Origin: Viola odorata
Lineage: Eukaryota > Streptophyta > Magnoliopsida > Malpighiales > Violaceae
Reading direction: 5' to 3'
Assembly: GCA_963691705.1 (NCBI GenBank)
Contig: OY829541.1
Location: forward strand, 51,356,377-51,420,376
DNA length: 64,000 nucleotides
Part shown: positions 1-64,000 of the stretch, one piece after another
Numbering within the stretch: the stretch's first letter is position 1
Layout: the number at the start of each line of letters is the position of its first letter
Translations under genes and position numbers: made by a program
Notes under the pieces: model-generated
What the model saw: only the letters and a program-made list of their open reading frames with translations
Databases searched by the model: none
Told to the model about the DNA's origin: nothing

Positions 1-517
1 ATTCCCCTTTGTCCTTTGGTTCTTATTTTTATTAGAGTCAACTCTAGCTTTTTAAATTTTTTATGTGCACTTTTTATGTTACCTAGGTGAAATTTAAATT
101 TTCTGTCTTCTTTCCCTTTCAATTAATTCCCTTGTCTCCCTCTCTCTCCAATTAAATGTCTTGTCTCCTACTTTATTAAACCCCTATTTAATTCTTTTGA
201 TTTTATTCCCGTCCCTCCTATTTTCGAAATCCTAAAAGCTGATTTGCTTTCCCCGATTCCCGTGCAGGTGCAGGAGCACGCTGCCCTTAGCACTACGCCT
301 CCTCTCCCATCGCGACATGTGGTAGACGGAGCCCAAGGAGATCAGTCCCCATCCCTCTCTCCACCTTTCCACATCTTCCAACCCACTCACCCACGCCACC
401 TAACCGTCAGATCCTACCCATTACCCAACCAAAACCCCTCATCTCTCCCAATCAAATCAAAACATAACGTCTTTTTTTTCTTCTTCTTTCCAAAAACAAA
501 ATCCTCTCTTCTTCCTC
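1..517 (+). other. Athila-1 segment between pol and the extra ORF
   Basis: AT-rich non-coding sequence with pyrimidine runs. A possible 3' splice site (pyrimidine-rich, then GTGCAG) ends at 266. Athila env-position ORFs are thought to be expressed from spliced RNA, so this could be the acceptor; that is inference. An open frame at 244-660 overlaps the true ORF in another frame and looks spurious. Confidence 0.4.
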
Positions 518-2551
518 ATGGGCCGCACAAGCCTAAACCTAAACAAACCCACCACTCCTCTCTCTTCTACCCCTACTCCTACTCCTCTCTCCACTCAACC
601 CCAGCCAAAACACACCACCACCGATCAGTCACCCACAGCCACCGAACCTCTCGGATCTGACTCCTCTGAAGCCACTATAGACCTTGACGAGATCATATTC
701 ACCACCTCACTCCCGAAAATGACCAGATCCGGCAAAGTCCACCGCATGCCTCCAACCACCACCGCCGGCAGCAAAAAGAAAACTTCTCCTCCTCCCAGCC
801 CAGTGAACTCCGTCCCTCTCGACGTCAAGCCAATCGGCTATGTCATCCCCTCTGACACCGAGGAGGAGGAGAAAGCCCAAACCAGTTCTAGCCTCCGAGA
901 GGCCAGGAGGGTTGAGAAAGAAAACAAAGAGCAGTTCCCTTGGGACTCCGATGACCAGCGAGAGGCTGAGGAAGAAGATGACGAAGAGGAAGGAGAAGGG
1001 GAGGTCGAGCTGAAGGAGCGGCCTGTTGAGCACGACGCTTAGGACCCCGAGCATACTGCTCAAGGTCCCGAGGATGTTCAAGAGGGCCAAAGCGCAGGAG
1101 CCGCGAGCGAAGGAGCAGGGGAGATCGACCCACCCAAACCTCCCAGTCCGCCCCCGAAGAAGAAGAGCAAGACCCCTGCCAAAGTGGCCTCTAAAACGCC
1201 GGCCAGAGCGGCGAAGAGTGCCTCCAAAGCCCCAGCCGCCAAGGCCCCGCCGTCCAAAACCCCGGCCAGTAAGAAATGGAAGCTCCCCGCCACACCCAAG
1301 GGCAAGGGCATAGCTGCAGACACCCCCCGAAAATCCCAGCGAACTGAAGAGGAGGATGACTTTCTCTAGGACCCCTCGCCTGCATCGGGATCCAAACCGA
1401 GTTACTTGGTAACGGCTGACCTTGATTCCTTCAATGAACTATTCATTTTCAATGATAAGCCGTCTCTAGATAAGGTCACCTTGTTGAGTTTCAAGGGGGT
1501 AGCTCCGTGTCCTAAGCTAGACATGGAATTATATGACAAGATGGGTGTTGGGTCCCGGATTCGGGAGTTGGTTAGTGGCATAGGTTGGGAAAGCTTGTTT
1601 TATATGGATCAGCCTACTTATCTGGAGCTCAGCCTTGAGTTCTTTGCAAGTTTTTGGTACAAGGTCGATCTGTTCAAACCAAGGGGTGGGGTAGGTCCCG
1701 ATCTGTCTGCCAGGAACTGCATCAATTTCAGGCTCGCTAGCAAATGGCACCCGATGTCCCTCAACGACTTCAATGTATTCCTCGGCTTTGTCAGTCGTGA
1801 GGGCACTCAAGGGGCCGAATATCTGAACGCCTTGACCACTGTCCCGAACGACTTCAACAACCACAGAGCCCTTCGGGAACTCGCTGGAAATCCCGATGTC
1901 AAGTTCGACTCCCGCCAAACTAAGGCTCATATCATTCAAGACCCTGCCCTCCGAATTCTGCAACGCTTCCTGTCCATCACCCTCGCGGGTAAGTTCGGGA
2001 CCTCATGCCAGCTTGCTCAATCGGAGCTCTTTTTCCTATGGGCCATGTATCACAAGAAGCGAGTTAACCTTGGCTACTGGATCGCTACCTCTGCTCACAA
2101 CGTTGCCAATGCTCCCCTGGGTCGCTCTCCTGTTCTTGGGTCCCTTGTCACCAGCCTGGCCTCGCAGTTATACACCTCCACACTCCGGGAACTTAACTTG
2201 TATCGACACCTGAATTCCTTCAAGCTCCTTGGTCTCAGGACCTTGGACACGATGGGATTCCTTTGTGTTATTAACGGTGTCTTGAGCTTTCATGCAGATA
2301 ACAAAGGAAAGATTGAAGGCAAGTTTGAGTGCCCGGACTTATCAAAGCCACGAGCCCAGTCTGCTGCCCCCGAGCCTCCTTCTGCTAAGACGAACGCTTC
2401 AAATGCCCCCGTAGAGAATGCTCCAGGTCCCGAACAGATACCGAGCAACAACGCTATCATCCGCTTACTCACTGACATCCTGGAAACCAATCGGGACATC
2501 CTCAAAGAAATTCGCGAGCAAATTGCCACATTCGTCCCACCTCACCCCTGA
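518..2551 (+). pseudogene. Athila extra ORF (env-position protein), two in-frame stops
   Basis: One reading frame of 678 codons, interrupted by TAG at 1040-1042 and at 1367-1369. The N-terminal third is Thr/Pro/Ser-rich, then acidic, then Lys/Ala/Pro-rich (K-T-P-A repeats), like a disordered nuclear segment. From about codon 290 there is a compact domain with the motifs FKGVAPC, IGWESLFY, PTYLELSLEFFASFW and ELFFLWAMYHKKRVNLGYW, typical of the plant 'ATHILA ORF-1 / putative plant transposon protein' families. The C terminus is predicted helical. The same protein, more decayed, follows the pol of Athila-3. Biochemical function is unknown. No signal peptide or transmembrane segment is obvious, so an envelope role is not supported by the sequence. 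Confidence 0.75.
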
Positions 2552-4243
2552 TCCCGAACATTTTCAAACCCTTTGCCCCTGCGTGGGCTGATTCTCTATA
2601 TTGAACAATTTCCATTTATGCTTTCCGTTTGAACTGCTATCTCTTTTGTCTCCTTCCCGCATTGAGGACAATGCGCTGCCTAAGTGTGGGGAGGAGTTTA
2701 AACTGCTAGTATTTATTATGCATGTTATATTTATATTCTAGTTTATTTTTCCTAAGTTTATGCATGAATTAATTTCTAGCTTTTAATTAATTTCTAGTTT
2801 TTATTTTTTGTTGCCTAGTTTTTGAAAACACCCCAATAACGGACACACACCTGACTTATGCACATAGAATAAAAATGTTGTCTTAGTCAAGGTCCCGAAT
2901 GTGATATTCTTTGCCTGTTATGCCTTATATCTGCTTCAAGACCTAGACACCAGTAGTCACGAATCAGCACCTTGTGAGCATTTGAGCCTTCATGCCTATA
3001 TTTATTGCTTGAGTGAAATGCATGACTAAGGTACTGACTGGGTTTGCATGATATCCATGAGTATAGACATATTTAGACATAGGAAAGCAGCAAAAAGATT
3101 AAGTCCTCGCATCGAATTGTTCTCTCTCTTTTTCTTTTGTTCTATTTCTTTCATCTTGACCCCGAATCCCTTCTTGACCTCTCCAATTCTAACCATTTGA
3201 ATTTTCCTTGATCTTTCTCTTGGCAGGTGAAGCAATGTTGTTGGGAGCACTATCGAGGGCTAGACTAGACAAATGAAGTAGCAAAGGCAAAGTGTGGGGA
3301 TCCCGCAAAAATTCAAGACCCTGAATGCTGGCGCAAATTCGTGACCCCAAAGCTGAATTCAAGGGCAGACCAGAACGAAAAATCACTTCCCACCCACAGC
3401 AAAACACAAGTGTGGGGAAGTGAAATCAGAATATCAAGCCCCCGAAGAACAAGGTCTCGATCCTCAATTCAGATCTCTCTTTCTCTCTCGAAAAAAAAAA
3501 GAAAAAAAAGAAAAATAGAAATATAAATAAAAGAGAGAGAGAAGAGAGCAAGACCAAACCTTGAAAACCAAGAAGAGGAAAATCAGCAGTCAGCATCCAT
3601 TCAAGGTCCCGAACCTAGGTCCTGAATAAAGAAGGCAAGGATCCCCCTCGAAGAAGAAAAGCCTAGTCTAGCTTTCGCCCTCAGCAACATTGTCTCACCA
3701 TCTCGATTCCTTCTGCCAAGGGAGCGTTCCAGGTTTGAGATGGTTTTAACCACCTCCTCATTTCACTTCCCTACTATCCCTCTTCTCCACTTTTTCTTCT
3801 CATTATGCTTCTTCCATTTCCCCTTGTCATTTATTTTCTTTGCTTCCCCTTCTTGCCCCCGATGCGAAGTCTTTTGATTGCTAGATTGCCTATGCATGTG
3901 TCTAATATACTCGGATCGACTTGCAAACTTGGTTTCGTGCTACGTTTTTTGCATACTTGAGTGTTTAAACACCTACCCTTGTTCACGAGTGTGAGTACAA
4001 ACACCGATCCATGTGAGGACTGCTGGTGAATAGGCTGATGTGGAAAAGTCTCTTCTCAAGGGTCGTTATCCTTCTGAATTGATGCAGGTGTATCTAGGCG
4101 AAGTCGGTTTTCATTCGGGGTCCCGAATCTTGACAAGCATGCTTATTCTCTGTGCTATGGTCTGGTGTGTCTGTTCTGTTTTGGGACTGTTTTAAAATTT
4201 TGTGAATGCTCGAGGGCGAGCATTGGGCAGTGTGGGGATTATT
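2552..4243 (+). other. Athila-1 3' UTR with conserved blocks X and Y
   Basis: Non-coding. It holds a GCATTGAGGACAATG motif near 2660 followed by GTGTGGGGAGG. Block X (about 2,965-3,100, containing TGAGCATTTGAGCCTTCATG) and block Y (about 3,955-4,075, containing GAGTGTGAGTACAAACACC) recur in Ogre-1 and Ogre-2; X also in Athila-3. A homopurine stretch lies at 3,488-3,545. The word GTCCCGA recurs throughout. Confidence 0.65.
4225..4243 (+). promoter_or_regulatory. Athila-1 polypurine tract
   Basis: GGGCAGTGTGGGGA followed by a short spacer and the LTR start TGATAAC at 4244. It would prime plus-strand DNA synthesis. Confidence 0.65.
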
Positions 4244-5895
4244 TGATAACATGTTTTTATGCACGATTTTCTCCCCATTTTCTCACCCATTTAAGGCATG
4301 ATTCTGCTAATTTACCCTTGTTTTCATTACTTTTGCAGATTTAGGCCTAAAATGGGAGTTTATGCGAAAAGATGCATTTTTAGGGCATTTTATGCAGTTT
4401 TGAGCTTCAAGACCCAGAGTTGAGGTCCCGAGTCCAAAGCAGCGTTCAAGGTCCCGAATCGGATTCTCCATTCGGGACCCCGAAGGGCGAAGAATGACAT
4501 TTCCACGTGTCATCTCGCCAGAGCTTCCATGTGCCTCCTCTGACACTGTTCCTGCAGTCTGCACTGACCACCAAATACCTACCACTCTGACCATCTCAGC
4601 CCTTGAGCCCAGTCCAGACCTGCCCAAAGTTGGAAAATCAGACAGCTTTATGTTTTTCCAGCTTTGTGCTTTAAGGAGCATGGATCCACTTCTTTAGGCT
4701 TTCAATTAATGCATTTTGTCCCTAGTTTTAGGCTGAAGATATTTTGTGCTTAGAGCTCTACTATATAAAGGGCATCTAAGATTAGTTTAGATCACCTTTA
4801 TCTATCTCTTACCATCTATTACTATTTAGTCACTTAGTATAAATTTCCTTAGACTTCTCTCTAGTTTCTCTCTCTAAATCTTGTTAGCTCATCTTCAACC
4901 TTGCCACCGGGCTTTAAATGGATTTTTAGAACAAAGTTTTCTTCCTTTAATCTATTTATTTACTTATTATGCTTTCTTCAATTATTATTTGTTTAATTTC
5001 GAGTATGAGTAGCTAAATCTTTAATTCTTAGCAAGGGTGATTCGAGGGTTGCAAGGGCAGATTCGAGGCCTAAATACGCTTAATACATTCTTGATGCCAT
5101 ATTCAATTATTCATCGTTTTAATTACATCTTTGCATGATTTAAATTGAGATCTGATCAGCTGATAATTATCTTGTGTAAATGCTGCCATTTATGTGATGA
5201 ATACGGAAGGAAAATTGCATGAAATAAGTAGGCATCTGTTTAGTCTTGACTGCGCTGAAGTGGTCTCGAATAGATAGGGTGGGTAGTTGATTAGAGCAAG
5301 GTCACGAGCCTGACAAATTGAGGGACTCTTAGCTCTAGATCTGTCTTTTCTTAGCTTCATGGGCAGTTTGAGTATGACCCTCCCGCATTCATGCCTGGAG
5401 GGATGGCAAACTGTCAAGACTACCTCATATGTGGAAACGGTGGGTAGTTTCTCTTAAGAGAAAAGTAGGGGATATCCGAGGAATCTGGTCCCCATGTCAT
5501 TTCTATGATGTCTTGAATAGAATACCCTTGAGCTGATGACAATCTGGTCCCGAACGCAACCCAAGAATACCTTTACTGAGAATCTCCCTATAATCGATTA
5601 TCTGTGTTCATTTCTCCTCTGTTTATTTATTTCTGGATTTATTTGCTAATTGCTTTATTTTACCATTCGGGACTTCGAACGTGACATTCGAGACCCCGAA
5701 TACTTCTTTCCTAGATAGAAATTGTTAGCTCCCAAAATCTGCCTTGGCTAACTCATTTAGCCAAGAAAACCCCCCCGATTGTTACTTTTTGTGCATATCA
5801 CCCCCGAATACATTCAAGGCCTTAGATCAGTCTCTCACAATCCCTATGTTCGACCTCGACTACCACTGTACACATTATCTCTTGTGCACACACGT
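4244..5895 (+). repeat. Athila-1 3' LTR
   Basis: Starts TGATAACATG directly behind the polypurine tract. It has a TATA box (4762-4769) and aligns with the Athila-2 LTR on the other strand, for example in a shared GAGTATGAGTAGCTAAAT segment near 5,000 (reverse complement near 5,980). The end is placed near 5,895, around GTGCACACA, and is uncertain by about 15 nt. Confidence 0.75.
4762..4769 (+). promoter_or_regulatory. TATA box of the Athila-1 LTR
   Basis: TATATAAA in CTACTATATAAAGGGC, a strong plant TATA box about 520 bp inside the LTR. Confidence 0.6.
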
Positions 5896-6646
5896 TTTTG
5901 GGCATTATAAATCTTCATTTGACTGACGATCAATTAAGCATGGAACCCTTGAAATACCCTTCACTAAGAAGGGGGTATTTAGCTACTCATACTATAATAT
6001 AAACAGTAGATATAAATAATCATGCAATAACAAAGAGAATGAAAAGGGAGTAGAGGAAACCGATAGATTAATTAACAATCAAGGAGGAAGCTTGAAACAA
6101 AGGTTGTTCTTGATGACAGGAGGAGAAGATCCCCAGAAAATAAGTGTTGAAATTGATGTAAGAAAATATCCTCGGACAACCGTCCTCACAAAAAACCCTA
6201 GCACTATGCTTATATAGCCTAATATTAGCTAGGAGACAAAAACATCTAAGGGAGAGAAAGGAGTAGTGAGGACGTGACAGCACATGTCCTTGCAAAGGGC
6301 ATATTCTGGGATTCCTGACACGCCTGATGCCTTCTAGAAGCGCATGGGATCCCGTGCGGATCTTTGAAGATGCTTTTCTTCTGTTTCGTTCTAAGGAAGA
6401 TGCATAACTGTCGGGGCCTTGAGACAGCGCACTGGTCTGGTTCACGTCGAGGTCTTGACAAATTTCTGTCTTCTAGGCCTTGAAACTGGAATTCCTCAGA
6501 AATGCTCCATAATTGCTTCTTTTCGATCTTTTCCCTCCTTTGACACTAATCTGCAAATAAGATTGGAATAAGGGTCAAATAGCAAGTTCAAGCCCCCGAA
6601 AGGGCTAGAAAAGAGGGTAAAATTGAGGCCATGAAACGTGCTATCA
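5896..6646 (-). repeat. Athila-2: partial LTR, opposite strand
   Basis: Read on the minus strand it starts TGATAGCACG at 6646 and aligns with the Athila-1 LTR (TGATAACATG start, a shared TTTGCAGATT segment, TATA box, GTATGAGTAGCTAAAT segment). It is cut at about 5,896 by Athila-1. Its start abuts Ogre-1 LTR sequence at 6,647, so Athila-2 inserted into the Ogre-1 5' LTR and this is its 5' LTR; the rest must lie left of the window. Confidence 0.7.
6208..6219 (-). promoter_or_regulatory. TATA box of the Athila-2 LTR
   Basis: Minus-strand GGCTATATAAGC, at the position equivalent to the TATA box of the Athila-1 LTR. Confidence 0.5.
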
Positions 6647-7437
6647 ATGCTTGTATTGTTTATTTATTTTGGTATGTTTGCATATTTAATTATTTATTTT
6701 CGTATGCTTTTTCATATTTAATTATTCCATTCGCGTTTGATCATCAAAATTAATTATATCACTTGTGTACAATAATTTTAATACCAATTATTTGTATGCT
6801 CGTACCACTTAACTAATTATTTCTGCACGTTTCCGAATGTTTAAATAATTATTATTCTTATTATTATTCTACTCGTATGTAATTGCTAAATTAATTATTT
6901 TGTATGCTTGCGATAAATTCTTAAATACTTATCTATTTATCGATTATCATGTACTCATGCTAATAATCTCGATCTTGTAGGGAAAATCAACTGATACCTT
7001 TCACAAGTAAACATTTCTCACCCTTTTATTTATTTCATATTTTTTTCCCGCATATGCACTCGTATACATGAATATTTAAAATTGTTAGAATCTAATTAAT
7101 TCCTTGGGCATGATCACATAAATTAGGACCTTTTTATTTCAAAGCATGATAAAACACCTCTTTATCCGGTAACCTTTTTAGGATGTGACTCGGGTGCCTA
7201 ATACCTTCCCGAGTCCATAAAACGACCCCGAACCGCTGTTCTTGGGTTTAGACCCTTTTTGCCTTAAACTTTTATTTTGTTTTCTGCCATGATTATCATG
7301 ACTTTAGGTTCCCTAAACCTAGAAACAAATTAGGGTGGCGACTTCATTGGTATTATGTGAGATGAGTCCAATTTCGTCTCACATCCAGTCCCAAACCCGT
7401 GTCGCATTAGGATAAAATCTAAAGAGGGGGTGCGATA
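6647..7437 (+). repeat. Ogre-1 5' LTR, 3' third only
   Basis: Colinear with 27,820-28,610 of the 3' LTR. It ends GGGTGCGATA, where the 3' LTR ends GGGTGCAACA. Most differences are transitions. The first ~1.7 kb of this LTR is missing, displaced by Athila-2. Confidence 0.85.
7336..7350 (+). promoter_or_regulatory. Second PBS-like motif inside the Ogre-1 5' LTR
   Basis: TGGCGACTTCATTGG; the first 11 nt equal the true PBS at 7,441. The two start 105 nt apart. The motif is also present in the 3' LTR and in the other Ogre LTRs. Confidence 0.6.
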
Positions 7438-7440
7438 GTT

Positions 7441-7460
7441 TGGCGACTTCACTGGGGACC
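7441..7460 (+). promoter_or_regulatory. Ogre-1 primer binding site
   Basis: TGGCGACTTCACTGGGGACC, three nt behind the LTR end. It matches the Ogre-type PBS, reported as complementary to a tRNA-Arg 3' end; I could not verify the tRNA here. Confidence 0.75.
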
Positions 7461-8222
7461 AATAGGGTCGAAGCCGAAATTTTTTGAGGTGTTTGTCTTT
7501 TTTAATAAATTGTTGAATTTGTTTTTTTTCCATGATTAATTATTTTTTATTTATTTATTTACTTGATAAATTGTCATTTTTTCCGTGTACATGATTAATT
7601 ATTTTGCATGTACTTACTTGCTAAATTGTTGTATTCTTGTATATATATATATATATATTTTTTATGCATGATTATTATTCATATATTTATTCGCTTTGAT
7701 AAATTGCTGTATTTTTATGCATGACTAATGATTTATTAATTACTTTGATAAACTGTCATTCATATGCATTTCATGTATAATGCCCTATCGCCGGGCCTTT
7801 TTCCAAATAGAAATATGTGGGTACTAGTGAGGCCCTGGGGCACGTGTCCCGGGTAGTTTTCATGAACCCTGAACTCGGACTCGAACCCCTAAATGGGTGA
7901 GCGCCTAGAACTTTTGATTGTTCGACAGGAAATCATCCATTTACTGAGGGACCATTTTTATGGTATCGTCCGGGAACCTTCAAGCTAGTCAGAAGTAGTA
8001 GATGTCACCCCAGCATATGCATCATATGCGATTTTGCTTCATTATATCCGTTTCTGCAACTATTTCCGTAATTTTCCATGCTTGAATTTTTTTTTACTTT
8101 TATCATGCTTCCCCTTCTTGTTTCCTCGCAGTATAGAGGCTCCAGAAGAAAAGTCCATACACAATTATCACTAAGACTTATATTTGATTCCTTTTGTTTG
8201 TTTATTTTTCAGAAAAATAAAT
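7461..8222 (+). other. Ogre-1 leader
   Basis: AT-rich untranslated leader between PBS and gag, with a (TA)n run at 7,640-7,658. No coding frame is supported. Some Ogre elements carry an extra ORF here; none is recognisable. Confidence 0.5.
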
Positions 8223-9372
8223 CATGGCTTCCAAAGAACCAACTGTTCCCCGCACGCTCCCTATAACCAAACGTCCAATACGGCAAATGATCGAAAAGGT
8301 TCAGGCCTTGGAAGAAAGGGTAAAGATGCTCGAAAAGTAGGTTTATGCGGCTAAGAAAAGCACCGCACCAGTCGAAAAATAACAAGATGGGGTGGCACTT
8401 ACCCCTTTATCTAGTGCTCTAGGGCCATCTGAATCCCAACCATCGTCTATTGTTGGGGTTTTGTGGTAGTGGCAGGATCCTCTCGGTAACTTTGCGCTCG
8501 CCTCAGGCACTGTAATTAGATGAAGTATTAACGCTCCAAGTAGCATGCCTCCTGATCATCCACCGACCAAACCCACTCTCGATCTTGGTAAAAAGGAGAC
8601 CCACTCAGAATTCTGACATTTTTACCCCAATCGGGGCCGGTCCATTCAACTCATAAGACATAAACCTCCAAAAGACCAGCTTCCTAAGGGGCATCAGATT
8701 CAGCCGCATGGTAGCCTTTCTGACATGATGGTCGAACAAAGAACCAAGTTATGAGCGATTGGTGGTCCTGCAGCCAAAACAACACCTCAGAATGCACTCC
8801 CTGAAAAGAAAGATGTTGTCCCTGTCTCCTGACGGCCTAGCTACAAACGACCTCCTCCATCACAAATATCGCAGCCCACCCGACATAGACCACATGGCTC
8901 GCCAAGTCAACCAGGAAGCCAAAATAGCTACGGGAACCAGAAACCAGTACCACCTCTTCCCTTTCCTGCAGGGGAAATCTACAAACATCTCTTCACGGCT
9001 GGACAAATTCTACCAATCATAGCCCAATCCCGACAACCTCCATACCCAAAATGGTACGACCCTAACACAAAGTGTGAATATCATGCCGGAGCTCAAGGCC
9101 ACACTATAGAAAAATGCCTTACCTTTAAGAGATAGGTTAATCTCTTGCTTGAAAATATATGGATCTCTTTCGAAAGGTCGACCAGTAGATCTAGCACGAC
9201 CGCCGACCTCCTTCCAAAACAGGTCTTAGGTAGTGGAGAAGAAAATGTTAACCCTTTTCCTTCAGAGACAAGGCTGCCAAAGGAAGAGCTCTCCATCAAC
9301 CTAAGTCTTACCCTGGTTGATGCTACTTCAAACTTCCATCTTGGAGAAGAAGGATCGACTCAGAGCCCGTGA
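8223..9372 (+). pseudogene. Ogre-1 gag and start of protease region, decayed
   Basis: Starts with ATG at 8223 (MASKEPTVPR), a helical segment (QALEERVKMLEK), then stops and frameshifts. Around 9,060-9,125 it encodes the zinc-knuckle-like motif KCEYHAGAQGHTIEKC, the CxYHxxxxGHxxExC signature of Ogre-type Gag. The end of the segment (9,290-9,372) matches 49,790-49,860 on the other strand. Gag would form the cytoplasmic particle; this copy cannot, because the frame is broken many times. Confidence 0.7.
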
Positions 9373-9659
9373 AGAAGTCTGGGGAGTGGCTTGTGTGCAA
9401 CCGGACAACCTCCGTGCATTCCTGATGTTTCTCTGTAGTACATATACATGTTTTTGTTATGGATTTTACAAAAGTCTTTTGTAAGAACTTACGGCTCCTT
9501 TTGTCAAAATATGAATATATGCAGTTTTCTTTACCATCTCAAACGTCTTTTGCTCTTCGTATTCTTTATTTTCAAGATGAATGTTAAATCGGTTTGTCTT
9601 GAAAAAACCTTGTCTTTTTGGGTAAGGACATCACCGCCGAGACTGAGAACGAGGTAGAG

Positions 9660-12600
9660 ATCCTACATGAGTGAGAAAGAGATAGTCCCCCATCAGGAAG
9701 AGTTGGAAGAGATAAACTTAGGGCAAGTGGCAAAAATCAAAGGATAGTCAAGAACAGACCAACCTTAAGCCCTATTCAGAGAGACAAGCTAATCACTCTC
9801 CTCACAGAATATGCAGATGTGTTTGCCTGGTCTCAATCTTAGTATAATTAAGCATCGAATCCCATTAAAACTCAAGACGGTAAAATAAGAGCTCCGGAGA
9901 ATGTATCCTGACACCCTTCTAAAGATCAAAGAGAAAGTCGCAAAGCAACTAGACGTGGGTTCCCTGAGATCTGTGGAATACCCAGAAGGGGTTGCCAACA
10001 TCGGGCCTATGCCCAAGAAAGATGGGAAAATCTGCATCGAGCAAGTCCTAAGGATGATTTCCCGTTCCCTCATATTGATACCCTAGTAGACAATGCCATC
10101 CATAATGACATGTTCTCCTTCATGGATAGGTTCTCGAGTTGGCTCCAGAAGATAGATAGAAAACAATTTTTGTCACGCCCTGGGAACCTTATACTATAAG
10201 GTGATGCTCCTTTGGACCAAAAGACGTAGGTGCCACACACCAGCGTGCCGCTGTCACTCTTTTCCATGACATGATGCATAAGGAGGTCGAGATATATGTC
10301 GACGACATGATAGCCAAATCTCGTGGAACACAAGATCATATGGACGTCTTGAGAAAGGTCTTCAAAAGACTAAGGTAGTTCCAGTTACAATTGAATCCAG
10401 CCAGATGTACTTTCAGAGTAACATCCGGAAAATTGTTAGGATTCATTGTCAGAGGTAGACCCTGACAAAGTAAGGGCAATTCAGGAGCTACCTTCTTCTA
10501 AAACTGAAAAAGAGGTACGGAGTTTCTTAGGGCGCATCAACTACATTGCCCGCTTTATCAGCCAGCTGGTACTCACTTGCGGGCCAATGTTCAAAATGCT
10601 GAAAAAACATAATAATAAAGATGCTGAATGGGATGAGGATTGCCAAGGAGCTTTTGAAGAGATCAAAGCATATTTGCAGGGTCCTCTAGTTTTAGTCCTT
10701 CCTACACTAGGACATCCTTTACTAGTGTAATTGACAGTTATGGCCAATACCATGAGAGGACAACATGATGAATCTGGGAAACGTGAACGGGTCATTTATT
10801 ACCCGAGTAAGAAGTTTAATGAGTGTGAAATACGCCACTCCTCGTTAGAACGAACTCGTTGCACCCTGGCAAGGAGCGCTCGAAGAATCAGACAATACAT
10901 GTTGTATTACACGACGTGGTTGACTTCCTGAATGGATCCTCTAAGGTATATCTTCGAGAAGCCTTACTTGTCAAGTCGCATCTGCAGATGGCAAGTCCTG
11001 CTGGCTGAATATGAGATCATCTGTATGACGCAAAAAATGGTTAAAGCAAGCACCCTCACCGATCACTTCGCTGACCACGCTCTCGATGAGTATAAGCCTC
11101 TAGAGTTTGAGTTCCCTGATGAAGATAATGTCATTGTCGACGCTGAATACAGAGACGATGCCAAAGAAAATGATTGGTGGACCATGTTCTTTGACGACGT
11201 AGAAAATCTCGCAGGAAACGGAATGGTCATCAATTCCCCATAGCATGCAAACTAAACTTCTTGTGCACAAACAACATCACCAAGTACGAGGTATGTGCTA
11301 GCGAACTCATGGCTGCAATTGATTGGAAGGTGAAAAGGTTAAAAAGTCTTCGGGGACTCGGCCTTCGTCATCTATCAAGCCCAAGATTTGTGGCAGACCA
11401 GGGATTCAAAGCTGATACCTTATCAGAGGTTGCTCACCAAACTCATAGAAGGGTTTGAAGAAATCAAGTTCGATCGGATCGATCAAATGCATTAGCCACT
11501 CTGGTTTTGATGTTCAAATTGGAATGCAGAATAATGCTTCAGCCACTGAGGATAGAAGTGAGGGAGACGCCAACATGTTACGCTGCCTTAAAAGATGGGC
11601 CTGATGGGAAGCCATGATACCATGATCTAGTGCGCCTCATCAAACATCGGGAATACCCACTGGGGGCAAGCCAAAGTAGCAAAAAGTCTCTTCAGCATCT
11701 GGCTTTAGACTCCTACCTTGATGGTGAGGCTCTATACAACAAGAAGGGTGGATGGAGTCTTGCTTCGATGTGTCATTATTTTCGAAGCCAAAAGATCATA
11801 GCAGAAATCCATGATGGAGTTTGCTCTACACACGCCAGTGGGTACATGATGGCAAGACAAACCATAAGACGGGGCTATTTTTGGCTCACCATCGAAGAGA
11901 TTGCATCGATTACTTCAGGAAGTGCCACAAAGGCCAAATTTACGTTGATCATCTCAACATCCCTCCAACTCCTCTTTTCAACAGGACGTCACCTTGACCC
12001 TTCACAATATGGGAATTGACATCATTGGCCAAATTCATCCAAAAGCTTCTAACAGTCATCGCTTCATCCTTGACAAGATTGGTTATTTCACCAAATGGGC
12101 AGAAGCTGCCTCCTACTCAAACATCATTGCTAAGTCGACCATGCGGTTCACTGAAAAGAATATCACATGTCGTTATAGGGTCCCTGAGACAATCATCACA
12201 GATAATGGCACTAAGCTGAGTAGGAAGCCGGTCAACGATCTCTGCCAGCAGTGGATGATAAAGCATCAAAACTCTTCACCATACCGTCCAAAGAGGAATG
12301 GCGCCGTCGAGGCCGCCGAAAAAACTTGAAGAAGATCATCCAAAAAATGGTCATCACTCACAAGGATTTGTACGACATGCTTCCTTTTGCTTTACACGCA
12401 TATCGGATTATAATTCGTACCTCTACAAGAGCAACTCCGTACCCCTGGGTTTACGATATGGAAGCGGTGATTCCTCTCAAGGTGGAAATTCCCTCTCTCA
12501 GCGTCTTGGCCGAATCTGAAGTAGAAGAGTCTGATTGGACAAGATTCAGATACGAACAACTGAATCTAATCTCCAAAAAATGGTTGGCCACCCAATTGTA

Positions 12601-12835
12601 TCAAAAGAGGATGGCTAATGCCTACAACAAGAAAGTACGGTCTCACGAATTCAAAGTCGGGGATTTGGTGCTAAGGAAGATTCTCCCTCATCAGTAGGAA
12701 GGTTAAGGGAAATGGGCCCCATGGTATGAAAGTCCATATGTAGTTGAGAACGCATTCTCAGGAGACGCTCTAATGCTCACCAACATGGAGGGGGACAACA
12801 TACCGAGACCGGTGAAAAGATGTACATTCGCTTAG
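9660..12835 (+). pseudogene. Ogre-1 pol (RT, RNase H, INT), decayed
   Basis: Fragments in several frames, in the order of a Tat-type pol. RT: PMPKKDGKICIEQV near 10,010 and the catalytic YVDD near 10,295, then EVRSFLGRINYIARF near 10,520. Gypsy RNase H: 10,740-11,080. A second, archaeal-like RNase H typical of Tat begins WTMFFDD near 11,180. INT: DDE core residues in GIDIIG, ITDNGT and GAVEAAEK (12,010-12,320), then the C-terminal GDLVLRK near 12,660. Many stops and frameshifts; non-functional. Confidence 0.75.
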
Positions 12836-14224
12836 AAATCGGTGGGCTCAATCAAAAGACATAGGGTTTCCTTATGACAAAACCATTTGATGTCCATCTT
12901 GAATCAATAAAATGAGAGTTTTCCAAAAATTGCATTTTTTTCAAAAAATAAAAAAATTCTATTTTGTCTTATTCTTTGAAACGACAAAAGGAAACTAAGT
13001 TCTAAAAAATCGTTTGAGTCATACAAACTGCGTGTAAACTAACATCACTAACCACTGCTAGTTTTGCAGGGATAAAATATTTTGATTGTTCATCATGATG
13101 AACTCCTTACATTCACGTTTTCATAGCAGGAAGGCCAATCAACGTACTTAATGCGGTCTTGTTCTGAGATATGACAACATTTACGCCCTACACGGTTTCT
13201 GACCGCAAATTCGAGATTCAACCAGGATCAAGTTTTTCATGTTTTGAATTTGATCATCACAAACAAGATCTCCCCACGTGCACAACAATTATACGGTGAA
13301 GATCAACCCTCTGATTGGTGAGCCAGTAAGCACAAATGTTGATGGGATTGCATTCACTTGTTTCATCCACAATCCCGTGCTACAAAAAACTGAAGTGTTA
13401 GAGCTGCTCTCTGAAAAGAAACAACTGGTTAGATTCCCTAATGGCAGTCTGAATCTCCAGCAGACCAAGGATTCTCCTCCCTATGGTGTTCAGGTCATAT
13501 TATCAGTCATCCCCGACATAAAAGATGTCTCCTCGTCTAGAGCAGTCAAGGGGCGATACGGGAAAGATTTCAAAACGGTTCTTTGGTCGCTACAATAAGC
13601 TGGGTTCCTTGCAGAACATCTCACATTTCTGTTTCTAAGAATGGACCAACATGAAAAGGTTGCACCTTCAATGTCCGGCAGAGCCATCATTCAGTCATCT
13701 AGGAGGATGTCAACGCCTAGAACACTATCCAAGACTTAATGACCATCCTTCAAAATGCTGCGAGTAACTATATCTGCAACAATACCATTATCTTGTTGGA
13801 GTACAGATGACGCTGGATCAGGATCAGAATCATACCGCCGATTTCCCGTTGATAAACCTGTCAGATCGTTAGCTGCTACTTGTTTCACACATCCAGAGAA
13901 GTCCACTTTCTTCTCTGCCTCTTTAAATTTTTGTACAATTATTCTGCATTCATTCCCGCATTGGGGGCAATTCTTTTAAATTGTTCATAAATTTTCGTGA
14001 GATGTCATGCCCTTACATTTAAAATTGTTCAAATTTGTTGAACTTTATAATTGTGAATAAGATTTTTGATAAAATCCACATGACCCTCGAATTTTTTCAA
14101 ACCTTCCATAGATCGAGCATGTTCAACACGTTACTGCATCATGGATAACTTGTACATCCATCATATGACATGCATGATCTCACCTGCTTGCTCTTATATC
14201 TGCAACATGCTTTAGATGTAAGCA
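12836..14224 (+). other. Ogre-1 region behind integrase, unassigned
   Basis: No known domain. One open frame of 106 codons (13,278-13,598; MHNNYTVKIN start, FTCFIHNPVLQK inside) could be a remnant of an extra ORF in the position where Athila-1 has one, but I see no similarity to it. Near 13,950 the sequence CGCATTGGGGGCAATT resembles the GCATTGAGGACAATG motif that follows the Athila extra ORF. Confidence 0.35.
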
Positions 14225-14375
14225 GTCATAAACATATCCCTGTGAGCATTTTGGGCCTTCACGCCTTATTCTTTTCATGAGTACAAATGCCAAACTAAGT
14301 GCTAGTTAGATTTGCATAATATCCTGGGTACATGCACCATTAGATATGGGATAGCAGTAAGATAACATTGGACTT
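14225..14375 (+). other. Conserved block X in Ogre-1
   Basis: Contains TGTGAGCATTTTGGGCCTTC, TTGCATAATATCC and ATTAGATATGGGATAGCAG. The same series is found in Athila-1 (2,965-3,100) and on the minus strand in Athila-3 (28,860-28,995) and Ogre-2 (52,040-52,190). No coding capacity. Confidence 0.65.
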
Positions 14376-15824
14376 TGCTCTTTATTCCATTTTTTTATTT
14401 TTCCCATTAAGACAATGAGCAGTGCTCGACGGAGGTATTCAATAGGAGGTAAGGTGCACAACGAATATGGAAGAAAAGAAATCCTCGAAGATTGTTGATG
14501 GCCAGTGTTGGAAGAAGACCAAAGGACTTGGGCACTTCTGGTTTTCGTGTCTATATGTATATGCGTGTTGTATGAATTTTTTTCATTTTAGATGTCTTGG
14601 CCACTATCTTTGCCAAGATAGTCCAGAGAGTCTTTTGCATGATTTTCTGTTCAGTTTTCTTTGTGTGTTTAGGAAAATTACATGTTCTGTGTGTTATTCT
14701 TAAAATCAGAGGACTTGTTGCTTGAAACCTTGTCATCTCACTCACATAAGATGTAAAAATGCTTCAATTTTGACTCCATACCATACTACAGGGGCAAATT
14801 AATTGGGTTAACATGATCAAACATCCAATCTTTTATAAAGGGGAAAGGAGAAGACTCTGTGTTCTTGAAACATTCTTGGGTTCATGAAAAGGAGAAGAAG
14901 AAAAAAAGGGAAAATAAAAATGGTGCTTGCAATGCTTTGGTATTTTTGCCTCAGCAAGTGAAAATATCCAAAGATCTATCTCTGAATAAAACCAGCCAAA
15001 CAGACAACACACGTCTTGATATTTTTGCCTCATCAAGCGAAAATATTCAAGAAACTACATGTCAACGGACAACACACGTCTTGATATTTTTACCTCATCA
15101 AGCAAAAATATTCAAGAAACTACATGTTAACGGACAACACACGTCTTGATATTTTTGCCTCAGCAAGCGAAAATATTCAGGAAACTGCATGTTAAAAATG
15201 TTGGTATAATAAATGGGCGAAAACAAATAAGGAAAAAGCAGTCGATGAATTAAAAGAATGAAAAGTAAACGGTTGTTGTTCTGTTTCTATTTGTATGATG
15301 TTGTTATGAAACACTTGAATTTTTTGTTTATGTAAGCTTGGATGTTTGGGGTATTGGTTAGGCCTCAATAGTAAGGATTTGGAGTTATAAGTTGAATCAT
15401 TTGAAACACTCTGTGTAATGGGGATAATTGGTTTCCTTGCGAGTATTCTCTGATTTTGCCTTTTCTGTGTGTTTTGTTATGTCTTGAGTTAGTATATTTG
15501 ATTGACCATTTACTATCTAGATATTTTTACCTGGCCAACGATCAAGAAGAAGCAGCCCCAATGAAGATTCAAGAATCTAGGTGTTGTACCCTTGAAATGA
15601 TTAAGAAGAAGAGCATCTCCAATGAAGACTGAAGAACGCCCTCACCGCACTGTTCATTGAAAAACTAAAAATAAAAATAAATAAATAAAGATCAACTTCA
15701 CTTCTCCTCCCCAACAAAGTCCTTTCGATTATATGAAGGCCCATGCATGTGCATCTTCATCTGAAGTTTATTCACTCGGATTGACATTGCAAATCTGATT
15801 TTGCGCTATGTTTGCTGCATTTTT
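14376..15824 (+). other. Ogre-1 3' non-coding stretch
   Basis: No supported gene. The 14,467-14,703 frame reads as a random AT-rich open frame. The main structure is a 65-bp array at about 14,938-15,192, listed separately. Confidence 0.4.
14938..15192 (+). repeat. 65-bp tandem repeat in Ogre-1
   Basis: Three good copies starting near 15,003, 15,068 and 15,133 (each begins GACAACACACGTCTTGATAT) plus a degenerate copy before them. Each unit contains TTTTTGCCTCATCAAGC and GAAAATATTCA, a small imperfect inverted repeat. Ogre 3' regions are known to generate such arrays. Confidence 0.8.
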
Positions 15825-15945
15825 TATGAGAGTAAACACGTAGCCTTATTTCTGAGTGTGAGCGTAAACACCAGTATCCAGTGAGGATTGCCTACGTCTA
15901 CATGTTCTGGAAAAGTCTTGTCCTTGAGATCGTTATCTCCTAGGC
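15825..15945 (+). other. Conserved block Y in Ogre-1
   Basis: Contains GAGTGTGAGCGTAAACACC, CCAGTGAGGATTGCC and GGAAAAGTCTTGTCC. Equivalent to 3,955-4,075 of Athila-1 and to 50,895-51,030 (minus strand) of Ogre-2. Confidence 0.65.
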
Positions 15946-16490
15946 AAGATGCAGATGCTTTTCTAGGCTTGCATCAGGCATACTTATATGATAGAAACTG
16001 GATGACATGTTCTCCAGAAATGCATAAACTTGTTGAACCTTCTCTTGATAGGGAAGTGGTTTTTATAAAATACTAGGGGCAAACCTTAGGGTAGTGTGGG
16101 AATACTTTCATATATAATATACATGATTTGATTTCATTGTTTTCATTTATCAATTGCTTTCTTTTTTTTCACCCATTGTTGCTTCGTGTTTTTTTGCAGG
16201 ATACAGATATGCGTCAGTGGAATCTCACACTGTGATCAATCTCCGCCAACAAATCCATCCAACACCCGAATGGAGTATGTTACAACTCCTCAGTCAACTT
16301 CGTGTGGCGGCACATCTTCCCCACCGTCCAATGAGCATTCGAATGGAGCACATTACCACTCCCCAATCAACTTCGTGCGACGGATCGCGCTCCTTCTTTA
16401 GAATCCACACCCAACGGGCAACAGCATCCGAAAGGATTTCATCATCAATATCTCAGTGGGTAGCAGCGTCCGAGTGGATTTCTCACCATC
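15946..16490 (+). other. Ogre-1 3' region before the CRM insertion
   Basis: Contains TAGTGTGGGAATA near 16,095 and, from 16,240, loosely repeated segments (AATGGAGTATGTTAC / AATGGAGCACATTAC; CAGTCAACTTCGTG / CAATCAACTTCGTG) that continue as arrays behind the insertion at 25,040. No gene. Confidence 0.45.
16486..16490. repeat. Target site duplication of the CRM element (pair at 25,035-25,039)
   Basis: CCATC on both sides, directly adjacent to the TG and CA ends of the LTRs. Confidence 0.9.
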
Positions 16491-17310
16491 TGATATGATC
16501 CTAGTTGCGTAGGATACGTAACAAGTAATTCCCGATCTAGTTCTGGGCTTGGATTTCAAATGCGGAAAATAAGTCAACAAGTACGAGCTTAGACCTGAGG
16601 ACAACTTGTGTCAACCAACCTAATCGATTTCAAGTGAGGTTCTTGATTCGATCCCGCGACCTATATTCAACCTGTGAATATCAACCTTGGGCGACGACTC
16701 AATGGAATGGATTTTTGGGTTTTACTTGCTATCCTAATCGAGTATCCGGACTCAAAGAGGGACAAGGTTCGCGAAGAACAATTGAGAAAACTCTCTGGTT
16801 TTTATTTCAAAATAACGTAAAAATAATGAAGAGGGTTGCTCCTTTAAATAGGAGAAACCCTAAATCCTTACAATGGGAAACCTTCCCTTAATAGAACTCC
16901 TAATTACTTAATTAAAATAAATTCAGACTAATTTAATTAATTAAGGAAAATAGCTAAATAAATAATGGAAGGTCCGACATTGCAGTCACTAGAGTCGTTG
17001 ACGCTAAGGCATAGAGTCATTAGCGTCAACGATGCCATCCTCTGTCTAAGAAAGCCCTTGAAAACAGTCATTAGCATCGTTGACGCTAAGCTTAGAGTCA
17101 ATGACGCTAACCACTGTTTCTTCAAGATTTGCTCGGGATTTCGGCGACAAGACAACTCACTGGACACTGGTTCTTCTCACGCAACACAGCTTCCTCGATG
17201 AGTGTCTCACACTGTAACTCCTTGTAGATAAGCTGAGAAAGTCTCACCTGCAACTCCTTGCTCGAGTTATTGGACCATTAGGTGGTAAAGGGATGCGTAG
17301 ATTCGCATCA
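16491..17310 (-). repeat. CRM 3' LTR
   Basis: 820 bp. On the minus strand it starts TGATGCGAATC and ends GGATCATATCA. A TATA-like TATTTAAAGG lies at about 16,846-16,856 (minus strand). A hairpin-rich TGACGCTAA segment lies upstream of it at 16,996-17,125. Confidence 0.9.
16996..17032. other. Perfect inverted repeat in the CRM 3' LTR
   Basis: TCGTTGACGCTAA at 16,995-17,007 faces TTAGCGTCAACGA at 17,020-17,032, with 12 nt between. Further TGACGCTAA copies follow to 17,125. Confidence 0.8.
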
Positions 17311-17323
17311 TTCCCTCCCCCTT
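17311..17323 (-). promoter_or_regulatory. CRM polypurine tract
   Basis: Minus-strand AAGGGGGAGGGAA directly before the 3' LTR. Confidence 0.8.
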
Positions 17324-19887
17324 AAAGAGGATTCGCCCTCGAATCTGTTCCAGCAACAACCTCTCCAGCACCAGCATCAGCAGCATCCTCGATATCATCA
17401 CCTACATCAAACAACACTAGGTCAGAAACGTTGAAAGTGGCACTCACAGAACCATACTCACCTGGTAAGGCAAGCTTGTAAGCATTATTGTTGATCTTCT
17501 CGATGATCTGGAATGGACCGTCGCCTCTGTCTGACAACTTGCCACGGCGTTGGGCTGGAAACCCTTCCCGGCGTAAGTGTAGCCACACCAAGTCACCCAC
17601 ATTGAAGGATACCGTCTTCCTTCCTTCATTTTTCTTGGTCGCCAACATCGCATTCATTCGCTCTATGTTGTGTTTGGCTTTCTCATGTAACTTCTTCACC
17701 AGGTCTGCTTTCTTCGCTCCATCTAAGCTAGAGACATCACTTACAGGCAAAAGGATTAAATCCAAAGGTGTCATAGGATTAAAACCATACACGAGTTCAA
17801 AAGGTGAATAATGAGTAGTAGAATGAATGGAACGGTTGTAAGCAAATTCAATAAATGGTAGACACTCTACCCATGTGGACATATGCTTACGGACCAATGT
17901 ACGCAATAGAGAACCCAAGGTTCAGTTTACTACCTCTGTTTGACCGTCAGTTTGTGGATGATAAGAGGTAGAATAAAGCAATTTTGTACCAAGTCTCTTC
18001 CACAAAACACGCCAAAAATGACTCAGGAATTTACTATCCCTATCACTGACAATAGATAACGGTATACCATGCAAACACACAACTTCTTTAAAGAACAAAT
18101 CAGCAATAGCAGTAGCATCATGAGTAGTAGCACATGGAATAAAATGGGTCATCTTAGAAAATCGATCCACGACTACAAAAATACTATCTTTCCCATGCCT
18201 GGATTTAGGTAAGCCTATAACAAAGTCCATGGACAGATCAGTCCAAGGATGGGAAGGTACAGGTAATGGCATGTATTCGCCATGACTGGCCACCTTAGAC
18301 TTGGCCTTTCGGCACACTAAACATCTAGCAACGACGCGGACCATGTCGTTTTTCATATGGGGCCAATAAAAGTGGTCTTTAAGCACATCAAGAGTCTTGG
18401 TCACACCAAAGTGACCCATCAAACCACCACAATGTGACTCTTGCACAAACAATTCTCGTAATGAGCATGCAGGTACACACAAACGTTTGCGTTTAAATAA
18501 GTAACCCTCATGTCTATAAAATTCAGATTCGGCTCTATTCATGCATGTATTATATATGTCACCGAAATCAACATCAGTAGGGTATAGTTCAATAATGTGT
18601 GCAAACCCAAGCAACTTAGCACTAAGAGAGGAAAGAAGTACATACCTCCGCGATAGTGCATCAGCCACTACATTTTCCTTACCTTGCTTGTATTGGATAT
18701 GATATGGGAAGGGCTCGAGGAACTCCATCCATGTCGCATGGCGTCGGTTCAACTTACCTTGCCCCTTTAGGTACTTCAAGCTAAGGTGATCCTTGTGGAC
18801 AATGAACTCCCGCAACATTAAATAATGCTACCAAACTTTGAGTGCGCGCACAAGAGCGTGGAGCTCCTTGTCATAAGTCGAGTACCGGAGTTTGGCATCC
18901 TTTAGCTTCTCACTGAAATAGGCTATTGGGCGCTTCACCTGCATCAGTACAACACCAATTCTGATCCCACTCGCATCGCATTCCACTTCAAACTCCTTGT
19001 CGAAGTCCGGTAGGGCCAAGACAGGCGTCGAAGATAAGCGGTCCTTAAGTGTCTGAAATGCCTCCTCCTGCGGTTGCTCCCACCTGAAAGGGACATTATT
19101 TTTAGTTAGCTCGTTTAAAGGTGCAAATATAGTACTGAAATCTTTAACAAACCGCCTGTAAAAATCGCAAGGCCGTGAAACGAGCGCACGCCACTTGCGT
19201 TCTTCGGAGTTGGCCACTCTTTGATCGCCTTGATCTTCTCCTCGTCAACTTTCACACCTTCTACACTGACAATGAAACCAAGAAAACTAACTTGTTCTAA
19301 AGCAAAGGAACACTTAGCGAGTTTAGCATATAATTGTTGTTCATGCAGTGTAGTAAAAACAACTCTAAGATGTGAAACATGTTCATCAATGGATTTGCTG
19401 TAAATTAATATGTCATCAAAATAAACCACAACAAATTTACCAATAAATTGCCTAAGAACATGATTCATTAATCTCATGAAAGTACTAGGTGCGTTGGTCA
19501 GTCCAAAAGGCATGACCATCCACTCATAAAGACCATACTTTGTTTTAAAAGTTGTTTTCCATTCATCACCCTCTTTCATGAGAATCTGATGATAGCCACT
19601 CATTAAATCAATCTTAGATAATACTTGACTACCACTTAGTTCATCTAACATATCATCTAAACGAGGTATAGGGTGTCGATACTTTACAGTGATTTTATTG
19701 ATGGCGCGGCAGTCGACACACATACGCCAAGTTCCATCCTTCTTCGGCACTAAGATCACTGGAACAGCGCATGGGGATAGGCTTTCCCTCACATAGCCAC
19801 GACTTAGCAACTCATCAAATTGTCTCTGTAACTCCTTGGTCTCCTCGGGATTGCTCCTATATGCTGGCCTGTTTGGGATAGTTGATC
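17322..19887 (-). pseudogene. CRM pol: RT, RNase H and integrase
   Basis: RT (19,880-19,160) has [17 protein letters not shown] motifs, [20 protein letters not shown] and the catalytic YFDD. RNase H follows with the start [11 protein letters not shown] and [11 protein letters not shown] has an HHCC finger (H in ESHCGG, H in GHFG, then CLVC), and D, D, E in SMDFV, VSDRD and QTEVV. The C terminus (RRGKLSDRGDGPFQ, ATFNVSDLVLFD) is the GPF-type domain without a chromodomain, and its frame ends just before the LTR. Breaks: a frameshift near 19,165 and in-frame TAG near 18,827 and TGA near 17,920, both explained by single C-to-T changes. A solo LTR interrupts RT at 19,888. Confidence 0.85.
19883..19887. 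repeat. Target site duplication of the solo LTR (pair at 21,057-21,061)
   Basis: TGATC on both sides of the insert. Confidence 0.85.
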
Positions 19888-21056
19888 TGATGTGATCCTG
19901 CCTAGGGTTAGTAAGCCGGATAACATATGGAGCTTAAGGAGGATCTAGCCAAGCGAATCATCTAATGAACACCATGTCCACACGAAAGAAAAGACACAAA
20001 ATATGTATATTTAGCGGAGAAATTACACAAAGAGCGATGGGAAGGTGGGAGTTACCGGGAATTAGAAGATGGATGGAACGGACGGAGATAAGCACATACG
20101 AAGTAGCGACAATCACACGAACGATTGCTTGATCAAGTAATAATTCGAGGGCCAAGTTGGGACTCGTTTCTATGGATGATCAAACAAGAAAAATATATAT
20201 TTCATTCACACAAATCGTCAACACGATTACAAGCTTTGATTTCCCGGAGAGAGATCGGGAGGAGTAATCTCAAACTCAAGCGATCCCTCTCAATGAATTA
20301 AAATGTTGAGCCATGGCTTAGTTGACAAGAGAAAGGAGTAATCTCACTTTACAAAAATCAACCAAATGTCTAAGCTCTCTCAGAAAAAGAAACAAAAGAG
20401 CTATATATAGTTCGTACATAAGACGGGCTTGAAAAGCCCCAAAAATCCACCTTCACGGGAGGCAAAACGCTATAGCGTTTTCACCATAACACTATAGCGT
20501 TTTGCTACTGGAAAGTTTCCAGTGGCAAAACGCCATAGCATTTTGATCAAAACGCTATGGTGTTTTGAAGAACCGATTTCATTCTAAGAAGGCTTTACAC
20601 TGCGCGCTAACATGCCGACAAGCATAACTTTTGATCCAACCATCCGATTGGACTGAAACTTGTCCCAAACGAAAGCTAAGATCTTGAAGATTCCGTCAAG
20701 CCTTTGTTCTCTCAAATCGGACTCCATTTGCTTTCCCAAATGCTCATGATGATCGGTCCTCTTGGATGGAGCATTTGTAGTCGAGGTTGTGTGGCGCACG
20801 TTGGGAATGTTTGGCTTCGCTTGGGTAAGTGCACGTGTCCTTATGACTTGCTAGGGCTAGACGTGCCTCTACTTCATGGCTCTCTCGGCCATCTTGGGAA
20901 TTCCGTGCGCCTAGGCCTAGGCATTGCGAAGATTTGGCACTTGATCGTCGACCTTGGGCATGATTTATGCTCCTTTGTAAGGCTCGGCTGCCCGTGACCG
21001 GTCCTCTTGGCTTCATGCCAAATTGTTCTAACTCGGAGGGGGCCGTGATCACATCA
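19888..21056. repeat. Solo LTR inside the CRM RT
   Basis: 1,169 bp, starts TGATGTGATC and ends GATCACATCA, a perfect 10-bp terminal inversion, flanked by the 5-bp duplication TGATC (19,883-19,887 and 21,057-21,061). Removing the insert plus one duplication restores the RT frame between a VPGS-type and an IPNRPAY-type motif. TG...CA ends and a 5-bp duplication indicate an LTR element; no internal genes, PBS or second LTR are present, so recombination left one LTR. A TATA-like CTATATATAG is at 20,401-20,410. The family and orientation are unknown. Confidence 0.75.
20462..20567. other. Palindromic hairpin array in the solo LTR
   Basis: Contains the perfect 18-nt palindrome AAAACGCTATAGCGTTTT (20,464-20,481), a near-perfect palindrome ACTGGAAAGTTTCCAGT (20,506-20,522) at the centre, and three further variants of CGCTATAGCG. 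The two halves form a long imperfect inverted repeat with arms of about 50 nt. Confidence 0.8.
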
Positions 21057-22139
21057 TGATCCGGGCACGAAATAGATTTGGTACTCGATCCCGCGAATAG
21101 GTGGTAGCCCCGGGGGCATCTCATCAGGTATGACATCCTTGAATTCCTGCAAACGATTAGCAATACCAATATGCATAGAACTCATAGGGTTAGGATTAGA
21201 AGAGTTTAAGCAAAACGATTTAAAAAGAAGGAGAATCAGTGGACGGCTTGCGCCAAAACTGGATTTTTGTAAAAGCAAAGCTTGCCTCACATCTCTCCCT
21301 TTGGCGAATATATTTAATTTCTTTTTCTCACCTTCGCCCACTCTCGCATGCTCTCTTTTTTCATGCGGGCTGTTTTGCTCACTTACACTTTTCCCATGCT
21401 CTCTATTTTCATGGGGGCTGTTTTTCGCACAATTTCTCTCCACATGCTCTATTTTCATGTGAGTTATTTTTCTCTCGTTTACTCTCTTTCTTTTCAACAC
21501 TCAGCCCTCCTCTCTCTCTCTTAAGTCTCTTTGTAATCTCATACTCAGTATAGGACTTGATCATCCACTGTTGGTCCTCAAAAACTTCCACCGGTGTCAA
21601 GGGTGCAAGAGTGAACTTCTTCCCATCTTTTACCAACTTATACCGATTAGTTCTTCCTTCATGATTGGCTTCCCGATCAAATTGCCATGGTCGTCCAAGT
21701 AAGATGTGACTTGCTTGCATGGGGACAACATCGCAAAGGATTTCATCCTTGTACTTGCCTATGGAAAACTCAACCAACACTTGCTGCGACACCTTCAATT
21801 CACCTCCATCATTCATCCATTGCAACAACTAAGGCTTGGGATGCTTCATAGTGGGCAGCCCTAACTTGTGCACTAACAAAGTGCTAGCACAATTTGTACA
21901 ACTACCATTATCAATAAACAGGGAGCACATCTTCTTATTAACCAAACAACGGGTATGAAATAAATTTTCTCGTTGTTCCTCCTCACATACCTCGGGTTTT
22001 GGCTGGGTGTTAAGGTTACGCCTAACCACAAGCGCCTCTGCGCGTGCTGCCAGTTGCAGCTCCTTATCCGACTTATCCCCTTCAACCTCCTCATCCACAC
22101 AGCTAGAATCATCACACTCTTGATCATCCTCCGAATCTA
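21057..22139 (-). pseudogene. CRM protease and start of RT
   Basis: The protease region holds a retroviral aspartic motif, LFIDNGSCTN (DNG in place of the usual D-T/S/G-G), then ASTLLVHKLGLPT and the second conserved protease motif ILLGRPW. The RT start (DVIPDEMPPGLPPIRGIE) is in another frame. Breaks: a TAG at the 21,829 junction and a frameshift between 21,500 and 21,410. The frame continues across the solo LTR at 19,887. Confidence 0.75.
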
Positions 22140-23415
22140 GATCCCCATTATCACGTATAAGCAAAATTCGCTTATTAGGACACTCAGCTTGTCTGTGACC
22201 CCTTCCTTGACACTTGAAGCAGATTATACCCCTAGTCGGTACCCTATTGGTTGTAGTAGAAGAATTATTACCACTATTCCGAGAAGGTGTGGGAGTATTT
22301 GTTGCACCCTTGGTCACATAATGTTACGGTGCTCATTTGGGTGATTCCTTCGCAAACTTATTACCCTTCTCCCATGACTTCCATGATGTGTTCTTCCCAC
22401 TAGTTGTAGAGGGACTAGTAAAAGAACTCCGTGACTTCCTGTGCTTCTCTATCTTGATAGCTAAGTGCAACATCTCTTCCAAGTTGGTGTAATAAGTCAG
22501 CTCCAAGGCATTGGCTATCTCCCAATTCAACCCACCAAGAAACCTAGCCATAGTTGCCTCTCTGCTCTCCTCAATTCGCGCCTTAACCAACGCAATTTCC
22601 ATCTCATTGAAGTAATCTACTACGCTATTACTCCCTTGGGTCAAACTCTGCAACCTTTGGTGGAGATCACGCTGAAAATAATTAGGAACAAACCTCCTTC
22701 TCATAATGGCCTTCGGCTCCTCCCAAGTCTGAACTGGACCGGGTCCATCTCTTTCTCTTTTCTGAACTAATGAGTCCCACCAATGTACGGCGTGCCCACT
22801 AAACTCCACAGCTGCCAATCTCACCTTCTTACCTTCCGAGTAATTATGGAAAAGAAAGATCGAGGTGACCTTCCTTTCCCAATCTAAATATGCATCCGGG
22901 TCATCCTTACCCTCAAACGGAGGTATCTTCATCTTAATACTCCCGAGATTAGAGTCAACCCTCTCTTCCGGCCTATAACGCCTACCATTAAACCTATTCC
23001 CCCGCTCATACACATAGTCCTCATCTTCCTCATACTCATCCCACTGCTCATGGTGAACTGGTCGAGGACGTGCTACAGGGCGCTCGCGCACCGGACGCTC
23101 GGGTATGGGTCTCTCACGATTAAGCGCACGCCTAGGTATTACTTCCTGCTTCGGAGGCTCCACATCCTCATCGCTATCACTAGCCACCTGACCATCTACA
23201 AGGGGTTGTTTTTGATCCACCTTTGGTATGGACGCATGAGAACTATTCACGACATTGTGATCGGCCGCAAAGTTTGTAGGTGGTACTCCCAAACGTGATC
23301 CCTCAACCGTTTGTATGCGGACATCCATGGCTACTAAACGTTCCAGAATAGTCTCTAATAGTCTCGTTCCCCTGGGTCCCTCAGTCTCATCGTTCGAAGT
23401 AGAATGATTAGACAT
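22140..23415 (-). pseudogene. CRM gag
   Basis: Start chosen at 23,415 (MSNHSTSNDE), which fits a Gag N terminus better than the longer open frame from 23,478. An acidic and Arg/Pro-rich segment (residues ~60-150) precedes the capsid-like domain (IKMKIPPFEGKDDPDAYLDW, AAVEFSGHAVHWWDSL, RRRFVPNYFQRDL). A CCHC zinc knuckle (CFKCQGRGHRQAEC) lies near 22,170-22,235. Two in-frame stops (TGA, TAA) lie at 22,319-22,335 between capsid and knuckle. The role would be assembly of the cytoplasmic particle. Confidence 0.85.
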
Positions 23416-24190
23416 CCTGTTACTTCCCTGAAATTCACAACACGAACAAAAGGCGTAAAATTGCACTAATCCTAGCACTCCCTCACGTGTTTACTCTCGT
23501 GTTTAGACTCTCTATTAATCTCACCAAAAATCACTCAAATAACTTCTCAAATGTTCCTGCAGAAACGTTAGTTGGCTCAAGAATTCCAAAGAATAAGCTT
23601 CCAAGAAGACTCTCAATGACAACTAGCTTCGAAACAATATTTGATGTAAAATAATTGAATAGTTGCAATAAACATTCAACTAGACAAGTATCTTACTGGA
23701 GTAGAAATTAGTGAATATGAATCAAAGGAAAGCTCAATTGATGCGAAAAGGACTCAAGTAATTCCAAATCGTGAATGAATTGTGCGCACAATTTTAAAGT
23801 TCACAACTTGCAACTTCAATAACTTTCAATCCTAACCACCAAATTCAATGATTCTTTTTTTGCAATAACTTCACAATACTCTGTAGTATTCTGTATTTTC
23901 TTTTCTTTTCTTTTCTCTTTTTTTTTTTAATTTTTTTGATTTTTGACTCCAGGAACAAACGAAAACGCAATTAAAATAGCAAATAGGGTTTTTTTTTTTG
24001 TAACAAACGAACTTAAAATAGCAACTAGGGCAAATTCCTCTTCTTCTTTTTTTTGACAAAGATTAACGATACACAAATCAAACTAACACAAGGGACACAA
24101 GAAGATTGATTTTAGATTGGATTAGAAAGAGAATCAATCTCAACAAAGAAAACTGTAAACGTAACGATAGATACCAAACCTGAGAACGCC
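23416..24190 (-). other. CRM leader
   Basis: Untranslated leader. It contains a strong pyrimidine run on the plus strand (23,890-23,945), purine-rich on the sense strand. No gene. Confidence 0.6.
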
Positions 24191-24207
24191 TTTGCTCCGC
24201 TACCAAC
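24191..24207 (-). promoter_or_regulatory. CRM primer binding site
   Basis: Minus-strand GTTGGTAGCGGAGCAAA right behind the 5' LTR. It resembles the TGGTATCAGAGC site used with initiator tRNA-Met but differs at several positions; the tRNA is not assigned. Confidence 0.5.
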
Positions 24208-25034
24208 TGATACGATCCTAGTTGCGTAGGATGCGTAACAAGTAATTCCTGATCTAGTTCTAGGCTTGGATTTCGAATGCGGAAAATAACTCAACAAGTA
24301 CGAGCTTAGACCTGAGGACAACCTGTGTCAACCAACCTAATCGATTTCAAGTGAGGTTCTTGATTCGATCCCGCGACCTATATTCAACCTGTGAATATCA
24401 ACCTTGGGCGACGACTCAATGGAACGGATTTTCGGGTTTTACTTGCTATCCTAATCGAGTATCCGGACTCAAAGAGGGACAAGGTTCGCGAAGAACAATT
24501 GAGAAAACTCTCTGGTTTTTATTTCAAAATAACGTAAAAATAATGAAGAGGGTTGCTCCTTTAAATAGGAGAAACCCTAAATACTTACAATGGGAAACCT
24601 TCCCTTAATAGAACTCCTAATTACTTAATTAAAATAAATTCAGACTAATTTAATTAATTAAGGAAAATAGCTAAATAAATAATGGAAGGTCCGACATTGC
24701 AGTCACTAGAGTCGTTGACGCTAAGGCATAGAGTCATTAGCGTCAACGACGCCATCCTCTGTCTAAGAAAGCCCTTGAAAACAGTCATTAGCGTCGTTGA
24801 CGCTAAGCTTAGAGTCAATGACGCTAACCACTGTTTCTTCAAGATTTGCTCGGGTTTTCGGCGACAAGACAACTCACTGGACACTGGTTCTTCTCACGCA
24901 ACACAGCTTCCTCGATGAGTGTCTCACACTGTAACTCCTTGTAGATAAGCTGAGAAAGTCTCGCCTGCAACTCCTTGCTCCTAGCTCGAGTTATTGGACC
25001 ATTAGGTGGTAAAGGGATGCGTAGATTCGCATCA
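24208..25034 (-). repeat. CRM 5' LTR
   Basis: 827 bp, about 98% identical to the 3' LTR by eye, with a 7-bp insertion (CTAGCTC region near 24,980). The hairpin of the 3' LTR is longer here: a 14-nt perfect stem at 24,711-24,724 / 24,737-24,750, and TTAGCGTC-GTT-GACGCTAA at 24,788-24,806. Confidence 0.9.
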
Positions 25035-25039
25035 CCATC

Positions 25040-26105
25040 AACGACCTCACTATTAGAGATCGTCCTTAGAGACTAGATCAACTTTCCTCATTATCAGAGA
25101 AGACAAGCTCATCCTCCTCACTCCGAGATCAACCTCCTCACTATCAGAAAAAACCTCCTCGCTGTCAGAGAAGATCATCCTCACACCAAGGTCCAGAGAG
25201 CGACAGCATCGCACAAACGTGCATTTACATCTTTTAGCACCAACCTCCAACGGGCAACAGCGTCCGAGTGGAGTTTTCATTTCAATTTTCGCATCAACCT
25301 CCAACAGACAACAACGTCTTAATGGAGTTTTCCAAGCAGGGGGCAACAACGCCCAAGCAAAACTACAACACTATTAATTTTCGGCATCAATCAGCGACGG
25401 CCTACGAGTACGACCCTCGACGGAGCTGAATTTACTTTATGCATCATCAGCAACGGACTACGAATGCTACCCTCGACACTGCTGAATTTACTTTTCTGCA
25501 TCAGTATCCGTGACTGCGATAGCCTCGTCAGGATACCTTTACTTTTCTGCATCAGTATTCGTGACTGCGATATCCTCACCCGGATACCTTTACTTTTCTG
25601 CATCAGTATCAGTGGTTGCGCCCGGATACCTTTACTTTTCTGCATCAGTATCCGTGGCTGCGATAGCCTCGCCCAGATACTTTTACTTTTATGCATCATC
25701 AGCAACGACCTACGAGTACGAACCTCGACGGAGCTGAATTTACTTTTCTGCATCATCAGCGACGGCCTACGAGTACGACCATCGACGGAGCTAAAGTTTA
25801 ATTTTCTGCATCATCAGTGACGACCTACGAGTACGACCCTCGACGGAGTTGAAATTTACTTTCCTGCATAAACAGCGACGGACTACGAGTGCTACCCTCG
25901 CCGGAGCTGAATTTACTTTTCTTACAACAACAACGAACTACAAGTACTACCCTCGTCGGAGCTGATTTTACATTTTTAACACCAACCTAGGGATCATCCA
26001 CTCCCAGGTAAGTCTGCATTATTTTCAAAACCATTGCTGGTTTGGAAGCAACCATCTTTACTGCTCATCAAAAATCTCGGTCACCTCAATTTTTGACAAG
26101 ACAGT
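25040..26105 (+). repeat. Ogre-1 3' UTR tandem arrays
   Basis: Continues Ogre-1 behind the CRM insertion. Array A: about four units of 42-51 bp starting TTTACTTTTCTGCATCAG (25,487-25,690). Array B: about six units of ~57 bp containing CCTACGAGTACGACC and CGACGGAGCTGAA (25,384-25,480 and 25,690-25,980); A and B share the TTTACTTTTCTGCATCA head. At 25,185-25,230 a single unit (CCAGAGAGCGACAGCATCGC) is homologous to the 53-bp array of Ogre-2. ORFs called here are repeat artefacts. Confidence 0.8.
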
Positions 26106-26119
26106 AAAGAGGGGGCAGC
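26106..26119 (+). promoter_or_regulatory. Ogre-1 polypurine tract
   Basis: AAAGAGGGGGCAGC immediately before the LTR start TGTTGCTACCCG. Confidence 0.85.
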
Positions 26120-26835
26120 TGTTGCTACCCGATTTTTGACGTTGTTTTCGCACTTATTTTATTTATCACATTATTAGCCCATTTAAATCGAAATTCTATC
26201 GATTTTCGATCTTAGGCAATTTATTTTAATATTTCGTACCACTTCGTGTCATTTTAGTTTTTTCGTATTTTTACTGTCTTTTCGTTCGAACTTCTATCGG
26301 TCCTGAATAAATTTCCTCGGACTGTGGATCGAATGCAATCCTTCTTTAATTGATAATTATCTACTATTATTTTCATTCGCGTCATCTCATTTTATTTTAT
26401 TCAATTTACTTCGCTATAGCATTTATTTTTCGTTCGAACTTTTAAAGTATTTCGAGCGAGTAAATTCGAACCGTAAATCAAACTTTTTCTTTATTTACTG
26501 ATCACTATTTATTTTATTTCATTTTATTGCATGTTTTAGTACATTTGGTTTGGGATTTTATTCATTTCAAGCGTGTTGATAGTTCGAACCGATTAAATAA
26601 ATTCCTAAAGGTTGACTCATCTTAGCCCTTGATCAAGTATTGACCTCTTTTTTTCTTAATCCAACGGCTCCAATTTAAGCATGAGGATTCATGCATTTCT
26701 TCCCTTCATAGCAGTGCCCGAGCATATTCATTTTGGTCACTATTCCTAACGCCACCTTATTCCATTTCTACGTTTTGCTGCTGATTTTCATCCACGCACT
26801 GTAGCAATTTGTCAGCTCTTCCCTCCCTTCATCCC

Positions 26836-26843
26836 TATAAATA
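26836..26843 (+). promoter_or_regulatory. TATA box of the Ogre-1 3' LTR
   Basis: TATAAATA in CCCTATAAATACC; same position class as in Ogre-2 and Ogre-3. Confidence 0.65.
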
Positions 26844-26927
26844 CCATGCAAACAACAAGCAAGAGGAAGAGGAGAAAAACAAAGAAGAAAAATACTCACT
26901 ATCTCACTCATGCTTAGTAGTTCAATA

Positions 26928-26985
26928 GCAAGCAAGCAAGCAGCTCTAGTAAGCAAGCAAGCAGCTCCAGCAAGCAAGCAAGCAA
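26928..26985 (+). repeat. AAGC microsatellite
   Basis: Three runs of (AAGC)n separated by CAGCTC(C/T)AG, about 95 bp behind the TATA box. Confidence 0.85.
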
Positions 26986-27429
26986 ATAAAAGCAAGATGA
27001 AATGGGTCTCTTCCATTAATTTTCGTTCTTATTCTTAAATAGCCAAATAATTGCTTAAACTAGTTGTAATCACTCTGTTTTTAAGTTAATTTCATGGTCC
27101 TTACCTCAATTTAATTGTTTATGGTTCTAGTTATTTATTATCCTAATTTTGGTTTAATTAGCTTGTCCTTTATTTGTTAAAATTAATCTCTATTTTTTTT
27201 CCAAATATTACTATGAGTAGTTTGATTAAATTGCTGTTGTGAATTTTGGGCTACTTCTGGCCGGATTTGAAGGGTGGCTTCCTCCTTGGTTGCCGGCCAT
27301 GGTGCAGGCTATCTAAGGAGGAAGATGATGAATAGTAATAGGATAGTGAAAAAAGATGGTGGGCTTAGCTAATCAGAAATAAAAAAATAAAAAGAAAGGA
27401 AGGGCGAATACAGCGCCCAAGAAAAGAGG

Positions 27430-27660
27430 AGTTGGGCCGCGCCTGGCCCAGCTAAAAGAAAGGGGAAATGGGCTGGCGATCAGCCCATGCCGAGGAAGAA
27501 AAAGGCTTGCCGTACAATGCCAAGCGTGAGGGAGAGCTGGGCCGTGCAGGCCCAGCATGAAAGGAGCAGCCATGCTGCTCCAGCCCACCAGCCCATGGGT
27601 TGGGTTGGGCCAGGCCCAACCAGTGGGGCCCACTCACGACCCAGTGGGCCAGGCCCAAAT
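27430..27660. promoter_or_regulatory. Cluster of TGGGCC/GGCCCA motifs in the Ogre-1 LTR
   Basis: More than ten TGGGCY or RGCCCA words in 230 bp of an otherwise AT-rich LTR, several in inverted pairs such as TTGGGCCAGGCCCAA. TGGGCY is the plant 'site II' element bound by TCP factors in host promoters. Function here is inference. Confidence 0.5.
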
Positions 27661-27687
27661 TTTCGTCCTGTCATTTTTTCGTGCCAT

Positions 27688-27845
27688 CATCGCACTTGTA
27701 CTGTTTATTTATTTTTCGCACTTGTATCGTTTATTTCCGCACTCGTACTGTTTATTTATTTCTACATTTGTACTATTTATTTTTCATATGCTTGTACTGT
27801 CTATTTAATTATTCTTTGTATGCTTGTATTGTTTATTTATTTTGG
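27688..27845 (+). repeat. Short tandem repeats of ~28 bp in the Ogre-1 LTR
   Basis: About five or six copies of a unit like CGCACTTGTACTGTTTATTT, degenerating to the right. Confidence 0.65.
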
Positions 27846-28508
27846 TATGCTTGCATGTTTAATTATTTATTTTCGTTTGCTTTTTCATATTTAATTATTC
27901 CATTCGCGTTTGATCATCAAAATTAATTATATCACTTGTGTACAATAATTTTAATACCAATTATTTGTATGCTCGTATCACTTAACTAATTATTTTTGCA
28001 CGCTTCCGAATGTTTAAATAATTATTATTCTTATTATTATTCTACTCGCATGTAATTGCTAAATTAATTATTTTGTATGCTTGCGATAAATTCTTAAATA
28101 CTTATCTATTTATCGATTATCATGTACTCGTGTTAATAATCTCGATCTTGTAGGGAAAATCAACTGTTACCTTTCATAAGTAAACATTTCTCACCCTTTT
28201 ATTTATTTCATATTTTTTTTCCGCATATGCACTCGTATACATGAATATTTAAAATTGTTAGAATCTAATTAATTCCTTGGGCATGATCGTATAAATTAGG
28301 ACCTTTTTATTTCAAAGCATGATAAAACACCTCTTTATCCGGTAACCTTTTTAGGATGTGACTCAGGTGCCTAATACCTTCCCGAGTCCATAAAATGACC
28401 CTGAACCGCTGTTCTTGGGTTTAGACCCTTTTTGCCTTAATCTTTTATTTTGTTTTCTACCATGATTATCATGACTTTAGGTTCCCTAAACCTAGAAACA
28501 AATTAGGG

Positions 28509-28523
28509 TGGCGACTTCATTGG
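28509..28523 (+). promoter_or_regulatory. PBS-like motif in the Ogre-1 3' LTR
   Basis: TGGCGACTTCATTGG, 88 nt before the LTR end plus spacer, identical to the copy at 7,336. Confidence 0.6.
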
Positions 28524-28610
28524 TATTATGTGAGATGAGTCCAATTTCGTCTCACATCTAGTCCCAAACCCATGTCGCATTAGGATAAAATCTAAAGAGG
28601 GGGTGCAACA

Positions 28611-29458
28611 GCTTTCTGAACTGAAGTCTTTTGCTTTCGTTTGCTTCCCCACACTTGAACTTTTCTGCACGTCTTCAGATGTCTAGCCCTCGACGAAACC
28701 CTCAATAATTGCTACCTCACCTGCCAAGGAAAAAGATCAAGAAAAGATGAATGGTCAAGAAAGAATATGAAAAGAAGGGGAATGTTGGGTGCATGAAAAG
28801 AGGAGATATGAGGGGGAGAAAAGAAAGAAAAAGACATTGATGCGAAGTTTTTCTGTCAAATCGAAGCTTTCCCATGTCTAATAATGCCTATACCCAGGGA
28901 TATCATGCAAGATCAACCAGTGCCTAGCTAAAGCATCCTAATCACACAAGAAAAGAAATAGGCATGGAAGCTCAAGTGCTCATAGGGTGCTTTTGTGACT
29001 ACTAATATCGAGGCCTAGATATGGATATAAGGTTCAGCAGGAAAAAATGAGGACGACTAGGTCTAGATGAGGTGCTGGTGGTTCATACTTGTGCATATGT
29101 GATAAAAAAGTGTGTATATTCAAAGAGGTTTCAAAACTAGTAGTGGAAAGATTTTGACAGAAATTGAAAATCCGAAAATTGAAAATCGGCAAAAAAATTT
29201 ACAAAGACACACAGACATGCAAATAGCGGAAATAAAACATGCAGTCATACGCAAGCAAAACACACAAAAATCCCTCCCCACACTTAGGCTGCCCATTGTC
29301 CTCAATGCAGGAAGGGCACACACCAAAGTTTAACTGAAAAATAAAAAAAAAGTACAGCACAAAATAACTGGTGAAATTGTTCGGGGGGGGGCTCAATAGT
29401 CTGGAAGCTTGCTCCTGGCGACTTCAGTCGTCAGAGACTGAAGTTCTGTGAGCACAGC
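28611..29458 (-). other. Athila-3 3' UTR with block X
   Basis: Minus strand: GCATTGAGGACAATG motif near 29,300 and GTGTGGGGAGG behind it, block X at 28,860-28,995 (GCATGATATCCCTGGGTATA), then cut at 28,611 by the Ogre-1 LTR. Block Y would have followed and is lost. No gene. Confidence 0.65.
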
Positions 29459-31082
29459 TTAGAGAAGACGCTCTATCCGGAGGATTAGCTGGAGGGATTG
29501 ATCGGATGGCTTGCTTGGTTGCTGGGCACCGGGGGCTCGATTGGATTCTGCTTCGAGGGCGCGAGGGGCTACAAGTGCTTGATGCCTCGAAAGGTTGGGG
29601 TAGGTAAAATCTCCGTCATGCTTCGTGCCGAAGACTTTCTCTCCCGAAGGCGTTGTACCTAAGGAAAACCTCAAAATTCCATGTGAGATACATAAATGCC
29701 CCATAACATCTAAGGTACGGGGGTCTAAATCCTTAAAGGCAATTGGCTCACTAAGGCCTGCAGCATGCAAATCAACATTTCGCAAGTTAACAGCAAGCAA
29801 AGCAATCAAAGAGCCTAAATGGGCCCTCGAGAGCCGTTCTGAACATGGAGAATAGCACAAGCAACCCAAAATCCTAAATTTATCCTACGCTTAGATTTCA
29901 TACACCATAAGAGAAAGAGCTCTTGCAAAGTTAATTGGCCCGAAGAGCCAAATCTGGCAGCGAAGGTAAGGGCAAGAAAATGGTGCAAAATCCTAAGGGT
30001 TGGGTCCATAATTTGATGAGCTTTAGAGGATTTGGGGTTGAACTTAGCATTAGGATTTTCAGACAATTCACGGAAAGCGACATCAGCATAAAAAATAGTG
30101 GGAATAACAGTCAAGGTATTTTTGTAAGCAGTAGATTTAAGACCATAAGGAGTGACAAAATTAAGTGCATAATTGAACTCATTCAGGGACAGTTTAAGCC
30201 ACTTATTCGCTAAGCAAAAATTGATTAGACCAGGGGTTGCAGGGTTTGGCCCATGCTTGCCTTTCGGCTTGAAATGATCCGACCCAACCCAAAAAGTAGT
30301 GAACAACTCTAGAGAGGGCTCGACGTAGGTTGGGAATTCTGAAAAGAAGAAAGAATCCCAACCGATGTTGCTAACGAACTCTCGGACCCTAGCATCCTTT
30401 CCCATTTTTCTAAGAAAATCCAGATCTAGGCGCGCACATGGGCTAACGCCTCTAGAGTTCATTGCATGCAGCTTATCTAAAGACGGTTTGTCATCAAAAG
30501 AGAGCCATTTATGAGGATTAGAGAGGTCAGAAATAACCTGGATTGAACAGGCGTCGAGCCCTCGGCGTCTGAATCATCGTCGGGGTCTAGACGTGCTTTC
30601 TTTAAGATGGTGGGCTTGGAATGCACCTTTGAGGATGACATCGCCTTCCTCTTCTTCTCCAGCGGCATTTTGGGCTCCTCCGGCTGTTTCGCTTTGGCCG
30701 AAACCTTGGTTTTGCCTTTGGCAGCCACTTTCTTTGCTGCACTCTCCTTCTCCTTGGCCTTTTTCTCGGCCTTTGATTTCAACGTGGCTTCCTTCTCAGT
30801 GCACACCTTCTCTGTTTCATCTTCAGCTTATGCTACTCCCTCAGCTTCATTTTCGTCGGAGCCTTCTTCTCCACTCTCGCCAGCGGCGGTCTACTCGATT
30901 TCCTCCTCAGCTTCGGCCGGCGCTTCATCCTCAGCCTCAGATCTGGATGCGAGGACTTCCTATAACACCTCTTCCACCGTCAGCTTTTTCTTTGCTCCGG
31001 GAGAGGGCTTCTTCGGCGTGGGGGTGGAACTGGGTTGTTTCTTGACCTTTTGGCTCTTTTTGTGTGGGTGCTTGGTACCCAT
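29459..31082 (-). pseudogene. Athila-3 extra ORF, decayed
   Basis: Paralogue of the Athila-1 gene at 518-2551. ATG at 31,082 (MGTKHPHKKS), then a Lys/Ala/Pro-rich and acidic N-terminal region with several in-frame stops, then the domain with VSPCARLDL, NIGWDSFFF, PTYVEPSLELFTTFW and ELFLLWCMKSKRRINLGFW. Two frameshifts (near 30,470 and 29,850) separate the three frames. Located directly behind pol, the usual position for Athila. Function unknown. Confidence 0.75.
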
Positions 31083-31676
31083 GGGAAAGAGTGTGTTTGG
31101 TGAGGTGGGAGAGAGAAAGGTTTGATTTTCTATGATGGTGGCGGGTCAATGGTGATTTGAGAGAGAAGGAAGGGTTTTGTCGTTTGAGTGAAAAGGATAA
31201 AGGAAAAACTGGATGAGAGAGGAAAAGGATGAGGAAGAGCGTGCAAGGAAAAGCGACTGGCGTCTGACAGGACATTAATTAGGGCTCTTTTTTGTCTCTT
31301 TGTGCGACGTGGCGTCTTGGGAATAGGAGAGAGAATGAGTGGGCCGCGGATCCCAACCGATCACCTTTTGAAATTTAAAAAAGAGGGTGGTTAGAATAGA
31401 TAAAGACAAAAACAGAGAATAAATGAAAAGATAATAATAAAGAAGGGAATAAAATCACATGGGAAAGGGGAAAGAGAGAAATTAGGGGATAGAATAAACA
31501 AAAGGGATCTTAACCAAAAATAGGGAAAAGCATTAAATAAAATAAAATAGCGAGAATTTAAAAGGTTCGGGAATTAATTAAAAGAGATAAGAGAGAGAGA
31601 GAGGAACGGAACGACATTCAAGATGTCTTCCAGTGTGGCCAGTTTAAGCGTCGAGGCCTTGACGTACTGCATCACT
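31083..31676 (-). other. Athila-3 spacer between integrase and extra ORF
   Basis: AT-rich and purine-rich (plus strand), with a GA microsatellite at 31,588-31,602. Nothing coding. Corresponds to the 1-517 region of Athila-1, with similar TTTCTCTC-type runs. Confidence 0.5.
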
Positions 31677-33670
31677 CTAGGGCTCGACAGGTGGGTTGTC
31701 TACCATCATCTCTTCGACGGTCGAGGGCTTGAATCCTTCATGGAAAGGTTTCAACCTGTGGTCGTTTACTTTGAAGATGATTCCCGAGTTTGGATTCTGA
31801 ATCTCAATTGCTCTATGTTCATAAACCGTCGTGACCACGAAGGGTCCCGACCACTTAGACTTGAGCTTGACTGCGAACAATCGCAAACGTGAGTTATACA
31901 ACAAAACTTTTGACCAATGGAGAAATTTTTAGGACGAAGGTGCTTGTCATGATAAGCTTTAGTCTTGCCCTTGTAGAGCAGAGCATTCTCATACGCGTCA
32001 TCCCGCAACTCTTCCAATTCTCGGATCTGCAAGCGTCTGTTCTGGCCCGCTTGCCCTAGATCTGTGTTCACCTTTCGGATGGCCCAGAAATCCTTGTGTT
32101 CTATCTCGACTAGGAGATGGCACGGCTTGTCATAGACAAGTCTATAGGGTGTCATCCCAAGTGGGGTCTTGAAAGCAGTTCGGTATGCCCATAGAGCGTC
32201 ATCCAGCTTCAAACTCCAATCCTTGCGGGACTAGTTAACTGTCTTCTCCAGTATGGATTTTATCTCGCGATTAGAGACTTCTGCTTGCCCATTCGTTTGA
32301 GGATGATAGGCAGTAGAGGTTTTGTGATGAACTCCATATTTAGTCAAAAGTGAGGCCACAATGAGATTGCAGAAGTGGGTTCCTCGATCACTAATAAGGG
32401 CTCGAGGGGTACCAAACTGATTGAAAATATTGGTGCGAAGGAAGTTCACAACCTCCTTGGAATCATCTGTCCGAGTTACTTTTGCTTCAACCCACTTGGA
32501 AACATAGTCAACTGCGAGGAGAATATAGATGTTGCCAAAGGAGTTAGGAATTGGGCCCATGAAATCTATCCCCCATATATCGAAGATCTCGCAAAAAATT
32601 ATGCTTGTTAGGGGCATCTGATTCCGGGCCCCAATGTTACCCGTAGCTTGACATTGAGGGCACGAAGTGCAAAAACGATAATAGTCCTTGAAGACAGAAG
32701 GCCAATAGAATCCGGCTTCCAAGACTTTCAGGGCAGTTTTCTTGGCCGCGAAATATCCTCCTTGTGAATGGCAGAATTTAAGAATTGTGGGCACTTCGTC
32801 CATGGTCACGCATCTGCGGATGATCTGGTCGGAGCAATGCTTCCATAGATAAGGGTTGTCCCAAATGTAGTATTTGGACTGCCTTCTGATTTTGTGACAC
32901 TCAGATGGAGAGGCATCGGTAGGATAAGTACCCGTAGCGCAAAAATTGGCTATGTCTGAAAACCATGGGAACTGAACAGCGTAGGCGAGACATAGCTGCT
33001 CATCCAGAAAGGTGTCTCGAATAGGTACCAGCGAATCATCGTCTTGGGTAGGAAGTCTACTGAGGTGATCCGCAACTAAGTTTTCTTTCCCACACTTGTC
33101 TTTGATCAGGATGTTAAATTCTTGAAGCAATAATATCCACCTGATTAGCCGTGGTTTAGCATCTGCCTTGGTCAGTAGGCATTTGAGGGCTAAATGGTCT
33201 GAGTACACAAGAACATTAGTACCCAGGAGATACTGTCTGAATTTGTTGAGGGCATAAACCACAGCCAATAATTCTTTCTCTATAGTGGTGTAGTTCTATT
33301 GAGCGGGATCAAGGAGCTTGGAAGCATAATAGATAACATATGTCTCTTTGTCCTTCTTCTGACCCAAGACAGCGTCGAGGGCTTGATTACTGGCGTCGCA
33401 CATAACTTCGAAGGGGAGAGACCAGTCGGGGGCTCGAATTATCGGGGCCGAGATAAGCTTTTCCTTGAGGAGTTCAAAAGCGGCTTTGCAAGCCTCATCG
33501 AAATCAAAGGTGACTTCCTTCTAGAGCATGTGGCACATAGGCTGGGCAATTTTAGAGAAGTCTTTGATGAATCGTCTATAGAAGCCGGTGTGCCCTAGAA
33601 AAGATCGTACATCGCGAACACATGCTGGGTAAGGCAAGGATTTTATGACCTCGATCTTGGCCTTGTCGAC
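31677..33670 (-). pseudogene. Athila-3 RT end, RNase H and integrase
   Basis: Continues the Athila pol after element C. RNase H: VRSFLGHTGFYRRFIKDFS, FEVMCDASNQ and [32 protein letters not shown] and CTSCPQC of the zinc finger, with the second His replaced by Tyr (GGYFAA instead of GGHFG); DDE residues in GIDFMGP, LISDRGT and [10 protein letters not shown]. The C terminus ends near 31,683. Breaks: TAG near 33,523, TAG near 33,298 and a stop near 32,231, plus a frameshift near 31,890. Not functional. Confidence 0.85.
33666..33670. repeat. Target site duplication of element C (pair at 49,022-49,026)
   Basis: TCGAC on both sides, inside the Athila-3 RT. Confidence 0.95.
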
Positions 33671-34240
33671 TGATAATAATTTGTCTTTTGCCGAAGGATG
33701 TATGGCGGAGCAGCTCCTCTCAGGTCAGTGTGCGCGACGGTCCACGGTACCTGCAATGCGCCGGAGGGGGTCTCCGGTGGAAACACTCCGATGCTTAAGT
33801 CAGTATGTGTACTGAATTTGGCATAGTTTAGGCCAGTCCAGTATGCTTACCTGCGTCCTTTGTGGGGGAGGTATTTATAGAAGAATGGGGCGTTCCCGCC
33901 CAAGTAAATGAGTATGGAGCTATCGCTCGCGTTAGGGTCTGTGGTTCGCCCTTATCGTAATACGCTACCTTGGCGGTAGGTGTGTAGGTAGGTATTGCAC
34001 GGTAGGATACTGGCCGGAGCGTTAACCCTGACGCGTGGTTTCCTCTAGGGGTGAGATAACTCCTTGAGCCATCCACGATGTCCGTGAGAGGAGCCGGTAG
34101 GGCCCCGTTAGCCTTTGTAGCGTTAGCCTTTGGGGAAGGTAGCAATCTTGTCCCTACAGTGGTGGTGCGAAACAGTAGCTATGTCTCTTCTCACCGGGTG
34201 ATAGACGAAAATACCCTTTCTTTTAGGTGAATTGTTATCA
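33671..34240 (-). repeat. Element C 3' LTR
   Basis: 570 bp. Minus-strand TATA box CTATAAATAC at 33,871-33,880. A repeated CGTTAGCCTTT pair (34,106 and 34,121) lies upstream of it. Confidence 0.95.
33871..33880 (-). promoter_or_regulatory. TATA box in the element C 3' LTR
   Basis: Minus-strand CTATAAATAC. Confidence 0.65.
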
Positions 34241-34435
34241 TAAGCCCAACTGAAAATGAGCCCGAGTGTTTACCAAGGGCTAACGTCCCTTCTCTTACAG
34301 AGAGTCCCTCTAAGTACCGTGGCGGTTTTGCCTCAGAGGATGGTCCTGACGGTTTTTTGTCAGAATCTATAAATCAGAGGTTTCTCTATGCCAGTTTCTT
34401 CGCATTTTTCCCGTTCTTTCTCTTCATATTTCGCC
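34241..34435 (+). promoter_or_regulatory. Upstream region of antisense gene A
   Basis: Between LTR and first antisense gene. TATA-like TCTATAAAT at 34,367-34,375, 61 nt before the chosen ATG. AGCCCAACTGAAAATG near 34,243 recurs near 34,984. Confidence 0.45.
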
Positions 34436-34819
34436 ATGGATGAACTGACTCGCAATTTCCTGATCTCTAAAACTCTGACCCTGAAGAATCTTACTGGGGG
34501 TGATATCGGCTTCCTGGAGAGGATGATCATCAAGACCTCCGAGGATGTCCTGGAGTTGCAGGGGGTGCTAACCCCTATTTTGTCTAGGCAGCTGGGAATA
34601 ACTCTGGAGGATTTTAGTCCCCTAGAGAGTTTGGCGAAACTGGCCACTGTCAGTGCTCACCTTGATGTGGTGGCCTCGATGCTGCAGCAGAGGAAAGATC
34701 TGCTGGCCTGCTGTCTAAAGGGCATGAGAGCTTGCTCTTCCGAACTGACTTCTGTCGCTGACGCTTTAAGGGAGGTTCCCGTTGTGCCAGGGGAAGATGA
34801 TGCGGGGTCCAATATCTGA
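34436..34819 (+). CDS. Antisense gene A: small helical protein, 127 aa
   Basis: Start at 34,436 because GCCATGG is a strong plant initiation context; an upstream in-frame ATG at 34,388 would give 143 aa. The product (MDELTRNFL... ends DDAGSNI) is mostly helical, leucine-rich and acidic at the end, without known motifs, signal peptide or membrane segment. It lies just inside the 3' LTR, opposite to gag-pol. TATA box 34,367 and AATAAA 34,896 frame it as a separate transcription unit. The frame is intact. Function unknown; it could be a coiled-coil partner of the larger antisense proteins, which is speculation. Confidence 0.55.
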   Translation: MDELTRNFLISKTLTLKNLTGGDIGFLERMIIKTSEDVLELQGVLTPILSRQLGITLEDFSPLESLAKLATVSAHLDVVASMLQQRKDLLACCLKGMRACSSELTSVADALREVPVVPGEDDAGSNI

Positions 34820-34895
34820 CCGCTGGCTTTGCTTCTTCTCGTTGTTTTTCTTATGTTTCTTGTATATATTTGAACGCTAAGGCCACCTGGCCATA

Positions 34896-34901
34896 AATAA
34901 A
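34896..34901 (+). terminator. Poly(A) signal of antisense gene A
   Basis: AATAAA in CATAAATAAATAG, 77 nt behind the stop. Confidence 0.45.
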
Positions 34902-35236
34902 TAGCTGTCTCTGCTTTTTCCCAAGTCTTCTCTTTTTTTTCTTGCTTGGTTGCTTGCTTCATTGGTTGGAAGTATTTGTCATGAGCCCAACTGAAAATGG
35001 GTCTTCCTCGGGACCTTGTATTTCAGTGGTCATGTTCAGGGAATTAGCAATAAATGATCTGTCTTGACTGTTACAGGACCGTCGTTTCAGTGGCAGGTGG
35101 TTGGGCGGTTCTTTGGTGCCCTTTGATTGGTTCGTTCAACGAACAGATGTGCCTGTGGCGGATCGGATTCTGCAATTGCAGTTATTTTTTTCCAAGCGTC
35201 TTAACTGATTTTTCAGGGATCGAAGTGCTTACTCGG

Positions 35237-35247
35237 CTATATAAGGG
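35237..35247 (+). promoter_or_regulatory. TATA box of antisense gene B
   Basis: CTATATAAGGG, canonical, 50 nt before the ATG at 35,290; preceded by ACTCGG. Confidence 0.6.
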
Positions 35248-35289
35248 AGTTTGGTTTCCTTTTCCTTCTTTTTTGCTTTTGCAGGTCAC

Positions 35290-35712
35290 ATGGCAGATTT
35301 TTATTTCTTGAGTTCCATGGATCGCGACTCCTTGCCGACTCCCCCGACTTCGCCGGACTCAGATCATCCCCCTCCTTCACCACCATGGAGGCCTCCGGTC
35401 CGCCGAAAAGGTCGTAAGAGGCAGGGGAAACGGACTTCCAAGACGCCCTTCGCGACTTTGGTTTCTTCTGGTTCTGCTGTCCAAGAGGGTGGCAAACGCT
35501 TTCCTTCCCCTGATTGTTCGCTAAATGAGGCTTTCCCCACCGGTGCTGGTGCGGGATTGGCAGATTCGAGTGTCAAAGGAAAGTCAGGCCCGTCAGGGTC
35601 CTGCCCAGAAAGGGAGGCAGACCCGCCTGTCCCGAATGCTGACGGGAAGATGCCATTCCTTGATGATGACGGGGTTTATCACCATGGCATTTACTGGCCT
35701 GATGAGGATTAG
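35290..35712 (+). CDS. Antisense gene B: small Pro/Ser-rich protein with NLS-like segment, 140 aa
   Basis: ATG at 35,290 (CACATGG context). Residues 10-35 are Pro/Ser/Asp-rich, followed by a basic cluster RRKGRKRQGKR (about residues 38-48) that looks like a nuclear localisation signal, a low-complexity middle, and an acidic, aromatic tail (FLDDDGVYHHGIYWPDED). The frame is intact. TATA box 35,237 and AATAAA 35,749 suggest an independent transcript. No homologue recognised. The basic cluster and disordered composition suggest a nuclear role, which is inference. Confidence 0.55.
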   Translation: MADFYFLSSMDRDSLPTPPTSPDSDHPPPSPPWRPPVRRKGRKRQGKRTSKTPFATLVSSGSAVQEGGKRFPSPDCSLNEAFPTGAGAGLADSSVKGKSGPSGSCPEREADPPVPNADGKMPFLDDDGVYHHGIYWPDED

Positions 35713-35748
35713 CCATTTTGCATTGTACCCACCTATTGGCGTTTTATG

Positions 35749-35754
35749 AATAAA
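35749..35754 (+). terminator. Poly(A) signal of antisense gene B
   Basis: AATAAA 37 nt behind the stop codon of gene B. Confidence 0.5.
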
Positions 35755-36207
35755 ATGATGCTTTCTGCCTTTCCTTTTTTGTCGTTATTTCTGTTAGCCT
35801 GCTAGTTCTTGGTGATAGCTAACGTAAGCGGTTGGCCTGACTGAGGCAATCGCTTCGCGGTTACTCTGACTGGGTCAATACTGTCGCCCTTTTGGGGAGT
35901 CTCGACAAATAACTTCTCTTTTTTCAAATTTCTTTAATGCGCTTCCACGTGGCCAACTTCTTTTACACGCGTCTTCGCCCGATTGGTGACTCAATTAATG
36001 CGGCCCCATTTTTATCCTTTAAGAAGGGCCATTCTCCAATTTCTCAAAACTTTTGCCCTCACTTCGAATTTTCCTTTTTGTCTTCCTTCGTCTTCTTCTC
36101 CGAATACCTTTTCGGCCGCTCGTCACTGTCCGCCGATTTCTCTGCGATTCTTCTCCTTTAAGGTATCAATTCGTCCCTTCTCAGATTTCCTTTTTTGTTG
36201 GTTTGCT
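35755..36207 (+). promoter_or_regulatory. Upstream region of antisense gene C
   Basis: Contains TTTAATGCGCTT followed by a G-box CCACGTGG (35,945-35,952). The upstream region of paralogue D has the same order (TTTAATGCG near 38,583, then ACACGTGT at 38,616). No clear TATA box; TTTTTATCC near 36,010 is the best candidate. Confidence 0.4.
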
Positions 36208-38336
36208 ATGGCTAGGAATAGACCTCGCCAGATTATCTCTAGGCCCATGGATCCCGAGGTCGCCCAATCACCGAGCATTTTTACCTGCGGTGTGGTTCTG
36301 AAAGCCGAATTTGAGGAACATGGTATTACCTTTCCTCCTGGGCATGAGCCTTCTATTCCTGGAAGTGATATGCGGCTTCACAATCCAGCGTGGGGCCACA
36401 GTAGGCTTCTTTATTTTAAAATGTTCCTTTATGGTTTCCGCTTTCCCGTTCATGAGTCGATATTAACTCTGCTGCGGGAGTATAGCCTTAATCCTGCCCA
36501 GATAACTCCTTCCTCTTGGTGTGCGGTTTATGCTTTTCTTCGCGCTTGCGAGTTGAAGAACATTTTTACCCCATCTATCAATTTGTTTCGCAAATTCTTT
36601 AGCATGATTTGCCACAATTGTTTAATCAAGATTACTCCCCGGTGGGATGATGCGCTCGTGCAGTCGTTTTGGCAACGTTTTCACGGCTTCAAGAAGGGTG
36701 TAGCTGATTGGAAGAGCAGCTTCTTTATTCTGGAGCTACCGTCACGTTTGTGGCGTATCAATTTCAATCAGGAACTGATAGGCCCCGTTTGGACGAATCC
36801 CGCGATTTTGTCCAGAACTGAGTTGGACCAGGCTAACGCTTTGTTAGACGAGAATACCCACTACCACATTCGTGCCTTTGCTCTGTTCAAACCTTTGGAA
36901 GAGTGCATTATGGGTGAGCTTATTTCTTTCCATATTTTCTTTACTTTGGTCCTCGCACGCTTTGCTTGCTATAAGAAGCTAACGGTTTATTCCCAGGTGA
37001 CACTGGTACTCCTCTGAACGTAACGCCGCTTCAAACTTTACCGGCCTCGCCTTCGGCCGAGGGCTCTAGTCGGGGTGGCATTCCTCCTCCGAGGAAGAGA
37101 ACTAAGACGGTTGCCCGGGGAGGGCGGAGGCCCGTTAGTTCTGTGCGAACTTCTCGCTTTGTGGAAAATTGGTTACCGGAGCGTCGCAAGAGGACGGACT
37201 CCAGCCCTGTCGCAACGACGGTAATTACTAGCGATGACGAGGATGCGGATGTTAAGTCAGGCCTTTGCCACACTTCTTCCCTTGCTGCTTCCCAGCGTCG
37301 GAAAAAACTTCGAGTGGCCCCTAGCGGACAAGCTACCGGGACATCTCCTGTGGATGTGGCAACTGTTTCTACGCCTGCTGTTTCGTCTGAGGCAGGCGCC
37401 TCTCAGCCAACGGAAGCCGCTGAGGCGTTGGAAAAAACTTGTTCTACTGAGGGAGAGGGCCTACCTATGGAATGTCCTCCCCCCATATCTGACGCTCCCG
37501 ATTCTCCGATTACTCATTGTATTCCTGACGTAGTGGTCGCACCTCCTGTGGCGGATTCGACTGCTGAGCTACCGCCTATGGTTACTCCACAACTGTTTTT
37601 TACTCCTTTCAAGAGTACTTTTTCTCAGGGCTCTTCTCCACCTCCCTCGATCAATCTTGCCTGCGGCGGTCCTGACGGGGTCCCGGCCTACCGTATGAAT
37701 CTTGCAGGGTTTTGCTTTGATGCCCTTCGTGCTGTCGGGGTTCCCCAACCTTTTTCTCGAGATGAGTTTACTGCACCCTTGATAGGGGAGATGCTGAGTT
37801 CCAAAAAAGAGAAAGAGGAATTTCTTCAACTCCCTCCCTCGGCACGCTTTCGCCATGTTCTGAATGATTCTCTGGACTTCTTCCGTCATCTGAATTATCA
37901 ATTCGAAATTAACGATCGCGAGTCACGTAATTTTTCAAGCGCATTGTGTGTTGCAAGGGTGCAGCTTGAGAAGGCGGTGGAGCACTCTAGGTTGCTGACC
38001 CGTCTTTGCGAATCGTCCCAAATAGAATTGGACAGAGAAAAATCTATCGGGAAAGCCAAGATAGAAGTTCTGGAGGCGGAATTGGCGTTAGAAAAGAAGA
38101 AAAATCTCTTTCTCCGCGAAGAGATACTTGCTCGAGATGAGGGGTCTGCTAGGGCGCCATTAAAGGAAGAGTTATGGAGGAAGAGGGTTCTGGAGGCCTT
38201 CATTTCTGGATTTGCGGCCCGCTTCAAAGGTAACCCTTCGGATCCAGCCCAGGTAGCTGATTACATCTCTATCGTGATGGGTGAGATTAGCAAAGGTGAC
38301 AACGGTTCTTCTAACCCTTCGAGGGAGAGAACCTAA
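36208..38336 (+). CDS. Antisense gene C: intact spliced gene, 681 aa, 'putative gypsy type transposon' domain
   Basis: ATG at 36,208 (GCTATGG context). Exon 1 36,208-36,913, intron 36,914-36,996 (83 bp), exon 2 36,997-38,336. Joining exons in phase 1 gives one open frame. N-terminal domain (residues ~20-240): motifs LYFKMFLYGFRFP, WCAVYAFLRACELK, WKSSFFILELPSRLW; this matches what is known as the 'putative gypsy type transposon' domain (Pfam PF04195 class). The middle is disordered with basic clusters (PPRKRTKT, PERRKRTDS) and an acidic TSDDEDAD. The C-terminal third has a coiled coil (AKIEVLEAELALEKKKNLFLREEI). Single antisense ORFs of this kind are known in Tat elements. Function unknown; nuclear location inferred. 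Confidence 0.75.
36914..36996 (+). other. Predicted intron of antisense gene C
   Basis: Donor G/GTGAGC, acceptor TTCCCAG/G, branch-like GCTAACG 15 nt before the acceptor. Phase 1. Excision joins frames 1 and 0 without a stop. Confidence 0.75.
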
Positions 38337-38964
38337 CGCTAGCGATGGTGCCTGGGCCTTTCCTTGTTTTTCTTGTTGTTGTCTCTTCTTTTGTTATTTC
38401 TTGAAAACCATTCGAACATTGTTTCTCTTGTAATAATGCTAACGCTTTGTATCCTTTGTCGTACTGTATGATTCATCGTGATATTACCGTTTATTCCTTC
38501 TTTATCTTCTTTGTATCATCGCGCCGTTTGGCAAGGCCAGCGCTGCTTTTTATGTTTTTTAATCAATCCCCCTGTCCCTCATTTAATGCGACTTGAAGGA
38601 TAATGATGAAAGAAGACACGTGTCCTTTCACAGAGGGGCGTTTGGAGCAGGCGTCTCCTACGGAGTTGCGAATGCAGAAGCGTTTCGTCCTTATTTCAAA
38701 TTTACACCTTCTGGCGCGTGCCTCACTTTATGACGCGCTACTTCGCCACGTGTCTGTTGCTGACTGGTCGCCCTTTCAGGGTTATATCTATTGTTTCTTC
38801 TACCCCCTTTTTCTTTTTCCATCTTTCCCTTATACGCTATTACGTCTTTGGATAAATACTTTGCGTCGCTCTCTCTTTCTGGTTCAAGACTCCTCGCATT
38901 CTCTTTCACGAAGGTACAAGGTACACGTCCTTTTTCTTTCCTCTTTATTTCTTCCTTGTTAGCC
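38337..38964 (+). promoter_or_regulatory. Spacer between antisense genes C and D, promoter of D
   Basis: 3' end of C, then an upstream region of D with TTTAATGCG (38,583), ACACGTGT (38,616-38,623) and CCACGTGT (38,746-38,753). A possible TATA-like GGATAAATA is near 38,850. The open frame before 38,965 is not needed. Confidence 0.4.
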
Positions 38965-41253
38965 ATGGCTAGAACTAAGAAATCCTCTGAAGAAGGAGAC
39001 CCTCAAAGGTCCTCCGGGGAAGAAGTAATTGATACTACTCCCACTTCTCTGTACACGCTGCCCTTGATTAACCGTAGACTTGCTGGGTTTTCTGCGCGAT
39101 TTCCCAAGGAATATCCCGTGCATCCTGCTTCTGAGTCGCTTCGACTGAACAGCATTTTACCCGGAAATAGTAGAATGCTGTATGCTAAGCTCTTCGATCA
39201 TGGGTTTCGTCTCCCTCTTGACCCGCTTGTAAAATTGTTGTTGGCTGATTCTGATTTGGCTCCGGCTCAGTTGAGTCCTAACGCAATTTGCGTTGTTAGT
39301 GCTTTTGTCGCACTGTGCCGTTTCAAGGGAATAGAATCTCCCACCTTAGCGTTGCTTCATGACATTTTCCAATTGTATTCCCGTAAATGGGTGATATCGA
39401 TATCGCCTCATTACGAAGACGGTTCTTTGAAGCCCTTTACCTGGAAACTTATGGGCATTGAGTCTTCTATTCCTCACTGGAAAGAGGAATTTTTTATTGT
39501 TGATCTGCCTGAGCCGTTGTGGAGGGCTGGCTTCAACGAAACAATTAAAGATGGGGCTTGGGGTCATCGGAAACCCCTTTCCAACCCGGAGGATGGCTGG
39601 TTGAAGGCGCTGCTTCAATTTGATTTTAGTGTTGATGCCCGAAAAGTGGCCAACGGGTTGCCCGTGGAACAGTGCAAGAAGGGTGAACGTTTGACCTTTT
39701 TCTTTTGCGTTGTCAAGAAGTACTAACGCTAACATTTTGTGACTGTGCAGTTCCTCCGCCTGGTTGGGAGCCCGAGTATTTCCGGAGGAGAAGGAAACAG
39801 GAGGCGAAAAAGAAAGCTGCCGCTGAAGCTAGGGCTGCTGCTGCCGCTAACGCCGAGGAAGGGGAGGCCACTGCTACCGCTAACGTTACGGGCACTTGGG
39901 TTGTAAGACAGAAACGGCCTAGGAAAGCACGTGCTGCCCCATCCGTTTCGTCCCAGACTGTTGTTTCTTCAGAGGCTACGGTTGATCCGATTCCTGTTGG
40001 GATTCCTCTTGTGTCCTCCACCACTCAGGTGTGCATTTTTCTTATTTTTAAAACTTTGTCTTTCTTTTTACACGATTTCCTTAGCACGTTCTTTGTTATT
40101 TTAGGAAGTTGTTGCTGCTTCTGCCCCCTCTACCTCACAGGGAGATATGGGTATCGCAGATGTCCTTCGCGAGCGTCAGAAGAAGGCTCGCTATGATCTT
40201 CAGAATAGCCCTTCTTCCTCGGCCGCCAATCGTAGTTCAAGTGTCCTTGGGGGCGAGGGTGCGTCTGCTGATCAATCTGAACCTGTTGATTTTGGCGGCC
40301 AACCCCATGTGCCTCCTGGTTCTCCGATCCATTCTGCGCACACCCCAACGGGCTATGATTCTGATGCCCTTAATCCTGAGGTGCCTGGAGGTAATGAGGT
40401 CTCATTGCCTAACGTGGAAGGCTCCACTAGCCGGCCAGCTTCTCCTGGTGCGTTGTTCTTTGTTCCCATGCCTCATCCGACTATTGCGAGGGGTGGCCCC
40501 GCCCCTGCCTTAATGGCTGGTATCTCTCCATACGAGCCTCCTCTCCTGCCAACTCATCACGTCAGCTTACACTCCTTTAGGGACAGTATTCTGCAGTTTC
40601 CTGCCGATGCTGATCATGATACCGTGCTTTCCTCTACCGCTTATCTGGTGGCAGAGATTTTGTCCCTTCCAAGAGAGAGGGATGCCTTTGTGGCTCGAGA
40701 CGAGCAGGGGCGCATCAATTTCCTTCGCTCTCAGGCGTTTTCTATGCTTTGCCATCTTCACTATATGGATGAGGAGAATGCCAGAGTTGTAGCTAACGGG
40801 TAAGGAGAGATAAACAGGCTGCTGGAAGAACGACAGCGTCTTGAAGATGCCCTCAATGCTGCCAAGGAAGTTATGGAGGCTGCTCGGGGAGAGGCTACCG
40901 TTGTTAAGCAAGAGCTAGAGACTGCTAAGTTGGCTTTGGAAGAGGAGAAGCGACAACGTGCCGATCTGACCATACGCCTCTCTCGGAAGGAGAATAGTCT
41001 GCGTTTTGAGAGACAGAGAAACACTGAGCTGTCTGCCGATTTTTCTCTTAATGCTGAGAAGAGTCGTTGGTACTTGGAGCAGGGTGGGGGAATCATGTCG
41101 GAAGCCGTGATGCATCATTATGGAGTTGAGGAGCTCCGTATTGATGATCTCTCTGCGTATTTTGACAAGAGAGCCTCAACCATTACTGATAGCGGTTTCT
41201 ACCAGTGGAAGGCTGCTCAGCAAGGAGGGGTCAACGCGCCGCCCAATCTTTAG
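38965..41253 (+). CDS. Antisense gene D: paralogue of C with two introns and one in-frame stop
   Basis: ATG at 38,965 in GCCATGG. Exons 38,965-39,682, 39,751-40,028, 40,105-41,253. Intron 1 has the same phase (1) and the same place as in gene C, behind a C-x-x-G motif. The N-terminal domain is paralogous (YAKLFDHGFRLPL, CVVSAFVALCRFKGI, WKEEFFIVDLPEPLW). Then a basic Ala-rich segment (FRRRRKQEAKKKAAAEA), a Pro/Ser-rich part and a long C-terminal coiled coil. A TAA at 40,801-40,803 stops the frame after 564 codons; the same frame then runs to 41,253 with the coiled coil, so this is probably one recent nonsense change. Full frame would be 714 codons. Function unknown. Confidence 0.65.
39683..39750 (+). 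other. Predicted intron 1 of antisense gene D
   Basis: Donor G/GTGAAC, acceptor GACTGTGCAG/T, branch site TACTAAC at 39,721-39,727, 68 bp, phase 1. Confidence 0.75.
40029..40104 (+). other. Predicted intron 2 of antisense gene D
   Basis: Donor CAG/GTGTGC, pyrimidine-rich body, acceptor TTATTTTAG/G, 76 bp, phase 0. No counterpart in gene C. Confidence 0.65.
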
Positions 41254-41634
41254 ACTTTTTGTTGTTTAGATGCTTTACATTTTTGTGGCTGACGGGCCCG
41301 TCCATATTTTGTACTTTAAACAATGTCGGCCTTGACTGGGTTAATCCACTCTTTTTGGATAGAAGTTCTTTTTCTGCTTTCCTTCATAATACCGTTTGAT
41401 CACTTGTCTGCCTAGGACGTTTGACGTTAGGTTTCCATAGACATATAGTTTCGCGTTGTATCCCGTTTGCTTTTTATCAGCTGTATTCGAGTAGCATTAC
41501 CATTATATCCTCCGATAGCATTTCTGAGAGTAAATCGGTGTTTCTTCCGCATCTGCTGCACTCATATTCCTGCCGTTCCTTGTTGTCAGAGGGGGCTTTA
41601 TGTCTGTCTCAACGTTGTTGTTGCAGTATGGACA
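41254..41634 (-). other. Element C spacer behind antisense gene D
   Basis: No gene. On the sense strand this lies in the 3' UTR between pol and the antisense cluster. Confidence 0.4.
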
Positions 41635-41955
41635 TCTCTCCGTCATCGTTTCACCGGGTATCCACCGCGCGGCTACTAGTTAGGATTTCTTTTGTTTCTT
41701 TTCGCCACAGATTGGCTCCCACATCGCTTCACCGGGTATCAACCGCGCGGCTACTAGTTGGGATGCCTTTGTTTCCTTTCGCCACAGATGGGCTCCAACA
41801 TCGCTTCACCGGGTATCAACCGCGCGGCTACTAGTTGGGATGTCTTTGTTTCCTTTCGCCACAGATGGGCTCCAACATCGCTGCACCGGGTATCAACCGC
41901 GCGGCTACTAGTTGGGATGTCTTTGTTTCCTTTCGCCACAGATTGGCTTTGGGGA
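41635..41955. repeat. 77-78-bp tandem repeat in element C
   Basis: Four copies, with the segment GGGTATC(A/C)ACCGCGCGGCTA at 41,656, 41,734, 41,811 and 41,888. Each holds CCGCGCGG, a GC palindrome. ORFs in both strands here are artefacts. Confidence 0.9.
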
Positions 41956-42440
41956 GTGCCTCGTCTTAGTGAGCTGTCTGATCAGGACCAGCCATCACAA
42001 GGATAGGACTTTTCACCCCCAAGCGTTGTACCTCACGTCCGTGGAATCGTGCCTCGTCTCAATGGGCCGTCTATGTGAGCACGGTTACCACAAGGATAGG
42101 ATTTTCACTTCCAGGACAGAGTTGGTCTCTCCTTGGGGCGTGCCTCTCCTTATGGGGTTACCATAAGAATAGGATTTTCACTCCCAAGGATTCCTGGGCG
42201 TGCCTCATCTTAACGGGCCGTCTATGTGAGCACGGTTGCCGCAAGAATAGGATTTTCACTCCGGGGAGCCGTTTGGGGTCGTGCCTCGTCTTAATGGGCC
42301 GTCTTTGTGAGCACGGTTACCACAAGGATAGGATTTTCACTCCCAAACGCCTTGTTATGCCAGGGCGTGCCTCGTCTTAGTGAGCTGTCTGATCAGGACC
42401 AGCCATCACAAGGATAGGATTTTCACTCCTGGCATTCTTC
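41956..42440. repeat. Second, irregular tandem repeat in element C
   Basis: About six units of 70-110 bp with GTGCCTCGTCTTA, GGGCCGTCTATGTGAGCACG and AGGATAGGATTTTCACTCC. A diverged mixture of two subunits (one with CTGATCAGGACCAGCC at both ends of the array). Confidence 0.75.
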
Positions 42441-42520
42441 GCTACCTGCATATTACCAGTAGCAAATGCACAGTGAATATCTCAATATTCATTTATTAGA
42501 ATAACTTTGATGTTACCCGA

Positions 42521-44439
42521 TTAGCTCCTGGCGTGGTATAGCCTCAGCCGAGCGATGTTCCAAGAGTTCTGCAGGGGCGTTCCCTCGAGCGTTTCCAGAT
42601 GGTATGCTCCTTTTCCCACAATGCGGGTGACACGATACGGTCCATCCCAGTTTGGACTGAGTTTTCCCATACGTTGTCCTGCCGCCCGCTTGTCTCTGAG
42701 CACTAAATCTCCGGTTTTGAGCAATCCCTCCTTCACTTGCCGGTTGTGATATTGTGCAATTTTCCTCTTGTAGTGCAGGGTTTTCAGGAGGGTTTCCTCG
42801 TGTGTTTCTGGTAGAGTATCGAGGTTAACTCGTAACCTTTCTTCGTTGTTTTCTTCTTTGAAGTGAGCCACCCGGAGGCTCATCATGCCAATCTCGACTG
42901 GTGTGACAGCCTCGGTTCCGAATGCTAACGCGAACGGGGTCTCTCCCGTGCTGGCCTTGACAGTCATGCGGTAGGCCCATAGTACATATGGCAATTCGTC
43001 TGGCCATTTCTTCTTGGACCCTTCCAAGTTTCTTTTGATGCCACTGAGGATGCTGCGGTTGGTTACTTCCGCCTGGCCATTGGTTTGGGGATGTGCCACA
43101 GAGGAGAATCTTTGCTCTATCTGGCACTCTGCGCATCGATCCCTGAAGAACTGGCTTGTAAATTGTGTCCCGTTGTCGCTAACTAGCACGCGTGGTACTC
43201 CAAATCGCATGATGACTTGGTGTTTAAAGAAACGCCAATTTTTTTCGGTGGTGATGGTAGCTAACGCCTCAGCTTCGGCCCACTTTGTGAAGTAGTCTAC
43301 CGCTATGACCACAAATTTTAATTGAGATCTGGCCTTTGGAAACGGGCCCAGGATGTCAATCCCCCATTTTGCAAACGGGCACGGTGCGACTATTTCTGAA
43401 ATTGGCACAGCCGGCTTTCGAGGAATCTTAGCATATTCCTGGCATTTCTGACAGGTTTTCACGAAGTTATGACAATCTCGTCGAATGGTGGGCCAGTAAA
43501 ATCCCGACCGAAAGACTTGGGCCGCCAGAGTACCGCTAGCAATGTGAATGCCACATATCCCTTCGTGAATTTCACGTAACACGTGTAAGCCTTCTTGCTC
43601 CGTTATGCATTTAGCGGCCGGATGGGAGAAGCATCTGCGTATTAACTCTCCGTTATAATATGTGCATCGTGCTGCCCGTTTTAGGACTTTCTTTCTCTCT
43701 GTCTGGTCCCCCGGTAGTTTATCATGTTTCAGATATTCTATCACTGGGATCCTCCAATCATTTTCTATTTCTTCCACACAGAGTGATGCCTGCTCTTCCA
43801 TGAAAGAAGGTGTAGACAGTTCTCCATAGTGCACGTCACTGGGTATTGAGGCTTCCGGATTGGCTACCATCTTAGCGAGGCTATCAGCCTCTTCATTGTT
43901 TTCTCTAGGAATGTGCTCAAGGGTGACCAGGGTGCCTTTTTCCTGTATCTCTGACAGCTCATGCTTCACTTTGGCTAAGTATTGGGCCATGATGGGTTCT
44001 CTGGCTTGGGAGTTCCCCCGAACCTGATCCATTATTAGCTTGGAATCTCCTCGGATCTTTAAACGTGTTCTGTCTTCCTTCTCGATATCGGGGGTAGCTC
44101 CGATAGAGAAACTGTTTCCAATTCTGAGTCTTGCCAGCAGCGCTTCGTATTCAGCCGCATTGTTGGACAATGGCTGTAGGATTCTGATGGAGTATCGCAT
44201 CTCCAGGCCGTTTGGTCTCACTAAGAAAACTCCTGCGCCAGCTAATTCTTGATTTTTTGCTCCATCTACGTGGATGACCCACGTATCTGTATATGTCTCC
44301 GGAGACGGTAGGCATGGACTTTCTGCTTCTTTCTCCAACAGATCTATCTTTGTGTCCCTTGTGAATGTGCACTCAGCTATGAAGTCAGCTAACTCTTGGG
44401 CCTTAACGGCTGGTCTAGCTTTGTATTGCAGCCCGTATT
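42521..44439 (-). pseudogene. Element C archaeal-like RNase H and integrase
   Basis: The second RNase H of the Tat lineage: HVDGA, AAEYEALL, RGDSKL and NEEADSLAK contain its D-E-D-D residues. INT: zinc finger with H in LREIHEG and HIASG, then CQKCQ; DDE residues in GIDILGPFP, LVSDNGT and QAEVTNRSIL; C-terminal GDLVLRDKRA and LSPNWDGPYRV. Stop at 42,521 after LRLYHARS. The segment 42,521-44,338 is fully open; an in-frame TAA at about 44,438-44,440 separates it from the first RNase H. Integrates the cDNA in the nucleus if expressed. Confidence 0.85.
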
Positions 44440-45768
44440 GTTAGAGCTCGATAGCCCAAATTAGCATTCTTCCTGAAGATTCAGGTTTTCTGAAGATTCT
44501 TCTCAACGGTTGATCCGTGAGTACAATGACGGGGTGGGCTTGGAAGTATCGATCCATCTTTCGCGTGGCCTGTACTAGAGCGAGTGCTATCTTCTCGATA
44601 GGAGCGTATCGCAGTTCGGCATCTTTCAATATATGACTCACAAAGAATACAGGACGATGCACGTGCCCTTCACTTCGCACAAGGACGGCGCTGACTACCT
44701 CGTCAGCTATTCCCAAATATAGATATAGTTCATCACCGGGCTCAGGCCTCGTCAGCACTAAATCTGATGATAGGTAAGCTTTTAGTCCTGCAAACGCTTT
44801 CTCACATTCCTCTGTCCATCCGAAAGGAGCCTTATTTCGGATGACTTTGAAGAAAGGCAAACATCTCTTGCCTTGCTTAGATATGAATCACCCTAACGCA
44901 ATGATGCACCCGGTTAACTTCTGTATCTCTTTGACAGTCCGCGGGGGTATCATATCCTGGATGGCTTTTATCTTTAACGGGTTGGGCTGGATGCCCTTCC
45001 GACTGACCACATAACCCAAGAATTTTCCCGTTTGGAATGCAAACATGCACTTCCGCGGGTTAAGCTTCATCTTGTGCTTTCTCATCACATTGAAAACTTC
45101 TTCCAAGTCAGCGAGGTGTTCTCTGAAACTCCGACTTTTGATCAAGATGTCGTCTACGTAGGCCTCTACATTTCTCCCGATTTAATTTTCAAAAACTTTG
45201 TTTGCCATACGCTGAAATGTTGCACCGACATTCTTTAGCCCAAACGGCATTGCGGTATAGCAGTATGTAGCCCTAGGAGTGATGAAGGCAGTTTTTTCTT
45301 CGTCCTCTACGGCCATAGGGATTTGGTGATATCCGGAATTCGCATCTAGGGAGCTTAGATAAGCATACCCAGCGGTTTGGTCGACTAACTGATCTATTCG
45401 TGGAAGGGGATAGCAGTCCTTGGGACAGGCATTATTTAGGTCAGTAAAGTCGATGCACATGCGCCAGTCCCCGTTAGGCTTTGGGACTAACACAGGATTA
45501 GCTAGCCAGGTCGGGTACTGGACTTCTCGAATGAACCCCGCCTCTGTGAGCTTTAGCAACTCCTTTTCGATGGCTGCTATCTTTTCCGATGAAAAAGCAC
45601 GTCGCCTTTGTTGAATAGGCTTGGCGTCAGAACTAACGTTCAGTCGATGTTCCGCAACCTCCCGAGAGATTCCGGGCATGTCTGCTGGCTTCCACGCAAA
45701 TTCTCCCTTGCATTTCCTCAACAGCCGAATTAATTGTGCGTTCTCTTCAAGGCTTAGTTTCTCACTGG
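44440..45768 (-). pseudogene. Element C reverse transcriptase and first RNase H
   Basis: RT: FAWKPADMPGI start, VLVPKPNGDWRMCIDFTDLN, MPFGLKNVGATFQRM, catalytic YVDDIL, FLGYVVSRKGI. First RNase H: FGWTEECEKAF, ELYLYLGIADEVVSAVLV, YAPIEKIALALVQA. In-frame stops: TAA near 45,181, TGA near 44,886 and TAA near 44,439, at least two fitting C-to-T changes. A frameshift near 45,745 separates RT from the protease frame. Catalytic residues are intact. Confidence 0.85.
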
Positions 45769-46380
45769 CTAAGAGATTCGTTTCACTATCCTCACTGGCT
45801 GAGTGCGCTTTTCTTCTTTGTCATCGAAAGGGTCATCTGCCACGCAAACGTAGCGGTCACAACTCCTTTGAGTCATAAGTAAGTAGCATTCGGCTACTAG
45901 CTTTTGGTCCCCTTTGATTGAGACCACGCCATCCCATGAGGGATATTTCATCCGCAGGTGTTTTTGAGATATGGTTACTCCAAAACGATTAAGGAATGGT
46001 CGCCCCAAGATGGCATTATACGGTAACGTTAGGTCTACAACCAGAAATAATAGCTCTTCGGAGCGTTTGGATGTGTCTTCCTGGAAGTACACCGGCAGGG
46101 ATGTTATTCCTGCTACCGGAATCGGTACTCCATCAATCCCAATAATTGGCCTCGTGCAAGACAATAGTTCATCGTCAGGTCGTTTCATCAAGTTGTACGC
46201 TTCCAATGAAAATAGATTCACTGCACTCCCATTATTGACAAGGGTCCTTCTTACCCCATGACTTCCAATGACGGGCGTTACAACCATCGCGTCATTATGC
46301 GGGAAGACGATGCCTTTTTCGTCTTCCTCTGAGAAAGAAAATATCATCCTGTCTAAGGCACTTATCGCCTCGATTTTCAT
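45769..46380 (-). pseudogene. Element C protease
   Basis: Begins with ATG directly behind the gag stop and in the same frame. The active site reads LVNNGSAVNLFS where the family has D-T/S-G: the catalytic Asp is Asn (one G-to-A change). The second motif NAILGRPFLNRFG is intact. About 200 aa, ends in the frameshift to RT. Probably inactive as a peptidase. Confidence 0.8.
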
Positions 46381-48366
46381 TTACGCGCTCTCCCGTTTGC
46401 GCTTTTCTCCAGGGTTGGGCGTTTGCGGCATAATTTCCTCGCAATAAGGTGCTCCCCCCGCAATGATATTTATCATGGGCATTTGGTCGCTATCGATAAC
46501 GAGCGCTTCTCTATTTGGTCCGAGGGGAACTGCGTTAGCTCCTGTGGCGTGCGAGGGCGCTTGCCTCTGCTCAGTTGTATTTCCAGTTGGGTTGTTTCTA
46601 GCTTCTTCCCTTGCCTTTGTGGCAAATTCCCCAAGGTAGCCCTCTTCGACCAATCGCTCTATAGCCGATTTTAACTCTCTGCATACATCTGTTGAATGTC
46701 CCTTGACCTTATGGAATTTGCAGTATGCATTTTCTCTTCCTCCCATGATCACTCCTGGTTTCACGGGAGCTGGGTAACGGATGGGCAAATTTCTCTGTTG
46801 GACTATTGCTAAGATCTCCGCCCTTGGGAGTATGAGAGATGGGAGGTCAGGATCGTATATCCGGCCCTTTGGCGGGTCCGTTTGCTTCCGAGTGGGGGAC
46901 CCTCCGGGTCTTCCTTTCGAAAAGTTGCCTCTCTGCCGACCAGGGGTTTTGGTGTTATGTTCTTTCCGCTGCCCGTGATCCTCGGTGAGTTTAGCGTCAG
47001 GGGCATTGTTGTTCAGGACGTTAGGGGCCACATATGGGTCCATCGGCATTCCTCGGATCCAATCTCTATTTTCTTCCTCTTCAATTCTCGCATAGTTATG
47101 CGCTTTCAGCCTTAATGCATCCAGGGTCATTGGGGGGTCCACCGTTAGCGTATCTTTCAATTTACTGTATCGACAATTGCGTTTCAGGGCCTCAATCGCA
47201 AAATCGATAGTGACCCCTGGCGTTAGGGACATTTCGAGATCAAATCGACCTAAAAAGTCGTTCAGCGATTCCTGTGGTTTTCGATGGATATCGAACAGCG
47301 CAGCTGCTGACTTTCTGATAGGAATAGCCGTGCTAAACCGACTTTTGAATTTTTCTTCCAACTGAGAAAAATTATCGATAGACCCGGCGGGGAGCCCCTC
47401 GAACCATAGACGTGTCACTCCTGACAGCGTCATTACAAAAATTTGACACAATGCTGCATCACTGCGCGTTTGGAATTGCACGAAATCCTTCACCTTATTG
47501 AGGTGAGAAATGGGATCTTTCGTGCCATCATATGACTCTGCTGGGAGTTTCACATGTCGATGGACTCTGTGGTGCCTGACACGGTAACTGAATGGATGAC
47601 CAACGTTAGTGTCGGGGACCCTACGAGGGGGACGCTGATGTGGAATTTCAGTGTCGTATCTGGGATTTTGAGGGTCATATTCCTGATGTCTCCTAGGAGA
47701 ACGGCTACGGCTCCTTGGAGTTCGAGCTCGTCGACTTCTGCTGCTAGATCTCTAGTTGTATCTAGGAGATGGATCTCTCACTATATCCCCCCGTCGATCA
47801 TCCCAGTGTTCTCTATACTCGTCACGCTGGCGGACTGCTTCGGGGATAGAGATTCCTCCCCTGTATTGTCCAGAATGGTTGGCAGGTCCGCGCGTGAATG
47901 GTGGGACGTTCATGGGGGCCAAAGGGAAAGGTAAGGAAGACGGGAGTGCCCTAGATTGTTGGGGCGATAAGGGTCGTTCGTTGACAATGGACGGGGTGAA
48001 AACTACTTGGGAGGACACACCAGGTCTTGAGGCATGAGGAGTAAATCCAGCAGCCATCTCTGTCAGCTGATCCAGTTGGGCTTGGAGAGCTGCTATTGAG
48101 TTCGCGAAAGGGTTGTCCGCTTCTCTCATCATAGATCTCCCCGCTTGGGGGGTAGGATGACTGGTTCCTGCTATATGGGAGAAGGGAGAGCAAATCTGGA
48201 ATGTAACTTCTTCCGAACTTGACCCAGGAGGAAGATCTAATTCTCCTGCAGTGACGTCCTGCCCTGGGGTGGGGGCATCAGAGGTAGCGAAGGGAAACAA
48301 GCGTCTGCGGGTGTTGTATGGGATGTTGGAAGTTCGGGACAGCGTCGGATCTGACTCTGAGGCCAT
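46381..48366 (-). pseudogene. Element C gag
   Basis: ATG at 48,366 (MASESDPTLS). N-terminal disordered part, Arg/Ser-rich segment, capsid-like domain (KLPAESYDGTKDPISHLN, LWFEGLPAGSIDNFSQLEEKF, ALFDIHRKPQESLNDFL) and a knuckle-like CKFHKVKGHSTDVC near 46,690-46,730. One internal TAG near 47,751; the frame ends in TAA at 46,381-46,383, and an ATG in the same frame follows at once. Gag and protease are thus separated only by a stop, as in some Tat elements. Confidence 0.85.
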
Positions 48367-48431
48367 AATCCTTCTAGCTTCGGGGAGGAGGAGCTTGGTT
48401 ATTAAGGATGCTCACTTAATAGAACCAATAC

Positions 48432-48449
48432 TCTCAACGAAAGTACCAA
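48432..48449 (-). promoter_or_regulatory. Element C candidate primer binding site
   Basis: Minus-strand TTGGTACTTTCGTTGAGA, two nt behind the 5' LTR. The tRNA is not assigned. Confidence 0.45.
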
Positions 48450-48451
48450 TT

Positions 48452-49021
48452 TGATAATAATTTGTCTTTTGCCGAAGGATGTATGGCGGAGCAGCTCCTC
48501 TCAGGTCAGTGTGCGCGACGGTCCACGGTACTTGCAATGCGCCGGAGGGGGTCTCCGGCGGAAACACTCCGATGCTTAAGTCAGTATGTGTACTGAATTT
48601 GGCATAGTTTAGGCCAGTCCAGTATGCTTACCTACCTCCTTTGTGGGGGAGGTATTTATAGAAGAATGGGGCGTTCCCGCCCAAGTAAATGAGTATGGAG
48701 CTATCGCTCGCGTTAGGGTCTGTGGTTCGCCCTTATCGTAATACGCTACCTTGGCGGTAGGTGTGTAGGTAGGTATTGCACGGTAGGATACTGGCCGGAG
48801 CGTTAACCCTGACGCGTGGTTTCCTCTGGGGGTGAGATAACTCCTTGAGCCATCCACGAGGTCCGTGAGAGGAGCCGGTAGGGCCCCGTTAGCCTTTGTA
48901 GCGTTAGCCTTTGGGGAAGGTAGCAATCTTGTCCCTACCGTGGTGGTGCGAAACAGTAGCTATGTCTCTTCTCACCGGGTGATAGACGAAAATACCCTTT
49001 CTTTTAGGTGAATTGTTATCA
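48452..49021 (-). repeat. Element C 5' LTR
   Basis: 570 bp, about 98.8% identical to the 3' LTR by eye. TATA box (minus strand) at 48,652-48,661. Confidence 0.95.
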
Positions 49022-49809
49022 TCGACCTCAATTCCTTTGTTGGAGACTATGTGACCCAAAACGAGGGCTCGATCTACCATGAAGTGGCATTTCTCGAAGT
49101 TGAAAACCAGATTGGTCTCGACCCATCTCTGAAGGCATTTCCGCAAATTGGACATACACTCCGCAAAGGAATTTCCATAGATCGTGAAATCATCCATGAA
49201 GACTTCAATACCATTTTCCACTAGCTCGAAGAAGATGCTAACCATGCAACGTTGAAACGTGGCGGGGGCGTTACAGAGGCCATAAGGCATACGCCGATAA
49301 GCGAAGGTTCCAAAGGGATATGTGAAAGTTGTCTTTTCCTGGTCTTCGGGGGCAACAGGAATCTGATGAAACCCAAAATAACCATTTAAACAGCAATAAT
49401 GAGCCTTGCCCGCGAGACGCTCCAACATCTGGTCTATAAACGGGAGAGGAAAATGGTCTTTCCTTGTGGCGGCATTCAGCCTTCTATAGTCAATACATAC
49501 TCGCCAACTATTCTGGATTCTTGTGGGAATAGAATCGCCATCTTGCCCAATGGTGATGGTAATGCCAGTTTTCTTGGGCACGACTTGGATCGGGCTGACC
49601 CAAGGGCTGTCAGAAATGGGGTAAATCACCCCTGCATCTAGTAACTTCAGAACTTCTTTCCTCACGACTTCCATCATAGGCGGGTTCAACCTGCGCTGGG
49701 GTTGGCGAATGGTTTTGGTGGTGTCCTCTAGATGGATACGATGAGTGCATAACGCTGGAGACAAGCCCTTGACTTCTTTACGGGCTTTGAGTCGATCCTT
49801 CTTCTCCAA
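49022..49809 (-). pseudogene. Athila-3 reverse transcriptase, first part
   Basis: GLSPALCTHRIHLED, RVCIDYRRLNAATRKDHFPL, FIDQMLERLAGK, YPFGTFAYRRMPYGLCNAPA and the catalytic VFMDDF are diagnostic for Athila. The frame is open to 49,022, where element C interrupts it, and resumes at 33,670. In HFPL...GYFGFHQIP some residues are changed (LNGYFG in place of LDG), which may affect a catalytic Asp. Confidence 0.85.
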
Positions 49810-50145
49810 GATGGAAGTTTGAAGCAGCCTCGACTAGGGTAAGACTTAAGTTGATGGTTTCCGAGTGCTGTAAGTACCCTTTTTTGGCCAGCGCAATGGA
49901 GAGCACTTCCTTGGATAGTTTTGACACTAAGGAGTCAATTACCTTTTCCCTCAAAGTAACATTCTCTCCTCCATTGCCTAGGACCTGTCTTGGTTAGTGA
50001 TCATGTGAGGTCCTTCCAAAGAGATCAGTCCGCTTTTGACCAAGTGATCAACCTTTCCTCTAAGAGCAGAGCAATTTTCTAGGGTGTGGCCCTAAATTCC
50101 GGCATAGCACGTGCGTCTAGCATCAGGATCATGCTATTTTGGGAT
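49810..50145 (-). pseudogene. Ogre-type gag end and linker fused to Athila RT
   Basis: At 50,010-50,140 the minus strand encodes a broken copy of the Ogre zinc-knuckle (GHTLENCSALRGKVDHL). At 49,790-49,860 it matches Ogre-1 9,290-9,372 closely (KKDRL, AR, EEV-type codons). The distance between both landmarks is similar in Ogre-1. From 49,790 on, the frame is Athila RT. Stops inside. Confidence 0.6.
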
Positions 50146-50147
50146 AA

Positions 50148-50372
50148 GGACGCTGGTGCTCAAAATGTAACTACACGACCGTGCGAGGCTATCGCTCTCC
50201 GGACGCTGGTGCTCAAAATGTAACTACACGACCGTGCGAGGCTATCGCTCTCCGGACGCTGGTGTTGAAAATGTAGTTACACGACCGTGCGAGGCTATCA
50301 CTCTCCGGACGCTGGTGCTGAAAATGTAACTACACGACCGTGCGAGGCTATCGCTCTCCGGACGCTGGTGCT
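50148..50372 (-). repeat. 53-bp tandem repeat in the Ogre-2 3' region
   Basis: Unit starts at 50,148, 50,201, 50,254, 50,307 and 50,360 (partial), exact period 53. It contains CTCAAAATGTAACTACACG and GCGAGGCTATCGCTCTCC. One unit-like segment is present in Ogre-1 at 25,185-25,230. Confidence 0.95.
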
Positions 50373-51621
50373 TTGCTCTGATGTTGATCCGATGACTGTT
50401 CATGAATTTTCAAGATATGGTGTGGGGACATGACCGTATAAATCCATTGGATTTTGATGAAAATCCAAGATGGCGAGGCCTTTACAACGATGTTGCCATC
50501 GAAGACCCAATTGAGGAGTGGTGACGTTCTCCATTCGATGTTTGATTGGATTTTGATGACAATCCAAGGCGAGGGCTTTACAACGATGTTGTCATCGAAG
50601 ACCCATGGTTGAGGTTTCACTGGAGCATATCTATGTCCTGCAAATTGAAAGGAAGCAAATACAAAGCAGCAACAGATAAAAAAAGGAGAGAGCAATTGAC
50701 CTATGTGAGAAATATCAAATATTCCTATATTTAACCCATGGCTTGCCCCCAAGTTTTTTTTTGTTTGGAATGAAAATGATTTCTTTGTTTAAGAAAATAA
50801 ATTCAAGCCCCTTTTTTTTCTCTTTTGTGGAAAAAGTGTTCGTTCAGTTTTTGTTATATAAACATGATTTGATTTAAGTCTAGATAACGTCTACGTCTTG
50901 TTCAAGAAATAACGACCTCAAGGACAAGACTTTCCCACAATTTGCAGCCGTAAGCAATCCTCACCTGATATTAGTGTTTGCACTCACGCTCTGAAACAAG
51001 GCTAAGTGTTTTACGCTCATAACGTTGCAACTAACATGATACATAATTTCAATTCGCAATGTCAATCCGAGTGAATAGACTTCAAATGAAGATGCACATG
51101 CATGGGCATTCTAATAATCGATGGGACTTTTACGAAAAATAATGAAAGGACATAAAATGTCTGGAAGGAAGCTGGTTTTGGAAAAGATGTGCTTGATTTT
51201 TGATGAGTTTGAAGGTTTTCTGATGAGTGACGCGTTGTTGATTGGCCCTGATGAGGGCAAGGTGCGCGAGTTCTTTCGCCTTTTGCTGGGGATGCTTTCT
51301 TGACAGAGTGCATGAGCTCTTGGATCCTTTTTGTGGCTGCTTTCCGGTCGGCCAAGGGCCCTTTTCTCGAGTCTTTACTAGGGAGTGTCGTCGCCGTTCT
51401 TTTTTGCGACTTACTACTTGAGTTGGCCTTGGGCCCTTTTCTTCTCATGTCCTTACTAGGGATGCTTGCTTTGAGATTTCTCAAGTTGGCCTTGGGCCTT
51501 TTTTTCTCGAGTCTTTAATAGGGAATGTTTTCTTCGAGTTTTCTCGAGTTTAGTTGTCCCCGGGCTGTGCTTGCTTCGGCTCTTCGATTGTTTGTATTCT
51601 TCGAATGTCTCTGAGCATTTC

Positions 51622-51720
51622 TCTCTTTTATTTTCTTTTCCCTTTTTCCCTCTCTCTTTTCTTTTCTTTTTTCCTTCTTTTTTTCTCTTTTTTTGCCCCC
51701 CTCTATTCCCCCGCTTTTGA
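51622..51720 (-). repeat. Homopurine tract
   Basis: Plus strand almost pure C/T for about 95 nt; on the element's sense strand pure purine. Can form triplex DNA in principle. Confidence 0.7.
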
Positions 51721-52551
51721 TTTGAAATGCAACAGAGCAGAGCAAGCACCGCCTTTGTCTTGATCTCTTCTCGTTTTGGCTTAAAGCCTCGGGCTTCATT
51801 TTCAAGTATTTGGTCTTTCTTCGGTGATGGCTCTCAGCAATCTTTCGGTGACCTTTTCCGTCTACTTCGTCGTGAACTTGAACTTGGCGTGCTTTTATTT
51901 CTGGCTGACAATCTTAGCTGAGACTGCTCCTTGGCTCCCAGGGTATAAGTGATAGTGAAGGTTTTGGTAGGAGTGATGGCATATGTGGTGGAAAGAGGGA
52001 AGAAACGAAAAAATGGAGAAGATCGTAAAAGTCCCACGTCATTTTATTGCTATCCCATGTCTAATTGCACATGTACCCTGGATATTATGCGAATTCAACT
52101 AGTACGTAGTCAGGCACTTACACTCATGAAAGGATAATGCACGATGGCTCGATAATGCTTACCGGGATTTGTCTGTGACTGCTTACGTCGGAGCAAACCG
52201 TGGATATAAGAGCTAACAGACAAGATCATGTATGTTTCATATAATTTCTAATGAACGCACAAGTCATCCGTGTCGTGATAAAGTGATGAATATGCTAGAA
52301 AAAAAGTTCAAAACGTGGGATTTTTATTTTCCCCTTTTCTTTTCTTTTTCTTTTTTCTTTTCCCCCCTTTTTTTTAGCCCAAGTTGCACATGTATAAAGA
52401 GAAAATTTTGTGAAAACTAAGGATTTTAGCCAACATGACGCACACACTCTTGCAATAATGTAAATAGTGGAAAAAATTGCGAAAATGTAAATTGCGAATA
52501 CATAAATTACGGAAACGTAAATTGCGGAAACAGAAATTGCAAAAATGTAAA

Positions 52552-52840
52552 AGGACAACTTCCTTGAAAAATGAGCTCTGACATTTTTTGACATCTTCTT
52601 TTGGTCGTCACTTCACTTGCTTGCCCCCAAGTTTACAAGTCTCGTTGCACCTGAAATGCAAAACTACAGAAATGTAAATTGCGAGACCCTAATTTACAGA
52701 AACGTAAATTACGAAAGGAGAAATTGTAAACATAAAGGACAACTTCCTTGAAAATTGAGCTTTGACATTTTTCAACGTCTTCCTTTGGTCGTCACTTCAT
52801 TCACTTGCGCCCAAGTTTACAAATCTCATTGCATCTAAAA
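52552..52840 (-). repeat. 185-bp direct duplication
   Basis: Two copies with GGACAACTTCCTTGAAAA, TTTGGTCGTCACTTCA and CCCAAGTTTACAA, starting at 52,552 and 52,737, about 85% alike. Confidence 0.75.
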
Positions 52841-53059
52841 TGACAAGGGAATTAAATAGTAAATTCACTGGAAAAGGATATCCCAAAATGTTTGAATTTT
52901 ATTAACAAAAAAAACCAGAAATATTAAAAGGAACACGTGGGTTGCCTCCCACGAAGCGCCCTTGTTTATAGTCGTAGGCTCGACTATTATACAAAAAGTA
53001 TTGTAGGTATCGCCATTAGATGAGTAAGCAGGATGGGTCCCTTATAGGAGAATGATCAT

Positions 53060-54602
53060 TCAGAGGTTGGCAGGAGGAGGGTAGACGGTCGTGCTAGGTC
53101 CTTTGGCTAACCCTTCAAAAGAGATCCATCCATTCTTGATCAAGTGGTGAACCTTTCCTCTTAGGGCGAAGCAGTTTTCTATCGTGTGACCCTGAGCTCC
53201 AGCATGGTACTCGCATCTAGCGTTATGATCGTACCACTTCGGGTAGGGAGGTCGCAGAGGTGTCATTGGGGTGGGCACAATTTGTCCAGCCGCCAAGAGA
53301 TGTTTATAAATTTCCCCCAGAGGAGCGGGAAGAGTTGGCAGTGGTCCCCGGTTCCAACGGTTACTTGGATTATTTTGGTTGTTTGGCGGGTTATATGGAG
53401 ATGGTGGAAATGGTGTAGGGTTTTGAGGAGGTGGCGAGGAAGGTGGCTCATAGCTAGGCTGGTGAGAGGCAAAGTTGACATCTTTCTTTATGATGGGCTC
53501 TTTCTTAGGTGTTACCTCTAGTGTGGAAACATCGATTCTCCTCGACTTGATCCCTTGTTCGACTCTTTCAGCCACCATGACCATGTCAGAAAAGTTATTT
53601 GATGGATTGGATATAAGATGAGTGTAGTAGAGAGCCTTGAAGGTATCCACGAAAATGGATATGAGTTCTTTGTCATTCAAAGGAGGTGAAATCCTGGAAG
53701 CTAGTTCTCTCCACCTCTGAGCATAAGTTTTCACTGATTCTTCAGTTTTTTTCTCAAGATTTCAGAGATCAGAATGGTCTGGCGCTACCTCCAAATTGAA
53801 CTTGTATTGCTTGAAGAAAGCATCCGATAAATCTCTCCAAGTTTTGATCTTAACCCCATCCAAACTCATGTACCAGGTCAAGGCATGCTTTGCCAAACTC
53901 TCTCTGAACAGATGGATTAACAAGGGCTCATTGTGTATCATATCAGCCATTTTGTTGCAATAGGCCTTGAGGTGAGTTTTTTGGCACTCGATCCCAGTGT
54001 ACTTCTCAAAATCTGGAATCTTGTATTTTGGAGGCATTATGATCCCCGGGACCATGCACATGGCGGCGGGACCTGTAGGGTCAAAGGGGTCTGTTCCTTC
54101 GATGGCCCTAAGCCTTTCCTCTAGCGGGGGTTCTGTCATGAATGGTGGTTGCGTCGGATTGACAAAAGGAGGTCGACTTCCCATAGGATTGGGAATTGCG
54201 ACTTGAGTGGAATGGCCCTGGGGTGGGTAAAATCCCCGGGATTCCTGACGAATCAGATTTTGACCAGGGTCCAAAGTAAGGTTGACAAAGGAATGCTGTA
54301 GAGCTGTATCAACTCCTTCACCTGTGTTGGCTACAGGGTTCGGGGTGGTGGGTACAAAGACGGGATCAATCCATTTCCGTTGACCCCCAGGAACCGAGAA
54401 CGATTGGGGTCCCGAAGATCCAGCGATGGGGGATGAGGAGGGTTCCATCATTTGACTAGGATCAAAACCGGGTGGGAACTCAGTTGTTGCTTCATCTCGC
54501 TCTTTTTCGCCCCGAGTGGCCTTTTCTGTAGTAACCCTTACTTGCACTTCTAACTCTTATTCTAGCAGCCAATGCCTCTTTTGTCTTAGTTTGTTCGGCC
54601 AT
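53060..54602 (-). pseudogene. Ogre-2 gag
   Basis: ATG at 54,602 (MAEQTKTKEALAARI), a one-base frameshift near 54,565, an in-frame TGA near 53,762, otherwise open to 53,060. Domains: helical N terminus, Pro-rich linker, capsid-like domain (PPKYKIPDFEKYTG, CQKTHLKAYCNKMA, LTWYMSLDGVKIKTWRDL, FVDTFKALYYTHL), a Pro/Asn-rich linker, and the Ogre zinc-knuckle CEYHAGAQGHTIENC. It is the best-preserved Ogre gene in the window although pol is gone, so it could be a non-autonomous gag-only derivative or simple decay. Confidence 0.8.
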
Positions 54603-56088
54603 TTTTTTGCGTTTAAAGTCTAGTTATTGGGGCCTCGGTGGAGTAATTCACTTGCGAGGAGCTATCGTGAACCTGAAAAAAGAAAATACGAAAAAAGAGT
54701 AAGTACAAGTGAGGATATGCAGGTGATGGACGATCCTGAGGCCTCCACGTTGCTCATTCGCTTTTCCGGCTACACTTTCATTTGATATTTTCAGGGCAGT
54801 CGGAGAGGCGAGATATCCCAGCTATTGACAAGATGCGAAGGAAGCCTCTATTCATTCCAGCGATGTGAAGCAAATCGGAGATGTTATCTACGAAACCCAA
54901 ATCAGCAGGGGCAACCAATGCCGCCATGCTAGGAAGATCTCTTTTACACTATGCTTTCAAACGATGCAGGGCCTGATGCCTGGTGTACCCAACCGAGGGG
55001 AGGGACGATGATCTAAACCGTGAATTTGAAGTTTTGTGATGAGCAAGGAGAATATGGCTACGAGTAATATTCGGATGTTTTTAGTATCTGGTAGGAAATT
55101 TTTTTCGAAATTTTGGTGAAACGATAGTGTTTATCCCGGAGGGATTTTCTCTTTTTATTTTTGTGATGGTCTTTTAAGTTGTGTTGGATGGACAATTGAT
55201 ATGGAAAGTTTGAGGCATTTTAATAAATATCCGAAAGAGTACGACTTTATTAAAAAGTGTTTACAAAATATGGGAAACTTGCCAACTACCTAAATTCATC
55301 AAAAATGGCTAGACTAGATGAAATTAGGGATCCTAGTTACATGAAAAAGAGAAGGTTTGCCGATATCCGAGTCTTCTAGTGAAGGTGTCAACTTTGGAAG
55401 TCGAAATTCTCTTGCTCATGCCAAAGGTATTCCATCGAGGCCATCTCCCCTTTTTGCATTCCTATCTCGGCTCCTAAAGCTGTAATCCGGCTTTGCAGTG
55501 CCTGATCATTGAAACTTCATTCCCGAAAATATCAAGTGAAAGTAGTGTAGGTGCTGACATATCGAATGAGCAAAACGGGTCCTGTGGGACAAACATAAAA
55601 TTTTAAATGCAAAGTAACCTACACGTGTAAGAAAATTTACAGTTCGTATAACAGAAAATTTATGAAAAAATGGAAATCATGGCAACAAGATGAATAGAGC
55701 CACGACAAACAGGTATAATCATAATGCACGTGCTGGGGCTCTGATTCCGACATTTCTAACTGGCTTGAATGGTTTCCGGATGATACCATGAAAACGTCCC
55801 TAAAGTGTCGTCCAGTGTCCCGATTCCTTGCGAAATCGTGTAACCTTTCAACTGGCTTTAGGGGTTCATCCGAGTTGGGATTGGTGAACACTACCCAGGA
55901 CATGTGTCCTAGGGCGTCACTACTACCCTCCTAATTTGGTAATTGTCCCCTGGGTATAGAGCGCTATGAAATGTATATGACAATTGATAAAGCAAATAAA
56001 TGAACAGACCAGCAATTGATCAAAGCAAATAAATAAATAAACAAATAAAACACCTCTCTAAAAAGATAAAACCGGCTCCGACTCTAAA
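54603..56088 (-). other. Ogre-2 leader
   Basis: 1.5 kb between PBS and gag. An open frame of 88 codons (55,903-55,637) could be a remnant of the extra 5' ORF known in Ogre elements, but nothing supports it beyond length. Confidence 0.4.
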
Positions 56089-56107
56089 TTCCCCAGTGAA
56101 GTCGCCA
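56089..56107 (-). promoter_or_regulatory. Ogre-2 primer binding site
   Basis: Minus-strand TGGCGACTTCACTGGGGAA, same as Ogre-1, three nt behind the LTR end. Confidence 0.75.
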
Positions 56108-56197
56108 AACTATCGCGCCCCGAAAATAAAAATTTGCGAGTATGCAACGAAATTTAGGACCTTACAATGCTCGGCGTAAACAGACGCCTCGCAACAT

Positions 56198-56212
56198 GCA
56201 ATGAAGTCGCCA
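56198..56212 (-). promoter_or_regulatory. PBS-like motif in the Ogre-2 LTR
   Basis: Minus-strand TGGCGACTTCATTGC at 56,212; starts 105 nt before the PBS at 56,107. Confidence 0.6.
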
Positions 56213-57035
56213 CCCTAATTTGGTTGCTAGGTTTAGGGAACCTTAATCGTCATGGCATAGGAAATATAATAAGTAAAAAGACTAAAGGCACAAAAAAAAG
56301 GGTCTGGACCCCAGACAAAGGTTCGGGGTCATATTATGGTCTCGGGAAGGTGTTAGGCACCCGAGTCACATCCGAAAACGGTTACCGGTTGATGAGAGAG
56401 GTGTTCAAAAAGGTGTTTGATAAAATGCGTTTTGTTTTGAAAAGGGGGACCCTCAGAGGAATCGTCACTTTAGTCTTTTTATGATCGTGACGTTCAGAAA
56501 TAATTAATCGTTGAACGGGGTTACCGTTTGAACGTCTTTCGGACCGGGTTACCGTTTATCAAGACCGATTGATTATTCTTGAACGTAACGTGATGGGACT
56601 GAATTTTCTGTAAGACTGACTGAGCGCCCTCGATGTCATCATTGGGCCATACATGATTAAATTAATTACTACGTGATCCTATCATGGATTGCTAACAGAG
56701 TACAAATTTAAATGATAGGTTTTGAAGTGAAAAACTGATGTGGGATCGAAAGTCCCCATGTACATGCAGTCAATATATGCGAGAATTTAAAATCACATTA
56801 GCATGGCATTTTAAGCAACTCTTTAAACATGTTGTTCATGTGGGTTGATTTTAGTTCTAGCAGTTCTATATATCATGCGTACGATTGATATTTACAAAAA
56901 GTGTTGAATAAATAAAAAGGAATCGAAAGGCGTACTTTCGAGCGAAGCTTGAAATTAAAACCTACAAAATGAGAGTGTTAGCGATAGCTTGAGAAATAAA
57001 TAAGCAATTTTATGAGTGCGAAATTTTAAATGACA

Positions 57036-57400
57036 GTTGATTGCATACGAGAAATGATGGATTTCACGTATACGAAAAATGAAATGCTGAGTTTGATAAG
57101 TGCAGGAAAATAAATGATGACAGTTGAGTGCATGCGAGAAATGATGGATTTGACGCATACAAAATTTAAATGCTGAGTTGATTGCATGCGAAAAACTGAT
57201 TTATTTGACGCATACGAAAATTAAATGCTGAGTTGATTGCATGTGAAAAATGATGGATTTGACGCATACAAAATTTAGATGCTGAGTTGATTGCATGCGA
57301 AAAATGATGGATTTGACGCATACGAAAATTAAATGCTGAGTTGATTGCATGCGAAAAATGATGGATTTGACGCATACGAAATTTAGATGCTGTTTTGATA
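57036..57400 (-). repeat. 54-55-bp tandem repeat in the Ogre-2 LTR
   Basis: Copies start at 57,171, 57,226, 57,280, 57,334 and 57,388 (TGCTGAGTTGATTGCATGCG), with degenerate copies to the left. Each holds GACGCATACGAAA and ATGATGGATTTGACGC. Confidence 0.9.
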
Positions 57401-57479
57401 AGTGCAGAAAAATTTAAATGTAGTTGACGATTTACAAGGAATTAAAACAGTTTGACGATTTGCAGAAAATAAACAGTTG

Positions 57480-57905
57480 ATATTGCAGAAGATTTCCAGC
57501 AGTATGATAAGTGCGAAAATTAAAACAATTGATATTTTGCAGAAAATAAAACAGTTGACATTTCCAGAAAATAAAACAATTGATATTTGCAGAAAATAAA
57601 CAGTTGATACTTGCGGAAGAATTTCCAGCAGTTTGCGAAAAATTAAAGCAGTTGATATTGCGGAAAATAAAACAGTTGATATTTGCGGAAAAATTTCCAG
57701 CAGTTTGCGAAAAATTAAAGCAGTTGATATTGCGGAAAATAAAGCAATTGATATTTGCAGAAAATAAAACTTGATATTTGCGGAAGAATTTCCAGCAGTT
57801 TGTAAAAAAATTAAAGCAATTGATATTGCGGAAAATAAAGCAATTGATATTTGCAGAAAAATAAAACAGTTGATCTTTACAGAAAATTAAACAGTTGATA
57901 GTACG
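57480..57905 (-). repeat. Second tandem array in the Ogre-2 LTR
   Basis: Irregular copies of CAGTTGATATTTGCGG and AGAATTTCCAGCAGTTTGCG, at spacings of about 25 and 65-75 bp. Confidence 0.75.
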
Positions 57906-58580
57906 AAAAATAATCATACGAAGCATACGAATTATTTTTACGAAAGAACGTGATCCGAAGTCTCGGAAAGAATTAAAAATGGGTTGGGCCCAATTGAAAA
58001 AAGAAAGAAAAATGAAATGGGCCAGGAATAGTGCCTGGCCCAAGGAAAACATTTAAACGGCACGTGAACAATGCCGAAACATGGCACTCTACATCATCAT
58101 TTTCCTTGGTCGCCGGTGCTACTGCCGGCAGCCAAGCTCCGGCTTCCCTTGCCCGATTCTCCCCATCTTCGTACCGAGACGCTCGTCTCCTCGACGGCGT
58201 CTCGACCGTACGAAGCTCAAATTTTAATACAAAACCTACCGAGTTTAATTTCAAAAAAATGACAAAACTGTTAATTATCAAAAACTAATTAATTCGCACA
58301 ATCTAGCTAACGATTTTTAAAATTGAAAGCATGTGTTTAATCTACATCATGCACATGAATTAATGGCATAAAAACAAGCAATTTATTTGCTCAAGATCAA
58401 GCCAAACGAATTTAAAGAAAAAACATGCTTAAAAACCAAAAATGCTTAGAGAGAGAAAGCTTACTCTCTCAAGCTTTAAACTGGACGATTGTCGCTCGAA
58501 GTGAGCAAGCTGATCAAGAGGGAGAAGGAGCAAGGATTTCTTGCGATTTTGGTGCCCTTTTTACGAAGGATGGAAGCTTG

Positions 58581-58590
58581 TATTTATAGG
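58581..58590 (-). promoter_or_regulatory. TATA box of the Ogre-2 LTR
   Basis: Minus-strand CCTATAAATA. Confidence 0.6.
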
Positions 58591-59557
58591 CTTTTTGAGT
58601 CGGTGGAGGCGAGGTGATGACGTCGGGGTGGCTAGGGGAGGAGAGGTGGCAGCTACGGTGGCCGTGTTGATGGTGGATGGGACGGGAAACGGCGGGAGCA
58701 GGCGGCTTGGTGGCCTGCTCCGCTGCCTCTTCACGTCCATGGTGCATGTGCACCATGGCCTTTAATTTGTCAACCGTTGATCTAGTTGACTTTTCTTTGT
58801 TGACCAGATCAACGGTTGAGATCAAGGGCCCTTTTAGTCTTATTTTAATGGCCTCGAGTCGAGTCCTGCGAGCGAACGTTCAGACTTTTCGAACTGAGGG
58901 TACCAACGCGTAGAGAAAAATACGACGGGTTTGACCGTCTACAGCGAATAATGAAAATTTTCCGTTTAACGTGTTTATTTTCTCGTTCAAAAACGTGAAA
59001 CGTTCGGACGGAAAAAAATGACGTTACGGCAAAAATTACACGAAACGCTGTAGACCGTTGCGAGCGGAAAAAAAGCTAGCAACTAGTTGATGGAAAACAT
59101 TTCAAAGTCAAGCTATTGTCCGAGCGAACTTACTCGAGTCCAATAAAATCTCGAACGAAAATAATAATAAAATAATAAAAATACTAAAAAATGCGCTAAA
59201 ATACTAAAAATACTAAAAATCATGAGATGACCTAAAACGAAGAAAAAACAGCAAACGACTGCCGGATAATTAAAAATGTGATTTTTAAGGCTAAAAATAA
59301 TAATGATAATAATAATGAAAATACGTGACAAAAAATTAAAAATGCGATTTCGAAAGCTGCCGATGCTAACGATGATGCTAAAACGCGATGAAAATTTTAA
59401 AAATGCTAATGACAGTAAACTAACTAAGAATGACAGTAAATTAACTAAATGACAGAAATGCTAAAATTAATTAAAAATGGCGTCAAAATTTGGGTATCAA
59501 CAGCAACCATCTTTACTGCTTATCAAAAATTCTAGTTACACTGTATTTTTTATCAGT

Positions 59558-59571
59558 AAATAGGGGGCAAC
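59558..59571 (+). promoter_or_regulatory. Ogre-3 polypurine tract
   Basis: AAATAGGGGGCAAC directly before TGTTGCTACCC. Confidence 0.75.
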
Positions 59572-62066
59572 TGTTGCTACCCAAATTTGAATTTTTCATC
59601 ACAACTTTACGTGTTTTATCGCTTATCGCATTTAATAACTCATCTAGGCCAAATTTCTGTTGATTCTTGGTCCTAGGCTAGTTTGTTTAATATTTTGTGT
59701 CATTTCGTGTCTTTTTAATTTTTTTTGTACTTTCGGCTGTCTTTTCGCGCAGACTACTATCAGTCTCGAGTAAGTTTCCTCGGACCGTAGATCGAACGCA
59801 TAACTTCTTTAGTTGATAAGTATCTACTATTTTTCTCTTTCGCGTCATCTAGTTTGGTCTTGTTCACTTTTTGTCGTAAGGGCATTTATTTTGCATCCGA
59901 ACCTTTGACATTTCCGAACGAGAAAATTCGTACGTCAAACCAAACTTTTTCCTTATTTCTTATATACTAGTTATCGTACCTTATTTTTCTACACCTTTTG
60001 TTCCCCTAGGTTTGTGCATTTTTCCGCGTCAAGCGAATTTCCTCATATCACAAACCGAACCAAAATATCTCGTTCGTGCTGGAAAAATAGGATTTCTACA
60101 TAAATGCAAGTTGATACTACACCCGGCGCCACATCACTTGGATCATCACAACTTCCCATCCGATCATCCTTGGCCACATACAACCCTAGCTAACTCCCTA
60201 CTCCTACCAAGACCTCATCATCACTTTCTTCCTCCTCCACCGCCGGTTTGCAACCACACAAGCAAACCGACTCCAATTTTTCTTTTTTCCTATAAATAGC
60301 ACACTTCACGCAACAAGTCAAGGGGACCTAATTTCACTTTCACTCTCAATTTCTTGCACTACCTTCTTGGTTTAAGCTCTCCTGGACAAGTAATCTCTCT
60401 CTCTAGTTTTCAATTCAATTTTCGTTTCTGTCCTTGATGCATGAATAAATTGCTAAAATTTACCTCACATGCTTAGTTTTCATGCTAATTTCATTTCCCT
60501 TGCTTCAATTTAATTGTGTAGTGTCTTGATTAATTAATTGCATGATATGCATGTTAATTAGCTTATTTTCTCCTGTTGAAATTGCCACTGTTTTCATTTA
60601 AAATTGCTTGTTGTTTTCATGGGTTTGAGTTGGTGTCATGCTTGGGGTTTTATTAGGGTCAAGTTGAGTGAGTTTTAAAGGTTGAGTCTCACCTTGGTCA
60701 CCGGCCTTGGCGCCGGCGACGTGAGAAAGGAAGAAGAAGAAGTGTAATGGGAGGGAATTTAATAGAAATAAAGGTGATGGGCCTGGCTTTTGCCAAGCCC
60801 ATTTTATTTTAATTAAAAAGGTTTGGGCTTGGATTTATTCCAAACCTATTTTTTGTTGTCCAAAAATCGAACATGGGCCTAAGCCCGACCCATTAAGTTT
60901 TTCGTATGTTTTAAAACACCGCATTACTTTCGTGCATTATTTTTGTGTTTTGTTTAAATGTTCGTATGCCATAATTAATTATTTATGCTATGTTTATTAA
61001 ATTGTTTGCCTAATCGTTTGCTTGTTTAATATTTCATAAAATGCTTTAATTATTTATCCAACTTGTTGTAATAATTAGTTAGTATTTTCGTCAATTGCTT
61101 TGACTTGTTGTAATGCTTTAATTAATTATTTCACTTGTTGTAATAATTAGTTAGATTAGTTATTCCGACCTCTAATTTGTAATAATTAGATAATTAGTTA
61201 AAAATAGTGTATGCTTGTTATACCTACGCTATTATTGTTCGTCGCTCCTCGATCGTGGCTCGTCAAAAAAGGTAAGATTAACTTAAACTCTTTTATTTAT
61301 TTATTTATGCTTTGAGTGAATGTATATTAGAAATGCTAAATCCGAACCAAATCGAATGCATGACCACTTAGAATGCGTTATAACCACCCATTCGTATGCA
61401 TGACATATAGAATTGCTAAAATTAAAATCAACTCACATGCATACCATGTTCAAATCACTTGTCTTTTATGCCATGAAATTAATTGTCTTTTTTGTTAAAT
61501 GCTATGTATGGTGGTTTCGATCCCACACGGATTATTTGTGCATTCATGAGAATGGTACGATGTTAGTTTTGCCATGATAGACCACTTAGTAAATAATTTA
61601 ATCATGCATGGCCCGATGATAAAAAGTGGGGAACGCCCGCTTTAGCAAAGAGAAAAACGATAACCTCGTCCAGAAAATAGAAAAATGGTAACCCCGTCCA
61701 TCGGTCCAGATCGGAAATAACAATATCCCGACGAAAAATGCTAAAGTAACGTCACCTTTAAGCGCCCCAAATTATGTGTTAAAATGTTTTCTTAAAACAC
61801 CTCGCTTACCGGTAACCTTTTTAAGTATGTGACTCGGGTGCCTAACACCTTCCCGAGTCCATAAATACGACCTTGAATCGTTGTTCTTTGGTTTAGACCT
61901 ATGTGCCTTAGTTTTTTTGTTTTTTTATGTCATGACGATTAGGTTCCCTAAACCTAAAAAAATAGGGTGGCGACTTCATTTTGCATGATGTGAGATGAGT
62001 CCAACGCTTATCTCGCATTCCCGTCTCGAACCTATTTCGCCAAATCGAAAAAAAGGGGGTGCGGCA
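59572..62066 (+). repeat. Ogre-3 3' LTR
   Basis: 2,495 bp, TGTTGCTACCC to GGGTGCGGCA. TATA box 60,291-60,298, CCTTGGTCACCGGC block near 60,690, TGGGCC/AGCCCA cluster 60,778-60,900, PBS-like TGGCGACTTCATT at 61,968. Same length class as Ogre-1 but clearly diverged. Confidence 0.85.
60291..60298 (+). promoter_or_regulatory. TATA box of the Ogre-3 LTR
   Basis: TATAAATA in TTCCTATAAATAGC. Confidence 0.65.
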
Positions 62067-62395
62067 CATACTATGAAAAATATTTACCACACAGCTTTAG
62101 GTGCATTCACAGTGTTTAAACTTGATTGGTAGGTGACTCCTATATAGTCTAACAAATCTGAAAATTGGCGATATTTTTATCGCAGTCGATTGTATTTGCC
62201 TAACAACTTGACTGATCCAAATCGTTCACCGGAAGCTAAGTATAATTCGTTATCCATGTCTTGCCAATCTATAGATTTGAAACTAGGAGTACCATTTTGA
62301 TCTACCTTAACTCTCTCGTACAATATTGCTAAAAATTTCACTTCAGTTGCATCGGACTATTTACCATCATCTTCTCCGTCATTTCTTCTTCCCAT
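62067..62395 (-). pseudogene. Myb/SANT-like gene fragment, cut by Ogre-3
   Basis: Minus strand, ATG at 62,395 (MGRRNDGEDDGK). Motifs EVKFLAILYERV, SIDWQDMDNELYLASGE, LLGKYNRLR and YRQFSDLLDYIGV, then NTVNAPKAVW, are the pattern of the plant Myb/SANT-like DNA-binding domain found in L10-interacting-MYB-like proteins and in partners of PIF/Harbinger transposases. Two in-frame stops (after DDGK and after NRLR) and loss of everything behind 62,067 make it a pseudogene. An AG acceptor just before the ATG suggests it was the second exon. Host gene or old transposon accessory gene cannot be decided. Confidence 0.6.
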
Positions 62396-62930
62396 CTAAA
62401 AATCCTCAAAATTTTAGAAGCACTCAAATGACCCACATGAAAAAATTAAAGCCCCGGTAGGACCCATATAAAAACCAATTTATACAATCAATCTATAAAA
62501 AAAAACCACTTTATACTATCAATCTAAAAAATCTACATACAATCAACTAAAAAAACCAATTTATACAATTAATCTAAAATAGCCAACTCAAACAATCATA
62601 CTACTAATAAATGACAATATGTAAATTAAAGCGGTATTAATATTAAAAAATAATTAATTACCCGGACCGTACTTTAAATCGAAGTGGCGGCGAGGTCAGA
62701 GGTGGCTAGAGTGAGCCACACGCGTCGGCGCGTGGAGGAGTCCGGCGGAGACGTTGGTGGCGCGTCGCCGGTTAGAATACCGCGCTTCCACTTGCTTTTG
62801 ACTCGACTCGTCCTTGCGCTTCTTCTTGTGCCGGCGGTGAGAACAGCAGACACCTGGAAGTGGTCGGACGGAGAAAACAGAAAAGATGTCATCCATGGAA
62901 ATTAGTATGCATGTTTTCAAAAGTTTTGAT
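62396..62930 (-). other. Putative intron and first exon of the Myb/SANT-like gene
   Basis: 62,396-62,640 is AT-rich, intron-like, with an AG at its 3' end and a CGG/GTAATT donor near 62,657 (minus strand). 62,660-62,930 is GC-rich with CGCCGG motifs and short open frames on both strands (for example 62,897-62,696). This could be a 5' exon; no recognisable protein. Confidence 0.3.
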
Positions 62931-64000
62931 TTGAAAAAAAGAAAAAAAAGACAGTGAAAAGAACTACAGGTTAAGCAAGTAGAAAATATAAAGTGTCTAC
63001 CCTCGTAAGGATGAGTGGCTGGCAGTGAATGAAGTGTGAGAGGGCCGAATGAGAGGGTAAGAGGGGAGAAAATTGGATTTGGTTTTTGGTTGTGTGCGGC
63101 GCTTAAGGGTTTGGAGTGGGAGGTGGTATTAGGGTTATTAGAAAGTGGATACGGAGTGGAAGAAAGTGGATGAGCTGCTTATTAGAAGCCCAAGCCCAAC
63201 CCCATCACAACTCGCCCTTTAATCAAAATAGTTGTCTTTACTCCCTCTCCATTTTCTTTTAATTTTGAGTTAATTTTACAAACTTATGCTCGTTAAAAAA
63301 TTAAAAATAAAGTGAAACATTATTGTACGTTTGTGTCGAAAGATAAAAATGGATAATTCAGATAATATTCTATTATTATTGTTATTACTATTTAAACTTA
63401 TAAAATAGAACAAACTTCCTAGGTCGATAAATTTTAGCTAAAAAAAATGTATCTTTAGCCATATTTATTCTTATTTGTTTAGGATGTATGAAGTTATTTG
63501 TTTTAAATCGAGTTTGTATTTATGTCATAATGTAACTTTCGATAATAACATGATAAAAAATGTTATTCATTACAATGTTAAACATTGAATTTTACTCGTA
63601 TGATTTTAATTAGGAGTATTAGTTAGTTAAATATCAATTATGAAGTATTTGTAGCACAATTTGTATCAATCTACATATTAATTATCAAAATTACGAGGGT
63701 AGAAATGTCTAAAATAATTTATTTTTTTAGATTAACAATATGAATTTATTGAACTAGAGTAAAAAAAAAAAAATTGGAAAAAAAAATTCAAATGGAAAAT
63801 TTTCCGTTGTGAAACAACCCCTTAGTGTTTGTGTTGGTTTTCTGTTTATTTTACTAATTTTTAAAACATAAAACTGAAAATAAGAAATTATTTTTTTATT
63901 TTTAAATTATGTTTCCATTTTTATTAATTGTTCATAGAAAAGAATAAACAAAACATTTTTTCTATTTTTTCCAGAAAAATAAATAAAAAATCTTAAACAG
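62931..64000. other. Non-transposon flank, AT-rich
   Basis: Minus strand 63,000-63,160 looks like a plant 5' flank (TAACCCTAATACC, pyrimidine-rich). From 63,240 on it is AT-rich with no gene. TACTCCCTCTCC at 63,239 resembles a Stowaway MITE end, but no matching second end is convincing. Confidence 0.35.

Follow-up and report, generated by a model that had tools for sequence, protein, structure and literature searches.

A Retand-type Ty3/gypsy retrotransposon of Viola odorata carries a host-style module of four genes on the strand opposite gag-pol. All four antisense frames prove to be genuine genes under selection, and two of them, C and D, form an ancient pair of Transposase_28 (TRP28, PF04195) proteins with basic linkers. 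The six-base word CTAACG is dispersed along the same element, and its spelling differs between related families. By analogy with the VANC anti-silencing proteins, the antisense genes may encode a sequence-specific DNA-binding regulator, a reading to which we give nearly even chances and whose binding and function we infer.

Architecture of the element

The window (the whole stretch of 64,000 nucleotides analysed here) holds the element at 33,671-49,022, between LTRs that are 98.8% identical (98.77%), and a 5-bp TSD, TCGAC, flanks it at both ends (33,666-33,670 and 49,023-49,027). It is organized as follows:

33,671-34,241, minus strand: 3′ LTR, 571 bp, direct repeat of 48,452-49,022, TG..CA ends
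34,436-34,819, plus strand: gene A, single open frame, 127 aa
35,290-35,712, plus strand: gene B, single open frame, 140 aa
36,208-36,913, plus strand: gene C exon 1, Transposase_28 domain (PF04195, E=2.5e-10)
36,914-36,996, plus strand: gene C intron, phase 1, 83 nt
36,997-38,336, plus strand: gene C exon 2, open frame, basic linker and charged C-terminal part (as read)
38,965-39,682, plus strand: gene D exon 1, Transposase_28 domain (PF04195, E=2.2e-07), paralog of C
39,683-39,750, plus strand: gene D intron 1, phase 1
39,751-40,028, plus strand: gene D exon 2, basic linker
40,029-40,104, plus strand: gene D intron 2
40,105-41,253, plus strand: gene D exon 3, charged C-terminal part, in-frame TAA at 40,801-40,803 in the window copy
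41,638-42,431, no strand assigned: tandem repeats adjoining pol, 77-bp units, then units of ~80-150 bp
42,521-48,366, minus strand: gag-pol, with Pfam matches to RT, RNase H, a second RNase H (RVT_3) and integrase
48,452-49,022, minus strand: 5′ LTR, 571 bp, 7 mismatches to the other LTR

As the earlier note had described, gag-pol lies on the minus strand and the antisense frames lie between the end of pol at 42,521 and the 3′ LTR. In the window copy, gag-pol is interrupted by five in-frame stops and a single frame change, and some of these interruptions may be natural borders between ORFs. Its Pfam domains run from RT_RNaseH_2 through RVT_3 to Integrase_H2C2 and rve, with aRH between RNase H and integrase, a placement given in PMC6317226 as a trait of the Tat clade and Retand lineage. 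The 571-bp LTRs with TCGAC on each side and an antisense TRP28 gene between pol and the 3′ LTR agree with this assignment.

Antisense TRP28 genes are already known in the Retand lineage. Vicient 2025 (PMC11963269) reports 104 antisense ORFs (≥600 bp) among 63 cluster representatives, 57 of them with TRP28; the earlier note was right that antisense ORFs occur in Tat elements but understated them as a single ORF. Silene Retand-2 ORF3/4 are mentioned in a sunflower paper (PMC11728184). With the Retand elements treated in PMC11963269 (Grande, RIRE2, Silene Retand), this element shares a long region between pol and the 3′ LTR, antisense TRP28 and pol-adjacent tandem repeats, and, in the terms of PMC6317226, an RNase H and second RNase H ahead of integrase. 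It differs from them in the length of the pol-to-3′ LTR span, ~8.28 kb against a maximum of 6,566 bp reported in the text of PMC11963269, in its two spliced and anciently diverged TRP28 paralogs, in two additional small selected genes and in a dispersed TAACG-type motif. The paralog pair, the extra small genes and the dispersed motif were not found in the passages of Vicient 2025 consulted. The other texts and search listings consulted likewise contained no description of a C/D pair in one element, of a dispersed CTAACG word or of a four-gene cluster, the last in line with what the earlier note had supposed.

Other retroelements offer partial parallels. Ogre elements are also Tat-clade elements with additional genes, and the REXdb survey (PMC6317226) gives a plant mobile domain (PF10536) in 57% of them; no PF10536 match was found in the pieces of the element scanned here. 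HBZ and APH-2 of HTLV, as named in PMC11963269, are retroelement antisense protein genes too, whereas the present element has four.

Two small antisense genes

The claim that A and B are each a single open frame with its own TATA box and AATAAA holds, and these signals persist in other copies. Gene A has its TATA at 34,368-34,373, in a stretch identical in 17 of 18 copies, and an AATAAA at 34,896 that is kept in all 18. The gene is present in 18 of 20 copies with a shared-variant nonsynonymous/synonymous ratio of 0.11, counterpart frames are 58% (locus L031) and 71% (L033) identical, and its codon usage scores 0.24 in frame against 0.05 in the next-best frame. For the gene A protein, a Pfam scan gave nothing above cut-off and a protein search gave no matches.

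Gene B is preceded by TATATAA at 35,238, kept in at least 17 of 18 copies, and its AATAAA occurs in 19 of 19. It is found in 18 of 20 copies (≥80% coverage) with a ratio of 0.30, and a C-terminal stretch of 30-34 aa is matched in other families (L031, L032, L036 and L037). Its codon usage does not support the frame (0.12 in frame versus 0.14 on the opposite strand). As read, the protein is proline-rich with a basic patch. The lengths of A and B alone are not exceptional: in 2,000 runs of a second-order Markov null for the region 34,242-36,207, P(max ≥ 128 aa) was 0.14, and 0.01 for two such frames. What establishes A and B as genes is selection between copies.

A spliced pair of TRP28 paralogs

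C and D are spliced genes encoding TRP28 proteins. The set of four plus-strand genes named in the earlier note stands, with C and D revised from single frames. Gene C cannot be read from 36,208 to 38,336 without removing one intron (36,914-36,996); gene D requires two introns and has an in-frame TAA, and 38,965-41,253 is therefore not open in the window copy. None of 16 readable copies has a stop at this TAA. The domain scores are 40.9 bits for C and 31.5 bits for D (cut-off 26.2), and PF04195 is the only Pfam family to exceed its cut-off in the antisense genes. In a second-order Markov null, none of 1,000 runs gave an ATG frame of at least 339 aa.

The splice sites are conserved across copies. 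The gene C intron starts with GT in at least 18 of 19 copies and ends with AG in 16 or more of them, one copy being visibly altered there; its length is 83 nt in 18 copies and 82 in one. Intron 1 of gene D lies at the homologous position in the C/D alignment, with GT in 20 of 20, AG in at least 19 of 20, and a length of 68 in 17 copies and 69 in three. Intron 2 of gene D has GT in 18 of 19 (one loss) and AG in 19 of 19, its length varying from 68 to 77.

The two proteins are 34% identical over 191 aa (E=3e-37). All C-like rows split from D-like rows with a support of 1.000, and nine further loci from at least four other families carry the pair whole or in part; the duplication predates the families that show both members. 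Recent host-gene capture or nested insertion as the origin of the cluster is unsupported, given the C/D pair in other families of the same genome. A PDB profile search and a plasmid tblastn search gave no matches, and a TRP28 alignment against IMG/VR and GTDB contigs gave none that was confirmed. The AlphaFold model of D has a mean pLDDT of 45.9.

Selection between copies

Selection was measured in 20 copies, all from the same genome and picked by the D exon 1 protein. The frames flagged in the earlier note are kept in these copies, and all four are under purifying selection, with shared-variant ratios of 0.05-0.34 against 0.46-0.63 in noncoding controls; chance frames are thus rejected for all four. 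The ratio is 0.05 for D exon 1 (20 of 20 copies, this exon being the one by which copies were selected) and 0.14 for C exon 1 (19 of 20). C exon 2 gives 0.33 in 18 of 20 copies, eight of which have no stop or frameshift, D exon 2 gives 0.34 in 19 of 20, and D exon 3 gives 0.29 before the stop (17 copies) and 0.22 after it (16 copies).

These ratios bear on the idea that the antisense transcripts work as RNA (double-stranded RNA or siRNA) with incidental frames. An antisense-RNA role has been raised as a possibility (PMC7264820), but the ratio of every frame below the noncoding controls and the conserved splice sites contradict it as the sole explanation, which we consider very improbable. RNA could still play an additional role.

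A dispersed CTAACG word

CTAACG occurs 29 times, one LTR being counted, where 4.3 are expected. The sites are scattered from 33,930 to 47,609 through the LTR, introns, spacers, antisense genes and gag-pol: three in the LTR (beside three CTACCG in the 3′ LTR), 14 in 34,242-41,253, one at 41,425 and 11 in gag-pol. By class, eight are in antisense CDS, 11 in gag-pol, nine in noncoding DNA and one spans a stop codon; the tandem arrays contain none. Under a synonymous-shuffle null the word ranks first among 2,080 six-base words both in the antisense CDS (8 versus 2.1, a narrow lead of 2.87 over 2.77 for the next word) and in gag-pol (11 versus 2.1). In noncoding DNA it ranks second (9 versus 0.9), after the overlapping GCTAAC. 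Four of its 18 one-base variants are enriched, CTACCG, CTGACG, CAAACG and, weakly, CTATCG, as would be expected for a degenerate binding site. Noncoding sites diverge between copies at half the rate of other noncoding bases (0.0275 versus 0.0558); coding sites diverge within the family about as much as other coding bases (0.0459 versus 0.0484).

Two known signals resemble the word. The mitosis-type MYB element contains AACGG and was set aside, since G follows CTAACG in just 7 of the 32 sites present when both LTRs are included. The branch-point signal is CTAAC and was rejected, as CTAACA, CTAACC and CTAACT show no significant enrichment.

Composition, mutation bias or shared ancestry could in principle yield such an excess as a by-product. 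The excess nevertheless persists when tested against synonymous shuffles and against Markov nulls of order 3 or lower, is absent from six other stretches of the window, and is not seen for the reversed word (3 versus 29). A fourth-order Markov null, in which TAACG is already built in, absorbs much of it (mean 17.5, max 32). CpG retention in the window element exceeds that of three of four control stretches, and the sample is a single genome, both of which favor a by-product. Words of the same composition that are as frequent as TAACG number 2 of 59 in the window, 7 of 59 in L035 and 28 of 59 in L037.

The sites lie in both orientations (13 and 16), and DNA is therefore favored over RNA as the place where the word acts. 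Twelve of the 14 sites in the antisense region share one orientation, which is unexpected for a strand-blind site, and across the antisense region and gag-pol of the window 19 of 25 follow the local gene strand (p=0.015), as would be predicted if the word served the packaging, processing or stability of RNA, whether the sense genome or antisense transcripts. An RNA signal of this kind is improbable in view of the mixed or reversed orientation in other families (4:15 in L031, 14:12 in L033) and the enrichment at LTR, spacer and intron sites.

Word spelling in related families

The TAACG core is enriched in eight of nine related loci, and in seven of the nine a TAACG word takes one of the top two places among 1,455-1,831 words. 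The excess is weak in L034 and, in L037, not significant. Just before this core, the window family and L032 mostly carry C, and L029-L031 and L035-L036 mostly carry A. Pol pieces from other families show an excess of TAACG but not of CTAACG (3 versus 2.2). This family-differing spelling suggests that the element encodes its own sequence-specific regulator.

Window sites share a position with those of five loci from other families in 9 of 55 comparisons and are thus mostly non-homologous, and simple inheritance does not account for the excess. Retention of sites from the window to other families (0.14-0.18) differs little from the control (0.10-0.16). Certain other family pairs share positions above control (4 of 7 for L032-L036), which favors common descent there. 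Taken with the null models, these data leave the by-product explanation already weakened, and we regard it as improbable.

A host factor is the more serious competitor. The word would then be a site for, e.g., a MYB-type or chromatin protein exploited clade-wide, and the antisense proteins would act otherwise, for instance in nuclear entry of the preintegration complex. The density of sites in the LTR (three CTAACG in 571 bp) and the core common to the enriched loci fit this idea, and a nuclear role of aORF proteins in retrotransposition has been discussed (PMC7264820). However, a preferred first base that shifts between families of the same genome is not obviously expected of a host factor, nor is there an obvious need for sites across gag-pol on both strands. 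We consider this explanation unlikely, yet clearly ahead of an RNA signal or a by-product.

A proposed VANC-like regulator

The reading preferred here is a regulator encoded by the element itself. The earlier note had suggested regulation or silencing escape as possible tasks of the antisense genes, and the motif turns that suggestion into one that can be tested. TRP28 is predicted to bind DNA (PMC11963269), and at least one of the C/D pair would bind double-stranded DNA at TAACG-type words all along the element, in the LTR as well. The antisense module would then act on its own family, through chromatin opening or control of LTR output, as VANC does on VANDAL. In its most specific form, the TRP28 pair would recognise a family-specific xTAACG and counteract silencing or drive transcription of its own family; this version is tentative and somewhat less probable than the general one. 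That the genes are transcribed, that their products bind DNA, that the motif is tied to TRP28 and that silencing is affected are all steps that we infer.

The likeness to Arabidopsis VANDALs lies in element-borne genes beside an enriched short word that varies between related families. VANC binding and the accompanying loss of methylation were shown experimentally in the work reported by Hosaka 2017 (PMC5735166), whereas the activity proposed here is a prediction from sequence. VANDALs are DNA transposons and the present element is Ty3/gypsy, with proteins that match PF04195; it is not a Mutator-like element with a VANC protein. VANC targets, as described in PMC5735166, are mainly noncoding tandem arrays in one orientation, whereas the word here is dispersed, coding DNA included, and not concentrated in such arrays.

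Significance

What antisense genes do in plant retrotransposons is treated as an open question (PMC7264820, PMC11963269). A word that is overrepresented at synonymous sites and spelled differently between families makes it possible to test TRP28 directly for binding in vitro, and the spelling itself provides a means of reading family specificity from sequence alone. If the proposed regulator is real, a VANC-like system would have arisen independently in LTR retrotransposons, and TRP28, a widespread plant protein domain without an assigned function, would gain one. DNA transposons would then not be the only elements recognised by a protein of their own, and such recognition could in part explain why these families succeed.

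Structure of the element and its antisense genes

The Retand-type Ty3/gypsy element of the window (33,671-49,022) carries gag-pol on the minus strand and four genes on the plus strand:

33,671-34,241 and 48,452-49,022: LTRs, 571 bp each, 98.77% identical, with TCGAC next to the outer end of each
34,436-34,819, plus strand: gene A, single frame
35,290-35,712, plus strand: gene B, single frame
36,208-38,336, plus strand: gene C, spliced, exons C1 and C2
38,965-41,253, plus strand: gene D, spliced, exons D1 and D2 and a third exon divided into D3 and D4, before and after a stop at 40,801-40,803
42521-48366, minus strand: gag-pol

Pfam matches on the minus strand run in the order RT, RNase H, second RNase H (RVT_3) and integrase, an order that the REXdb survey (PMC6317226) gives for Ogre and Retand. 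The gag-pol of the window copy has stop codons in frame at five places and changes frame once, yet its LTRs differ by only 1.2%. Part of these could be natural ORF borders; alternatively, the copy may have moved in trans. Pieces of another Ty3/gypsy element (RT and RNase H/integrase at 48907-49833 and 32234-33295) lie around the element, which seems to be nested in it. Two more LTR pairs, 97.3% and 97.4% identical, are found at 6647-28606 and, within it, 16485-25034, and a minus-strand frame at 29818-30573 matches ATHILA ORF-1 (PF03078; 25.0 bits against a cut-off of 20.2).

The earlier note had described four open antisense genes. This description holds for A and B as single frames; C and D are spliced, and the stretch 38,965-41,253 is not open in the window copy, where D has an in-frame stop that is absent from all 16 copies readable there. 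The C and D proteins both score above the cut-off for Transposase_28 (TRP28, PF04195), are 34% identical across 191 aa and, from sequence and alignment, have a phase-1 intron at a homologous place. For gene A the Pfam scan gave only a hit below threshold (DUF1357, E=0.24), and for gene B no match. A 24-bp stretch that crosses from the 3′ LTR into the internal region (34235-34258) recurs 741 bp on (34976-34999) at 92% identity. The two occurrences flank gene A, which looks as if it had been placed between duplicate LTR/internal junctions.

Conservation among copies

Copies were sought in the 699 Mb assembly (26 contigs). With the D exon-1 frame (38,965-39,723), the best 150 of 13,736 first-look candidates were scored, all of them, the window copy included, at 94-100% identity; with C exon 1, the best 150 of 13,859 were scored. 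The frames that the earlier note proposed to seek elsewhere recur in most of 20 copies, with ratios of nonsynonymous to synonymous change below those of the spacers.

Gene parts in 20 copies: copies covering at least 80%; copies free of stop and frameshift, where counted; non/syn per site of variants in at least two copies. The copies are mutually related, so counts are not independent, and several cover the antisense region only in part; all were drawn from the D-query list, which favours D and biases its ratio down.
A: 18/20; 14/18; 0.11
B: 18/20; 13/18; 0.30
C1: 19/20; 13/19; 0.14
C2: 18/20; 8/18; 0.33
D1: 20/20; 16/20; 0.05
D2: 19/20; 0.34
D3: 17/20; 0.29
D4: 16/20; 0.22
Three spacers read as coding: 0.46, 0.55, 0.63

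Ratios for single-copy variants were 0.31-0.65 in the genes versus 0.69-0.82 in the spacers. Start codons, TATA boxes, poly(A) signals and splice sites are mostly unaltered across copies, and gene D intron lengths vary. That the four antisense genes are real is virtually certain.

An ancient pair of TRP28 genes

The TRP28 protein queries P0001 and P0002 matched at least 136 and at least 142 places in the same genome. Nine of these loci (L029-L037) were compared, which DNA identity assigns to four or more families. Each contains a D-like gene, as the choice of query dictates, with a C-like stretch of exon 1 or exon 2 upstream of it (exon 2 only in L033 and L034). A-like frames occur in L031 and L033, the gene A position often lying beyond the fetched stretch, and frames like the end of B in L031, L032, L036 and L037. 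An unrooted tree built from 19 TRP28 sequences separates window C and six C-like sequences from the other twelve with support 1.000. This split, together with the presence of the pair in several families, indicates that the C/D duplication predates the families having both genes; the antiquity of the pair is hardly in doubt.

Vicient 2025 (PMC11963269) reports 104 antisense ORFs in 63 clusters, 57 of them TRP28, and the available text does not mention TRP28 pairs. Among the matches listed from the open-access literature, with subscription papers mostly outside its scope, no title concerned paired TRP28 genes or a dispersed motif in Retand-type elements.

At L031:6582-9999 a second TRP28 locus is accompanied by A-like, B-like and C-start frames in unchanged order, which looks as though a further member of the clade adjoined it. 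L034 contains a direct repeat (4622-5762 and 7300-8440; 1,141 bp, 98.8% identical) with D-like sequence within.

A dispersed word in the window element

The word CTAACG was first spotted as a recurring GCTAACG on reading the sequence; since this finding was post hoc, all words were ranked. CTAACG occurs 29 times in the element against 4.3 expected (Markov-2) or 6.8 (composition), counting one LTR and omitting tandem arrays, and 8 times against 10.4 in the remainder of the window. Among 2,080 six-base words it ranks first against synonymous shuffles in gag-pol and, by a narrow lead, in the antisense coding sequence, and second in noncoding DNA after the overlapping GCTAAC. Its summed score is 14.3; the best non-overlapping word, the one-base variant CAAACG, reaches 5.4. 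Four of the 18 one-base variants are enriched, CTATCG weakly. CTAACG or GCTAAC is also the top word in the window copy and five others, each tested alone.

Across the 20 copies, divergence is 0.0275 at six noncoding sites versus 0.0558 at other noncoding bases, and does not differ between eight coding sites and other coding bases (0.0459 versus 0.0484); one of these eight is private to the window copy. The motif is very probably under selection. This estimate and our overall confidence, which falls just short of even, were reduced because the lead in antisense coding sequence is thin and sites are shared in some family pairs.

The word in other families

Enrichment of the core TAACG (p<0.02) holds for the window element and for eight of the nine other loci, the exception being L037. 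Six control stretches of the window all lack it, and tested stretches of the elements of the other two LTR pairs had no excess. With words of one or two letters omitted, a TAACG word ranks first or second in seven of the nine loci, 27th in L034 and 11th in L037. In integrase and RT coding pieces from six loci, TAACG occurs 27 times where synonymous shuffling gives 13.1, and none of 300 shuffles was as high. The preceding base shifts between families.

Base before TAACG, C versus A.
Window element: 29, 4
L029: 2, 10
L030: 4, 16
L031: 2, 11
L032: 13, 8
L033: 10, 14
L034: 2, 4
L035: 4, 12
L036: 4, 13
L037: 0, 7

TATCGC (GCGATA) is enriched alongside ATAACG in L035 and L036, and may represent another accepted variant of the word.

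Shared ancestry would offer another source of the excess. Between the window element and five loci of other families (70-74% identity), 9 of 55 site comparisons, which reuse the same window sites and include L032 and L033 as one family, were position-shared, near the level of comparable words. Some other pairs share more (L032-L036, 4/7; L030-L036, 3/7). The few positions shared with the window element indicate that upkeep with turnover, and not shared ancestry, explains the excess in its family.

A putative element-encoded DNA-binding protein

The word is degenerate, lies on both strands and throughout the element, exceeds expectation at synonymous sites and changes from family to family; this is the trace expected of a sequence-specific DNA-binding protein that would act along the whole element. 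The most evident candidate is the TRP28 pair that the element itself encodes: DNA binding is predicted for TRP28 (PMC11963269), and Grande has a nuclear aORF protein whose transcription is driven by a dedicated promoter (PMC7264820). The closest working model is the VANC system, the anti-silencing proteins of VANDAL DNA transposons, where a word is likewise enriched in one family and different in others (PMC5735166). The window element does not belong to that system, as the element type and protein are different and its sites lie outside arrays. That a protein of the element binds the motif stands at an even chance, and such a protein may possibly, though more doubtfully, serve an anti-silencing role.
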